From contig JAGCNM010000025.1 of NCBI GenBank assembly GCA_017645955.1, positions 1-44,065 on the forward strand: a DNA stretch of 44,065 nt. The letters are read 5' to 3'. The stretch's first letter is position 1; every line of letters starts with the position of its first letter. The notes under the pieces were generated by a model. That model did not search any database. It had not been told where the DNA came from and saw only the letters and a list, made by a program, of their open reading frames with translations. This DNA comes from Candidatus Saccharimonadota bacterium (lineage in GTDB: Bacteria; Patescibacteriota; Saccharimonadia; Saccharimonadales; Saccharimonadaceae). Positions 1 to 44,065 of this stretch are shown here, piece after piece. The position numbers were made by a program, and so were the translations under genes.

Positions 1-135
1 GTGTGCAAAATTGCGAGCTGGGCTCGCAAGGGCTACATCTATGAAAAGAAGAAGGAGGTTCTCCGCAACCGGAGAAACGAACGAATCGACCACTACATGA
101 ATAGCACAGGTGTCCACAATTTCAACTTTAGCTAA
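1..135 (+). CDS. C-terminal end of an unidentified protein (partial)
   Basis: The frame is open from the first base and ends with TAA at 133-135, giving the last 44 residues of a protein that begins outside the window. The fragment is basic, with a Lys/Arg/Glu-rich stretch (EKKKEVLRNRRNER) that would form a charged helix, and ends VHNFNFS. It is followed at once by a strong terminator, which supports a real gene end. Codon use is richer in C-ending codons than in the next gene. I do not recognise the family. Confidence 0.6.
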   Translation: MCKIASWARKGYIYEKKKEVLRNRRNERIDHYMNSTGVHNFNFS

Positions 136-145
136 ATTTGGGCAC

Positions 146-185
146 ATCCCTCGGGAGCAATCCCGGGGGATTTTTCTTGCTTTTT
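146..185 (+). terminator. Rho-independent terminator
   Basis: An 11-bp stem (146-156 with 161-171, one G-U pair) is closed by a GCAA tetraloop and followed by a T-rich tract to about 185. It ends the partial gene at 1-135 and insulates the next promoter. Confidence 0.85.
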
Positions 186-193
186 AATTCTTA

Positions 194-202
194 TGGTATA
201 AT
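194..202 (+). promoter_or_regulatory. Extended -10 promoter, leaderless start
   Basis: TGGTATAAT at 194-202 is a perfect extended -10 box. The ATG at 209 lies six bases downstream, where transcription should begin, and no SD sequence fits between, so the mRNA is predicted to be leaderless. Confidence 0.7.
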
Positions 203-208
203 GGGGTC

Positions 209-1900
209 ATGAGGTTAAGAAAAATAAAAATAATAGCCTTTCTAGGTTTAGGTTTTATGCTCAGTAAGGTTCTTATGCCTTCAGTTTCGGCTTTAACCTA
301 TCAACAAGACATCGGCGTGAACTTTACTTTTAACACATCCCTACAACTTACGGTTTCTTCGGATTTAGTCATTAGTAATCTCGCGCCTAATACGGCGAGC
401 GATTCTAATATTGTTAACGTAAATGTGTCCACGAATGCAGTGAGCGGCTATAAGTTAACCGCTACGGTAGGTAATAATACGACTTATAATACGAGGAATC
501 TTGTCCACACAAATAGTAGTTTATCTAATACCTTTTCTAGTGTAGCTTACGCCGCTACGCCTACTATTACTGCTAATACTAACCTGACCGATAATACTTG
601 GGCTTATTCTTATTCTACGGATAACGGTTCAACTTGGGCTAACTATAATGGTTTGCCATTATATAGTGATACGGAAAACTTCGCTACCTTAAAAGAGACA
701 ACCGGCCCAGTATCTACCGCGTCTGGAGATGATATTAAATTTAAAATCGCCGCTAAAGCTTCAGAAACTCAGGCTTCGGGCGAATATAATAACGTAATTA
801 ATTTTAATTTGGTGGCTAATCCGGTGCCGGTAACCCTGTCTATGGCGTTTGAGAATGCTGAGGTTACTAAACTGAATGGTTACTATAAGATGCAAGACAT
901 GACACAGGAAATATGTGATGCCGTAGAAGAATATGGTGACCAACTACAATTAATTGATATTAGAGATAACAAAGTTTACTGGGTCTCTAAACTAGCAGAT
1001 GATAAATGTTGGATGACGCAGAATCTAGATTTAGACCTAGATTCCAATGTAACACTAACCCATGCCGATACTGACTTGGGATGGGGTAGTGTGATTGATA
1101 CTACAGCGACTTGGACACCGAGATACTCAACAACAATGCCAAATGGCACCATTCATTCATGGAGCGATTTCTATAACGCTGGTTGGGGCTATTTGCCGGT
1201 GTATGGTGATAATTTGGAGGTAGCCTCCTTTAATCCAGACGATCTTTACTGGTCTGGCTCTTTAGTACCAAATGAGGTGATAGCCGATTTTGAAGAGACA
1301 GTTGATATTTTCTCATGCGACGTAGAGGATTGGGCAGAATGTGCACCATATAACCCTTGGGCTTATTACAATGCTGGTGTCAATTCTGGAAATTCGCATT
1401 ATAGTTTGGGGAACTACTATAACCACCTTGCGGCATACGCTAAAAACGATAAAAACGATTTTGATCTAAATAACCTATTGGACGAGAGTGATGGACCGTA
1501 TGTCATGGAAAACTCTATTTGTCCAGCTGGTTGGAGACTTCCAGATGAATCTAATAGTAATAATGGTGACTTTGAAAACTTGCTTGATAGTTATAATATA
1601 GGATATGATCATAGTGGGTCGTGGGATAATTGGATAGTTTCGGATGGCAATTCTAGCGTGTTGGCATTAACTACTAGCCCGTTTTATTTGTCTCTTTCTG
1701 GGAGTATTGATAGGGAAGGACAAACTCTTGCTACGGGTGTAGCACAATATGCTTTTCTGATTAGCAATACTCTTCATTCTCCAGACTTCTACAATAATAT
1801 CGCGAGTCAAGGTTTATCTTTCGATATAGAATACAGCTATAATGGTCACTCTTCGCTTTTTATCGGCATTGCGGCTTCTATTCGTTGCATAGCACGATAA
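209..1900 (+). CDS. Secreted surface protein with FISUMP-like C-terminal domain
   Basis: 563 residues. The N-terminus has basic residues and a hydrophobic helix (about 7-28) ending near SVSA, a signal peptide. Residues 30-210 are Ser/Thr/Asn-rich and probably beta-structured. From about residue 245 comes a module with RDNKVYWVSKLADDKCWM, and near 445 ICPAGWRLPD, both typical of the FISUMP (Fibrobacter succinogenes paralogous) domain, a C-type-lectin/formylglycine-enzyme-like fold. The protein ends with IRCIAR, like the IRCI/VRCI ends of the two surface proteins at 37156-39003 and 42617-44065, but it lacks their YWSST block. Probably exported and displayed outside the cell; the ligand is unknown. 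The start fits a leaderless promoter. No terminator is visible after it. Confidence 0.85.
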   Translation: MRLRKIKIIAFLGLGFMLSKVLMPSVSALTYQQDIGVNFTFNTSLQLTVSSDLVISNLAPNTASDSNIVNVNVSTNAVSGYKLTATVGNNTTYNTRNLVHTNSSLSNTFSSVAYAATPTITANTNLTDNTWAYSYSTDNGSTWANYNGLPLYSDTENFATLKETTGPVSTASGDDIKFKIAAKASETQASGEYNNVINFNLVANPVPVTLSMAFENAEVTKLNGYYKMQDMTQEICDAVEEYGDQLQLIDIRDNKVYWVSKLADDKCWMTQNLDLDLDSNVTLTHADTDLGWGSVIDTTATWTPRYSTTMPNGTIHSWSDFYNAGWGYLPVYGDNLEVASFNPDDLYWSGSLVPNEVIADFEETVDIFSCDVEDWAECAPYNPWAYYNAGVNSGNSHYSLGNYYNHLAAYAKNDKNDFDLNNLLDESDGPYVMENSICPAGWRLPDESNSNNGDFENLLDSYNIGYDHSGSWDNWIVSDGNSSVLALTTSPFYLSLSGSIDREGQTLATGVAQYAFLISNTLHSPDFYNNIASQGLSFDIEYSYNGHSSLFIGIAASIRCIAR

Positions 1901-1924
1901 ATCATAGACATTTTTAGGTAAGTA

Positions 1925-1933
1925 TGCTATAAT
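1925..1933 (+). promoter_or_regulatory. Extended -10 promoter for rpsL-rpsG
   Basis: TGCTATAAT at 1925-1933, immediately after the surface-protein gene. The predicted start near 1940 gives a leader of about 77 bases before the rpsL ATG, unlike the leaderless genes in this window. Confidence 0.7.
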
Positions 1934-1949
1934 TGTTGCAAGAGTTTCG

Positions 1950-1981
1950 GCTTGTTTGTGATTGCTGTAAAACAAACGAGC
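1950..1981 (+). promoter_or_regulatory. rpsL leader hairpin
   Basis: Bases 1950-1959 pair with 1972-1981 over 10 bp (one G-U pair) around a 12-base loop. There is no T-run after it, so it is not a terminator. It sits in the 5' leader of the rpsL-rpsG mRNA and could take part in ribosomal-protein feedback. That role is inferred. Confidence 0.45.
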
Positions 1982-2016
1982 ACCATATATTAAATAAGTT
2001 AAAAGGATGGATTTTA

Positions 2017-2430
2017 ATGCCAACTATTAATCAGTTGATTCGCAAGCCGCGCAAAAAGGCTGCGAAAAAATCGAAATCGCCAGCTCTTGGGTCAATCGTT
2101 AATACCCTTAAGACTAGGCGATATGAAACCGCTGCGCCTTTAAAGCGTGGGGTTTGTATTAAAGTTACGACAAAAACGCCGAAGAAACCGAACTCAGCTA
2201 TGCGTAAAGTTGCGCGTGTGCGTCTTACTAATGGTCAGGAAGTTTGGGCTTATATCGGTGGCGAAGGCCATAACCTTCAGGAGCACGCAGTCGTTTTAGT
2301 ACGTGGTGGACGTGTCCCAGATCTTCCTGGTGTACGTTATCATGTTGTCCGCGGAACACTCGATTTACAAGGTGTTCAAGGTCGTAAGCAAGGTCGTTCG
2401 AAATACGGTGCGAAGAAGGAGGGTAATTAA
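2017..2430 (+). CDS. rpsL: 30S ribosomal protein S12
   Basis: 137 residues. The protein begins [12 protein letters not shown] and has the S12 core motifs [24 protein letters not shown] and GVRYHVVRG. It carries the longer insertion before KRGVC seen in Firmicutes-type S12. The ATG at 2017 is preferred to upstream starts because it gives the canonical N-terminus and follows an AAAAGGA site (2001-2007). S12 sits at the decoding centre of the small subunit. The lysine usually found in RGGRVKDLPG is proline here ([10 protein letters not shown]); in other bacteria changes at that lysine give streptomycin resistance. Co-transcribed with rpsG, 2 bases away. The fusA and tuf genes that often follow in the str operon are absent. 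Confidence 0.97.
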
Positions 2431-2432
2431 TT

Positions 2433-2909
2433 ATGCCTCGTAAAACTACTAAGTCTTTAGTTCGAAAAGTTAATCCGGATCGCCGATACCAATCTATCAT
2501 GGTCCAAAGATTAATTAACAAATCAATGCTCGATGGCAAAAAACAAGTTGCCGAGCGAGCAGTTTATGCCGCTATTGAAGGTGCTGCGAAGAAACTTAAA
2601 TCTGAAAATCCAGTTGAAGTGCTTGAAAAAGCAATTGCAAACATTTCGCCAGATTTCGAAGTTAAGTCTCGACGTGTTGGTGGCGCTAACTACCAAATTC
2701 CGTTCCCAATTGCCGGACATCGCCAAATGCACTTTGCATTTTCATGGCTCGTCCAAGCTGCAAGAGCGAGAAGCGGTATGCCTTACGCAAAGCGTCTTGA
2801 AGCGGAAATTGTAGACGCCTACAACGAAACTGGTGCTGCCTTTAAGAAGAAGGAGGACACTCATCGTATGGCTGAAGCGAACCGTGCTTTCGCACATTTT
2901 GCTAGATAA
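2433..2909 (+). CDS. rpsG: 30S ribosomal protein S7
   Basis: 158 residues, the usual S7 length. Typical motifs are VKSRRVGGANYQIP, the AFSWLVQAAR helix, and the C-terminal KKKEDTHRMAEANRAFAHF. S7 nucleates assembly of the 30S head and contacts the mRNA exit and E site. A strong SD (GAAGGAGGG) lies at the end of rpsL, so the two genes are translationally coupled. The operon ends at a hairpin, 2928-2965, that also holds the next promoter. Confidence 0.97.
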   Translation: MPRKTTKSLVRKVNPDRRYQSIMVQRLINKSMLDGKKQVAERAVYAAIEGAAKKLKSENPVEVLEKAIANISPDFEVKSRRVGGANYQIPFPIAGHRQMHFAFSWLVQAARARSGMPYAKRLEAEIVDAYNETGAAFKKKEDTHRMAEANRAFAHFAR

Positions 2910-2927
2910 AAATAAGCTACAAAAACT

Positions 2928-2965
2928 AATCTACTTATGCTATAATTATCATAAGTAGATTTTTT
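2928..2965 (+). terminator. rpsG terminator with the gap promoter in its loop
   Basis: A perfect 12-bp inverted repeat (2928-2939 with 2950-2961) has a 10-base loop and is followed by T residues to 2965, as in an intrinsic terminator for rpsL-rpsG. The loop contains TATAAT at 2941-2946, and the left arm ends in TG, making a TGCTATAAT extended -10 for gap. The predicted start is near 2953. The inverted repeat could be a terminator, a repressor operator, or both. Confidence 0.7.
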
Positions 2966-2976
2966 AGGAGGTAAAA

Positions 2977-3981
2977 ATGGTAAAGGTAGCGATTAACGGC
3001 TTCGGCAGGATTGGCCGTAACGCGTTAAAAATTTTATTAGACAGGCGAGATGTTCAGGTCGTCGCGATTAACGATATTACAGACGCGAAGACTTTGGCGC
3101 ATCTTTTAAAACATGATTCCTCCTATGGGACTTATGATAAGAAGGTCTCAGCGACCGAAAATGCATTAGTTGTCAATACGCGCGAAATTCCAGTTTTTGC
3201 TGAAAAAGATCCGGCGCTTTTGCCGTGGAAGAAATTAGGCGTCGATGTCGTGATTGAATCGACTGGCTTCTTTACAAAACCAGAAGACGCAAAGGCGCAT
3301 CTTACCGCGGGCGCAAAGAAAGTGGTGATTTCCGCGCCAGCGAAGGGCGAAGGTGCAAAAACCGTTGTAATTGGTGTCAATGAAGAAGTAATCGATGCGG
3401 ATGACAAAATTATTTCAAACGCTTCATGTACGACAAACTGTATCGCGCCAATTATGAAAGTTCTTGAAGACGAATTTGGTATTGATAAGGCGATGATGAC
3501 AACCGTGCACTCATACACCGGCTCACAAAAGATTCTTGATGCCCCAGCAAAAGACCTGCGCGAAGCGAGAAGCGCAGCTGAAAATATCGTACCGACAACA
3601 ACCGGCGCTGCGAAGGCGACTGGGCTTACTATCCCGAGTATTAACGGTAGGTTCAATGGTCTTTCGGTGCGCGTACCGACGCCAGTAGTTTCGCTTTCTG
3701 ATATTACGGCTATACTAAAACGCGATACTACTAAAGAAGAGCTCACGGAACTCTTCAAGCGAGTATCAAAAGAGCCATATTATGAGGGGATTATCGGCGT
3801 AACTGAAGAAGAATTGGTCTCTTCTGACTTTATCGGCGACCCACATTCATGTATTGTTGATTTGCCTTTGATTGATGTCGTTGCGGGTAACATGGTGAAA
3901 GTGGTCGCTTGGTACGATAACGAATGGGGTTATTCGAACCGATTGGTTGAAATTGCGGTTGATTTTGGGAAGGAGAGTTAA
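2977..3981 (+). CDS. gap: Glyceraldehyde-3-phosphate dehydrogenase
   Basis: 334 residues, full length. It converts glyceraldehyde-3-phosphate to 1,3-bisphosphoglycerate with NAD+ in cytosolic glycolysis. Visible features: Rossmann motif NGFGRIGRN (7-15), Asp33 in AINDITD, which favours NAD over NADP, catalytic Cys151 in SCTTNC, His178 in TTVHSYT, and the C-terminal WYDNEWGYS. The SD is AGGAGG at 2966-2971. It is first in an operon with rpiB, rpe, a PfkB kinase and a LOG-family gene. The stop codon shares a base with the rpiB start (TAATG). Confidence 0.98.
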   Translation: MVKVAINGFGRIGRNALKILLDRRDVQVVAINDITDAKTLAHLLKHDSSYGTYDKKVSATENALVVNTREIPVFAEKDPALLPWKKLGVDVVIESTGFFTKPEDAKAHLTAGAKKVVISAPAKGEGAKTVVIGVNEEVIDADDKIISNASCTTNCIAPIMKVLEDEFGIDKAMMTTVHSYTGSQKILDAPAKDLREARSAAENIVPTTTGAAKATGLTIPSINGRFNGLSVRVPTPVVSLSDITAILKRDTTKEELTELFKRVSKEPYYEGIIGVTEEELVSSDFIGDPHSCIVDLPLIDVVAGNMVKVVAWYDNEWGYSNRLVEIAVDFGKES

Positions 3982-4430
3982 TGGAGATATACATTGGCGC
4001 AGATTATCGTGGGTTTGAACGTAAAAATCAATTGTTAAAATACCTTTCGACTACGGAAAACGAAGTAGTTGATGTTGGTGCATATTCATATCATGAGGGT
4101 GATGATTTTAACGACCCAGCGATTACAGTCGCGCGCAATGTACGCGAGAATCATGGTAGCCGTGGAATTCTGATTTGCGATTCAGCACATGGTGTAACCA
4201 TGCAGGCAAATCGCTTTAAAGGTGTCCGAGCGGCGCATTGTAGCACAGAAGAATCGGCTAAGCTCGCGCGCGAACATGATGATGCAAATATTCTTTGTAT
4301 GTCCGCTCATTTTCTTAGCGAAGAAGAGATGCAAAAAATCATTAAAGTATTTTTAGAAACAAACTTTACAAATTTAGAACGTAGAGTTCGACGCATTAAT
4401 CGTTTAGACGAAAGGGAAGATTATGATTAG
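3981..4430 (+). CDS. rpiB: RpiB-family sugar-phosphate isomerase (ribose-5-phosphate isomerase B-like)
   Basis: 149 residues, the same length as E. coli RpiB. The expected reaction is ribose-5-phosphate to ribulose-5-phosphate. Matching features: N-terminal IGADYRGFERK, the cysteine in ILICDSAHG, the ANRFKGVRAA segment and REHDDANIL. Two usual sequences differ: the phosphate/anion loop GTG(I/V)G reads DSAHG, and HND(T/A)N reads HDDAN. It may therefore be an RpiB paralogue with another sugar phosphate as substrate. The gene overlaps gap by 1 base and rpe by 8. Confidence 0.85.
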   Translation: MEIYIGADYRGFERKNQLLKYLSTTENEVVDVGAYSYHEGDDFNDPAITVARNVRENHGSRGILICDSAHGVTMQANRFKGVRAAHCSTEESAKLAREHDDANILCMSAHFLSEEEMQKIIKVFLETNFTNLERRVRRINRLDEREDYD

Positions 4431-5079
4431 GACGGTGTCGATTGTACCAACAATTCTAACCGACAACAAACAAGATTTTCGAGAACAGGTCGAGAAAATT
4501 AATGTTTTTACAAGACGAGTGCAAATTGACGTGACGGATGGAATTTTTACGCCAACTGAAACCCTAGATATTACGAATATTTGGTGGCCAAAAAACTGGA
4601 CCGCAGATTTGCATTTGATGGTAGCTAATCCTTCCGAGCATCTTGACACGGTTCTGAAACTTAACCCTGCGCTCTGTATTTTGCATGCAGAAGCGAGCGA
4701 AGATTTAATGCCGAGTTTTAGCGCCTTAAAAGAGGCTGGGATTAAAACTGGTGTTGCGATTCTTCCATCGACCTACCCGGGCTACATCAAACACTATATC
4801 GATATAGTTGATCATGTTTTGATTTTTGCCGGTCAAATCGGCGTTCAAGGAAGCCAAGCCGACCTCATGCAAATGGAAAAAATCGCTTTAGTGCGCAATA
4901 TGAAACCGGAGGTAGAAATCGGTTGGGATGGCGGCGCTAATATGTCGAACATTCGCGCACTAGCGCATGCGGATTTGGACGTGATCAACGTTGGTTCAGC
5001 GATTGCAAAAGCGGAAAATCCCGCTCAAGCGTTCGATGAACTAGTGGCCGAAATTGATAAGAACGGAGTAGTACTATAA
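4423..5079 (+). CDS. rpe: Ribulose-phosphate 3-epimerase family protein
   Basis: 218 residues, a TIM-barrel of normal Rpe length. Family motifs are visible: IVPTIL (usually APSIL), QIDVTDGIFTP (usually H-x-DVMDG-x-FVP), DLHLMV, HAEAS and IGWDGGAN. Rpe interconverts ribulose-5-phosphate and xylulose-5-phosphate with a metal held by two His and two Asp. One metal His (before xDVxDG) is Gln here, while the other His and both Asp remain. It could be a true Rpe or a related 3-epimerase. The ATG at 4423 lies inside the end of rpiB and the stop overlaps the next start by one base, indicating tight coupling. Confidence 0.85.
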   Translation: MIRTVSIVPTILTDNKQDFREQVEKINVFTRRVQIDVTDGIFTPTETLDITNIWWPKNWTADLHLMVANPSEHLDTVLKLNPALCILHAEASEDLMPSFSALKEAGIKTGVAILPSTYPGYIKHYIDIVDHVLIFAGQIGVQGSQADLMQMEKIALVRNMKPEVEIGWDGGANMSNIRALAHADLDVINVGSAIAKAENPAQAFDELVAEIDKNGVVL

Positions 5080-6044
5080 TGGCGAGAATTGTTTCTTTAG
5101 GCTCAGCCCTTCAAGATATTTATTTAATCGACCACGACGATTTAGTCCCGACCGAAATTGGGCATGATGCGATTTTAGGCCGAGTTTTAATTGGTACAAA
5201 AGTTGATATTGACAAAATATCATACGAGGTTGGCGGAGCGGGGATTAACTCGGCGATTACTTTTGCGAGACATGGTCATGAAGTAGTGTTTATTGGTAAT
5301 ATCGCACACGACCCGGCTGGTGGCTTAATTGTTAAAACTCTGGATACGGAAGGTGTTGATACGAGTTACATTAACTTTATTAGCCGAAAATCAACCGGAA
5401 CGTCAGTCGTTTTACTAGATCAAAAAAGTGGCGAAAGAACGATTCTAACGTATCGCGGAACTTCGCAACAATTCGGTAATCTATCCGAAAAAGATTTAGA
5501 TTTAATCCAACCAGACTATATGTACACCTCAACTTTACGTGGCGATTTAGATACTTTAGAGAGATTCTTTAAAAAAGCACACGAAATCGGCACGAAAGTG
5601 ATGTTTAACCCAGGCGTAAAAGAGCTTGCCCAAAAAGATGATTTGATGAAGCTATTTAAATACGTTGATACTTTGATTGTAAATAAATCTGAGGCAGCAC
5701 AACTGGTGCCTGGCGTGACTTTAATGGAGTTGCTATATCATTTGAAGAACTATTCAAATACTGCGATTATTACCGACGGGTCAATGGGTGGAATCGCGAC
5801 AAATGGCGAAGAAACCTATCGGTTTGGTCTTTACGAGAGCAATGGTATAATAAAAGATACAACTGGCGCCGGTGATGCGTTTGGGTCTGGATTCCTAGCA
5901 CACATGGCAGATGGTAATAGTTTTAAGAATTCATTAGTTTTCGCTTCCGCAAATGCTGCTTCTGTTGTAGCAAAATTCGGCGCGAATAAAGGAATAATTG
6001 ACGGGAACACCAAACTCCATCCGATGCCAATTCAAAAGATATAA
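5079..6044 (+). CDS. PfkB-family carbohydrate or nucleoside kinase
   Basis: 321 residues. The fold is ribokinase-like: an N-terminal YEVGGAGINSAI sugar-binding segment (about 48-59) and C-terminal DTTGAGDAFGSGF (about 259-271) with the catalytic Asp and anion hole. FNPGVKELAQ and IVNKSEAAQL are typical mid-domain blocks. It transfers phosphate from ATP to a sugar or nucleoside hydroxyl. The exact substrate cannot be read, but ribose, a nucleoside or a hexose phosphate would all suit the neighbours. It is fourth in the gap operon and overlaps rpe by one base. Confidence 0.9.
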   Translation: MARIVSLGSALQDIYLIDHDDLVPTEIGHDAILGRVLIGTKVDIDKISYEVGGAGINSAITFARHGHEVVFIGNIAHDPAGGLIVKTLDTEGVDTSYINFISRKSTGTSVVLLDQKSGERTILTYRGTSQQFGNLSEKDLDLIQPDYMYTSTLRGDLDTLERFFKKAHEIGTKVMFNPGVKELAQKDDLMKLFKYVDTLIVNKSEAAQLVPGVTLMELLYHLKNYSNTAIITDGSMGGIATNGEETYRFGLYESNGIIKDTTGAGDAFGSGFLAHMADGNSFKNSLVFASANAASVVAKFGANKGIIDGNTKLHPMPIQKI

Positions 6045-6056
6045 AAGGAGAGTAAA

Positions 6057-6773
6057 ATGTTAGCAACCGATGCAGAACTATTAAAAAAGTTGTCGATTGA
6101 AGATCTTGAGCGCGCAAATGCCTATGCGAAAGATTTAACGATGGGTCTTCAAATAATTCGTTCTTTCCCGCAGGGCGTCACGATTTTTGGTTCAGCAAGA
6201 TTACCGCAAGATAGTAAATATTGCCAGATGGCATATAAGCTTGGTGGGCTTTTAGCGGAAAATGGACACGCGGTGATTACGGGTGGCGGTCCTGGGATTA
6301 TGGAAGCGGCAAACCACGGAGCTTATGAAATTGGCGGACGCTCGATTGGCTTAAACATTACTCTTCGACATGAACAACATCCAAATCCATACCTCACGGA
6401 TAGTATTACTTTTGAATACTTCTTTGCGCGTAAGGTTTCACTCGCGATGGCGGCGAAAGTTTTCGTGTTTTTCCCGGGCGGCTTCGGGACGATGGATGAG
6501 GTTTCGGAAATCCTTTGTTTAATGCAGGAAAACAAGATGCCGAAGATGCCGGTCTTTATGATTGGAAAAGATTATTGGAAAAACTTTGAACGAATTACTA
6601 AGAAGATGATTGAACTAGGTTTAATCTCAGCAGACGATACAGGTATCTTCAAAGTAACTGACAATGTTACAGAAGTCGTCAAAGCGGCTAATAAAATTGG
6701 TCATCCAAAAATTTCCGAAAACTTCTATGATGGGTTTAAGGAAGCTTCCGCTTTAGGAATTGAATTAAAATAG
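6057..6773 (+). CDS. LOG-family nucleotide 5'-monophosphate phosphoribohydrolase
   Basis: 238 residues. The LOG family (TIGR00730-type) is recognised by [21 protein letters not shown] and PGGFGTMDE, with the catalytic Arg in FFARKVSLA and Glu in the PGGxGTxxE block. LOG enzymes hydrolyse nucleoside monophosphates to base plus ribose-5-phosphate. An AAAGGAGAG SD precedes the ATG. Being in an operon with rpiB and rpe suggests it supplies ribose-5-phosphate by nucleotide breakdown (inference). The 3' end overlaps the convergent eno gene by 9 bases, with no terminator between them. Confidence 0.9.
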
Positions 6774-8036
6774 GCCGAGCCTAGAATTACTTTCGGCAAT
6801 TCGCATTAATTCATTGTATTTTGCGATACGTTCTGAACGGGAAAGGGAACCGGTTTTGATTTGGCCAGTACCAAGGCCAACGGCGAGATGCGCGATAGTG
6901 ACATCCTCAGTTTCACCGGAACGATGCGACATAACGGTTTTATAGCCGGCGCCTTTAGCCATTAAAACAGCATCAATAGTTTCAGAAAGCGTCCCGATTT
7001 GGTTCGGTTTAATTAGAATCGCATTTGCGACGCCTTCTCTAATACCTTTTTCGAGAAGTTCAACATTAGTGACAAACAGGTCGTCTCCGACGAGTTGTGT
7101 CTGACCGCCTAATCTCTCGGTTAGCTTCTTCCAGTTTTCCCAGTCGTTTTCGGCGAGACCATCTTCGATAGAAATGACAGGATAATTATTAATAATCCAA
7201 TCATACCAGTTAATTAAATCGTCGGCGGATTTCCAGTCGCCATTAGTTTTTAATTCATAGTGGTCTTCTTTGAAGAATTCGCTTGCAGCAATGTCCATTG
7301 CGATAGCAATGTCGTCGCCTAGTTTTAAGCCCGCTTTTTCGACAGCAAGTTTAATACATTCGAGCGGCTCATTATTGCCGTCTTTAACTTTCGGGGCATA
7401 ACCGCCTTCATCGCCTACAGTGGTCGGATAACCGCGTTCTTTTAGAACATCTTTTAAAGCGTGGAACACTTCCGCACCATAGCGCACGGCTTCGGCAATA
7501 TTGCCAGCACCCTTCGGGATAATCATGTATTCTTGAAAGTCAGTCGCCCAGGAAGCATGCTCGCCGCCGTTCATGACGTTCATCATCGGCATCGGAATTG
7601 ACATTTCGTCGGTTGTTCCGGCGAGTTCAGCAATGTATTCATAAAATGGCATTTTCAAGGCTTTTGCGTTTGCTTTTGCGTTTGCAAGTGAAACCGCAAG
7701 AATCGCATTGGCGCCGAGTGATGATTTATTATTTGTTCCATCTAGTTCAAGCATCATTTGGTCGACTTGCTTCTGGTCGGAAGAGTTGCCGACTAAAACG
7801 TCTTTGATTTTTGAGTTTACATTCCAAACAGCTTTTAAGACACCTTTGCCACCATACTTAGTTTTATCTCCATCGCGAAGTTCCAAGGCTTCGCCCGAGC
7901 CGGTTGAGGCACCTGAAGGGACAATGGCGCGTCCAAATCCACCATTTTCGAGATAAACTTCGGCCTCGACGGTTGGGTTTCCGCGCGAATCTAATACTTG
8001 TCTTGCTTTAATATTTGAAATAATAAAATCATCCAT
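6765..8036 (-). CDS. eno: Enolase
   Basis: 423 residues. It dehydrates 2-phosphoglycerate to phosphoenolpyruvate with Mg2+. Seen: [17 protein letters not shown] at the N-terminus, [15 protein letters not shown], the metal ligands in AMDIAASEF and [24 protein letters not shown], and the SHRSGETED signature with the catalytic lysine region. An in-frame ATG six codons upstream (8054) lies on the -10 box itself, so the ATG at 8036 is chosen; it starts [13 protein letters not shown] and falls where transcription should begin. The gene lies opposite to the carbon operon and overlaps its last gene tail to tail. Confidence 0.97.
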
Positions 8037-8042
8037 GAAATA

Positions 8043-8048
8043 ATTATA
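8043..8048 (-). promoter_or_regulatory. -10 box for eno, leaderless
   Basis: TATAAT on the minus strand, six bases before the chosen eno ATG (8036). The longer sequence TGGTATATAAT leaves the exact hexamer uncertain by two bases. No SD is present, so the message is predicted to be leaderless. Confidence 0.65.
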
Positions 8049-8062
8049 TACCATTTTAATAA

Positions 8063-8086
8063 ACTTATGGTAAAATAAGCATAAGT
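8063..8086 (+). promoter_or_regulatory. Promoter with -10 inside an inverted repeat
   Basis: ACTTATG (8063-8069) and CATAAGT (8080-8086) form a perfect 7-bp inverted repeat with a 10-base centre. The centre and left arm make the extended -10 TGGTAAAAT (8068-8076). The gap promoter at 2928-2961 has the same core, CTTATG-N10-CATAAG, with the -10 at the same place. Here no T-run follows and the upstream gene is divergent, so it is not a terminator; an operator is possible. Confidence 0.5.
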
Positions 8087-8111
8087 ATTATTAAAATTAA
8101 GGAGTTTTTTT

Positions 8112-9572
8112 ATGAATGAGAACCCGGGTGGGACGCCGAATCCACTCAATCCATCTCCACTAGACGCTAACCCGTCGGAACCAATGGAAGAGGTTAAAGC
8201 GCCACAGAAAATCGAAGTTCAAAGCGAGCCAGTTCAAAGTGAACCTATCCAAAATGAGCCAATTAATCCAGTCCCAGGCCAACTAACCGAAGAATTGGTC
8301 GAAGAAAGCGTAATGGTTGATTCACTCGATCCAGAAGGAAGGCAAATGGAGAAGATCGTTGAAGTTCCTGCTCCAGCGCCAGAAAAGAAACCAAAGAAAA
8401 CTGGATTAATAGTTGGATTAATTATTTGCTTGTTCGTGGCCGTGTGTTGTGGCGTTGTAGCTATCTTACTGTTCATGAGTGGCGATAAGGACCCATTTGC
8501 GGCAGCGGCAAAGAAAATAATTAACGGTAATATTCCTGACAATGTTGCAATATCTGGCACTATCGAGATTGAATCAAACGATTCTAGCTCGCCAGTTACA
8601 AACGCCAAGATTGTAATTGATTCAAAATCAAAGACAACTTCTCTAATTAATAACACCACGGCGGATATCACTTTAACTTTAACTGACGAAAAAGAGCTTG
8701 TTTATAAGTTAAGTGAAATCTATGCCGAAAACGATGATCTTTATATTAAGGTTGAAGACAAAACGGTTGTAGAAGATGATCTTGTGATTGTTACTGATTG
8801 CGTAGACGGCGAAGCGGAAGGGACTGATTGTGTCAAGGCTGAGACTACTAATTGCGAAGGAGTTGAAGGAACAAACTGTACAGAACCGACGACTGTTGAA
8901 TGTGAAGGTGACGAATGTCCTGAAGCTACACTCGATATCGACTTAGCTGAGATTTTTTCTGGCGTCGTAGAAATGATCGATGGTGAATGGATTAGAATCC
9001 CAATCGAAGAAATGAGCTCGTTTAACGACGAGAGTGCAATGTTCGAGAACGATATGATGTGCTTAGTTGACGTTGCTAACGAAATAGAAGCTAATATCAA
9101 CAGCATTGCTGAGCTCTACAACAAGAACCCGTTCTTTAGTTCAGTCGCAGAAAACATTCCTATTAACAGCAAATTAAACACTATCCGTCAGGTCACGGTT
9201 GACGACGAGAAGCTAGCTAACTTCATTAATTCTGTCGGCAGTGTGTCAGCAATTAATGATATGTATGATTGTTTGGGTGTAGAAGGCAGGACGGACGTTA
9301 CGGCGAGCGAAATCACGACGGCGATTAGCAAGTTACCAGCAGTTTACGTTGAAGTTGATTCGGATACTAATATCTCAAGAGTTTACACAAGAATCTTAAG
9401 CGAAGACGAAAGCGCTACGATGACTATCGACCTTTCATTAACATATCCGTCTACCATTAACGTATCGGCTCCGGTTGAATATAAAAGCCTCGATGAGATT
9501 TTAGAAGAGGTAATGCCGCAGTTATTCAATGTTGAAACTATTGACGATACTGAGGTGGAAACCAATTCTTAG
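8112..9572 (+). CDS. Membrane-anchored extracellular protein of unknown function
   Basis: 486 residues, not recognised. Residues 1-95 are Pro/Glu-rich and probably disordered in the cytoplasm, ending in a basic EKKPKK. One transmembrane helix follows at 97-122, so residues 123-486 should be outside. The outer part includes a Cys-rich acidic insert (about 225-270, eight Cys) made of imperfect TDC/TNC-type repeats, then a mostly helical and beta region. The low-Cys remainder suggests the insert forms its own disulfides. SD AAGGAG lies 7 bases before ATG. It stands alone between divergent eno and the uvrC promoter. N-terminal anchor with a large outer domain suggests an envelope sensor or binding protein (inference). 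Confidence 0.85.
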   Translation: MNENPGGTPNPLNPSPLDANPSEPMEEVKAPQKIEVQSEPVQSEPIQNEPINPVPGQLTEELVEESVMVDSLDPEGRQMEKIVEVPAPAPEKKPKKTGLIVGLIICLFVAVCCGVVAILLFMSGDKDPFAAAAKKIINGNIPDNVAISGTIEIESNDSSSPVTNAKIVIDSKSKTTSLINNTTADITLTLTDEKELVYKLSEIYAENDDLYIKVEDKTVVEDDLVIVTDCVDGEAEGTDCVKAETTNCEGVEGTNCTEPTTVECEGDECPEATLDIDLAEIFSGVVEMIDGEWIRIPIEEMSSFNDESAMFENDMMCLVDVANEIEANINSIAELYNKNPFFSSVAENIPINSKLNTIRQVTVDDEKLANFINSVGSVSAINDMYDCLGVEGRTDVTASEITTAISKLPAVYVEVDSDTNISRVYTRILSEDESATMTIDLSLTYPSTINVSAPVEYKSLDEILEEVMPQLFNVETIDDTEVETNS

Positions 9573-9573
9573 C

Positions 9574-9602
9574 TTGACTTTTTCGGCGAAGTGTGCTATA
9601 AT
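9574..9602 (+). promoter_or_regulatory. Full -35/-10 promoter for uvrC, leaderless
   Basis: TTGACT (9574-9579), a 17-base spacer, then TATAAT (9597-9602) preceded by TGC. The uvrC ATG follows after six bases, so the transcript should start at or next to the start codon. Confidence 0.85.
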
Positions 9603-9608
9603 TAAAAG

Positions 9609-10862
9609 ATGAATGAGGTTTTAAAACAAAAACTGAGTAAACTCCCGGCGAGTCCGGGGGTTTATTTTCATAAAAATAAAGATGGCGAAATAATATACGT
9701 CGGGAAAGCGGCTGTCTTAAAAAACCGCGTGCGCCAGTATTTTCAGAACACAAAAAAGGATGTCAAAACCGAGGCTTTAGTAAAGGAAATCTTTGACACC
9801 GATTGGATCGTTGTTGATACAGAAATGGACGCTTTATTCTTAGAATCCGAGATGATAAAAAGATACATGCCAAAATGGAACATACTTTTGCGTGATGATA
9901 AGACTGTCAGCTATGTCAGAATCAATATGAAGGATGAGGTGCCGTATATTTCATTCACGAGAAATCCGGTTGATGATAAGGCAACTTACATTGGACCATT
10001 TTACGGTAAATCGTCGGTCGAGAGGGCGGTTAGAATTTTGCGGCGCGTTTTCCCGTATTATACAAAACCCTATACTGGGAGGAAGTCTTTAGATACCGAT
10101 TTAGGATTAACACCTGGAATTGAAATTAATAGGTGTTCGGCAAGTGATTATAAAAGGAATTTAAAGAAGTTAATTCGTTATCTTGAGGGAGACCGTGAAA
10201 AGCTTCTAAAAGAGCTCGAAAAAACCATGAAGGAAGAGGCTAAAGCGGGGAACTACGAACTTGCAGCCGAAGCGAGAGATCAGTTATTTGGGCTGCGCGA
10301 ACTAAAGAAAAGGATTGTTTTTTCGGACAAAGAGTTTCTAGATATTTCTTCCGACCGAGCCTTAAAACAACTCCAAGAACTATTAAATCTAGCTGAACCG
10401 CCGAGACGAATCGAGGGTTACGATATCTCCCATCAATCAGGGAAAGATACGGTCGGAAGTATGGTGGTGTTTTTGAATGGGACATCGGCGCGTAGCGAAT
10501 ATCGTAAGTTTAAGGTAAGAACTTCAACAAATGATGATTTGAAGAGCTTAAAAGAGGTTATTACAAGACGGTTGAAACATTCGGAATGGGATTTACCGGA
10601 TGTAATTGTTGTTGATGGCGGAAAGACTCAAGTTAACGCAATTTTACCTTTAGTTGAACCATTCGGAATTCCAGTAATTGGACGCGATAAATCAGGCGAC
10701 CATAGTAAATCAGCAAAAGTGAGAGTTGTGACTGTTTTAGGTGAATTTGAATTATCTAATAATTCACATCTTGCGCGGCTGATTGCGCGGATTGACGAAG
10801 AGTCACACCGGTTTGCAATTACTTATCATTCTTTACTGAAAAGAAAAAGTATGTTAAAGTAG
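9609..10862 (+). CDS. uvrC: UvrABC excinuclease subunit C, shortened
   Basis: 417 residues against about 600 in most bacteria. UvrC makes the two incisions beside a lesion found by UvrA and UvrB. Domains: GIY-YIG nuclease (about 14-95; GVYFHKNKDGEIIYVGKAA), UVR motif for UvrB contact (about 200-235; AGNYELAAEARDQL), and an RNase-H-like nuclease (about 250-405; GYDISH, VVDGGKTQ, DEESHRFAI). The protein stops right after that domain, so the C-terminal helix-hairpin-helix pair is missing. The Cys-rich segment that holds an iron-sulfur cluster in many UvrCs is reduced to a single Cys (INRCSAS). It is first in a unit with secG and a peptide-binding protein. Confidence 0.93.
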   Translation: MNEVLKQKLSKLPASPGVYFHKNKDGEIIYVGKAAVLKNRVRQYFQNTKKDVKTEALVKEIFDTDWIVVDTEMDALFLESEMIKRYMPKWNILLRDDKTVSYVRINMKDEVPYISFTRNPVDDKATYIGPFYGKSSVERAVRILRRVFPYYTKPYTGRKSLDTDLGLTPGIEINRCSASDYKRNLKKLIRYLEGDREKLLKELEKTMKEEAKAGNYELAAEARDQLFGLRELKKRIVFSDKEFLDISSDRALKQLQELLNLAEPPRRIEGYDISHQSGKDTVGSMVVFLNGTSARSEYRKFKVRTSTNDDLKSLKEVITRRLKHSEWDLPDVIVVDGGKTQVNAILPLVEPFGIPVIGRDKSGDHSKSAKVRVVTVLGEFELSNNSHLARLIARIDEESHRFAITYHSLLKRKSMLK

Positions 10863-10878
10863 AATTAGGAGTTATTTT

Positions 10879-11106
10879 ATGACATTAGGCAGTTTTTTAG
10901 AAACATTGGTTTTTATCTCAGCGATTCTTTCAGTTGTTTTGATTCTTTTACAGCAACGTGGAGCTTCGCTTGGTGCGGGCTCGGGAAGCTCTGGTGAACT
11001 TTATACGACGCGTCGCGGGCTTGAAAAGTCATTATTTGTTACTACGATTTTCTTCGTAGTTGTTTTTATTTTATCGATTTTAGGATTATTAATTTTACCA
11101 GTATAA
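10879..11106 (+). CDS. secG: Preprotein translocase subunit SecG
   Basis: 75 residues with two transmembrane helices (about 5-23 and 53-73) joined by a Gly/Ser-rich loop. The family signature LILLQQRGASLGAG and the following Gly/Ser run are clear. SecG assists the SecYEG channel during protein export. An SD (AGGAG) lies upstream. It sits 16 bases after uvrC and one base before the next gene, so all three are probably one transcript. Confidence 0.93.
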   Translation: MTLGSFLETLVFISAILSVVLILLQQRGASLGAGSGSSGELYTTRRGLEKSLFVTTIFFVVVFILSILGLLILPV

Positions 11107-11107
11107 T

Positions 11108-12841
11108 ATGGCAAATTTTTTCAAAAAGAGTGGGCAAAAGATTTTTAACAAGTTTTCTCGTGCTTCGCTGAAGGCTGGGGAAGAAAGTAAGGAGCACATT
11201 AAGGAAAACTTAATTGATCGTTTTTCGCATATCGAAAATGTGAGGCTCTTGATTCTAGAGTGGGGGCTTTTAGTGCTTGCCTTAATGATGCTCGCAGCTA
11301 CGCAGTCGTTTTGGTTTGGTGATTCCTACGCCGGAAACGCATTTACGACAGGCGGAATTTACACGGAAGCGACAATTGGCGATGTAAATTCGATGAATCC
11401 TCTATTCGCGACAACAAACAGCGAAAAGGTCTTAAGCCGTCTGATGTTCGCGACCGTTGCGACAAATGATTATTCGGGGCATGCCGGGATTGGGCTCGCA
11501 AAAACTATCACTCCGAGCGAGGATGGGAAGGTTTGGAAGGTTAGACTGCGTGACGATTTAAAATGGTCTGACGGCGAAGCTATTACAAACGAAGATTTAT
11601 TATTTACGACTGAGCTGATCCAAAATCCCGTGATTAACTCGGTCTATGATAGCAATTTAAGGGGTGTTACAGTTTCCGAGAGCGAAGAAGGGGAAATAAT
11701 CTTTACTTTGCCTTCGGCATACGCCGATTTTATTACGGCATTAAACTTTCCGGTTTTACCTGAACACGTTTTGAAAGATGCAGATCCGAAAACTTTAGTT
11801 GAACACAGTTTTTCGAAATCGCCGGTCACATCAGGTGCTTTTTCGTTTAATGCTATGCAATCCGGGGCGTCGTCGGAAGAACGAGTTTATTATCTTGCTT
11901 CAAACCCATATTATTATAAAGGAAAGACTCTATTAAATAGCTTTGCTGTACATACTTATAAGACAAGGGAGAAGGTAATTAACGCGTTAAATTCCGGCTC
12001 TGTAACAGCTACGGCCGAGCTGACTGAGGTTGATAATGATAAGGTTAGCGCAACTTTTTTGAGGAAGAACTCGAGCCTTAATTCAGGCGCGTTTATCTTT
12101 TTCAACACAACGAATGGCGCAACTAAAAATGCTACTCTTCGGGCTGCGATTCGGGAGGGAATTAGCCTTGAGAAATTGAGGGGAGAAGCGGCGGAAACGG
12201 TGGCACTAGATTATCCTCTACTTGATTCGCAAATTAAACTAACTAGTTTCCCGGCTTTACCGGGCGAAAACTTTGAAGCAGCAAAGGAGAAGATTGCTGG
12301 GCTAAGTGGCGAAGAGCCGATTAGTTTAAATATTGTTACGGTTAATGTTGGGTTCTTACCGAAAGTAACAGAAGAATTAGGAAGAGAACTGACTGAACTC
12401 GGAATTAATGCACATACTACAGTTTATGAGGAAGGTCAGGAGTTTGTTTCGAATATTATTGCGAAACGCAATTATGATATTTTAGTATACGAGATTGAAC
12501 TTGGCGCAGACCCAGATTTATTACCTTATTACCATTCTTCTCAAGCCTCAACAACAGGCTTAAACCTTTCGAACTATCGTAACGCTCTTGTAGATGACTT
12601 ATTGCTCGGGGCGCGCGATACAACCGACGAAAACTTGAGAGTAAAGAAATATGAATCTTTCTTGGCGCATTGGGTGAGCGACGTTCCAGCGATTGGTTTA
12701 TATCGTCCGAACCTAACGTATTATTACAATAAAAATGTCCGCACGTTTAACGATGGCGTACGAATTGTGACGGCACTCGACCGATTCTGTGACCTTAATT
12801 CTTGGGCAGTCACAAAAACAACAAAGAATAAAACGCCATAA
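11108..12841 (+). CDS. Membrane-anchored peptide-binding protein (SBP family 5)
   Basis: 577 residues. After a basic N-terminus, one transmembrane helix (about 47-68) anchors a large outer domain. That domain has features of family 5 extracellular solute-binding proteins (OppA/DppA type): NSMNPLFATTN, a VWKVRLRDDLKWSDGEAIT block, an SPVTSGAF turn, and a C-terminal region with YYHSSQASTTGLNLSNY. There is no lipobox cysteine, so a helix anchor replaces the lipid. No ABC permease or ATPase genes are nearby. Likely role: capturing peptides from the host or surroundings. Its start is one base after the secG stop. No convincing terminator follows. Confidence 0.9.
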   Translation: MANFFKKSGQKIFNKFSRASLKAGEESKEHIKENLIDRFSHIENVRLLILEWGLLVLALMMLAATQSFWFGDSYAGNAFTTGGIYTEATIGDVNSMNPLFATTNSEKVLSRLMFATVATNDYSGHAGIGLAKTITPSEDGKVWKVRLRDDLKWSDGEAITNEDLLFTTELIQNPVINSVYDSNLRGVTVSESEEGEIIFTLPSAYADFITALNFPVLPEHVLKDADPKTLVEHSFSKSPVTSGAFSFNAMQSGASSEERVYYLASNPYYYKGKTLLNSFAVHTYKTREKVINALNSGSVTATAELTEVDNDKVSATFLRKNSSLNSGAFIFFNTTNGATKNATLRAAIREGISLEKLRGEAAETVALDYPLLDSQIKLTSFPALPGENFEAAKEKIAGLSGEEPISLNIVTVNVGFLPKVTEELGRELTELGINAHTTVYEEGQEFVSNIIAKRNYDILVYEIELGADPDLLPYYHSSQASTTGLNLSNYRNALVDDLLLGARDTTDENLRVKKYESFLAHWVSDVPAIGLYRPNLTYYYNKNVRTFNDGVRIVTALDRFCDLNSWAVTKTTKNKTP

Positions 12842-12902
12842 AAAGCCCTCGTATTGATAGCTGGTTAGTTAAAAGGGTCAGTTTTATTAATCTGTAAAAA
12901 TA

Positions 12903-12911
12903 TGTTATAAT
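12903..12911 (+). promoter_or_regulatory. Extended -10 promoter of the higher-GC island operon
   Basis: TGTTATAAT at 12903-12911. The predicted start near 12918 gives a leader of about 68 bases with a short palindrome (CCTAT/ATAGG at 12924-12937) and a strong AGGGGGA SD at 12970-12976. Confidence 0.65.
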
Positions 12912-12985
12912 AATAGATGATGTCCTATTTATATAGGGTGTAGTTATTTAAAGTCTTGATTATATATTTAGGGGGAGTGGTTAGA

Positions 12986-13780
12986 TTGAAAGTAAGGGAC
13001 ATTGAAGTGGGCCGCCGGATTGGCGAATCCTCGAAATTTCGCATCTACCTCGGGAAAACACCCAGCGAACAATCCGTAATTTTGAAAGTGGCAAAAACCT
13101 TTGAAGATGGCGACGTTTTAGCCTTAGAGGCCGGCGAATTCAACATTTTGTATGTCTTTAGTGAACAAATTGCAAAGTTTGAACGAAAGGCGGGGCTAGA
13201 AAGTGCCCGCTATGATTTGCTTTTCGCGAACCTAATCGCCTCTTTTTTAGAGCCTACCCAAGACGACCGGCGCATCAACGTCTTTGCGATGCCGGAAATT
13301 GATGTCAGCGAATTAATTCCGCTGACTAAACTTTCTAGCACCGTCGAGATTGATGCGCGCACGAGTGTTTGGATTTTAGGGCGTCTTTTTAAGTTCTACA
13401 GCTTTTTTGAGCTGATAGCAGCTGACGGAGACAACCCTATTTCTAGGTACCCGTTCTTTTCTCCGGACGACTACATGATTGGTCCAGAAAAGCATCGTAT
13501 AATCTACTACAATTTTACCGGTGATCTTGCCGATGTGGTAGCTTATAACTATGTTCGGGCGGTTGCGAGTTTTGTGTTTAATTGGACCGTTTTTAACAAT
13601 GACCCGATTGAACAGGAATATCGTAATCTTTTGAAAGATTTTGTGGAAGTTGGCCGCGATTCGTTCGAACAGGCGCATAAGGAACTCTACGATTTAGTTA
13701 AAAAAATCTGGGGAATTTCTTATTATCCTTTCACTTATCGCGACTGTGGCAGTATGGTTTGGAACAAGAAAGGGGAGTAA
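12986..13780 (+). CDS. Kinase-fold-like protein, probably catalytically degenerate
   Basis: 264 residues, no confident family. The N-terminus resembles a protein-kinase lobe: a glycine-loop-like GRRIGESSKFRIY, then VILKVAK with Lys34 at the ATP-lysine position, and an acidic helix LALEAGEF. A hinge-like FAMPEIDVSEL follows. No HRD triad is visible, and the place expected for DFG reads YYNFTGD, so it looks like a pseudokinase. This is inference from pattern. TTG at 12986 is chosen because it lies 9 bases after AGGGGGA (12970-12976); an upstream in-frame TTG at 12956 has no SD. The stop is 2 bases before the vWA gene, so both are in one operon. Confidence 0.75.
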   Translation: MKVRDIEVGRRIGESSKFRIYLGKTPSEQSVILKVAKTFEDGDVLALEAGEFNILYVFSEQIAKFERKAGLESARYDLLFANLIASFLEPTQDDRRINVFAMPEIDVSELIPLTKLSSTVEIDARTSVWILGRLFKFYSFFELIAADGDNPISRYPFFSPDDYMIGPEKHRIIYYNFTGDLADVVAYNYVRAVASFVFNWTVFNNDPIEQEYRNLLKDFVEVGRDSFEQAHKELYDLVKKIWGISYYPFTYRDCGSMVWNKKGE

Positions 13781-13782
13781 AA

Positions 13783-14859
13783 ATGGGACGTTCGACTTTT
13801 TCCGTAGAAAGTTACCGAAAGGCTCGCGAAGACTACGGCGTGACGCACGACACTGGCGTTACCGAAGTCGCCGAAAAGCACGCCCAGGAAACTGGGCGCC
13901 TCAGCGAAATCGTTGACCCCGCCATTAATCCGATTAGGAGATCCCTAATTCGGCTTGACCCCCACCAGAAAAAGTGGATTGCAACTATCGGCTGTCCGAT
14001 GGACATCGAAGTTAGTTGCGATACCACTGGCTCGATGGGTAGCGAGGTTGACACGGAAATGAAAGTCCTGCCGGATCTCTATAAAGCGGTAGCTAAGGTA
14101 TTGCCGGGCTACGACCCGCAGCTTTGCCTCGGTATCTTTGGCGATGTTTGTGACGATTTCGTCATGTGTCGCCCACAATTTGAGATGGAAGCACCCAAAA
14201 TCGTAAACTATCTTAAGGAGATGGCGCCTCAGCGTGATGGTGGTGATACACCCGAAGATCCGCAATATGCAATGTTTGCGCGCGCTTATCTGACCGATGC
14301 TTACACTAACCGCATTGGTCTTAAAGGGTATCACTTCATCGTGACAGATGCACCCTGCCATCATCGCCTCAACCGTAGTGAAATCGAGCGTATTTTTGGC
14401 AAAGATATCTTTGATAATGAGCTGAAAAATATGACTGAGATTCCCACGATGGAAGAGATGATTAAGGACCTTAAAGATAAGGCCCATCAGTTTATTCTGG
14501 TGATTAGTGCCAATACCAGAACCGTCAGAGACTGGTGCGATCTCTGTGGTTCGAGTTCGGTAATTAAAATTGATTCTACTCGGCAACTGCCGGCGGTCAT
14601 TTCCGCCATCATCGGTCTGACCGAGGGAACAATGGATATTGCTGACCTCGAGCGACGTATTGACTATTTTGGCCTGGCTTCACAGCTTTACAGAATCGAC
14701 ATCGGCGCGCAGGCGAAGCTTCGGCACGCTCTGCCGCATCCGGTTCCGAAAGCTGGCGACATCTTTAGAAATAAGGGTGACCTCTGGCCGATTCAGCCGG
14801 GCGACGAAGACGCCGAAGAAAAGCCGCTCGAAACTCCTGACCATATCGAATACCTATAA
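13783..14859 (+). CDS. von Willebrand factor A (vWA) domain protein with MIDAS site
   Basis: 358 residues. The vWA fold is marked by a metal-ion-dependent adhesion site: DTTGS at 80-84 (D-x-T-x-S), Thr156 in GGDTPED, and Asp189 in IVTDAPCHH. Such proteins bind partners through a divalent metal and often act with kinases or ATPases in signalling or conflict systems (TerY type). No signal peptide or transmembrane helix, so cytosolic. An upstream ATG at 13759 lies inside the previous gene; the ATG at 13783 with AGGGGAG just before it is preferred. Codons are rich in C and G compared with the core genes. Second in the island operon. Confidence 0.9.
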   Translation: MGRSTFSVESYRKAREDYGVTHDTGVTEVAEKHAQETGRLSEIVDPAINPIRRSLIRLDPHQKKWIATIGCPMDIEVSCDTTGSMGSEVDTEMKVLPDLYKAVAKVLPGYDPQLCLGIFGDVCDDFVMCRPQFEMEAPKIVNYLKEMAPQRDGGDTPEDPQYAMFARAYLTDAYTNRIGLKGYHFIVTDAPCHHRLNRSEIERIFGKDIFDNELKNMTEIPTMEEMIKDLKDKAHQFILVISANTRTVRDWCDLCGSSSVIKIDSTRQLPAVISAIIGLTEGTMDIADLERRIDYFGLASQLYRIDIGAQAKLRHALPHPVPKAGDIFRNKGDLWPIQPGDEDAEEKPLETPDHIEYL

Positions 14860-14905
14860 TCAAGATAATTAACAATTTGGTTTACAAGATGATTCGAGGT
14901 GAAAT

Positions 14906-16222
14906 ATGTTCGAAAAAATTTACGTTGTTACCGACCTTGGTCCTGGTGACGGCGGAAAAGGCAGCATCGTACACGCACTTTCGTGTAAAACCGACGCAAA
15001 TATCATTATTAAGCGCGGCGGCGCACAAGGTTCTCATGGTGTGCATGCTTCACTAGGGGAGAGTTTCAACTTTTCCCAGTGGGGATGCGGAACGCTTGAG
15101 GGCGTGCCGACTTTTCTGTCCGAACAAATGGTGATTTCGCCTGTCGGACTCGAAAACGAGTCGGAAGCCCTCAAAAAACTGGGAATATTCGACCCATTTA
15201 AACTTCTTTCCTGCGACCAGTCCTGTATCGTCGCTACGCCTTATCATAGGATTGCTTCCCAGTTTGAGGAGCTACTCTTAAAAGATAAACCGCGTGGCAC
15301 CGTCGGAACGGGTATTGGACAAGCCTATCGTATGACAAGTAACTTTGGCGGAGAGATGACAATCCGAGCCCACGATTTAACAGACCGTCGAGTTATCCGC
15401 TCGAAGCTTCAAAGACAATACGATTATTACTTTGAGCAGTACGGGAAAATCACTCGAGATGCTTTTTTGCTTGAAGATTTCCATAACTACGCCGTAAATC
15501 TCATCCGATTCCTTCACGACGAAGATTTTTTTAACTACGTTATCGACTTGTTCGACGAAATAGGCAAAAAACTGCGTCTCACGAGTTTTGATGAGGTATT
15601 AAAAGGCGACGGAACGGCAATCGTCGAGTGTTCGCACGGAGTTTTGACCGACGCCGAAATGGGCTTAAAACCCCACGTCAGCGCCATCCGAACTCTGCCG
15701 ATCTTCGCAAACAAAATGCTAAGAAACGCTGGTTATGACGGCGAAATTATCAACTACGCCGTCCACCGCGCCTACGAAATCCGTCATGGCGCCGGCCCTA
15801 TGCCGACCTATGACCCCGAGTTCACGGCACGCATGCTTCCAGGTAGTCACAAGGACAAAAACCGTTGGCAAGGCGCCGTTCGCGCTGGTCCGCTTGACCT
15901 AAATCTCATGCGATACGCACTAGATGTAAGCAAGGAAATTCAGTTTGACGGACTGGCTCTGACCTGGTTTGACCAGATTTTAGCCAATGACCGTACCTGG
16001 CCGGTCTGTTTTCATTATAAAAACAGACGAAAAGGCGACGAGTCGATTACTGAATACCTAAAACACGCCGAGCCTTTAGTGTGTAATTTCGGCATCAGAA
16101 ACCCCATCCCCGTACGAGAATTATTCAACTTTGTGGATAAAGTGCTCGAAAGTTTCCTTAAAATCCCGCTAAAAATCCTTTCAGCCGGACCTACAGAAAA
16201 GAATAAAATCTATTCAGAATGA
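14906..16222 (+). CDS. Divergent adenylosuccinate synthetase (PurA) paralogue
   Basis: 438 residues, near PurA length. Order-conserved matches: GPGDGGKGS (12-20) for GDEGKGK, IKRGGAQGSHGV for the GG-(H/N)-NAGHT block, VGTGIGQAY (133-141) for TGRGIGPAY, HGAGPMPTY (294-302) for VGAGPFPTE, and GPLDLNLMRYA for GWLDxVxLRYA. The catalytic Asp (15) and His (44) positions are kept. The aspartate-binding ATTGR loop is not recognisable, and the GTP-specificity TKLD reads TWFD (353-356). So it probably ligates or phosphorylates a different nucleotide-like substrate. It is not a standard PurA, and PurA would be unexpected alone in a purine scavenger. Third in the island operon, SD GAGGTG. Confidence 0.85.
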   Translation: MFEKIYVVTDLGPGDGGKGSIVHALSCKTDANIIIKRGGAQGSHGVHASLGESFNFSQWGCGTLEGVPTFLSEQMVISPVGLENESEALKKLGIFDPFKLLSCDQSCIVATPYHRIASQFEELLLKDKPRGTVGTGIGQAYRMTSNFGGEMTIRAHDLTDRRVIRSKLQRQYDYYFEQYGKITRDAFLLEDFHNYAVNLIRFLHDEDFFNYVIDLFDEIGKKLRLTSFDEVLKGDGTAIVECSHGVLTDAEMGLKPHVSAIRTLPIFANKMLRNAGYDGEIINYAVHRAYEIRHGAGPMPTYDPEFTARMLPGSHKDKNRWQGAVRAGPLDLNLMRYALDVSKEIQFDGLALTWFDQILANDRTWPVCFHYKNRRKGDESITEYLKHAEPLVCNFGIRNPIPVRELFNFVDKVLESFLKIPLKILSAGPTEKNKIYSE

Positions 16223-16235
16223 GGAGGATAAATCC

Positions 16236-17417
16236 ATGAGTGAGAAGAAAACCATCACTACCATCGACAACGACGTAGCGACAAAAGTCGACGTCGACGA
16301 GGCGGTCCTGGCCAAGCTCAAAGAATTTGATACCGGCACGGACACGATTACGAAAATCGTAGACGAGCTCGGCGTCGAAAGCCTCGAAGATTTGGCTTCG
16401 CTTGAAGTCTCCGATCTTACCGGTGCTGGTATGAAGCTGGCCAAAGCCCGCAAGCTCGTGAATGAGCTGAAAGCAAAGGCCGCAGCTCCTGCTGTAGCCG
16501 CTGCGGAAACCCGCGCCATCCAAACCCAGTTTGAGGCGCTTCTGCCTCCTGTGCCGACGGATGATTCTTGGCTCAACGCCTTGAAGACTGGCGGCATCCT
16601 GAAGGTGGACGAGTCGTCCTACATCGCTGCTATTCGTGCAGCACTGGCCTTCCAGGCTGGACTTTATTCCATCCCGGATGCCCTGGCAAAAGCCATGGAA
16701 AAATACGCCGATGAGACCGAAGAACAAGTCGATCCGACCTTCTACGCTCTGCGTAAGTCTCTGACTCGCCGCACCTATGGCGACATCTTCGCTGCCATCG
16801 ACGGCCTGGACGGCACTTTCATTACTGAAGGCCGTCGTAAGGAATTTCTCGGTCGCATCCGCGACACTCTGTGGCCGGCCATTGCCGAAAGCTATCAGAC
16901 GCTGGACGGCTGGTACCAGACTTGGCGCGCCAGTTTTTCTGACCCTTCGATGCTGATTGCCGCCATCGGTGGCGGATTTGGCGGTGGTGCTCCGGGAATG
17001 AGTATGATTACTCCGCCCGACACCGCACCCCTGCACGACGCCGGCGATACGTTGGTCGATTCCATCAACCGCGTCTTCCGCGGGACTGGCGTTCAGGTCG
17101 CCGCTGCCATGGCGTACGACGCCAATGTCATCCGCAATACGCTGGAAGACCCGCGCCTACCTTCTATGGTCGGCGTGAAAAACCGCGAGATGATGCTGAA
17201 GAAGATCGGCGCCGCCGTTTCTAGCAACTACGTTCGCCTGGAACAGAACCTGGTCAAATACGTCCTCGGCTTCGCCAAACACGATACTGTGACTTCCGAC
17301 GTGGAAGTCAACTACTTCGTGGCGCTCTGGCAGCTCGGCACTCAAATCAACTGGAACGAGCTCGGCGTAAGTGGCGCTGGCGGCGTGACCGGACTGACCG
17401 GGAAACGTGTCCTGTAA
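16236..17417 (+). CDS. Helical protein with SAM-like N-terminal domain, unknown function
   Basis: 393 residues, not recognised as a whole. Residues about 35-80 (VDELGVESLEDLASLEVSDL and the helix after it) resemble a SAM or helix-hairpin-helix interaction domain, followed by an Ala/Pro linker. The rest is mostly helical, with a Gly-rich loop IGGGFGGGAPGM near 245-256. No catalytic motif is obvious. It may be the scaffold or target of the vWA and PurA-like proteins (inference). GC content is about 57% in one sampled 60-base line, against about 42% in a sampled core-gene line. SD GAGGAGG; 13 bases after the PurA-like gene; last gene before a strong terminator. Confidence 0.85.
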   Translation: MSEKKTITTIDNDVATKVDVDEAVLAKLKEFDTGTDTITKIVDELGVESLEDLASLEVSDLTGAGMKLAKARKLVNELKAKAAAPAVAAAETRAIQTQFEALLPPVPTDDSWLNALKTGGILKVDESSYIAAIRAALAFQAGLYSIPDALAKAMEKYADETEEQVDPTFYALRKSLTRRTYGDIFAAIDGLDGTFITEGRRKEFLGRIRDTLWPAIAESYQTLDGWYQTWRASFSDPSMLIAAIGGGFGGGAPGMSMITPPDTAPLHDAGDTLVDSINRVFRGTGVQVAAAMAYDANVIRNTLEDPRLPSMVGVKNREMMLKKIGAAVSSNYVRLEQNLVKYVLGFAKHDTVTSDVEVNYFVALWQLGTQINWNELGVSGAGGVTGLTGKRVL

Positions 17418-17434
17418 ACCCCGCACATTAAAAT

Positions 17435-17461
17435 AGGCCCCCTTATAAGGGGGGCCTTTTT
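17435..17461 (+). terminator. Bidirectional terminator between island genes
   Basis: A GC-rich stem (17435-17444 with 17447-17457, one extra G) is followed by TTTTT on the plus strand. Read on the minus strand it is followed by TATTTTA, so it may also stop the converging nucleotidyltransferase gene. Confidence 0.88.
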
Positions 17462-17467
17462 CATGGC

Positions 17468-18628
17468 TTAAAGCCACACGTATTTTACATAGAGCATCGT
17501 GGCGATTGTACGATATTCGTCGTCGTAAAACGGACAATCGCCGTCCATTTCCTTCGGGGCATCGTAATCCATCCTGCCGGTAAACCTCGCGAAGCCTTTG
17601 TGAAGCAGCCGGTACTGCAATAAATCGCTTTCTAGCTTTTCAATTGCCCGCCTTTTTACGAAAGTTGACGGATTATTGAAATACAAATCTATGATTTTTT
17701 GCCTCATCTGTTCAAGATTCGATTTACTTCCGCCCAGCCAGACGGTATTGAGGTAAATATGAGCGCCTTCTGCGCTACCAGGATAAAGATCTTCGCTCGC
17801 GCAGAGTTCACTTAAACGCCAGACGTCCAAATCGCTATCTTTCGTTCCATAGCCCTTCAGCTTAGAACCGCCAACCATAACAATTTCTGACGGCTCAAGC
17901 TTTGAAGCAATTTCTTTAAGCTCCGTTTTAAAAGCCGGGATATTATCCGAAAACGGTCCTTCAAGCTTCGCGGATGGCGTCAGAAGTTCCGCCGGCTCGC
18001 CGAGCGAATCTAGCCACTCTTTCCGTTTTTCTGAATTATACAGCGGTTCAGATGGTTTTCTTTTAGGTAAAAACATCGTCTCGCTAGACAATTCCTCTAA
18101 CTTCAGTTCACTCAGAATTCTTTTTTCCTTAATATAGCCCCAAGTGTCTTTGAAACTCTGGCGTAAAGTATAATCTAAACCGTTGTTCCAGAGTATGTCG
18201 AGAATCTCTTTTTGGCTGAGGTAGCCATACTTTAAGAGCCAAGGTGTCAAGTGCGCGCATTTTACTACGCGCTCTAATCCTTCCTTGGGTCTTGCGTCGA
18301 GCTCAAAACAGTCGCCAAAATGGAAATTCTCACGTACATCCTTCACGTTTAGTAATCTATACCACGCTTTCTTGTACGTTTCACGGAACCATCCTGGCGC
18401 GCCCCAAAGGACCCAGAATGGTAAATAGAGTAATAACCTCTCGGAATTCGTCGCTTCAAGCAGCGCTCCACAGTTTTTATAGAACGCATCGCGCGTATGG
18501 ATTGTAGAATGGCTCCAGGCGCCTCTTTTTCCTCCTCTTAAAAATCCGCAAATATTGTCTGCAATTAAGCGTCGCGCATTATCATCATAGAACCTTCGCT
18601 CAACCGCCGGCTTCATTAAAACAGCCAC
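17468..18628 (-). CDS. Nucleotidyltransferase-fold protein
   Basis: 386 residues from the GTG at 18628. Residues about 253-269 read GGSKLKGYGTKDSDLDV, the GS-x(n)-DxD pattern of polymerase-beta-type nucleotidyltransferases, which transfer an NMP to protein, RNA or a small molecule. Residues 1-240 are helical with several Trp and have no known match. GTG is chosen over an in-frame TTG at 18661 because AGGGGGA lies just before it; the same SD type starts the island operon. It converges on that operon and shares its terminator. Close placement suggests one system, but transcription is separate. Confidence 0.82.
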   Translation of the reverse strand: MAVLMKPAVERRFYDDNARRLIADNICGFLRGGKRGAWSHSTIHTRDAFYKNCGALLEATNSERLLLYLPFWVLWGAPGWFRETYKKAWYRLLNVKDVRENFHFGDCFELDARPKEGLERVVKCAHLTPWLLKYGYLSQKEILDILWNNGLDYTLRQSFKDTWGYIKEKRILSELKLEELSSETMFLPKRKPSEPLYNSEKRKEWLDSLGEPAELLTPSAKLEGPFSDNIPAFKTELKEIASKLEPSEIVMVGGSKLKGYGTKDSDLDVWRLSELCASEDLYPGSAEGAHIYLNTVWLGGSKSNLEQMRQKIIDLYFNNPSTFVKRRAIEKLESDLLQYRLLHKGFARFTGRMDYDAPKEMDGDCPFYDDEYRTIATMLYVKYVWL

Positions 18629-18669
18629 AATTATCCCCCTCTCTATGCTTTTAATGTGCAATTAAATAT

Positions 18670-18678
18670 ATTATACCA
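18670..18678 (-). promoter_or_regulatory. Extended -10 promoter of the nucleotidyltransferase gene
   Basis: TGGTATAAT on the minus strand. Predicted start near 18663, leaving about 35 leader bases with the SD before GTG 18628. Confidence 0.65.
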
Positions 18679-18721
18679 TAATTCTATTGTTCTGTCTAAA
18701 GCAGGGAAGACTCTCTAAGAC

Positions 18722-18745
18722 ATAAAAAATGCGCTTGAGCGCGAC
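18722..18745 (-). terminator. Ancestral tRNA-Leu terminator, now separated from the gene
   Basis: Read on the minus strand: GCGC-TCAA-GCGC stem-loop (18731-18742) followed by A and TTTTTT. It lies 15 bases beyond the distal att copy, in the position expected for the terminator of tRNA-Leu before the element was inserted. Confidence 0.65.
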
Positions 18746-18759
18746 ATTCTAAAATGAAA

Positions 18760-18781
18760 TGGTGCGCCTGACTAGACTCGA
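18760..18781 (-). repeat. Distal att repeat (copy of tRNA-Leu 3' end)
   Basis: 22 bases identical to 25762-25783, beginning TGGTGCGCCTGACTAGACTC on the plus strand. It covers CCA, the 3' acceptor strand and part of the T arm. Identity stops right after 18781. Confidence 0.9.
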
Positions 18782-18955
18782 TTCGAAGAACGAGTCGGCG
18801 CGGTGTTATACAATCTTAATGGTGCCCGAAATCCAAATAATTACGAACCACTCTATGAAGTGGTCGAGTATGTAATTTTGAACCCAACTTGGTGGCCAAG
18901 CTATATTTTAGTTAATAGTGATATTAACCCTGATTTACAAGATTTCGTATACTGA
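18776..18955 (+). pseudogene. Orphan C-terminal coding fragment next to the att site
   Basis: An open frame follows the TAG inside the att repeat and ends at TGA 18953-18955. The translation looks protein-like (LYNLNGARNPNNYEPLYEVV, then NPTWWPSYILVNSDINPDL) but has no ATG and no SD; the only possible start is GTG 18803. It is probably the 3' remnant of a gene cut by integration or deletion. Family unknown. The rest of 18679-19008 holds the ancestral terminator, the att repeat and the leader of the next gene. Confidence 0.45.
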
Positions 18956-19008
18956 AACTACATCAAGGAAACTAGTTACGAACTATTAATACAATACTAG
19001 AAAGAGAG

Positions 19009-19398
19009 ATGAATATGTTAAATAATACCACCAATACTCAGGTGAAGCAGCAAACATTAAAAAATGGCAACCCAATCAATAGAGAGCGCCAGTTTGGGCA
19101 ACCTAACGGCAACAAACAGGGTAAGGGGTTCTGGAAAAAAGAAAATACCCCAAGATTTAAGCTAGAACAAATGCTAATGATGGACGAAAATGAAATTGTA
19201 GGAATAATAAACGACAAAACTAGATCATTATTTGAAAGGAAAGTTACAAAATCCTTATTTAATGAAGAGAGCTTCAAGGGGTTAGAATTAATGATAAATC
19301 AGGTATATGGACCACCAAAGCAAAAAATCGACTTAGACTACGATAATGATGAACATTACAATATTTCTTTTGTCGTAAAGGATTTCAGAAAAGAATAG
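19009..19398 (+). CDS. Small phage-like protein (possibly small-terminase-like)
   Basis: 129 residues. The N-terminus is Asn/Gln-rich and basic, with a NGNKQGKGFWKKENTPRFK segment like the start of many phage small-terminase or DUF5681-type proteins. A helical middle follows, then LMINQVYGPPKQKIDLDYD, which resembles the GKPKQ-type end of that group. The match is weak and the function is tentative. ATGAATATG gives two possible starts; GAGAG serves as a weak SD. First intact gene inside the tRNA-Leu element. Confidence 0.65.
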   Translation: MNMLNNTTNTQVKQQTLKNGNPINRERQFGQPNGNKQGKGFWKKENTPRFKLEQMLMMDENEIVGIINDKTRSLFERKVTKSLFNEESFKGLELMINQVYGPPKQKIDLDYDNDEHYNISFVVKDFRKE

Positions 19399-19478
19399 AA
19401 CAATAATTATAGAATTCAATTCAGTAGTATTACTTTGCGTCTTTAAACTGCCAATACAAAAGTGTACTATATTGACAA

Positions 19479-20735
19479 ATGAGAAGTTTTATGAAAAAAT
19501 TATGCCAGATGGTAAAAAAACAAAAAAGAATAAAACGTCATAAAAACAACTCTGCAAAGCGGAAGGTTCATAAAAAACAGAGTAAGAATAACCTCTGGAA
19601 TAATTGTTTTAAAACGAAAAAGAGCTTATTCATCTGTACGATTGTATTTCTTGTTTTAGTAGTAATTCTCACAATAATAATCGTAAATAGCGTTAATAAC
19701 TCTAAATTAATTGAGCCAGATATAGGATATATCGATTATAATCAAAAAGTTACCTCAGAGAATGATGAAGAATTCGATTCAAATTATAAAACGGGCTCAA
19801 ACAAGGATTTTTCTGTTCGTTTCCCAGAATTACAATGCGAAGAAGAATGCGACAATATTGGTACAGTCAGACTAGGTAATGATATTTTACAAAAAGACAA
19901 AGATTATATAGTGAAAAAGGGGAGCGTTATAATAGTATTACTAGCTAAAGCTATGAATCGCTTTGACACAGGAAACTATAGTCTGACTTTTGAATATACA
20001 ATAAACAATATAAAAACAATAATAGGTGTCAAGATCTCTATAGTGTCAACCAGTGCGAATGACACTTCATCAAATGAAGAGGATAAAAATGAAGACAATG
20101 CTACGGCCACAACAGATACGACTACGGCACAAGAAACGAAGCCAAATGAGACGAATGGATCTTCTAGCGGCAACAATAATAGCAGCGAAGCGCCAACACC
20201 AGAACCGCAACAGGTTATTCCCGAGAAATATAGCGATGAATGGTTCAATGCTTGTCCCAAAGATGAGTGGTGGGAAGGTAACCAAATACAATATCGTGTT
20301 TGCGCTAGGGTACCAGACCCTCATCGGCTAGGATGGACGAGAAGCGAATCAAATGATAACGTAGTAAAAGGAACGTTTGTAAATAGATGGGGTTATGCTA
20401 AAGAACATAACATGACTCAAATACTCTTGCCAGAATTCTTCTTATTCGATGTTGGCGATTCCTATGGACAAATCCACGTTCCTGATGGATTATTCCCGCA
20501 ATCAATAGAGGGCCAATACCTCGTACAATATTGGGGTTCATATCAAAACGGACGATGGTCTGTGACGGGGGAAATAAAATATCAAAGTTGTTTAGGCGAA
20601 AAATGCTACGAGCCTATCATCCTTAACGCCGAACAAACAGCATTCGTAGACAATCTCACGCAAATTGGAGAAAACTATCTGAACGAGCTTGAAGCTTCTT
20701 TCAATTATTATAGTGCGTTTCCTTATAACCATTAA
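19479..20735 (+). CDS. Membrane-anchored extracellular protein, element-encoded
   Basis: 418 residues, not recognised. A strongly basic N-terminus (Lys/Arg-rich to residue 48) precedes one transmembrane helix (about 49-71). Residues 72-190 look beta-rich. A Thr/Ser/Asn/Glu-rich linker at about 190-245 leads to a C-terminal domain with several Cys and Trp (ACPKDEWWEGNQIQYRVCAR). Topology is N-in, C-out. A second ATG at 19491 is possible. TATATT lies 5-6 bases before the first ATG, so this may be another leaderless gene. Likely a surface function carried by the element; it could alter host contact or exclude other elements (speculation). Confidence 0.78.
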   Translation: MRSFMKKLCQMVKKQKRIKRHKNNSAKRKVHKKQSKNNLWNNCFKTKKSLFICTIVFLVLVVILTIIIVNSVNNSKLIEPDIGYIDYNQKVTSENDEEFDSNYKTGSNKDFSVRFPELQCEEECDNIGTVRLGNDILQKDKDYIVKKGSVIIVLLAKAMNRFDTGNYSLTFEYTINNIKTIIGVKISIVSTSANDTSSNEEDKNEDNATATTDTTTAQETKPNETNGSSSGNNNSSEAPTPEPQQVIPEKYSDEWFNACPKDEWWEGNQIQYRVCARVPDPHRLGWTRSESNDNVVKGTFVNRWGYAKEHNMTQILLPEFFLFDVGDSYGQIHVPDGLFPQSIEGQYLVQYWGSYQNGRWSVTGEIKYQSCLGEKCYEPIILNAEQTAFVDNLTQIGENYLNELEASFNYYSAFPYNH

Positions 20736-20773
20736 TCGATAGTGATCTAACGCCAAATCTGCTTAAAACTAGT

Positions 20774-23713
20774 TCACTTTGCAATCTTTTTTCTTGTGCA
20801 ATATGGACATCTAACACTGCTATGGTGGAGATCGTGCGGAGCTGATTGCCATTTATGCCCGCTTGGGCAATTCCACCAAACTTTTTTACCCGAATTGGCG
20901 GTAATATCCGTAGGTTTTAGGCTGCCATTTTTTTCATAGTCCCACTGTTTTAATAGGCTTTTTTTGATTGTAGCTAAATCATTAACTCCCGCAATAGCGT
21001 TTCTACCGGAACAAAACGGGCAACCAACGCCTTTATTTCTACTAACGATTGTAGCTTCCCATTCGTGACCTTTCGAACATCTCCACCAAACTTTTTTGCC
21101 ATTGTTTGACGTAAAGTCTCGTGGTTTTAGATCCCCATTTTTTTCATAATTCCATTCTTTTGCCAATGTGGGATTAGTCGAGGATAGATCGTTGAGGCCA
21201 GGAACGGTTATTCTGTTGGAGCAAATAGGACAACCTCTGCCCTGATTTCTGTTGCCGATCGTAGCTTCCCATTCGTGACCTTTCGAACATCTCCACCAAA
21301 CTTTTTTGCTGCTGTTTGATGTAAAGTCTTGTGGTTTTAGATTCCCATTTTTTTCATAATTCCATTCTTTTGCTAGTTGAGGGTTTATAGATGCTAGGTC
21401 ATTAAAATTGACGAGTACTTTGTGCCCAGAACAAAACGGGCAACCAACGCCTTTATTTCTACTAACAATCGTAGCTTCCCATTCGTGACCTTTCGAACAT
21501 CTCCACCAAACTTTTTTGCCGCTGTTTGATGTAAAGTCTTGTGGTTTTAGATTCCCATTTTTTTCATAATTCCATTCTTTTGCTAGTTGAGGGTTTATAG
21601 TTATTAGATCGTTATATCCTATTAATATTTTATTACCACTACAGTAATTGCATTTACATCCACTGAGTTTACTTGGTATAGTAGTCTCATAACTATGCCC
21701 GTTCTCGCATTTTAGCCATACTTTTTTTCTAGAACCTTTACTAATATCTGTGGGCTTAATTATATTCTTTTTATAGTCCCATATAGCTAGTAATTCTGGG
21801 TTTGTGGTGGCGATATCATTAAAACCAGCTAATACCCTTTGGCCAGAACAATATGGACATTTAAGCTTTTTTGACGTTCTGCCGTTTGGCGTAGAAGCAT
21901 AGCTATGACCTTTAGGACAAATCCACCAAATTTTTTTAATATGTCCTTTTCCGACTTCTGTTGGTTTAGCCTTATTCTTTTTATAGTCCCATTCTTTTGC
22001 TAGTTCTGGATGAGTGGTAGCTAGATCATTAAATCCGGCGAGCACTTTATGGCCAGAGCAGTAAGGGCACCCACTTCTTCTATGATTAAGTAATAGAACT
22101 GAATAGCTGTGGCCTTTATCACAAATGAGCCAAACTTTCTTGTTTGCACCGCTACTTACTTCCGTAGGTTTAATTGTGTTCTTTTTATAATCCCACTTTT
22201 CTAAGAGTTCAGGCTCCGTAGTGGCTAGGTCATTGAAACCAATGAGCACTCTTTTTCCGGTGCAGTATGGACAACTGGTGCCACCGTTTATTTTATTTGA
22301 GGGAGCTGCTTGATAACTATGACCTTTTGGGCATTTCCAGTATACGTTAAAACTAACGCCAGCAGATGTATTATTCGGTGTTATGCCGTATTCATTATTT
22401 TTTTCATAATCCCATTCAGCTAAGCACTCAGGATTTGTTTTTGCTATACAATTTTCTTTATCAAAATCAATAACTAGTTTTTTAATTTCGTTATAGTCTC
22501 TAGTTATATTAATATTTAGATTAACATCCAAAATGCCTTCTAGATATATTAACCCAGGTATAATATGAGAACAGTCTGGCTTATTTTTTTGTGGTAAAGT
22601 AAAGACTAGCGAAGAAGATGTTTTTAATTCTTGAAGACAATTCTCTCTAATACGAACAAGCTTTACGCCGTTCGCTTCGCATAAAGAGTCTTTGTCTAAA
22701 TCTTTGTTTAATAAACGGTGCCAATAACCATCATATTCAATGCCTATTCTCTTACTTGGCAGGAAAATGTCTAGTTCTTTACCATTTAACCATGCTGGCC
22801 TATAGTTTTCCTCGGCATCTGGAAAAACTTTTTTTAAATAGAAGAAAATGGCTTTTTCTGGAAACGATATCCTTAACCTTTTTTTACATATTGGACAAGA
22901 TGATACGTGTCCATCAGCCGTTCGTGTATATACTGTAGCTTCCCATTTATGCCCCTTTTCACACTGCCACCAAAACTTTTGCTTACCACCTAAGGATAAA
23001 CTAGTTGGATCTACAGTGTTTTTTTCATAATCCCATTCCTTCGCTAATTCTGGATATTTTGTCAAAAGGTTGTTTTCTGATGTGGCTCTACGTCCCGAAC
23101 AATATGGGCATCCGCAACCCTCTTTACTATTATTGATGATTGTGGCTTGGTAACTATGTCCTTTTGGACACTTCCACCAAATGTTTCCAGAGTACCCTCT
23201 ACTGATTTCTGTAGGTTTTACTACGTTTTTTTCATAATCCCAGTATTTAATAAGTTCTGGGTTGGTTGTGGCTACATCGTTTAAACCAGCTAAAACTCTT
23301 CTATTTGAGCAATATGGACAACCAACCCCATGAGTTCTAGGAAAAATTACTGAATCATAGCTATGACCTTTTGGGCATTTCCACCATACTTTATCTTTAA
23401 AACCGACGCCTATTTTATTAGGGAATATTCCAAGTTTATTATTCTTATCATAATCCCATTCTTTTAATAACTGTGGGCACTTTGTGGCGAAATCGTTAAA
23501 GCCTTCCAGGAGTCTATGTCCTGAACAATATGGACAACCTAGATGGCGTCTGGTTCTATCACAGATTTTAAGTTGGTAGTGATGCCCTTTATCACATATC
23601 CACCAAGCTTCCTTTCCAGATCCAAAAGTAATATCCTCGAAAAAGATTCCATTCTCACCATTTTTTTTATAATCCCATTCTTTTGCTAGGTTGGGGTAGT
23701 CTTTTTTTAACAT
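20774..23713 (-). CDS. Zinc-ribbon array protein with embedded PD-(D/E)XK-like nuclease
   Basis: 979 residues. I count 12 repeats of about 65-75 residues of the DUF4379 (probable zinc-ribbon) type: P-x-L-x-x-x-W(D/N)Y-x-KN, then W-x-C-x-x-GH, then C-P-x-C, then N-D-L. Four precede and eight follow an inserted domain (about 285-375) with FPEKAIFFYL, GKELDIFLPSKRIGIEYDG and KLVRIREN, the Vsr/DUF559-like layout whose acidic residues bind the catalytic metal. Probably a DNA endonuclease using the ribbon array to read a long target. Repeats 9-11 are nearly identical in DNA as well, showing recent duplication. Starts 11 bases after a -10 box; divergent from an HNH gene. Confidence 0.9.
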   Translation of the reverse strand: MLKKDYPNLAKEWDYKKNGENGIFFEDITFGSGKEAWWICDKGHHYQLKICDRTRRHLGCPYCSGHRLLEGFNDFATKCPQLLKEWDYDKNNKLGIFPNKIGVGFKDKVWWKCPKGHSYDSVIFPRTHGVGCPYCSNRRVLAGLNDVATTNPELIKYWDYEKNVVKPTEISRGYSGNIWWKCPKGHSYQATIINNSKEGCGCPYCSGRRATSENNLLTKYPELAKEWDYEKNTVDPTSLSLGGKQKFWWQCEKGHKWEATVYTRTADGHVSSCPICKKRLRISFPEKAIFFYLKKVFPDAEENYRPAWLNGKELDIFLPSKRIGIEYDGYWHRLLNKDLDKDSLCEANGVKLVRIRENCLQELKTSSSLVFTLPQKNKPDCSHIIPGLIYLEGILDVNLNINITRDYNEIKKLVIDFDKENCIAKTNPECLAEWDYEKNNEYGITPNNTSAGVSFNVYWKCPKGHSYQAAPSNKINGGTSCPYCTGKRVLIGFNDLATTEPELLEKWDYKKNTIKPTEVSSGANKKVWLICDKGHSYSVLLLNHRRSGCPYCSGHKVLAGFNDLATTHPELAKEWDYKKNKAKPTEVGKGHIKKIWWICPKGHSYASTPNGRTSKKLKCPYCSGQRVLAGFNDIATTNPELLAIWDYKKNIIKPTDISKGSRKKVWLKCENGHSYETTIPSKLSGCKCNYCSGNKILIGYNDLITINPQLAKEWNYEKNGNLKPQDFTSNSGKKVWWRCSKGHEWEATIVSRNKGVGCPFCSGHKVLVNFNDLASINPQLAKEWNYEKNGNLKPQDFTSNSSKKVWWRCSKGHEWEATIGNRNQGRGCPICSNRITVPGLNDLSSTNPTLAKEWNYEKNGDLKPRDFTSNNGKKVWWRCSKGHEWEATIVSRNKGVGCPFCSGRNAIAGVNDLATIKKSLLKQWDYEKNGSLKPTDITANSGKKVWWNCPSGHKWQSAPHDLHHSSVRCPYCTRKKIAK

Positions 23714-23724
23714 ATCTTGCGCTA

Positions 23725-23779
23725 ATTATACCTGACGTAATTATAGCATATTTGCATTATCGAAATAAGATGATATAAT
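23725..23779. promoter_or_regulatory. Divergent promoters for the two nuclease genes
   Basis: On the minus strand TATAAT (23730-23725) drives the zinc-ribbon nuclease with a leader of about 5 bases. On the plus strand TGATATAAT (23771-23779) drives the HNH gene with a leader of about 20 bases. Confidence 0.6.
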
Positions 23780-23805
23780 ATTATTTAGTAAAAGTAATAG
23801 AGTAA

Positions 23806-24573
23806 ATGCGAGAAGAAACTACTAGAATTTGTAGGGTGTGCAGTAAAGAAAAACCTCTAGACGAGTTTCGTATCAGGGGGGATTCTGGCAAGCGTAGAAC
23901 GGAGTGTAAAAGTTGTCTAAGTGAGTATTTAAAAGAATATAGGAAAGCAAACAGACAGCATATTTCTGAACTCAATAAAAATTGGAGAGAAGAACACAAA
24001 AAAGAATTGTTAGAGTATCAGCTTAATTGGCAGCGAAATAATAGAGAAAAATGCCATTCTTATAATAAGAAATCTAGCCAGAATATGGCAGAGGAAAGAA
24101 GAGCAAAAGCAAATTTACGTTATAAAAGGTATAGAGATGCTAGAAAGAATAATCCAGAGTTCAGGGAGTATATTAGAGTAAAGAATCGTGAATCGAGTAA
24201 GCGTCGTCGTAAAAAAATAACAGCTTATGAAGAAAATCGTAAGAAAGTTGACCCCATTTTTAAATTAAAAAAACAAATTAGAAATGAGATTAGGGAATCA
24301 TTTAATCGTAGAGGTTTTAGAAAATCTAAACGTACTGAAGAAATAGTGGGTTGTACCTTGCAAGAGCTATACCATTATCTATGTAAGACATATTTAACTA
24401 GATATGGGGAAATATATGACGGTAATAAGGTCGTACATATAGATCATATAATCCCGCTCGCTTCGGCAAAAAGCAAGAAAGACGTTGTAAGACTATGCCA
24501 TTACACAAATCTTCAGTTATTAAAACCTGAAGATAATTTGGAGAAAAATGATAGCTTAGATTGGTGTTTATAG
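23806..24573 (+). CDS. HNH endonuclease with N-terminal zinc ribbon
   Basis: 255 residues. The N-terminus has a four-Cys zinc site (CRVCSKEKPLDEF, then CKSC). The middle is a long, very basic helical stretch rich in Lys, Arg and Asn, suited to DNA contact. The C-terminus is an HNH nuclease: VVHIDHIIPLASAKSKKDV, LCHYTNLQLLKPEDN and a final EKND. No SD is visible. This architecture is common in phage and homing-type endonucleases. It is divergent from the 979-residue nuclease, and both lie in the element, so they could work as a pair in transfer or defence (inference). Confidence 0.88.
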   Translation: MREETTRICRVCSKEKPLDEFRIRGDSGKRRTECKSCLSEYLKEYRKANRQHISELNKNWREEHKKELLEYQLNWQRNNREKCHSYNKKSSQNMAEERRAKANLRYKRYRDARKNNPEFREYIRVKNRESSKRRRKKITAYEENRKKVDPIFKLKKQIRNEIRESFNRRGFRKSKRTEEIVGCTLQELYHYLCKTYLTRYGEIYDGNKVVHIDHIIPLASAKSKKDVVRLCHYTNLQLLKPEDNLEKNDSLDWCL

Positions 24574-24597
24574 CGAAACAAATTCAAGATTTATTGT

Positions 24598-25512
24598 TTA
24601 ATAGCAATTAGTATATGTATAATTACCGACTGAATTAGTAGTACAGTATAAGTAATTACTACCACCATTATTAATTGTTGAATTCTTAGCCGATTCAATA
24701 TAAGAATCTGTTTCGCTCTTTTTTATCCTAAGTTCACTAATATTGGATTCGTATTGTCCGCTCCCATATTTTTCATAACAATTTATTTCTTCTTGATATC
24801 CATTACTTAAACGTGTTAGTAAGGCAATAGTTGTCGTCATATCATTTTCTGCTCTCTGGAGCTCTTCGTCAGAAATAGTACTATTGTTCTGCGCATTTCT
24901 AACACAAGTCGACAAATCGGATTCCTGCTTATAAGTCTCGGCTTCTTTTTTATAAGATTCTAATTCATCAACTTTTTCTTGATAGTCCTTTACTTGATAC
25001 CTATTGTAGCAAGATAACGCCATATCATATTCTTCAATCCTTAGTTCAACTTGAGGACGATTACCAATTGTTATATCAAGTGTCGTGATAGGAGGTTTAA
25101 AAATTGAACGTTTAATTGAGTCGATCTCCCCTAATTGAAATCCACTATTAGAATATATCTTTTTGTATCCATCGTATAGGCAACTATTAAGTTTATTATC
25201 TAGCTCCGCCATATGTTTTGCTTCAATTATTTTAGGGACAATAATAATAGCAGCAATAATTAAGCCTATTACAGCCAAAACTACAGCGCCAATAATTATG
25301 TATGCTTTTGTCTTGAAAGGTTTTTTGTTTTCAGTTTTTATCTTGCCATTAACTAAATAGTAATTCTTTTCTCCCTTTTCTTCTTCAATAAGTATAATAT
25401 CGCCAACTTTACATTTGAAATCAATTTTGTCCGCTGATATAGTGATGACCTTGTCATCTTTAGTTATTGTTTTAACAGTATCGCCGTCTGTCTTAATCAC
25501 TTCAACGCGCAT
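24598..25512 (-). CDS. Membrane protein with cytoplasmic beta domain and outer helical region
   Basis: 304 residues from ATG 25512, chosen because AAGGAG lies 6 bases upstream; an earlier in-frame ATG at 25542 has no SD. Residues 1-60 look beta-rich and soluble (VEVIKTDGDTVKTI). A transmembrane helix spans about 68-93. The outer part has Cys spaced along charged helices (EKVDELESYKKEAETYKQ), suggesting a coiled coil, and ends Cys- and Tyr-rich. No family recognised. It is the last gene before the tRNA end of the element and converges on the HNH gene. Confidence 0.78.
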   Translation of the reverse strand: MRVEVIKTDGDTVKTITKDDKVITISADKIDFKCKVGDIILIEEEKGEKNYYLVNGKIKTENKKPFKTKAYIIIGAVVLAVIGLIIAAIIIVPKIIEAKHMAELDNKLNSCLYDGYKKIYSNSGFQLGEIDSIKRSIFKPPITTLDITIGNRPQVELRIEEYDMALSCYNRYQVKDYQEKVDELESYKKEAETYKQESDLSTCVRNAQNNSTISDEELQRAENDMTTTIALLTRLSNGYQEEINCYEKYGSGQYESNISELRIKKSETDSYIESAKNSTINNGGSNYLYCTTNSVGNYTYTNCY

Positions 25513-25682
25513 CATATTCTCCTTAATACCATTATAAATCATTTATGGCTTTTTTTATAAATAATACACTTATGCTTGAACCTCATGTGTCATATGAGAT
25601 AATACGATTGGCGGTGCGCAGGTTTAGAAAATGCAGAGTCATAAAAGAGACCTTGCCACATATAAACAAATACTCTATAAAG

Positions 25683-25716
25683 ACAAAAATGAGGTTTCTT
25701 TCAGATGGAAGAAACC
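25683..25716 (-). terminator. Terminator downstream of tRNA-Leu
   Basis: Read on the minus strand, an 8-bp perfect stem (25716-25709 with 25700-25693) is followed by TCATTTTTGTCTTT. It would end the tRNA-Leu transcript and appears to be brought by the element, replacing the one at 18722-18745. The interval 25513-25761 otherwise holds only short shadow frames. Confidence 0.7.
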
Positions 25717-25761
25717 CCTCGAATACATTCTTGATAGCACTAAAACCAACAAAACTAGCTT

Positions 25762-25783
25762 TGGTGCGCCTGACTAGACTCGA
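25762..25783 (-). repeat. Proximal att repeat within tRNA-Leu
   Basis: 22 bases identical to 18760-18781; forms the CCA, acceptor 3' strand and part of the T arm of the intact tRNA gene. Confidence 0.9.
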
Positions 25784-25852
25784 ACTAGCACAGCCGTGAA
25801 TCTGGCCACTACCACCTCAAGGTAGCGTGTCTACCAATTCCACCACAGGCGC
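25762..25852 (-). tRNA. tRNA-Leu (anticodon GAG)
   Basis: 91 bases including an encoded CCA. The acceptor stem GCGCCTG pairs with CAGGCGC. The anticodon arm is CTACC-TTGAGGT-GGTAG, giving anticodon GAG, which reads CUC/CUU leucine codons. The long variable arm is typical of tRNA-Leu, and the T loop is TTCGAGT. Its 3' end is the integration site of the adjacent element; the duplicated 22 bases keep the tRNA intact. Confidence 0.95.
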
Positions 25853-25860
25853 ATGTTGAT

Positions 25861-25869
25861 ATTATACCA
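25861..25869 (-). promoter_or_regulatory. Promoter of tRNA-Leu
   Basis: TGGTATAAT on the minus strand, eight bases before the tRNA 5' end, so transcription would begin one or two bases ahead of the mature end. Confidence 0.65.
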
Positions 25870-25923
25870 TAATTTTTTGTTTTAATACAATTAAAACTTT
25901 TTTTAGAATTAACGGTTATCCTA

Positions 25924-25932
25924 TGTTATAAT
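25924..25932 (+). promoter_or_regulatory. Extended -10 promoter of the DUF916-like gene
   Basis: TGTTATAAT at 25924-25932, with a leader of about 16 bases containing AAAGGAGAGG before ATG 25955. Confidence 0.65.
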
Positions 25933-25954
25933 TGAGTAAATAAAGGAGAGGTAA

Positions 25955-26941
25955 ATGAAGAATAGGATTTCCAAACTATTATGTATTGTGGCTCTACTAG
26001 TAGCAGTCTTTGGATTAGGTATTAATATAGCGAATACTTACGCGGAGGGAGAAGAGGAAAAAGCTGAAACGACTGGGGGAACCAGTATCAGTTTAACGCC
26101 GGTGAGTAAGATTCTCCAAATCGCTTCAGATAAAGTATATGATGAATCATTTGAGGTTACTAATGACGGAGATGCGGCGATTAAAGTAGAAGTGTATGCA
26201 GCGCCATATTCATATGTTTATTCCGACGAGGAAGATTTATATAAATTAGGCTTTACAAATGAAAATAATTATACCCAGATTACGCGTTGGATTAGTTTTA
26301 AAGATAGTAATGGAAATTATGTAGAAAGACCGACTTTTTCGATTGAGCCACATAAATCCTTAAAAATCGATTTTAAGATTTCTACTCCTAGCAATATCCC
26401 GAACGGTGGACAATACGCAGTCATCTTTGCTCATACCCTAAGCTCCACGGTTTCTGGAAGCGGAATTCGAACTGAAGCTAGCCCAGGCATGGTTGTTTAT
26501 GGACGTTCGTCTGAAGGGGAATCCATTGTTAGCTCTGAAATTTCCGATTTAAAGATTAATCAAGTTGATGGAAATATTGTCGCGAGTGCGAAAGTAAAAA
26601 ACACGGGCAATGTCGACTTTAACGCTCGCGGGGTTCTAAAAGTTGAGCCTATAATTGGCTTTAGTTCTTACGAGACTCCGGAGAACGGAGGACGACTTTC
26701 GGTTATTCCGGACGCGGAGTTGGTTTTAAGTAATGCTTGGGAAGAAACGCCTGGATTCGGTTTATTTAAAGCGAGTTTCGAGGTAAAAGTTGGAGAAAAA
26801 ACTGAGAAAATTGAGAAGATAATCATCCGAATGCCATTATTTGTGATGGTAATAATCATAATCCTATTGACAATTTTAATCATATGGATTATAATAACTG
26901 TCAGGAAGCGTAAAGAACGTCGTTCTAGATTGGCTGTCTAG
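25955..26941 (+). CDS. DUF916-like surface protein with C-terminal membrane anchor
   Basis: 328 residues. A signal peptide (about 1-30, ending NTYAEG) leads to an Ig-like beta domain resembling DUF916/WxL-interacting proteins: SISLTPVSKILQIASD, the FEVTNDGDAAIKVEVY block, and SIEPHKSLKIDFKISTP-GGQYAVIFA. A second beta domain follows, with VKNTGNVDFNARGVLKV. One transmembrane helix (about 291-313) and a basic tail end the protein. In Gram-positive bacteria such proteins sit at the cell surface and bind WxL partners or peptidoglycan. Followed after 73 bases by another anchored surface protein, probably in the same transcript. Confidence 0.85.
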   Translation: MKNRISKLLCIVALLVAVFGLGINIANTYAEGEEEKAETTGGTSISLTPVSKILQIASDKVYDESFEVTNDGDAAIKVEVYAAPYSYVYSDEEDLYKLGFTNENNYTQITRWISFKDSNGNYVERPTFSIEPHKSLKIDFKISTPSNIPNGGQYAVIFAHTLSSTVSGSGIRTEASPGMVVYGRSSEGESIVSSEISDLKINQVDGNIVASAKVKNTGNVDFNARGVLKVEPIIGFSSYETPENGGRLSVIPDAELVLSNAWEETPGFGLFKASFEVKVGEKTEKIEKIIIRMPLFVMVIIIILLTILIIWIIITVRKRKERRSRLAV

Positions 26942-26948
26942 TCCGACT

Positions 26949-26965
26949 ACCCATTGCGAGTGGGT
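26949..26965 (+). terminator. Weak hairpin between two surface-protein genes
   Basis: ACCCAT pairs with GTGGGT around a 5-base loop and is followed by CTTTA. Short and poor in T, so at most an attenuator or partial terminator. Confidence 0.35.
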
Positions 26966-27014
26966 CTTTACAAAACCAAAATAAAAATTTTAATACAAAA
27001 AGAGAGTGTAGAGT

Positions 27015-27902
27015 ATGAAAAAAACACAGAAAAAAGTGCTCGGCTTTCTCGGGTTGGCTCTAGTTGCAACGATGACGATTTTTGCAGCTGTTTTGCCGAA
27101 TCCGGAGGCTTTAGCAGCATCAAGCGTAACAGACACCATCGTGGTGCGGGTCTTGGCTGGCTCGCCAGATGTTAATATTGACAAACCATCGAGCGGTTCG
27201 GCTTTTGTTACCCCGACACAGACGATTAATTTTGATTATTCAAAAGCAGATGACGTTCTTGTCACAATGGAAAAAGAAATGCCTTCCGGTAGTCCACAAG
27301 TATATACCTTATATGAGGGACATCCAAGTCAGGCGCCAGGTAGCGATTCGGTAGCACTTGATCTTTCGAACCCGTTATACGGATATGGCGACTATACAGT
27401 TCATATTAGAGGAACGTCAAATGGAGGTTTAGTTGATGAAGATACAGTGAGGTTTTCGTATTTGCCGGTTACTGCAACGGTTGAGGAAGATGACACGGGC
27501 AAAGTTGAAGCAGTCTTAAGTTATGACGATAACAATGAGGATTTGGATCATTTTGTAATTAACGTTTACGATCAGGATGGAAATTTAGTCACAGCTTTGT
27601 CACCAATTGTAGTTGATAGGCCAACAAAGAGAGTTGAAATACCTTTCGCTGATAAGAAAATACCAGCAGGGAAATACACGGTTTCGGTTGCAGCATATAA
27701 CACGAGTGATGAACTAATTTATAAGTCATATGATTTTGTCTTTGTTTACGACCCAGTTGGAGTACCTAATACTGGTAGTCTCTTTAGGTCATTAAACATT
27801 TCTCAAGCGGATTACTTAATAACAGGGTTAATTGTCTTCTTTACGGTTGGGATCGCAGGTCTAATTGTATTAACTAAGGAAAAGAGAACTGGAAGAAAGT
27901 AA
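27015..27902 (+). CDS. Secreted surface protein with sortase-like VPNTG motif
   Basis: 295 residues. A signal peptide (about 1-34, ending ALAAS) is followed by beta-rich Ig-like domains. Near the C-terminus comes VPNTG (about 251-255), then a transmembrane helix (about 269-288) and a basic tail (KEKRTGRK), the layout of LPxTG proteins anchored by sortase. The distance from the motif to the helix is longer than usual, so membrane anchoring alone is possible. The partner may be the DUF916-like protein just upstream. A purine-rich AGAGAG site precedes the ATG, and a strong terminator follows. Confidence 0.85.
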   Translation: MKKTQKKVLGFLGLALVATMTIFAAVLPNPEALAASSVTDTIVVRVLAGSPDVNIDKPSSGSAFVTPTQTINFDYSKADDVLVTMEKEMPSGSPQVYTLYEGHPSQAPGSDSVALDLSNPLYGYGDYTVHIRGTSNGGLVDEDTVRFSYLPVTATVEEDDTGKVEAVLSYDDNNEDLDHFVINVYDQDGNLVTALSPIVVDRPTKRVEIPFADKKIPAGKYTVSVAAYNTSDELIYKSYDFVFVYDPVGVPNTGSLFRSLNISQADYLITGLIVFFTVGIAGLIVLTKEKRTGRK

Positions 27903-27921
27903 ATAGAATTCATACTCTACA

Positions 27922-27950
27922 AAAATGAGCGCTTCAATAGCGCTCATTTT
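27922..27950. terminator. Bidirectional terminator
   Basis: A perfect 12-bp stem (27922-27933 with 27939-27950) with a 5-base loop ends in T on both strands. It serves the surface-protein gene on the plus strand and the L31 gene on the minus strand. Confidence 0.88.
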
Positions 27951-27963
27951 GAATAGACTATAA

Positions 27964-28293
27964 CTATTTTTTCGCTTCTTCGCGTTTTTTAGCTTCTTTG
28001 GCAGCTTTTTTCGCTTTATTCTCAAGAGCAACTTTAAGCTTCTTGGCTTTTTCGGCGCGAGCCTTAAAGCGATCAACGCGACCTTCGGTATCGATAATCT
28101 TTTCTTCGCCAGTGAAGAATGGGTGACTCTTAGAGGAAATTTGGACCTTTACTAAAGGATATTCATTTCCGTCTTCCCATTTGATAGTTTCTTCACTTTT
28201 AGCAGTTGACTTCGTTAAGAACGAAAAACCAGCAGCTTCGTCAGAAAAAACGATATAGCGATAATCTTTAGGATGTAATTCTTTTTTACTCAT
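27964..28293 (-). CDS. rpmE2: 50S ribosomal protein L31 type B
   Basis: 109 residues. Type B L31 is shown by [33 protein letters not shown] and the GRVDRF block. The zinc-binding Cys residues of type A are absent. The protein is about 25 residues longer than usual, with a very basic Lys/Ala-rich helical tail. L31 bridges the two ribosomal subunits; zinc-independent forms work when zinc is scarce. TGATATAAT (28312-28304) lies 10 bases before the ATG, so the leader is about 4 bases and no SD fits. Confidence 0.93.
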
Positions 28294-28303
28294 AATTAGC
28301 GCT

Positions 28304-28312
28304 ATTATATCA
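28304..28312 (-). promoter_or_regulatory. Extended -10 promoter of rpmE2
   Basis: TGATATAAT on the minus strand, ten bases from the ATG. The predicted leader is at most four bases. Confidence 0.6.
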
Positions 28313-28320
28313 GAGATTAA

Positions 28321-28360
28321 TAAAAAAGTAAAGAAAAAGACGGGAGCAAGTCCCGTCTTT
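28321..28360 (-). terminator. Terminator of the ClpP-like gene
   Basis: A perfect 10-bp stem (28336-28345 with 28351-28360), five-base loop, then on the minus strand a T-rich tract. Confidence 0.88.
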
Positions 28361-28364
28361 AGGG

Positions 28365-29006
28365 TTATAAGATGGCATCAATGTCGGTTACAATTTCGTC
28401 AATAAATCCACGGTCGAGCGCGTCTTCGGGAAGAAGATAGTATTCCACCCTCGCTAGGGCATCATATTCAGGGCCTTTCATGTTGCTATGCGCGAGAACA
28501 TGGGCTTTAACGACTTCGTTCTCGAAGCGTTCCTCGAACTTGACACGGTCCTGAACCTTGTTGGTTGAGCCGAAAGCGCCAGAAGAGCCGTCGTGAAGAA
28601 GAAACGTTGCATGCGGGAAGGAAAACCTTTTGTGCCCGGCTATGCCGATGAGAAACGACATTGAGCTCCACTGACCGACGTTAATGGTGTAGACCGGAGT
28701 TTTCGAAAGAATAATAGCGTCCACAAGTGCAAAGCCCTCGTTCTGGTCTCCGCCGGGAGAATTGATATAGAGCCTAATCGGCTCACGCGATTCGATATCC
28801 TTGCCTTGGTCAGCGCGGTTGTAATCGAAAATACATTCGACAAGTTCTCCGGTTTTCGATGAGCAGGCGATAAAGCCTTCTTCAGCGTCAACGTCGGTGA
28901 TTTCCCCGTAAAGATATAGTCTTCTTTTTCCAATGTCGTGTACCCTTCGCTTCTCCGAGATTGTGCAGGTTACCTTCACTTCGTTTTCTTTAATTTCGAA
29001 CGGCAT
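28365..29006 (-). CDS. ClpP-like serine protease
   Basis: 213 residues from ATG 29006, chosen over an in-frame GTG at 29015 that lies within the SD (AAGGAGGT). The ClpP/crotonase fold is visible: [20 protein letters not shown], then [15 protein letters not shown] with the nucleophilic Ser, LLHDGSS with the catalytic His, and a C-terminal [15 protein letters not shown]. The usual ASMG reads SSMS and MxHQP reads LLHDG, so it is a divergent ClpP. An insertion of about 20 residues near 35-60 replaces the usual N-terminal axial loop. ClpP degrades proteins with a Clp ATPase; no ATPase is nearby. It stands alone with its own terminator. Confidence 0.87.
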
Positions 29007-29083
29007 CCTTGCCACCTCCTTATTAAGTTACTGTATCTATGTTAAGCATATAGAGATACGCAGTTAGTATTTTACCAAATATC

Positions 29084-29112
29084 TTGATTTTTTCAAGCAT
29101 GTGTGGTATAAT
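29084..29112 (+). promoter_or_regulatory. Full promoter of rpsB-tsf
   Basis: TTGATT (29084-29089), a 17-base spacer, and TATAAT (29107-29112) preceded by TGG. Predicted start near 29119 gives a leader of about 78 bases. Confidence 0.85.
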
Positions 29113-29140
29113 TAGGATGTATACTAATTTTAATGAAACA

Positions 29141-29192
29141 GTTCTTGGGAGATTTCCTTGTTGAAGGTCCAAGAACAAAGGGAAAGGAAATC
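29141..29192 (+). promoter_or_regulatory. rpsB leader pseudoknot covering the SD
   Basis: Stem 1: 29141-29148 pairs with 29169-29176 (GTTCTTGG/CCAAGAAC, 8 bp). Stem 2: 29151-29159, inside the stem 1 loop, pairs with 29184-29192 (GATTTCCTT/AAGGAAATC, 9 bp). Together they make an H-type pseudoknot with connecting loops of 2, 9 and 7 bases. Stem 2 buries the AAAGGAAA SD of rpsB. S2 is known to repress its own operon through the rpsB leader in E. coli, so feedback by S2 is likely here too (inference). Confidence 0.7.
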
Positions 29193-29196
29193 ATAT

Positions 29197-29883
29197 ATGG
29201 CAGTGAATGTCGATATGAAGGCTTTACTAGAAGCTGGGGCTCATTTTGGGCACAAAACTAGTAGATGGCACCCAAAGATGGCGCCTTATATTCATAGCAA
29301 ACGTCAAGAGACGCATATTATCAACCTCGAGAAGACCGTTGACGGTTTAGAGAAGGCTTTGCCAAAACTAACAGAGGTTGCAAAAAGCGGGAAGAAAATC
29401 CTCTTTGTCGGAACTAAAAAACAAATGAAAGAAACCGTCAAAGAAGCAGCTGAATCAGTCAACATGCCTTATGTCACAGTACGTTGGGTTGGTGGCACTT
29501 TGACAAATGTTGAAACGGTTAACCGTCAGATTAAGAAACTTAAGGACTTAGAGCGCCGAATGGCGTCTGGCGAACTCGAGAACCGCTATTCTAAGCTTGA
29601 GGTTCAGAGATTCCAAGAGGAAATTGATCTTTTGAACGAACGCTATGGCGGCATTAAGGAAATGAGCGAACAGCCAGCAATGATTATTGTGGTTGACGCA
29701 AATGAAGATAAGAATGCAATCAAGGAAGCTAATACTTTAAAGATTCCAGTCGTAGCATTGACCGATACAAATGTCGATCCAACAAATATTGATTATGTAA
29801 TTCCATGTAACGATGATTCAATCAAGGCAACCAAGCTTGTTTTGGATTACTTTGTCGAAGCAATCAAAGAAGGTAAAAAATAA
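29197..29883 (+). CDS. rpsB: 30S ribosomal protein S2
   Basis: 228 residues from ATG 29197 (MAVNVDMKALLEAGAHFGHK). An upstream in-frame start at 29158 lies in the structured leader and is rejected. S2 motifs: HFGHKTSRWHPKMAPYI, VDGLEKALP, VGTKKQMKE, RWVGGTLTN, and the C-terminal IPVVALTDTNVDPTNIDYVI. S2 joins the 30S late and is needed for S1 binding and initiation. It heads an operon with tsf 12 bases downstream. Confidence 0.97.
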   Translation: MAVNVDMKALLEAGAHFGHKTSRWHPKMAPYIHSKRQETHIINLEKTVDGLEKALPKLTEVAKSGKKILFVGTKKQMKETVKEAAESVNMPYVTVRWVGGTLTNVETVNRQIKKLKDLERRMASGELENRYSKLEVQRFQEEIDLLNERYGGIKEMSEQPAMIIVVDANEDKNAIKEANTLKIPVVALTDTNVDPTNIDYVIPCNDDSIKATKLVLDYFVEAIKEGKK

Positions 29884-29895
29884 TTAGGAGGCATT

Positions 29896-30492
29896 ATGGC
29901 AGATAAGAAAATTTCAATCGAAGATATTAAGAAATTAAAAGAGCTCTCTGGCGCTGGTTTAACCGATGCTAAACAAGCTTTAGTTGAAGCGAAAGGCGAT
30001 TTCGATAAAGCTCTTGAGGCGATGCGAAAGAAAGGCTTAACTAAGGCCGAGAAGCGCGGAGACCGCGAAACTCGCGAAGGTTTGGTTGAGGCTTATATTC
30101 ATGACGGCCGACTCGGCGCTATCGTCGAAGTTAACTGTGAAACTTCGTTCGTCGCGAAGACTGACGAGTTTAAAACTTTGGCCCACCAAATTGCTATGCA
30201 AGTTGCTTCGATGAACCCGCTTTATGTTTCCGAAGACGATATTCCAGAAGATGTACGAAAAGCTAAGATTAAAGAATTAGAAGCGAATTTCAAGGGCCCA
30301 GAAAACATGAAAGAGAAGATTCTTGAAGGCCAAATGAAGAAATCGTTCTCCGACAAGGTTCTTATGAACCAACCTTACATTCTAGATGACACTAAAACAG
30401 TTGAACAATTCGTCAAAGAGGCGATTGCAAAAACTGGTGAAAACATTACCATTCGTCAGTTTAAGCGCATTGAACTTGGTGTAACAGAATAA
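29896..30492 (+). CDS. tsf: Elongation factor Ts
   Basis: 198 residues, the short EF-Ts form. EF-Ts exchanges GDP for GTP on EF-Tu. Visible: the N-terminal UBA-like LKELSGAGLTDAKQALVEA, the AMRKKGL linker, VEVNCETSFVAKTDEF with the TDFVA-like core contact, and a C-terminal NITIRQFKRIELG. The SD is AGGAGG. A terminator follows at 30499-30532. The pyrH gene often found after tsf is missing. Confidence 0.97.
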   Translation: MADKKISIEDIKKLKELSGAGLTDAKQALVEAKGDFDKALEAMRKKGLTKAEKRGDRETREGLVEAYIHDGRLGAIVEVNCETSFVAKTDEFKTLAHQIAMQVASMNPLYVSEDDIPEDVRKAKIKELEANFKGPENMKEKILEGQMKKSFSDKVLMNQPYILDDTKTVEQFVKEAIAKTGENITIRQFKRIELGVTE

Positions 30493-30498
30493 AATAAC

Positions 30499-30532
30499 AA
30501 AAAAATACCTTTGTTCTCAAGGGTATTTTTTT
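30499..30532 (+). terminator. Terminator of rpsB-tsf
   Basis: AAAAAATACC pairs with GGTATTTTTT around a T/C-rich loop, with a seven-T tail. Confidence 0.88.
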
Positions 30533-30542
30533 GTTGTTTGCA

Positions 30543-30551
30543 TGTTATAAT
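30543..30551 (+). promoter_or_regulatory. Extended -10 promoter of frr-uppS
   Basis: TGTTATAAT just after the tsf terminator; the leader of about 17 bases holds AAGGAG before ATG 30575. Confidence 0.7.
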
Positions 30552-30574
30552 AAGATTATAAACAAGGAGTTAGA

Positions 30575-31120
30575 ATGTTCGATACAAAAGATGACAAGAA
30601 AAAGATGGAGAGTGTGGTTGAACGATTTAATAGCGAGATGAAGAAGGTAAGAACCGGGCGAGCACATCCAGATATGTTAGCGGGAATTAAGGTTGAGGCT
30701 TACGGTCAGTTCATGCCACTTAATCAAGTCGCAAACGTGACCGCGTCTGATGCAACTTTGCTCGTCGTAACACCATTCGATCCGACAAATATTAAATCAA
30801 TTTCCGAGGCAATTCGAGGCGATCAATCTCTAGGTCTTAACCCGGCGGATGATGGGCGGATTATTCGAGTTCCGATTCCGGCTCTAACCGAAGAACGACG
30901 AAAAGAAATCGTTAAAACTGCATCAGCAAAAGTCGAGGAGGCCAAAGTTGCGCTAAGAAACATTCGTGAAGATGCTAGAAAAGCTGTGAAAATTGCGACT
31001 GAAATGAGCGAAGACGTGAAGAAGCGTGCCGAAAAAGAAATCGACGAGCTGACGAAAGAGTTTAGCGATAAAATTGATGCTGAGTTTAAAAACAAATCCG
31101 ACGAGATAATGAAGATATGA
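30575..31120 (+). CDS. frr: Ribosome recycling factor
   Basis: 181 residues. RRF splits post-termination ribosomes together with EF-G. Family blocks: VRTGRAHPDMLAGI, YGQFMPLNQVANV, VTPFDPTNIKSISEAI, GLNPADDGRIIRVPIP and LTEERRKEIVK, then a long C-terminal helix of domain I. SD AAGGAG. The TGA stop overlaps the uppS ATG (ATGA), so translation is coupled. Confidence 0.97.
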   Translation: MFDTKDDKKKMESVVERFNSEMKKVRTGRAHPDMLAGIKVEAYGQFMPLNQVANVTASDATLLVVTPFDPTNIKSISEAIRGDQSLGLNPADDGRIIRVPIPALTEERRKEIVKTASAKVEEAKVALRNIREDARKAVKIATEMSEDVKKRAEKEIDELTKEFSDKIDAEFKNKSDEIMKI

Positions 31121-31787
31121 GTTTAGTGCACTTAGGAATCATCGCGGACGGAAACCGACGATGGGCAAAAGAACATGGTTTGCCGAAAATCGAAGGACAT
31201 AAAAGAGGCTTAAAAACGATTGAAACGTTGGTTGCGGCCGCCGCAAGGGCAAAAATTCCGTTTATTACTTTTTACGTTTTTAGTACTGAAAATTGGGGAA
31301 GAGAAGAGTCAGAAGTTTCATATATCATGAAACTTGCTGAAACGAAGATTATGAAGATGGCGGAGAAATGGCCGAAAATAATGTTCGGCTTTTAATCCTC
31401 GGAACGCGCGGAAAAGTTAACCCAACTCTCACTTCGCTCGGCGAAAAAGCGGAAAAAATCACGGAAAAATGTACTGGAACGACCGTGTGCTTTTGTTTTA
31501 ATTACGGCGGAGAACAGGAAATCGCCGATGCGGCAAATATTGCTCTAGAGGCTGATGGCGAAATCACTCCGGAAACGATTAGAAAACATCTTTATCATCC
31601 GGATGTCCCTAATCTTGATATGGTGGTTAGGACTTCGGGGGAAGAACGTATTTCGGGATTCATGCTTTGGCGAGCGGCTTATGCCGAATTTTTATTCATG
31701 AAAAAGTATTTTCCAGATATGGAAGCTGAGGATATTAAATATATTCTGGATGAATACGAAAAACGTAACCGCCGTTTTGGAAAATAA
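31117..31787 (+). pseudogene. uppS: Undecaprenyl diphosphate synthase, split by a frameshift
   Basis: Two overlapping frames together make one UppS. Frame 1 (31117-31395) has IIADGNRRWAKEHGLP with the catalytic Asp, EGHKRG and FYVFSTENWGR. Frame 2 (31368-31787) continues with NVRLLILGTRGKVNP, CFNYGGEQEIADA, and RTSGEERISGFMLWRAAYAE, the substrate-binding end. The shift falls near the A4 tract at 31375-31378; one added A would restore a protein of normal length. UppS makes the lipid carrier for cell-wall synthesis and should be essential, so a sequencing error, programmed shift, or reinitiation at ATG 31368 are all possible. Coupled to frr through ATGA. Confidence 0.85.
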
Positions 31788-31796
31788 TGGTATAAT
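31788..31796 (+). promoter_or_regulatory. Extended -10 promoter of rseP, leaderless
   Basis: TGGTATAAT begins right after the uppS stop; the rseP ATG follows seven bases after the hexamer, with no SD. Confidence 0.7.
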
Positions 31797-31803
31797 TTAG
31801 CTT

Positions 31804-33045
31804 ATGGATATATTTATTGGTATAGTTGTTGGGCTCATCGTTCTAATGTTCCTCGTAACAGCGCATGAGTTCGGGCATTTTTTAGCATCAAGACGAAATG
31901 GTGTAAATGTTTTAGAATTCGGGATTGGATTCCCGCCGCGAGCGGCAGCCTGGATTAAGGATGAAAAAACTGGAAAGTGGCGAAAACTGAATAAAAAAGA
32001 GTGGAAAAAAGAGAAAGTTTCGAAAGTAGTTTATTCGGAATCGAAGGGACTAGCTCAAAAGGGAATGATTTTTAGTTTGAACTGGCTACCAATTGGCGGT
32101 TTTTGTCAGATGGATGGCGAATCGGCGGAGGATTCTCGTAAAGGAACTTTCGGAGCAGCAAGTTTTTGGGCAAAAACAAAGATTCTATTCGCCGGCGTCG
32201 CAATGAACTGGTTAGTGGCGATTATAATTTTCACTATGCTAGCTTGGACTGGAATGCCGGAATTCATTGATAACCAATTTACTATCCCGAGTGACACGAT
32301 ATCGAATTTAACAATGGTTGAAATACTTGAAGTTGCAGAAGATTCTCCGGCCGAAAAAGCGGGTATGCAATCTGGCGATGCGATTATTGTAGTGGGTGGA
32401 AACGAGGTTTATCGTGCAAGTGAAATTACCGATTATAACGAAGCGCATGCAGGAGAAGAAGTGAATTATATTATTATGCGTGATGGAACGAGGATTGCTG
32501 TTGACGCAACACTAAATCCTGCTGGTTCGGAGTATCTCTTAGGCGTATCAATGTCCACGTCGCAAGCTTTATCCTTTTCGTCCTGGTCAGCGCCAATCGT
32601 AGGAGTCGGACTAACTGCGCAATTAACTGGCGAAACTTTCAAGGGTGTCGGTATGATGCTTTGGAATTTAGCGTCTGGAGCTGTGAGATTATTTAGCCCT
32701 GACGCAGGAGTACGCGAAAGCGGGCAAGAAGCGCTTTCTTCGGTAGGTGATTCAGTCTCGGGTCCGGTCGGGATTATCGGTGTTTTGTTCCCGGCGTTTA
32801 CCGCCGCAGGGCCGACTAATCTCGCCTTTCTAGCAGCTTTAATTTCAGTTTCACTCGCTTGTATGAACGTTTTGCCGATTCCAGCGCTTGATGGTGGGAG
32901 ATGGCTCCTCATTGCAATTTATAAAGCACGCGGAAAGAAATTGACGAAAGAAGCGGAAGAAAAAATTGTTTCGCGTGCATTTATGGTTTTGCTTGCAATT
33001 ATCTTTATCGTAACAGTACTAGATATCATAAGGATTGCTAGATGA
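31804..33045 (+). CDS. rseP: RseP-like site-2 protease (M50)
   Basis: 413 residues, an intramembrane zinc metalloprotease. The first helix carries HEFGH (about 21-25) with two zinc His and the catalytic Glu. A PDZ domain (about 175-245; AEDSPAEKAGMQSGDAIIVVGG) follows. The third zinc ligand lies in NVLPIPALDGGRW (about 356-368). Such enzymes cut membrane-bound anti-sigma factors or leftover signal peptides. There are about four transmembrane helices. It overlaps the CPBP gene by 4 bases. In most bacteria cdsA and dxr lie between uppS and rseP; both are absent here. Confidence 0.95.
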   Translation: MDIFIGIVVGLIVLMFLVTAHEFGHFLASRRNGVNVLEFGIGFPPRAAAWIKDEKTGKWRKLNKKEWKKEKVSKVVYSESKGLAQKGMIFSLNWLPIGGFCQMDGESAEDSRKGTFGAASFWAKTKILFAGVAMNWLVAIIIFTMLAWTGMPEFIDNQFTIPSDTISNLTMVEILEVAEDSPAEKAGMQSGDAIIVVGGNEVYRASEITDYNEAHAGEEVNYIIMRDGTRIAVDATLNPAGSEYLLGVSMSTSQALSFSSWSAPIVGVGLTAQLTGETFKGVGMMLWNLASGAVRLFSPDAGVRESGQEALSSVGDSVSGPVGIIGVLFPAFTAAGPTNLAFLAALISVSLACMNVLPIPALDGGRWLLIAIYKARGKKLTKEAEEKIVSRAFMVLLAIIFIVTVLDIIRIAR

Positions 33046-33785
33046 AAAAAATAGCATTGAGTGTTTTTCTAATGCTAATCTGGGTCGGGGCTTCAGTGAT
33101 AGTATCACAACTGATTATCGGATATACAATGGTCGCTATTTTAGGACCGGAAACTTTTAGTCAGGCAGTTTGGACGGCGTTATATTCAGCTTTATCATAT
33201 CTTCTAGCGCTAGTTTTAATCATTTTTGTCCCGAAGCTAATTAAAAAACAAAAGGAAACGAAAAAGAAAAAGGGAGTTAGCGAGAGAGTTGAGCTCGGGC
33301 TAAGGGGTTTACCGACTTGGACGGATATTGGACTGGCGCCGGTTGGTTTTATTGTTTATTTAATTGCGGCGGCGGCGTTATCGGCAATATTTATGCTCTT
33401 CCCGTGGTTTAATGCGGAAGAAGTACAGGAAGTCGGATTTAGCGTTTACGCAGTCGGAACTAGCCGATTAATTGCTTTTTTAACACTTGTTGTGGTTGCT
33501 CCAATTGCGGAAGAAATTATTTTCCGAGGTTGGCTCTACGGTAGGATGCGAAAAAAATTGGGCGAAAAGGTTTCCGATCGAACCTCGATGATTGTTTCGA
33601 TGCTACTGGTTTCATTACTTTTCGGGATTGTCCATCTCCAATGGAATGTTGGAGTAAACGTTTTTGCGATGTCAGTCGTACTTTGCGGTCTACGCGAAAT
33701 AACAGGTACGATTTATTCTGGCATACTAATGCACATGCTAAAGAATGGCGTAGCGTTTTATCTGTTGTTTATCTTAGGTTTGTGA
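33042..33785 (+). CDS. CPBP-family intramembrane metalloprotease
   Basis: 247 residues with about six transmembrane helices. CPBP (Rce1/Abi-like) motifs: EEIIFRGWLYGRM (the EExxxR motif), FGIVHLQW with a metal His, and the final HMLKNGVAF. A basic cytoplasmic loop (KKQKETKKKK) lies near 70-80. Family members cleave prenylated proteins or give immunity to peptide toxins. It is coupled to rseP through an ATGA overlap, so the two membrane proteases may act together (inference). Confidence 0.9.
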   Translation: MKKIALSVFLMLIWVGASVIVSQLIIGYTMVAILGPETFSQAVWTALYSALSYLLALVLIIFVPKLIKKQKETKKKKGVSERVELGLRGLPTWTDIGLAPVGFIVYLIAAAALSAIFMLFPWFNAEEVQEVGFSVYAVGTSRLIAFLTLVVVAPIAEEIIFRGWLYGRMRKKLGEKVSDRTSMIVSMLLVSLLFGIVHLQWNVGVNVFAMSVVLCGLREITGTIYSGILMHMLKNGVAFYLLFILGL

Positions 33786-33791
33786 TATAAT
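33783..33791 (+). promoter_or_regulatory. Extended -10 promoter of proS, leaderless
   Basis: TGATATAAT overlaps the last codons of the CPBP gene; ATG 33799 is seven bases after the hexamer, no SD. Confidence 0.7.
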
Positions 33792-33798
33792 AAGCGGC

Positions 33799-35025
33799 AT
33801 GAGATTTTCGAAAACTTTCATCAAGACTTTAAGAGAAGCGCCGAAAGATGAAACGGCGAAAAATGGGGCTCTTTTAACGAGAGCGGGTTATATCCATAAA
33901 GAAATGGCAGGGGTTTATGATTATTTGCCGTTTGGGATTCGAGTGATTGAGAATATTAAAGCCATTATTCGTGACGAGCTAAATAAAATTGGTTGCGAGG
34001 AAGTATTATTATCCGCACTCCAGAATCCGGAACTATGGGAAAAGACTGGAAGGTTTTCTGATACTGAAGTTGATGTCTGGTTTAAGACTGAGCTTTCGGC
34101 TGGAGGAGTTTTAGGGCTTGCGCCGACACATGAAGAGCCTTTAACTAATATGTTAAAGACCTATGTTTCAAGCTATAAGGATTTACCGTTATACATATAC
34201 CAGTTCCAAACTAAGTTTAGAAATGAACTCCGGGCTAAATCAGGGATTCTACGCGGACGCGAGTTTTTAATGAAAGATTTATATAGTTTCCATACGTCGG
34301 AAGAAGATTTAGATAAGTTCTATAATGAAGTCGAAAAAGCTTACGGGCGAATCTTCGAACGCTTGGGAATCGGCGATTCGACATTTGAAACATTCGCTTC
34401 GGGTGGCATTTTCTCGAAATACTCGCATGAGTTTCAGACCTTCTTACCGGTAGGTGAAGATACGGTTTATTATAATAAGGATAAGTCGATTGTCCTGAAC
34501 GAAGAAGTCTTAAATGATGAGGTTTTGGCTGATCTCGGGGTTTCGCGTGATGAATTAACCGAAACTACCGCGGCCGAAGTTGGGAATATCTTTAAGTTAA
34601 AGTATAAATACTCGGAGCCTCTAGGGTTAAAATTTGCTGACGAGAAAAACGAACAGAAAAACGTTTATATGGGTTGTTATGGGATTGGCGTTTCGAGATT
34701 AATGGGCGTAATTGCAGAGAAGTTTTCGGATGAGAAGGGCTTAGTTTGGCCGGAAGCTATTGCGCCGTTTAAATATCACTTAATCGGGATTGGCGCTGAG
34801 GGAACGAAAGCCGCGGAAGAGTTTTATAATAAGCATGAGGAAATGACCTTATTTGATGATAGAGACTTAAGACCGGGCGAGAAATTTGCGGATGCGGAGT
34901 TGATTGGTATTCCATTTAGGGTAGTGATTTCAGATAAGACATTAAAAGACGGAATGGCGGAAGTAACTCTTCGAAAGTCCGGCGAGACGAAACTGGTTAA
35001 AATTGAAGAGCTAGAAGAGCTTTAA
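33799..35025 (+). CDS. proS: Prolyl-tRNA synthetase, short form without editing domain
   Basis: 408 residues; typical bacterial ProRS is about 570 because of a large editing insertion between motifs 2 and 3. Here motif 1 (GVYDYLPFGIRVIENI), motif 2 (FRNELRAKSGILRGREFLMKD minus ends) and motif 3 (GCYGIGVSRLMG) follow with only a short linker, so Ala-tRNA(Pro) cannot be edited in cis. TPTHEEPLT reads APTHEEPLT. A C-terminal anticodon-binding domain (FDDRDLRPGEKFADAELIG) ends the protein. Short ProRS forms occur in other reduced genomes. Leaderless start. Confidence 0.95.
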   Translation: MRFSKTFIKTLREAPKDETAKNGALLTRAGYIHKEMAGVYDYLPFGIRVIENIKAIIRDELNKIGCEEVLLSALQNPELWEKTGRFSDTEVDVWFKTELSAGGVLGLAPTHEEPLTNMLKTYVSSYKDLPLYIYQFQTKFRNELRAKSGILRGREFLMKDLYSFHTSEEDLDKFYNEVEKAYGRIFERLGIGDSTFETFASGGIFSKYSHEFQTFLPVGEDTVYYNKDKSIVLNEEVLNDEVLADLGVSRDELTETTAAEVGNIFKLKYKYSEPLGLKFADEKNEQKNVYMGCYGIGVSRLMGVIAEKFSDEKGLVWPEAIAPFKYHLIGIGAEGTKAAEEFYNKHEEMTLFDDRDLRPGEKFADAELIGIPFRVVISDKTLKDGMAEVTLRKSGETKLVKIEELEEL

Positions 35026-35031
35026 AGACAC

Positions 35032-35060
35032 TTGACTAGAAATCTGTTTTCGTGTAAACT
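35032..35060 (+). promoter_or_regulatory. Promoter of greA
   Basis: TTGACT (35032-35037), a 17-base spacer, then TGTAAACT with the -10 at 35055-35060. Predicted start near 35067. Confidence 0.75.
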
Positions 35061-35089
35061 CTATTAAGATTATTTAAAGTGGGATTTCT

Positions 35090-35536
35090 ATGATAAAGAA
35101 AAGTATTAGTTTAACTGCTGAGGGGAAAAAAGAATTAGAAAAAGAGCTAGACGAGCTCATAAAGGGTCGTCCGGCGATTGCGGAGAAAATCGCGACGGCA
35201 AGGGCTTTTGGTGATTTGTCGGAAAATGAGGAGTACAGCTCAGCGCGAGCGGAACAGAAAATGGCGGAAGGCCGTATTTTAGAAATACAAGAAATTTTGA
35301 AAAACGCGAAAATTATCCGCGCCGGAAAAAAGGATAAAGCCATCCTTGGCGCGACAGTTTCTTTAGATATGGGTGGTAGAAAAGTTGACTATACTTTAGT
35401 TGGCCCGACCGAGGCTAATCCTTTAGAGGGAAAGATTTCGAACGAATCGCCAATCGGAAAGGCGATTTTAGGGCGAAAAGCGGGCGAAGAGTTTGAATTT
35501 AACGGGAAAAAGGTTAAGATTGTCGAAATCAAGTAA
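35090..35536 (+). CDS. greA: Transcription elongation factor GreA
   Basis: 148 residues. The N-terminal coiled coil carries the tip DLSENEEYSSARAEQ, whose Asp and Glu help RNA polymerase cut backtracked RNA. The C-terminal FKBP-like domain has YTLVGPTEANP, ISNESPIGKAILG and a final VKIVEIK. Length is slightly below the usual 158. The leader is about 23 bases with a weak GTGGG site rather than a clear SD. Upstream of lysS, as in several bacteria. Confidence 0.95.
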   Translation: MIKKSISLTAEGKKELEKELDELIKGRPAIAEKIATARAFGDLSENEEYSSARAEQKMAEGRILEIQEILKNAKIIRAGKKDKAILGATVSLDMGGRKVDYTLVGPTEANPLEGKISNESPIGKAILGRKAGEEFEFNGKKVKIVEIK

Positions 35537-35538
35537 CA

Positions 35539-35547
35539 TGGTATAAT
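35539..35547 (+). promoter_or_regulatory. Extended -10 promoter of lysS, leaderless
   Basis: TGGTATAAT directly after the greA stop; ATG 35554 follows six bases later, no SD. Confidence 0.75.
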
Positions 35548-35553
35548 AATGTC

Positions 35554-37032
35554 ATGTTACTTGAAGATTATCGAAACGAAAGACTGAAAAAATTAGAGGA
35601 GATTCGCGCGCGCGGAATTGATCCGTTTCCGGCGAAGTCGAATCGTAATACAAAAATCGTAGACGTCATTAATCATTTTGACGAGAAAAAAGGTCAAGAA
35701 GTTGTCATTGTGGGGCGAATTGTCGCGATTAGATCTTTCGGGAAGTTAGTCTTTATTAAGCTTCGTGATTATACGGGCGAGGTCCAGATTTTCATGAAGG
35801 CTTCGGACGAAGCGCATGAAGGGTTATTCGGCGCGAAAGATGTTAAATTGCTCGATTTAGGTGATTTTATTGAAGCGAAAGGCATAGTCGATAAGAGCCA
35901 GACCGGCGAGATTTCAGTTTTTGCGGACTTCGTGAGACTTTTAACTAAGTCCTTAAGGCCTCTGCCGGAGAAGTTTGAGAATAAGGAAGAGAGATACCGC
36001 CGACGCTATGTTGATATGAACGTCAATCCGGAAGTACGCGAGAGGCTAGTTAGGCGTTCGAAATTCTGGCAAGCAACACGCGATTTTATGGTTAAACACG
36101 GATTTATTGAAATCAATATCCCGGTTTTAGAACATACAACTGGCGGAGCGGATGCGCAACCTTTCGTAACACACATGAACGCATTAGACGAAGATTTTTA
36201 TCTTCGCATTTCGCATGAATTGCCACTAAAGAGACTCCTCGGGGGCGGGTTTGAAAAGGTGTTTGATATTGGTCCGAGGTTTAGAAACGAGGGAGTAGAC
36301 GATGAGCATCTACCGGAACATATCGCGTTTGAGGCTTATTCGGCTTACGAAGATTATGAAGACGGGATGAAGCTCTACGAAGAGATGATTAAATATGTCG
36401 CGAAAGAAACTTGGGGAACTTTACAATTTAAGGTAAATGGGTTTGAAGTTAATTTAGACCAAGAATGGCCGAGAATTAAATATGCGGATCTACTTAAAGA
36501 GAAGTATAATGTTGACGTCTTTAATCCGGACCGGGAACAGCTAGTTTCGATTCTACTTGAGAATTGGGACGCGAAAGATATGGGGCGCGAGGAATTAAAG
36601 CGTAAACTAGAGAATACCTCTACGCCGCATCTAATCGACGACGTTTGGAAGTTAATTAGGAAGACTTCGGCGGGGCCGTACTGGTTAATCGAAGAGCCGT
36701 TAAGCTTATCGCCACTCGCGAAAAAATCGCCGGAAAACCCGTTAGTAACCGAAAGGTTCCATCCAGTAATTGGCGGGACAGAAATGGGGAATGGTTTTTC
36801 AGAATTAAACGATCCATTAGATCAGTTAGAGAGATTCGAAGAACAACAAGCGGCGCGCGACGCTGGCGATGAAGAGGCGCAGATGTTAGACCGCGACTTT
36901 GTTGAGATGCTTGAATATGGAATGCCGCCGGCCTGCGGATGGGGAAATTCCGAACGAAATTTCTGGCTACTTGAAGGAGTTCCGGGAAGAGAAGCTGTTC
37001 CATTCCCGACGATGAAGAGTAAGGAAGATTAA
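35554..37032 (+). CDS. lysS: Lysyl-tRNA synthetase, class II
   Basis: 492 residues. An OB-fold anticodon-binding domain (about 45-145; VVIVGRIVAIRSFGKLVFI) precedes the class II catalytic core. LysRS markers: RYRRRYVDMNVNPEVRE, EINIPVLEHTTGGADAQPF, YLRISHELPLKRLLGGGF and motif 2 FRNEGVDDEHLPEHIAFE. Motif 2 usually continues HNPEFTxxE, and motif 3, usually GLGIGIDRL, reads GCGWGNSERNF, one residue shorter. So the ATP site is divergent but the key Arg remain. The ending VPFPTMKSKED is typical. It is transcribed separately from greA. Confidence 0.93.
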   Translation: MLLEDYRNERLKKLEEIRARGIDPFPAKSNRNTKIVDVINHFDEKKGQEVVIVGRIVAIRSFGKLVFIKLRDYTGEVQIFMKASDEAHEGLFGAKDVKLLDLGDFIEAKGIVDKSQTGEISVFADFVRLLTKSLRPLPEKFENKEERYRRRYVDMNVNPEVRERLVRRSKFWQATRDFMVKHGFIEINIPVLEHTTGGADAQPFVTHMNALDEDFYLRISHELPLKRLLGGGFEKVFDIGPRFRNEGVDDEHLPEHIAFEAYSAYEDYEDGMKLYEEMIKYVAKETWGTLQFKVNGFEVNLDQEWPRIKYADLLKEKYNVDVFNPDREQLVSILLENWDAKDMGREELKRKLENTSTPHLIDDVWKLIRKTSAGPYWLIEEPLSLSPLAKKSPENPLVTERFHPVIGGTEMGNGFSELNDPLDQLERFEEQQAARDAGDEEAQMLDRDFVEMLEYGMPPACGWGNSERNFWLLEGVPGREAVPFPTMKSKED

Positions 37033-37155
37033 AATAATACATTCACGGTTTTTTGATGCGGGGCAGGGGTTGAAGTTGGAGCGATTTAACGTTTTTAGAG
37101 TCCTTTAGAGGAACCCCTTGAACGTTCCTAGGGTTCATAAACGGCACGAGCCAAT

Positions 37156-39003
37156 TTAAACACTAGGAACTATGCAACGAATAGCGTTCCCCTTAACCTT
37201 ATTGTTGTAGTAGGTTGGGTTGACGTACGTGCTGGAGAAGTATAGGTAGTAGACGATGCTACTATTGTTAGCAGTAGAGGACCAGTAACTAACGCTGGAG
37301 CCACGACTGAATACTGAACCGTATTCGATATAGCCGGAATAGACGAAATTATTAGGATAAGCGCGAAGAGCATTGGAAACTGGAGTTCCTTCAGTAGAGC
37401 CAGTGTAATATGGAGCTGCTGAGCTATCGTAGTTAGCCGGTTTAGTTCCGTTATTTAGTCCGGTTACGATGAGACTCCAGAAGTCATTAGTAGCTTCTCT
37501 AGACTTATTACCGCCTCTCGGTAGACTCCAGCCTTTAGGACAGATAGATTTAGTATTATAGTCTCCGGTTGAGGTTTCTGTGGTATTTGCCGCAGCGGCA
37601 GCCCAAGTGTAGTAATTACCGTAGCTATACATACTGGCCTTAGAAGTAGAATTAATAGCACTATTAGTGGTTGGGTTACTCGGGCGGTCTGATACACTAG
37701 TTGGAGTATTAAGGTTATTGTAACGCGGAAAGAGATAAGTAGGGTTACTTCCAGTAATAGTATTGGCAGTACTACCGTCTGTACTATAAAGACTGTTTGC
37801 ATCAGTGTAGCTACCCGAATCAGACCATGGCGCTTCGGGGTCAGCGAGGCCCGTAAAGCCAGTCTCGTAACCTTGGGCGAGGGCGATATTAGTCGCGCCG
37901 GTAGTAGCAGTGTTTTCTATTCTCATGTTTTCAATCATCCAGCAGTTACCGTCCGCGAGTTTAGCGACCGCGTAGGTTTCGTTATCGCGTTGGTCAGTTA
38001 AAGCGGTAACAGCGCCTTCTGGAAGAAATGGGCAACCGGTCCAATCTTGGAGATTACCAGTGGATCTAATCCAATGAGCGGAAAGGGAAAGGCCATTGTT
38101 TTGTCCAGTGTAGGTTCCAGCGGGGAATTCAATGTATTCTTGCGGACCGTAAAAGCCTTCCGAATCAGAATAATCATAAGTCGTAGACCAACCAGCGAAG
38201 CCGTAGCCATCGCGGCTGAAGTTAGAAGCGAGAAGCGTAGCATTGGTAGTAGATGCCGTAATCGTCTGGCACCCCATAGACCCTAAAACATTGGAACCAT
38301 TAGGATAGTAGCAGATCTTACCAGCCTCAGTAGTCTCTTCGTGAAGCGGGATTTCAGTAGCTGGATGAACTAATATGTAGATGACTTTACCATTATAAGT
38401 TCCAGCAGGTTGTTCTGGAGAAGCATAGGCTCTATAAGTAGTAGTGAGTGTAGCACCAATAGCATTAAGGCCCATGTCTGTGATACCATTTCTTGAAGCT
38501 ACTTTAGTGTAAGCTGAGGGAACTACGTGATAAGAACCGAATGAACCATTAGTATCGGAAGCTAGAGTGATTGGATAAGTAGCATTAGTGTTAGTAGTTA
38601 GTTTCATAGCCCATTGAGAACTATTACCGTTTAGTAGTAAACCAGTATCAATAGTGTCTGTACCGGATGAGGCTACTAGTTTAGTACTATTAGTACCTCC
38701 TACTTCATTACCAGTATATCCTGCGGCATAGATAGCGAAGCCTTCATTATCGTTACATGTTACGTTAAGAGTTGTAGAACCAATGTCTTCTTTATATGTA
38801 CCGTTACTTACTATATCCGTATGAGCGGAGTTTAGTGTACTAGATAGTGTACAAGAGACTTGGATGGAGAGAGAAACATTATCTATGACGGAGTCGGTGG
38901 CGGAGACATTATATGAAGTTAGGAGAAGAAATGAGAGAAGAGTAGAAGAGAGAAGAATAGAAGATAATGCTATAAGAGCTGAAGATTTTGTATGGTTAAC
39001 CAT
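37156..39003 (-). CDS. Secreted surface protein: InlB-type repeat and variable FISUMP/lectin-like domain
   Basis: 615 residues. A signal peptide (about 1-35, ending NVSA) is followed by a Ser/Thr/Asn-rich beta domain. An InlB/Listeria-Bacteroides-type repeat comes at about 230-310 (GFAGWSTTYDYSDS to LSLSAHW). The FISUMP-type domain spans about 325-615: TDQRDNETYAVAKLADGNCW, ICPKGWSLPRGG, SYWSSTANNSS and the ending IRCIVPSV. It is a paralogue of 42617-44065; long stretches are near identical in DNA, but the residues around YWSST differ at most positions. That segment is the ligand face in C-type-lectin-fold proteins diversified by retroelements. Leaderless-type start, nine bases after TGATATAAT. 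Confidence 0.88.
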   Translation of the reverse strand: MVNHTKSSALIALSSILLSSTLLSFLLLTSYNVSATDSVIDNVSLSIQVSCTLSSTLNSAHTDIVSNGTYKEDIGSTTLNVTCNDNEGFAIYAAGYTGNEVGGTNSTKLVASSGTDTIDTGLLLNGNSSQWAMKLTTNTNATYPITLASDTNGSFGSYHVVPSAYTKVASRNGITDMGLNAIGATLTTTYRAYASPEQPAGTYNGKVIYILVHPATEIPLHEETTEAGKICYYPNGSNVLGSMGCQTITASTTNATLLASNFSRDGYGFAGWSTTYDYSDSEGFYGPQEYIEFPAGTYTGQNNGLSLSAHWIRSTGNLQDWTGCPFLPEGAVTALTDQRDNETYAVAKLADGNCWMIENMRIENTATTGATNIALAQGYETGFTGLADPEAPWSDSGSYTDANSLYSTDGSTANTITGSNPTYLFPRYNNLNTPTSVSDRPSNPTTNSAINSTSKASMYSYGNYYTWAAAAANTTETSTGDYNTKSICPKGWSLPRGGNKSREATNDFWSLIVTGLNNGTKPANYDSSAAPYYTGSTEGTPVSNALRAYPNNFVYSGYIEYGSVFSRGSSVSYWSSTANNSSIVYYLYFSSTYVNPTYYNNKVKGNAIRCIVPSV

Positions 39004-39012
39004 AATGGTTTT

Positions 39013-39021
39013 ATTATATCA
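39013..39021 (-). promoter_or_regulatory. Extended -10 promoter of the surface-protein gene
   Basis: TGATATAAT on the minus strand; the ATG (39003) is nine bases downstream, so the leader is about two bases. Confidence 0.65.
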
Positions 39022-39059
39022 TGGGTTGTTTTATGAGGGAAGATTATGGTTTAGCTAAT

Positions 39060-39275
39060 TTAAAATTCAATGGTTTTAATGCGAGAATGGGCGCCGCGAG
39101 AAATGGAAATAGAAGTTTTCGGAACATTAAAATGTTTCGCGAGAAGCTTAATTAAAGCTTCGTTGGCCTCGCCGTCGTGAGGTTTCGCACGAAGATAAAC
39201 CGTCAGCTCGTCTTCGGAAGTTTTCACAATCTTTTCCTGCGAACTGCCAGGTTTAACCGTAACTTTATATTTCAT
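39060..39275 (-). CDS. DUF167 (YggU/UPF0235) family protein
   Basis: 71 residues. The family is recognised by [34 protein letters not shown] and the closing [14 protein letters not shown]. It is a small alpha/beta protein of unknown biochemical role found across bacteria, archaea and eukaryotes. The ATG is six bases after TATAAT (39287-39282) without an SD, so leaderless. It is divergent from uvrB with only 41 bases between the two start codons. Confidence 0.93.
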
Positions 39276-39281
39276 GTATAT

Positions 39282-39309
39282 ATTATATAATAATTTCCCA
39301 TGGTATAAT
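39282..39309. promoter_or_regulatory. Overlapping divergent promoters for DUF167 and uvrB
   Basis: Minus-strand TATAAT at 39287-39282 and plus-strand TGGTATAAT at 39301-39309. Each -35 zone falls on or beyond the other's -10, so the two polymerases should compete. Both genes begin 6 or 7 bases after their -10. Confidence 0.7.
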
Positions 39310-39316
39310 AATAGAT

Positions 39317-41293
39317 ATGGCTAAATTTGAATTAGTATCAAAGTATCAGCCGACGGGCGACCAGCCTTCCGCGATTAAAAAGCTCACGGACGGGCTTAAT
39401 AAGGGCGTCCATGAACAGACTTTACTCGGCGTGACGGGTTCCGGGAAGACTTTTACGATGGCGAACATTATCCAAAATGTTCAAAGGCCGACTTTAGTCC
39501 TCGCGCATAATAAAACTCTAGCCGCACAGCTATATTCCGAATTTCGCGATTTTTTCCCGAAAAATGAGGTCCATTATTTCGTTTCGTATTTTGATTACTA
39601 TCAACCGGAAGCCTATATTGCTTCGACGGATACGTATATCGAAAAAGACTCGGCGATTAATGACGAGATAGATAGGTTACGTCACGGCGCGACGGAAGCG
39701 TTATTGTCGCGACGAGACGTCATCGTCGTCGCGTCGGTTTCATGTATTTACGGGATTGGTTCGCCAGAACATTACTCCGAAATGTCGTTCTGGGCTGAAC
39801 GTGGGGAAGAATTGCCTCAACTTGAATTCATCCGAAAACTAGTAAACATTCAGTATCACCGAAATGATTTAGCGTTTGAACGCGGGAATTTCCGGGTGAT
39901 GGGGGATACGATTGACCTTTATCCGGCGAATGGGGAATTCGCGTATCGGTTCGAGTTTGGGTTTGATACTTTGGAGGATGTAAAAATTGTCGATCCGCTG
40001 ACTTTTGAGGTGCGCGAAAAGCCGGACCGAGTACATATTTTTCCGAACACTCATTATGCGACACCTACGGACCAGCTCGAAAAAGCGCTCGTGACGATTC
40101 GAGCGGAGTTTGACGAGAGAATGGCATATTTTGAAAAGCATCAGAAGTATTTAGAGGCGCAAAGGTTGTCGCAAAGAACGAAATACGATCTCGAGATGTT
40201 AAAAGAAACTGGATTTGTAAAGGGAATTGAGAACTATTCGCGACATCTAGACGGGCGAAAGCCGGGTGAGCCTCCTTCGACCTTGCTCGATTTCTTCCCG
40301 AAGGATTTTCTTTTGATTGTCGACGAGTCGCACATGACGCTCCCGCAGGTTCGCGGAATGTATAACGGCGACCATGCGAGAAAGGAAACGCTGGTTGAGT
40401 TCGGATTTAGGCTCCCGTCGGCGCTAGATAATCGGCCGCTAACGTTCGGGGAGTTTGAGAAACATATTAACCAGGCGATTTATGTTTCAGCAACGCCGGG
40501 CGAATATGAATTGGAACATTCGCCGGAGCCGGCGGAACAAGTAATTCGCCCGACGGGACTTTTAGACCCGGAAATCGAGGTCCGCGGGTCGGAGGGTCAG
40601 ATTGACGACTTAATGGAAGAGATTGATAAACGTATCGCGAAGGGGCAAAGGACATTAATCACGACTTTAACGAAGCGGATGGCGGAAGATTTAACCGACC
40701 ACTTAAAGGAACGTGGCGTAAAAACCGCATACATCCATTCTGATGTCGATACGTTAGAAAGAGGAGATATTCTTCGAGATTTACGGTCCGGAGTTTATGA
40801 TGTTCTAGTCGGGATTAATTTACTAAGGGAAGGGCTAGATCTTCCGGAAGTTTCTTTGGTTGCGATTTTAGACGCAGATAAAGAAGGGTTCTTAAGAAGC
40901 GAGTCGGCGCTAATCCAGACGATTGGGCGAGCGGCGAGACACGTCGAGGGGAAGGTGATTATGTATGCGGACTTTATTACAGAAAGTATGGAAAAGGCAA
41001 TTAGCGAGACGAACCGACGACGCGAAATCCAGAAAGCTTACAATGAGGAACATGGAATTACGCCGCAGTCAATCAAAAAGGAGGTTTCGGAAGGGCTTCG
41101 CGCGATTATCCCGGAGAAGGAAAAAGCCGATAAGCTAGATATTAAGCGAATTCCGAAAGATGAATTGCCGGCACTGATTAAACAGCTGTCGTCCGAGATG
41201 CAGCTCGCCGCGGCGAATTTAGAGTTCGAACGTGCCGCCGGGATTAGAGATGAGATCGAGAGAATTAAAGGATTTATGGAGGGGAAGAAGTAA
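39317..41293 (+). CDS. uvrB: UvrABC excinuclease subunit B
   Basis: 658 residues, full length. The damage-verifying helicase-like subunit of nucleotide excision repair. Walker [15 protein letters not shown], the beta-hairpin region [20 protein letters not shown], helicase DESH at [39 protein letters not shown] and QTIGRAARH are all present. A UVR motif ends the protein ([20 protein letters not shown]) and would contact UvrC. It pairs with the shortened UvrC at 9609-10862. Leaderless start. Confidence 0.97.
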
Positions 41294-41348
41294 TATTACT
41301 ATATGGTGAAGTGGATTTTTGGAGCTTAAAATGGCTACCTCTATAAAA

Positions 41349-41408
41349 TCCTAAAATATTGCCATTTTTTGGGATTGTATTCCTAAAATATTGCCATTTT
41401 TTGGGATT
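41349..41408 (+). repeat. Two 28-bp direct repeats, each an imperfect hairpin
   Basis: The same 28 bases occur at 41349-41376 and 41381-41408 with a 4-base spacer. Each copy is also an imperfect inverted repeat (12-base arms such as AATCCTAAAATA with TTTTTTGGGATT). They sit directly upstream of the promoter of the AAA ATPase gene, ending six bases before its -35. They could be operators or terminators for uvrB. Nothing else is seen in 41294-41470. Confidence 0.8.
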
Positions 41409-41414
41409 TTAGTG

Positions 41415-41443
41415 TTGAAAAAGTGCGCTGATAATGCTATAAT
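41415..41443 (+). promoter_or_regulatory. Promoter of the AAA ATPase gene
   Basis: TTGAAA (41415-41420), a 17-base spacer, then TATAAT (41438-41443) preceded by TGC. Leader of about 21 bases with AGGA. Confidence 0.8.
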
Positions 41444-41470
41444 AGGGGTAAAATAAGCATAGGAATTGTT

Positions 41471-42589
41471 ATGATAAAACGTGAAATAGAGAAGAAAATC
41501 AGAGAGAAGCTGGGGAAAGGGAAAACTATTATTCTTTTTGGGGCGCGCCAGGTTGGAAAAACGACCTTGCTTCAAGAAATTTTTGATAAAGATGCTCCGC
41601 ACGATGAGATTTTATGGCTAAATGGCGACAACGATAGCACGAAAGATTTTTTCAGCGTTTCTTCTCCCGAGGCCTATAAGTCGTTGCTACTCCCATACAA
41701 AACCGTCATTATTGACGAAGCGCAACGAATTCCGGATATCGGCTTAAAACTAAAGATTTTACAAGACAACTACGGCGATAAAATCCAGTTTGTTGCGACC
41801 GGTAGTTCTTCCTTTGATTTAGCGAACAAGATAAGCGAACCTTTGACGGGCCGAAAATGGACTTTTTGGCTACCCGCTTTTAGCCTTAAAGAGCTAGTAG
41901 ATAATAATGGATTAGTTGATGAGAAAGCGAATTTAGAAAACCGACTAGTGTTCGGCTCGTATCCGGCAGTCGTAACAAATCCGGAAAGCGCCCACGACAT
42001 CATCACAGAGCTCGCGAGCGATAGTCTATACAGGGACGTTTTATCACTGGGCGAGATTATTAAAACTGATAAATTGCGACTTATATTAAAAGCACTTGCG
42101 ATGCAAATTGGCAGTCAGGTTAGTATGAATGAGTTGGCTGGATTAGTGGGGATAGATCGTAAAACGGTAGATAAATATATCTCGCTACTCGAGCAGTCAT
42201 TTATTATTTTTCGTCTACCTTCATTTAGCCGGAACTTAAGAAACGAATTGAAATTTTCACAAAAGGTTTATTTTTATGATATAGGAATTCGGAATGCTAT
42301 AATTAATGATTTTCGCCCAATAGAGCTAAGGCCCGATGCCGGCGCTGTGTTCGAGAATTACATCATCGCGGAGCTGAAGAAAAAGTATTATAACGATAAT
42401 ATTTATTTTTGGCGCAATACGGAGCAACAGGAAATTGATTTTGTTTTGGAGCGCGACGGAAAAATAGATGTTTATGAAGTAAAATACAATGAGAAGAAGA
42501 ACCCGAAATTACCTAACACTTTTGAGCAGGCTTACCATCCAGCCAGCTTTAAGACGATTAACCGAGAGAATTATTTAGAGATTGTTTAG
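41471..42589 (+). CDS. AAA_14/DUF4143 ATPase
   Basis: 372 residues. N-terminal AAA-type ATPase: Walker A FGARQVGKTTLL (about 24-35), Walker B TVIIDEAQRIPD, sensor ATGSSSFDL. A winged-helix segment (MNELAGLVGIDRKTVDKYIS) follows. The C-terminal DUF4143 domain is PD-(D/E)XK-like, with FWRNTEQQEIDFVLERDG and VYEVKYNEKK (E, D, E-x-K). The family is abundant in archaea and CPR bacteria and its role is not settled; DNA binding or mobile-element links are suspected. It lies between two surface-protein paralogues, beside tandem repeats, with its own promoter. Confidence 0.93.
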   Translation: MIKREIEKKIREKLGKGKTIILFGARQVGKTTLLQEIFDKDAPHDEILWLNGDNDSTKDFFSVSSPEAYKSLLLPYKTVIIDEAQRIPDIGLKLKILQDNYGDKIQFVATGSSSFDLANKISEPLTGRKWTFWLPAFSLKELVDNNGLVDEKANLENRLVFGSYPAVVTNPESAHDIITELASDSLYRDVLSLGEIIKTDKLRLILKALAMQIGSQVSMNELAGLVGIDRKTVDKYISLLEQSFIIFRLPSFSRNLRNELKFSQKVYFYDIGIRNAIINDFRPIELRPDAGAVFENYIIAELKKKYYNDNIYFWRNTEQQEIDFVLERDGKIDVYEVKYNEKKNPKLPNTFEQAYHPASFKTINRENYLEIV

Positions 42590-42616
42590 GTGGTAGTTAG
42601 GGATATGGTTTAGGGG

Positions 42617-44065
42617 TTAGGGGGTGATACAACGCACCGATCTCCCGTTGTACTTATTGTAGTTGCGGGTGCCTGGGTAAACGCCCGAGCTGTTGAGATT
42701 CAAGTAGTAACCATCGTAGCTACCGCTAGCTGTAGAGGACCAATAATAGCCGCTGGAGCCACAAGTGCCGACTGAACCACTGCTGATATAGCCAGAATAA
42801 ACGAAATTATTCGGGTAGGCTCGTAGGGCATTAGCAACAGGACCAGCCTCAGCGGAGCCAGTGTAGTATGGTTGAGTTGAACTGTCGTAATTAGCTGGGT
42901 TTGTACCGTTATTAAGATGTGTAACGATTAGGTTCCAAAAATCATTGGTAGCTTCTCTAGGCTTATTACCACCTCTAGGAAGAGACCAACCTTTCGGACA
43001 GATAGATTTAGTATTATAGTCTCCGGCTGATGTTTCCGTAGTATTAGCATTGGCAGCAGCCCAAGTGTAGTAGTTACCATAGCTATACATACTAGCGTTT
43101 GAAGTAGAATTAGTAGCATAGTTAGAAGTTGGATTACTTGGTCGGTCTGATACGTTAGTTGGGTTAGCTGGAGTGTTAACGTTATTGTAGCGCGGGAAAC
43201 GAAGGGCTGGATAACTACCAGAAATAGTATTAGCCGTACTTCCGTCTGTACTATATAAACTATTTGCGGTAGTATAAGAGCTATCCGTGGTCCATGGCGC
43301 TTCTGGGTTAGCAAGTCCTGTAAAGCCAGTTTCGTAGCCTTGGGCGAGAGCGATATTAGTCGCACCAGTAGTAGCGGTATTTTCTAGTCTTAGGTTTTCA
43401 ATCATCCAGCAGTTACCGTCTTCTAGTTTCGCGACGGCATAGGTTTCATCATCACGTTCGTCGGTTAGAGCCGTAACGGCGCCGGCTTGGAGACTAGAAC
43501 AACCGCCCCAATTTTGAAGAGAGCCGGCGGATTTAATCCAACGAGCGTAAAGGCTTAAACCATTATTTTGTCCAGTGTAGGTTCCAGCGGGGAATTCAAT
43601 GTATTCCTGCGGACCATAGAAACCTCCTGAATCGGAATAGTCATAGGTTGTAGACCAACCTGCGAAGCCGTAACCATCGCGGCTAAAGTTAGAGGCGAGA
43701 AGCACAGCTGAAGTAGGAGAAACGTCGTTACTCGTTCCAGAAGACGGAATAGTTTGGCACCCCATAGACCCTAAAACATTGGAACCATTCGCATAGTAGC
43801 AGATTTTACCAGCTTCAGTAGTCTCTTCGCGAAGTGGGATTTCAGTGGCGGGATGAACTAACGTATAGATAACTTTACCATTATAAGTTCCAGCAGGTTG
43901 TTCTGGAGAAGCATAGGCTCTATAGGTAGTAGTAAGTGTAGCACCAATAGCGTTAAGGCCCATGTCTGTAATACCATTTCTTGAAGCTACTTTAGTGTAA
44001 GCTGAGGGAACTACGTGATAAGAACCGAATGAACCATTAGTATCGGAAGCTAGAGTGATTGGATA
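42617..44065 (-). CDS. Surface protein with variable FISUMP/lectin-like domain (N-terminus outside window)
   Basis: The frame stays open to the window edge, so at least 482 residues are seen and the signal peptide lies beyond 44065. Architecture matches 37156-39003: beta domain, InlB-type repeat (GFAGWSTTYDYSDS), and FISUMP domain (TDERDDETYAVAKLEDGNCW, ICPKGWSLPRGG, YYWSSTASGSYDGYY, ending SVRCITP). The last 95 bases before the edge are identical to 38483-38577. By contrast, the final 60 codons differ at about 27 amino-acid positions, plus one extra residue. An internal Met at 43963 is not the true start because homology continues upstream. Confidence 0.85.
   Translation of the reverse strand, partial: YPITLASDTNGSFGSYHVVPSAYTKVASRNGITDMGLNAIGATLTTTYRAYASPEQPAGTYNGKVIYTLVHPATEIPLREETTEAGKICYYANGSNVLGSMGCQTIPSSGTSNDVSPTSAVLLASNFSRDGYGFAGWSTTYDYSDSGGFYGPQEYIEFPAGTYTGQNNGLSLYARWIKSAGSLQNWGGCSSLQAGAVTALTDERDDETYAVAKLEDGNCWMIENLRLENTATTGATNIALAQGYETGFTGLANPEAPWTTDSSYTTANSLYSTDGSTANTISGSYPALRFPRYNNVNTPANPTNVSDRPSNPTSNYATNSTSNASMYSYGNYYTWAAANANTTETSAGDYNTKSICPKGWSLPRGGNKPREATNDFWNLIVTHLNNGTNPANYDSSTQPYYTGSAEAGPVANALRAYPNNFVYSGYISSGSVGTCGSSGYYWSSTASGSYDGYYLNLNSSGVYPGTRNYNKYNGRSVRCITP

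Follow-up and report, generated by a model that had tools for sequence, protein, structure and literature searches.

What joint task would keep a kinase-fold protein (KIN), a von Willebrand A protein (VWA), a PurA-family enzyme (PURA), a SAM-domain protein (SAM), and a nucleotidyltransferase (NTT) side by side in a Saccharibacterial genome? The cluster lies in a 44,065-nucleotide stretch of Candidatus Saccharimonadota DNA (the window), and it appears to be a so far undescribed system for handling nucleotides; we found no published description of it in the literature, with an earlier mention possible in a 2012 paper on Ter systems. Our preferred reading, to which we give slightly less than an even chance, is a single system with a KIN–VWA–PURA triad as its core, nucleotide chemistry in the NAD/ADP-ribose network, control by a scaffold, and accessory parts specific to Patescibacteria.

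The five genes form one conserved cassette

KIN, VWA, PURA, and SAM follow one another in that order on the forward strand and NTT converges on them, for a total span of 12986–18616 and intergenic gaps (KIN to NTT) of 2, 46, 13, and 50 bases. The hairpin between SAM and NTT has a GC-rich 10-bp stem, a T tail on the forward strand, a weaker T tail on the reverse strand, and an RNA fold z of –2.48. It is likely a bidirectional terminator common to the converging genes, and because the scan overall was not above chance, this call is drawn from position and stem strength. The first-pass annotation of this DNA had described the tight four-gene operon, the convergent fifth gene, and a raised GC content, and all were borne out, the cassette having a GC fraction of 0.489 compared to 0.385 in its flanks.

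Table 1. Positions of the cassette genes, motifs, and surrounding island in the window.
Feature	Position	Strand	Description
KIN	12986..13780	+	kinase-fold protein, predicted pseudokinase, 264 aa
VWA	13783..14859	+	von Willebrand A domain protein, ATG start
MIDAS motif DTTGS of VWA	14020..14034	+	D79, T81, S83 invariant
PURA	14906..16222	+	PurA-family GTP-dependent ligase-like enzyme
GPGDGGKG loop of PURA	14939..14962	+	holds catalytic Asp (D13 equivalent), invariant in 36 cassette members
NRWQGxVRxG loop of PURA	15860..15889	+	rewritten IMP/aspartate loop replacing PurA TTGRxRR, from alignment
SAM	16236..17417	+	SAM/HhH domain and all-helical domain
Hairpin	17435..17457	.	likely bidirectional terminator between converging SAM and NTT
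NTT	17468..18616	-	pol-beta-type nucleotidyltransferase
NTT motif GGSKLKGYGTKDSDLD	17825..17872	-	nucleotidyltransferase motif, conserved
Inserted island	12842..25954	.	holds the cassette; flanking genes adjacent in four relatives

Of 41 homologous loci, 40 share the GC excess, which averages +4.3 points and peaks in SAM. It is therefore a property of the genes themselves rather than solely a sign of recent acquisition, and we dropped high GC as a mark of recent import for this reason, though the island itself is an insertion. Genes 11108–12841 and 25955–26941 are direct neighbors in four cassette-free relatives (L123, L124, L125, and L126), which places the cassette in an inserted island, and a tRNA-Leu (25762–25852) is close to the right end of that island.

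That the five genes make up one system had been proposed from the window together with a neighborhood search as its test. We ran this search on 49 independently fetched species loci carrying the vWA gene (titles nearly all Patescibacteria) and found all five genes in 42, almost always in an identical layout, with KIN in 48, so that the proposal was not refuted. Pairwise distances correlate across all five proteins (Spearman 0.48–0.87; 0 of 500 permutations). We conclude that the co-occurrence is far above chance, which supports one system rather than scattered genes.

Properties of VWA, KIN, SAM, and NTT

Pfam gave no match for window KIN or VWA even at E 0.1, and we therefore assigned both from fold and homologues; neither NCBIfam nor PADLOC named KIN, VWA, or NTT, and SAM drew only a sub-threshold NusA-repeat match. 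The AlphaFold2 model of VWA (pLDDT 91.5) aligns with an integrin beta I-like domain (VIA-align Z 15.9, 188 residues, rmsd 2.9), confirming a vWA fold at the level of the model. Its MIDAS reads DxTGSMG, the residues listed in Table 1 are shared by 42 cassette members, and D-x-[TS]-G-S is retained in plasmid and phage homologues.

The assignment of KIN to the kinase fold draws on a phage homologue that matches Pkinase (8.2e-9) and on a KIN profile that aligns to the CK2 catalytic-loop region (E 0.009). HRD and DFG are both absent from window KIN, and N-lobe Lys/Glu are retained in it and in most close relatives. The HRD Asp is gone in every aligned cassette member and every aligned plasmid or phage row and is kept only in the relatives L116 and L084, while the DFG Asp is kept in only part of the aligned cassette members. 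Judged by these residues, KIN is a pseudokinase in cassette members. In actinobacteria and mycobacteriophages the kinase-fold protein is fused to a J domain. A C-terminal HSGH motif in the L084 kinase, which by eye resembled NMN adenylyltransferase, was discarded as evidence (phmmer against the PDB returned nothing).

Among close relatives, SAM is the best conserved of the five proteins. It matches PF22931 below the family cut-off (E 1.8e-4), and in its AlphaFold2 model (pLDDT 75.8) residues 22–85 match SAM and NusA HhH folds (Z 7.2–7.5), the remainder being unmatched; Foldseek with the whole-chain model found no PDB match. Matches of its long helices to pore-forming toxins had Z below 5.5; helical bundles are expected to reach such values, and we set these matches aside. 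In NTT, the motif GGSxLKGYG..SDLD is conserved, the profile matches HI0073 (E 0.0012), and the L064 homologue matches PF18765 (Polbeta) at 29.0 bits (cut-off 26.9), supporting membership in the pol-beta nucleotidyltransferase superfamily, an assignment that covers the protein beyond its N-terminal 240 residues.

A core shared with plasmids and phages

KIN–VWA–PURA recurs on plasmids of Rhodococcus, Tsukamurella, Variovorax, Acetobacter, and Rhizobiaceae and in about 190 mycobacteriophages, where the "PurA-like" gene is positioned near the genome end; Rhizobium and Vibrio jumbo phages carry VWA–PURA pairs, and the core is present in about 205 phage records overall. On a 416-kb IMG/VR contig, a SAM homologue adjoins a vWA-like and a kinase gene, with a PARP gene ~4–6 kb away. 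The triad is separable and more widespread than the five-gene set, and may be its ancestral core. The separable core and its NAD-cluster context had been missed in the first-pass annotation.

Comparison with vWA–kinase systems and phage defense

TerY-P triads of vWA, kinase, and PP2C have been linked to restriction systems, and related modules protect against phage (PMC11090510). Like the cassette, they are small operons that contain a vWA and a kinase-fold protein and occur with mobile and conflict genes (PMC11090510). TerY-P comprises a TerY-like vWA, a Ser/Thr kinase (with a Zn ribbon in the described form), and PP2C; the cassette shares the vWA component, but the kinase catalytic Asp is lost in its members and a PurA-like enzyme stands in the position of PP2C. 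No PP2C is present among the five proteins, PURA fills the third place in the loci examined, and no Ter genes were recognized in those loci. Thus, the earlier interpretation stands for the single system and for the vWA, PurA, kinase-fold, and nucleotidyltransferase calls, including the MIDAS residues, the lobe without HRD/DFG, and the altered PurA loops, but not for membership in the Ter type, given the missing PP2C and the lost catalytic Asp.

A second comparison is with the ADP-ribosylglycohydrolase (ARG)-centered NrtR-Nudix/vWA systems, which are predicted to be antiviral and to counter ADP-ribosylation (PMC9503650). An NrtR-type Nudix regulator, an ADP-ribosylglycohydrolase, and a vWA protein (described there as a chaperone) come together in both. 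Here, however, pseudokinase–vWA–PURA is constant and the glycohydrolase optional, and that paper makes no mention of adenylosuccinate synthetase or PurA.

Both likenesses bear on the rival that survives best, a phage-defense (conflict) system of the vWA–kinase type in which infection would lead the PurA-like enzyme to produce or degrade a nucleotide signal, with the pseudokinase and vWA proteins as sensors and NTT as effector. Its chemistry overlaps our preferred reading and its purpose differs. The cassette is patchy within the window genus and the core travels on plasmids, which, with the inserted island, would suit defense; yet the five proteins have zero PADLOC matches at E 0.1, no clustering of defense genes was noticed around Patescibacterial loci, phages themselves carry the core, and SAM and VWA are well conserved among relatives rather than fast-evolving. 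On balance, we consider this reading rather unlikely.

NAD genes around the core

In six deep-branching loci (L064, L075, L070, L066, L077, and L117), the core sits inside NAD gene clusters with NadA/E/K, NAPRT, PncA-type, Nudix, and ADP-ribosylglycohydrolase genes. In L064, NrtR-Nudix, a FAD-binding NadB-type protein, and NadA lie on one side of the cassette and NadE, NadK, Nudix, NadM-type, and NAPRT genes on the other; in L117, the core is surrounded by NrtR, NadD-type, PncA-type, NAD-kinase-type, ADP-ribosylglycohydrolase, Nudix, and NAPRT genes. NrtR_WHD-Nudix adjoins the core on Allorhizobium and Rhodovulum plasmids (weakly in Rhodococcus), and a NADAR gene is near the Vibrio phage VWA–PURA pair. 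Such clusters are limited to 6 of ~55 Patescibacterial loci, with none near the window, and ADP-ribosylglycohydrolase is near the cassette in only 7 of ~55. In the window genome, which lacks clear genes for NAD synthesis, NAPRT and ADP-ribosylglycohydrolase were not found and NadE is represented by one partial 26.7-bit match only, and no NAD gene was recognized beside the triad in mycobacteriophage or Variovorax loci. We infer from this genomic context that PURA chemistry belongs to the NAD+/ADP-ribose network.

Another rival is NAD+ maintenance or counter-defense on the phage side, later adopted by bacteria and plasmids, with the core repairing or rebuilding a damaged NAD-type nucleotide. Phages do rebuild NAD+ via other routes (NARP1; PMC12774641), and the many phage records and the NADAR gene point in this direction. 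In the phage loci examined, however, we identified no NARP enzyme next to the triad, and the PURA tree has no clear phage origin, so that this account is improbable.

PURA departs from PurA and PurZ

To our knowledge, PurA-family enzymes have two recognized roles, the synthesis of AMP and that of the phage Z base. PURA matches PF00709 (4.6e-35; 121.6 bits against a curated cut-off of 27) and phrog_1211 (1.6e-38) and scores 92.8 bits with the NCBIfam PurA equivalog, below its cut-off of 402. It has in common with canonical PurA the GTP-side residues D13, K16, H41, and D333 (E. coli numbering), whereas the IMP/Asp loop, T129, R131, R143, and K331 are altered; the altered loops are conserved, with the R303 column empty and T301 changed to Q in all aligned triad members. 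In our tree, PurZ and triad PURA both fall outside canonical PurA and are poorly separated from each other (support 0.16).

Plain purine biosynthesis, by a diverged PurA that makes adenylosuccinate where the normal enzyme was lost, is very improbable. All PF00709 members found in the window genus are of the triad type, which speaks for this reading, but a PF00709 protein is missing altogether from most of the same-genus genomes searched, the IMP/Asp loop is lost, and linkage to VWA is strict. Moreover, genome G145 holds a canonical PurA (466 bits) beside a cassette PURA (107 bits), and because one genome holds both, PURA is not a PurA substitute. PurZ-type modification of DNA bases (2-aminoadenine) is scarcely credible: the best PHROG is annotated as 2-aminooxy adenylosuccinate synthetase, phage records bear the same name, and PurZ/PurZ0 and PURA are both PurA-family paralogues in phages, but PURA is linked to a vWA gene, its Patescibacterial copies are chromosomal, and the catalytic Asp is kept in 44 of 44 aligned triad members (36/36 cassette, 8/8 plasmid or phage) where PurZ has Ser, as in SH-Ab 15497 and in 147 of 147 phage PurZ of a published set (PMC12884076). 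The PurZ partner genes DatZ, MazZ/DUF550, and DutZ were not recognized in the neighborhoods of the phage loci examined. PURA, then, is neither PurZ nor a stand-in for PurA.

Proposed mechanism and implications

Returning to the triad-centered system, PURA retains from adenylosuccinate synthetase the GTP site and the acid/base pair, and its second-substrate pocket is rewritten. We propose that it would draw on GTP to activate a nucleotide that is purine or purine-like but not IMP, and would couple this nucleotide either to some amine besides aspartate or to a differently bound aspartate, yielding a product that may belong to the NAD+/ADP-ribose network; the first-pass annotation had likewise suggested a modified nucleotide or, as an alternative, a nucleotidylated protein. 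VWA and the kinase-fold protein may form a complex that controls PURA as a scaffold or switch dependent on Mg2+/ATP. SAM and NTT would be accessory parts added in Patescibacteria: the helical SAM/HhH protein probably acts as a self-assembling platform, and NTT probably as the output, transferring or using the PURA product. The end purpose could be metabolic repair, defense, or counter-defense. A bolder version, possible but on the unlikely side, is that pseudokinase–vWA–PurA-like is a new cross-phylum machine of bacteria, plasmids, and phages making, within NAD+/ADP-ribose metabolism, a novel purine (di)nucleotide conjugated to an amino acid or amine, which Patescibacterial NTT and SAM use as a signal or modifier.

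A third, widespread branch of the PurA family, tied to a vWA–pseudokinase scaffold and, in several lineages, to NAD genes, would point to an unknown nucleotide. It gives a testable meaning to the unexplained "PurA-like" gene of the mycobacteriophages, and the five-gene cassette is kept by Saccharibacteria that have very small genomes and little nucleotide metabolism to spare.

A five-gene cassette in an inserted island

The window belongs to a 0.91-Mb genome, and records of its close relatives carry the title Candidatus Saccharibacteria. The five reading frames lie where the first-pass annotation placed them. Gaps of 2, 46 and 13 bases separate the four forward genes, and a 10-bp hairpin lies between SAM and the converging NTT. 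The cassette sits in an island of ~13 kb with a tRNA-Leu close to its right end, surrounded by housekeeping genes (GAPDH, enolase, UvrC, SecG, ribosomal proteins, ProRS, LysRS and UvrB, read from translations). Because the genes before 12842 and after 25954 are directly adjacent in four same-genus genomes that lack the cassette, we conclude that this island was inserted. GC and GC3 are elevated (SAM GC3 0.67 versus 0.38-0.45 for most core genes and 0.51 for UvrB), and since 40 of 41 homologous cassettes have the same GC excess, the elevation is intrinsic to the genes.

The island also encodes a 979-aa protein made up of some twelve repeats, which bear zinc-ribbon-like CPxGH...W and CPYC pairs, together with an endonuclease-like insert (DIFLPSKRIGIEYDGYWH), and a small protein that is Cys-rich at its N-terminus and HNH-like at its end (HIDHIIPL). 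Elsewhere in the window, uppS (undecaprenyl diphosphate synthase), a single intact frame in relatives, is split by either a frameshift or an assembly error, and two very similar surface-protein-like genes are likely duplicates.

Positions of cassette genes and other features (L, homologous locus)
Locus	Positions	Strand	Feature
Window	12986-13780	+	KIN, pseudokinase
Window	13783-14859	+	VWA, von Willebrand A protein
Window	14906-16222	+	PURA, PurA-family enzyme
Window	16236-17417	+	SAM, SAM/HhH and helical protein
Window	17468-18616	-	NTT, nucleotidyltransferase
Window	20774-23713		Repeat protein
Window	23806-24573		HNH-like protein
Window	31117-31787 (31117-31395, 31368-31787)		uppS, overlapping frames
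L122	8357-9028		uppS, intact
Window	42617-43963 and 37156-39003	-	Surface-protein-like genes
L047	6109-7227		AAA_28 protein
L119	6406-7338		Pyruvate-kinase-barrel-like protein
L116	13150-14253		Pyruvate-kinase-barrel-like protein
L117	6824-7774		Protein of comparable size and place
L084	2013-3458 and 8193-9875		WGR-PARP_reg-PARP protein near a kinase

Co-occurrence of the five genes

VWA homologues were found in 13 further genomes of the genus and in one genome of a different family; 13 of these 14 carry all five genes, with NTT upstream in one. An independent species-wide scan gave 49 vWA loci (record titles name Saccharibacteria, Paceibacterota, Sungiibacteriota, Harrisonbacteria, Zambryskibacteria, Patescibacteria or simply "bacterium"). 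The set is complete in 42, so this neighborhood search bore out the proposal that the genes co-occur elsewhere. Incomplete loci reflect contig ends or genes lost or diverged, and NTT lies upstream in L042 and L054. An even sample of the phylum gave matches in 10 of 380 genomes, six of them strong. The evolutionary distances of all five proteins correlate with each other.

One genome (G037) has VWA directly followed by NTT, with KIN, PURA and SAM absent from that contig (L044/L025), and has these three, but no VWA, on a contig of 3 kb (L113); its cassette looks rearranged or misassembled. Upstream of the cassette, L043, L045-L048 and L050 encode an AAA_28 protein whose C-terminus is weakly of the CYTH type.

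Properties of the encoded proteins

The kinase-fold call was upheld by Pkinase matches to KIN homologues (mycobacteriophage 8.2e-9, L116 6.5e-29). In our alignment, the window and the majority of close relatives retain the N-lobe Lys and Glu, every cassette and plasmid or phage row has lost the HRD Asp, and the DFG Asp persists in some deep branches. The kinases of L116 and L084, relatives in which the gene order or setting differs, keep a catalytic Asp, which suggests that KIN descended from an active kinase and lost activity later. The L084 kinase has intact LDIKPEN and DLG motifs and a C-terminal HSGH motif.

The vWA call stood on fold comparison: the predicted VWA structure (pLDDT 91.5) is closest to integrin beta I-like domains (Z 15.9, 188 residues), and MIDAS D, T and S are invariant. 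SAM has a SAM/HhH domain followed by an all-helical region, whose model gave no match in fold comparison; in the L064 and L076 homologues essentially the N-terminal part alone is alignable. A conserved pol-beta motif and a profile family match agree with NTT being a nucleotidyltransferase, its N-terminus lying outside the assigned part.

PURA, as annotated, falls in the PurA family, scoring above the PF00709 cut-off and far under the PurA equivalog cut-off. It retains D13, K16, H41 and D333 (E. coli numbering; the Vibrio phage row is the exception at D333), and T129, R131, R143 and K331 are altered in most rows. Position Q224 is His in Patescibacteria only. An aromatic-QG motif replaces the TTGRxRR loop including R303, which in PurA balances IMP O2' and contacts aspartate (PMC8342488). 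This residue pattern argues that GTP-dependent phosphoryl activation would be kept with partner substrates changed. PURA is not a stand-in for PurA, because one genome (G145) carries both, nor is it PurZ, the phage 2-aminoadenine enzyme, which has Ser where PURA retains the catalytic Asp.

The core on plasmids and phages

Every PURA relative inspected outside Patescibacteria is preceded by a vWA gene, either immediately or with one small gene in between, and usually by a kinase-fold gene further upstream. Plasmid cores occur in Variovorax (kinase with Zn-ribbon), Rhodococcus and Tsukamurella (J-domain-like kinase, Nudix gene following), Allorhizobium, Acetobacter and Rhizobium leguminosarum. 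Of 20 vWA-carrying plasmid records, 18 were inspected and 17 have PURA beside the vWA gene; the Rhodovulum plasmid has no PURA within 6 kb of its vWA gene. Phage records number 206 for vWA and 218 for PURA with nearly identical distributions (Mycobacterium 188/189, Rhizobium 10/10, Vibrio 6/6); the surplus PURA matches, single records labelled Listeria, Salmonella, Staphylococcus and others, look like host PurA. Mycobacteriophage Mikro encodes gp255 (J-domain kinase), gp256 (vWA), gp257 and gp258 (PurA-like). Triads lacking SAM and NTT also occur within Patescibacteria (L116, L117, L119). A pyruvate-kinase-barrel-like protein lies within or beside two of these cores.

In a 2026 analysis that covered 481 viral PurA homologues, 251 of 767 sequences fall in a PurA group and 151 in a PurZ group (PMC12884076); by subtraction, 365 pass without comment in that section, and we infer that the mycobacteriophage PURA branch is among them.

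NAD and ADP-ribose context

The L064 cassette has an NrtR-type Nudix regulator, a NadB-type FAD-binding protein and NadA to one side, and to the other NadE, NAD kinase, Nudix, an NMN-adenylyltransferase-type protein and NAPRT. The L075 locus contains Nudix, NAPRT, isochorismatase (PncA-type), ADP-ribosylglycohydrolase, NrtR, NadE and a NadD-type protein; L066, L070 and L077 carry subsets of these NAD genes; and L117, where just the core is present, carries NrtR, NadD-type, isochorismatase, NAD-kinase-type, ADP-ribosylglycohydrolase, Nudix and NAPRT genes. By similarity, clusters with no fewer than three NAD gene types accompany 6 of about 55 loci; those of the six that are in the PURA tree fall into three or more distinct branches. 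Plasmids of Allorhizobium and Rhodovulum likewise have NrtR-type Nudix genes beside the core. In L084, a 416-kb IMG/VR contig, a SAM homologue lies beside a kinase and vWA-like gene, with a PARP gene (PF00644 2.7e-30) a few kb away. Counting against the NAD link, a search of the window genome found no NAPRT and no convincing NadE; thus the cassette there works without its own NAD synthesis.

Comparison with known systems and proposed function

The searched literature contained no description of the triad or cassette. The first-pass annotation had pointed to Ter-type systems, and the core resembles in layout the TerY-P triad (TerY-like vWA, Ser/Thr kinase, PP2C), but it has no PP2C and its kinase is dead, and we reject that identity; Ter-type membership is not supported. 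From the layout we class the system with the vWA-kinase kind, though it stands a real chance of being a separate kind.

The genomic context would place the chemistry of PURA in the NAD/ADP-ribose network, and its partners point to a Mg2+-responsive, perhaps ATP-responsive, scaffold. Together with the residue pattern of PURA, these features lead us to favor a regulated nucleotide-modifying enzyme.

Follow-up and report, generated by a model that had tools for sequence, protein, structure and literature searches.

Integrases that interrupt their own genes have been described in archaea: the 'suicidal' integrases of SSV1, pTN3, and pT26-2 have their attachment site in the integrase gene, which integration splits, and related elements may supply such an integrase in trans (PMC8371274). 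A review published in 2021 confines recombinases that disrupt their own gene to the archaea (PMC8371274). Among bacteria, the gene for IntP of Myxococcus phage Mx8, as cited in PMC4383910, crosses attP, and its C-terminus is altered by integration. As to the choice of target, tRNA genes are known as sites of tyrosine integrases only, and serine integrases are not known to specify them (Islander, PMC4383910). Here, we describe an integrated element of Saccharibacteria that is related to a family of serine integrases (large serine recombinases, LSRs), a family that appears both to target tRNA genes and to disrupt its own gene. The hosts are episymbiotic bacteria with genomes near 0.9 Mb, and the tRNAs involved are those for Leu, Lys, Ile, Pro, Gln, Met, and others.

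The window, by which we mean the whole 44,065-nucleotide stretch analyzed, is contig C43 of a 0.91-Mb genome of the Saccharibacteria type (G000). All genomes compared are drafts, and G000 outside the window was sampled as tRNA neighborhoods. The initial annotation had proposed an element integrated in a tRNA-Leu gene, bounded by a 22-bp direct repeat and without a visible integrase. ARAGORN and insert-free homologs in five relatives place tRNA-Leu(GAG), the integration target, at 25762–25852 on the reverse strand. The repeat, TGGTGCGCCTGACTAGACTCGA, is exact at 18760–18781 and 25762–25783, and its right copy is indeed the 3′ end of this tRNA. We looked for the empty site in relatives and found it in G022, G007, G003, G010, and G004, in which genes homologous to 11108–12841 (a solute-binding-protein gene) and 25955–26941 (a surface-protein gene) flank tRNA-Leu directly. 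Since the intervening DNA is absent in these five relatives, the DNA gained at tRNA-Leu(GAG) comprises the segment at 18.8–25.8 kb, which bears out the claim of an integrated element, and also a gene cluster at 12.9–18.7 kb. The GC content between the 22-bp copies is 31–41%, against mostly 39–53% in the flanks.

The second segment is a cluster of five genes (12956–18661), likewise missing from the relatives' tRNA-Leu locus, that encodes an adenylosuccinate-synthetase-like protein (14906–16222), a 358-aa protein without a family, an HHH-domain protein, and other unknown proteins. The 358-aa protein has a patchy distribution in the genus, with five other genomes carrying it at 54–79% identity. 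The tRNA itself is opposed to its neighbors in the window, G022, and G007, and codirectional with them in G003, G010, G004, and G005 (L039–L044).

Intact elements of the LSR family occur in relatives. Beside the same tRNA-Leu locus of G009, a same-genus relative (Candidatus Saccharibacteria bacterium RGIG5750, from sheep ileum), lies a 562-aa LSR in which Resolvase and zinc-ribbon domains were recognized, along with a Recombinase match below threshold. When the genus was searched with this protein, most full-length bodies matched residues 12 to about 515 only, and separate short matches, one of them at 18818–18952 in the window, spanned about 515–562 only. In G442, G432, and G449, a full body stands against tRNA-Leu(GAG) and reads antisense into it, and the tail is found 9–22 kb off, across the cargo. 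The LSR gene at these loci is thus split into two parts. The arrangement is general: in 25 of the 30 LSR bodies examined, the open reading frame enters the 3′ end of a tRNA antisense and stops within it, the tRNAs reached being Leu (GAG, TAG, and CAA), Ile, Gln, Pro, Lys, and Met. Four of the remaining five have earlier stops or run on beside the tRNA, and one (L214) is without a tRNA in reach. Many LSR bodies from other families of the order likewise stop in a tRNA read antisense. If the stop codon is supplied by the tRNA, it follows that in a circular form the gene runs on beyond the attachment site. Unsplit junctions of body and tail do exist, in G009 (the open 562-aa frame), G208, and G314; the latter two belong to tandem arrays at tRNA-Leu, the pattern that would arise if a second element targeted the end of the first. 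A search of IMG/VR with the LSR returned no relative, and a search of phages and plasmids returned only distant serine integrases, with less than 60% identity.

Two pieces of such a gene flank the segment in the window. The tail, at 18818–18955 on the forward strand, was found in the genus search with the G009 LSR, to which it aligns over residues 518–562 with 64% identity (E 1.9e-12); its 45 aa are intact to the stop, the frame is open, and the changes fall mostly at third codon positions. About 45 bp more of conserved DNA lies beside it at the left end of the element; after integration, no start codon is evident for the tail itself. The body is represented by its last ~31 codons, DKNEVSFRWKKPLEYILDSTKTNKTSFGAPD, at 25682–25777 on the forward strand, identified by tblastn and a pattern search (tblastn E about 4e-11 against the body G432a), and its stop, TAG, lies inside the tRNA antisense. 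Thus, the remark that no integrase was visible holds for a complete gene, but not for the two remnants of one that flank the element. The window element has an LSR-derived end abutting the tRNA 3′ end in antisense and, next to the core at its other end, an LSR tail; a complete catalytic LSR gene is not on board, only the ~31 body codons and the 45-codon tail remaining. We therefore file it as a derivative, not an autonomous member, of the tRNA-targeting LSR elements of Saccharibacteria.

These junctions also place the ends of the element, which on alignment is 18820–25761, about 6.94 kb. Its left end is the core TGGTGCCC (18820–18827), located by aligning ten left ends with two unsplit junctions of body and tail; the right core, TGGTGCGC (25762–25769), is the tRNA 3′ end in antisense, as located by comparing body-end junctions. 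The core reads TGGTGC(C/G)C, and the left 22-bp copy falls outside the element. The left and right cores are one base apart, a difference that would be accounted for by a tail derived from an element formerly at tRNA-Leu(TAG), the tRNA at which the derivative of G325 is found. The initial annotation had expected a circle joining 25761 to 18782; from these ends we predict a junction of 25761 to 18820 instead, which should read AACTAGCTT-TGGTGCCCGAAATCC.

It is very probable, judging from these comparisons, that 18820–25761 is an integrase-less derivative of an LSR element family that inserts at the CCA ends of tRNA genes. The attachment site of the circular form would lie within the LSR gene, in its 3′ coding end. 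Recombination of this site with the tRNA end through the common core TGGTG would leave the tRNA whole and split the LSR gene, such that the body, with all catalytic domains, would end in the tRNA antisense and the 45-codon tail would come to stand at the far end. Because the body keeps all catalytic domains, the split may shorten the enzyme without inactivating it. The body end, read antisense, would provide a transcription terminator in place of the one displaced from the tRNA. The window element would then have lost its body save the last ~31 codons, which hold the attachment half and the terminator, and kept its tail intact; with both arms kept, it could be moved, if at all, only by an LSR acting in trans. 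The 22-bp repeat and the hairpin on the left would belong to a separate, older duplication of the tRNA tail.

This last point concerns the 22-bp copies, which had been taken for the ends and attachment sites of the element. An exact repeat ending at CCA is the usual signature of a tRNA island, and a satellite bounded by the 22-bp repeats, with insertion at the T-loop by a tyrosine integrase, would account for it. However, G401 and G167 carry both copies at the same tRNA without cargo, a finding that the initial annotation had itself named as one that would speak against its reading, and the cargo junctions in nine related elements are TGGTG plus the LSR ends, most of them without a 22-bp copy. 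We consider such a satellite extremely improbable. At tRNA-Leu(GAG), G401 has one cargo-free unit and G167 has two identical ones in tandem. The window minus the element at its true ends has the layout of these units, and since the element-free remainder matches them, the 22-bp repeat is older than the element. The left copy (18760–18781, reverse strand) is accordingly a tRNA-Leu 3′-end copy in an older duplication unit outside the LSR element. A hairpin of the same unit, GACTCG-TTCTTCGAAT-CGAGTC (18775–18796, reverse strand), was recognized by sequence, fold, and covariation; on the tRNA strand the hairpin comes first and the 22-bp copy follows.

Units of this kind stand 30–60 bp downstream of many tRNAs of the genus. 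In their general layout, the 5′ arm of a hairpin is complementary to the T-loop or T-stem of the local tRNA, and a copy of the 3′ end of that tRNA follows. A search of 88 genomes of the genus detected the motif in 20; among 304 other genomes it occurred in 1, away from any tRNA. About 35 units were recorded at a dozen tRNA types. At 7 of the 44 tRNAs of G000, a stretch of 16 nt or more from the 3′ end of the tRNA recurs in the 400 nt that follow, as against 0 of 44 in each of the antisense, shuffled, and swapped controls; the repeat is thus not a product of chance. The genome lacks a third full copy of the 22-bp sequence. Covariation of the stem over 28 units was 0.305, compared with 0.124 after shuffling, a value that 0 of 500 shuffles reached, with relatedness among the sequences weakening this control. 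The unit loci are L099, L101, L116, L121, L122, L089, L090, and L117 in G000 and L048–L057 and L159–L182 in relatives. Two hairpin units stand in tandem at tRNA-Glu(TTC) of G000. The units at tRNA-Val and tRNA-Glu have a common structured tip of ~130 nt; an Rfam search of these ~130-nt structured units returned only tRNA and chance matches below the gathering score.

Could the hairpin units themselves be the mobile principle, as attC-like folded-strand sites anchored by tRNA, with the window element as a large cassette? Their number at a dozen tRNA types, the identical tandem units, the covariation of the arms with each tRNA, and the variation in their presence or absence between relatives would all fit. 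Yet the cargo ends are LSR ends and not hairpin ends, the units have no consistently linked recombinase, and the LSR-less element of G438 sits beyond the tRNA-tail copy of a unit, which indicates that the two act separately. We regard this explanation as very improbable. Integron attC sites resemble the hairpin units, which are the only part of the locus compared with them, in the bulged hairpin, variable tip, and tandem arrays; they differ in that the units have no linked IntI that we could see, copy the local tRNA in their arms, and are mostly cargo-free. Three other roles for the hairpin were considered and rejected: as the LSR site, since the cores do not coincide; as a site used by tandem double-LSR elements, which stand close to a unit in G388 and G012 but not at the other loci compared; and as a tyrosine-integrase attP, given no linked enzyme. 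Tandem pairs of serine recombinases occur in larger elements (L248, 10646–13649; L307, 4552–7162), two of them no more than 0.6 kb away from a hairpin unit.

A new terminator for the tRNA had been proposed at 25683–25716, inside the element, with the native one displaced to 18722–18745. The latter (reverse strand) is plausible as the original terminator region by sequence and fold. At the former, the window does have a terminator-like hairpin (25691–25718) with a T-run to 25683; what the proposal had not seen is that the same DNA is also coding, being the split 3′ end of the LSR gene read antisense. The predicted intrinsic terminator (25683–25718, reverse strand) thus lies on the strand opposite the LSR remnant. 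At this position, 38 of the 42 tRNA-adjacent LSR bodies, some of which are near-identical copies, have a hairpin and T-run at dG ≤ −6, compared with 71 of 210 control windows taken from the same genes; at dG ≤ −9, the counts are 34 of 42 and 26 of 210. The stems vary in sequence between LSR subfamilies. We infer that the last codons of the LSR have probably also been selected as the replacement terminator of the tRNA. If so, the LSR end offers a testable case in which one DNA stretch is coding sequence, recombination site, and terminator.

The window element is not the only one of its kind. A pattern search for the body end revealed five lineages without an LSR body but with its end: the window, G325 (at tRNA-Leu(TAG)), G438/G208, G022, and G455. 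They retain the last 31–55 codons, from about 494–519 to 549. In the window, G325, and G438/G208, homology begins at one common A-run, which is the terminator T-tract, and the DNA beyond it differs. The tail is also retained in G325 and G438/G208; none was found for the G022 derivative, and G455 runs off its contig. Derivatives without the retained end would escape a pattern search that needs it, but this requirement does not by itself explain the clustering of the breakpoints in the last 55 of ~550 codons. Whether the derivatives are satellites that need the arms and the terminator only, or remnants whose useful parts have survived, is close to an even choice.

For the window element, the corresponding alternative is that it is dead: an LSR island of the ordinary type, with an integrase that decayed in situ and kept ends that do nothing but terminate the tRNA. 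This departs from the derivative described above only on whether movement in trans is still possible. A protein family search found no PF07508 LSR in G000, so the window element would be immobile without an incoming helper; in addition, the tail is down to 64% identity with that of G009, partly decayed bodies occur in G021 and G314, and value as a tRNA terminator would alone account for the kept right end. It does not account for the tail, which the tRNA does not require and which is still open to its stop with changes biased to third positions, nor for the several independent LSR-less elements that have both arms, at two leucine tRNAs. We give the dead remnant a substantial chance, a little short of even. 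If the element is mobile, dependence on a helper, which the initial annotation had suggested, is the best mobile reading. The wider proposal is that Saccharibacteria have widespread tRNA-targeting serine integrases with the site in their own gene, a C-terminus trimmed by integration, and a replacement terminator for the tRNA antisense to the same codons, and that compact satellites without an integrase, such as the window element, retain just this end and the tail and are moved in trans; taken as a whole, we hold it to be an even proposition.

How, then, does the LSR family compare with the systems described before? The archaeal suicidal integrases are alike in that the gene spans the attachment site and is split on integration. 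They are tyrosine integrases with the catalytic domain on the C-terminal piece, whereas the LSR is a bacterial serine enzyme of which only a 45-aa C-terminal tail is cut off; belonging to the PF00239/PF07508 serine family, it is similar in its working only and is not one of them. Mx8 IntP shares the feature of a bacterial integrase gene extending across attP. IntP is a tyrosine integrase of a phage, and we know of no terminator role or integrase-less derivatives for it. LSRs of phages and ICEs, such as that of phiFC1, have the same Resolvase, Recombinase, and zinc-ribbon domains and a distant sequence similarity, but the attP core of phiFC1 follows the stop codon of int, whereas the attachment site of the Saccharibacteria LSR is inside the gene. 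Islander-type tRNA islands share insertion at the tRNA 3′ end, tandem arrays, and cargo; unlike them, the LSR family has a core of ~8 bp at the CCA end, an unbroken tRNA, and a serine enzyme. The window element does not belong among the islands of tyrosine integrases, as its 22-bp copy predates it and the segment has no tyrosine integrase. The LSR elements of Saccharibacteria, a family that offers serine integrases with many tRNA targets, would be overlooked by island finders that discard candidates lacking a tyrosine integrase. Searches of open-access literature found no description of this LSR family or of tRNA-targeting serine integrases; as subscription papers lay outside this search, 'unreported' is provisional.

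The cargo of the window element comprises five genes. From left to right, they encode a 129-aa protein for which family searches gave no family (19009–19398, forward strand); a 418-aa probable surface protein with one membrane segment by reading and no confident family (19479–20735, forward); a 979-aa protein in which 12 DUF4379 zinc-finger repeats surround an endonuclease-like domain (20774–23713, reverse; PF14311, E 3.5e-210), which also matches phrog_559 HNH endonuclease (E 3e-81) and phrog_681; a 255-aa HNH/endonuclease VII-like nuclease (23806–24573, forward; phrog_1035, E 1.9e-12); and a 314-aa protein, membrane-anchored by reading (24598–25542, reverse). Homologs of the last occur at L253, close to an LSR, and at L249, close to a hairpin unit of tRNA-Glu. 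One DUF4379 homolog adjoins an intact LSR at tRNA-Gln in G281 (L212), and another lies 3′ of tRNA-Leu(GAG) in G019, at a contig edge. For the cargo, PADLOC gave only a weak DruE match inside the DUF4379 repeats, which is not credible. The element of G432 carries genes that, by sequence reading only, resemble a type III restriction system.

Elsewhere in G000, two contig ends fall exactly on the CCA of tRNA-Glu(CTC) (L110, C50:15920) and tRNA-Gly(CCC) (L123, C39:6108), which is what population variation at tRNA 3′ ends would give. A tyrosine recombinase gene is found amid paralogs of the surface-protein gene at window position 25955, both in G000 (C42:36514–37859) and in G007 (C10:80019–87129), possibly marking a shuffling locus.
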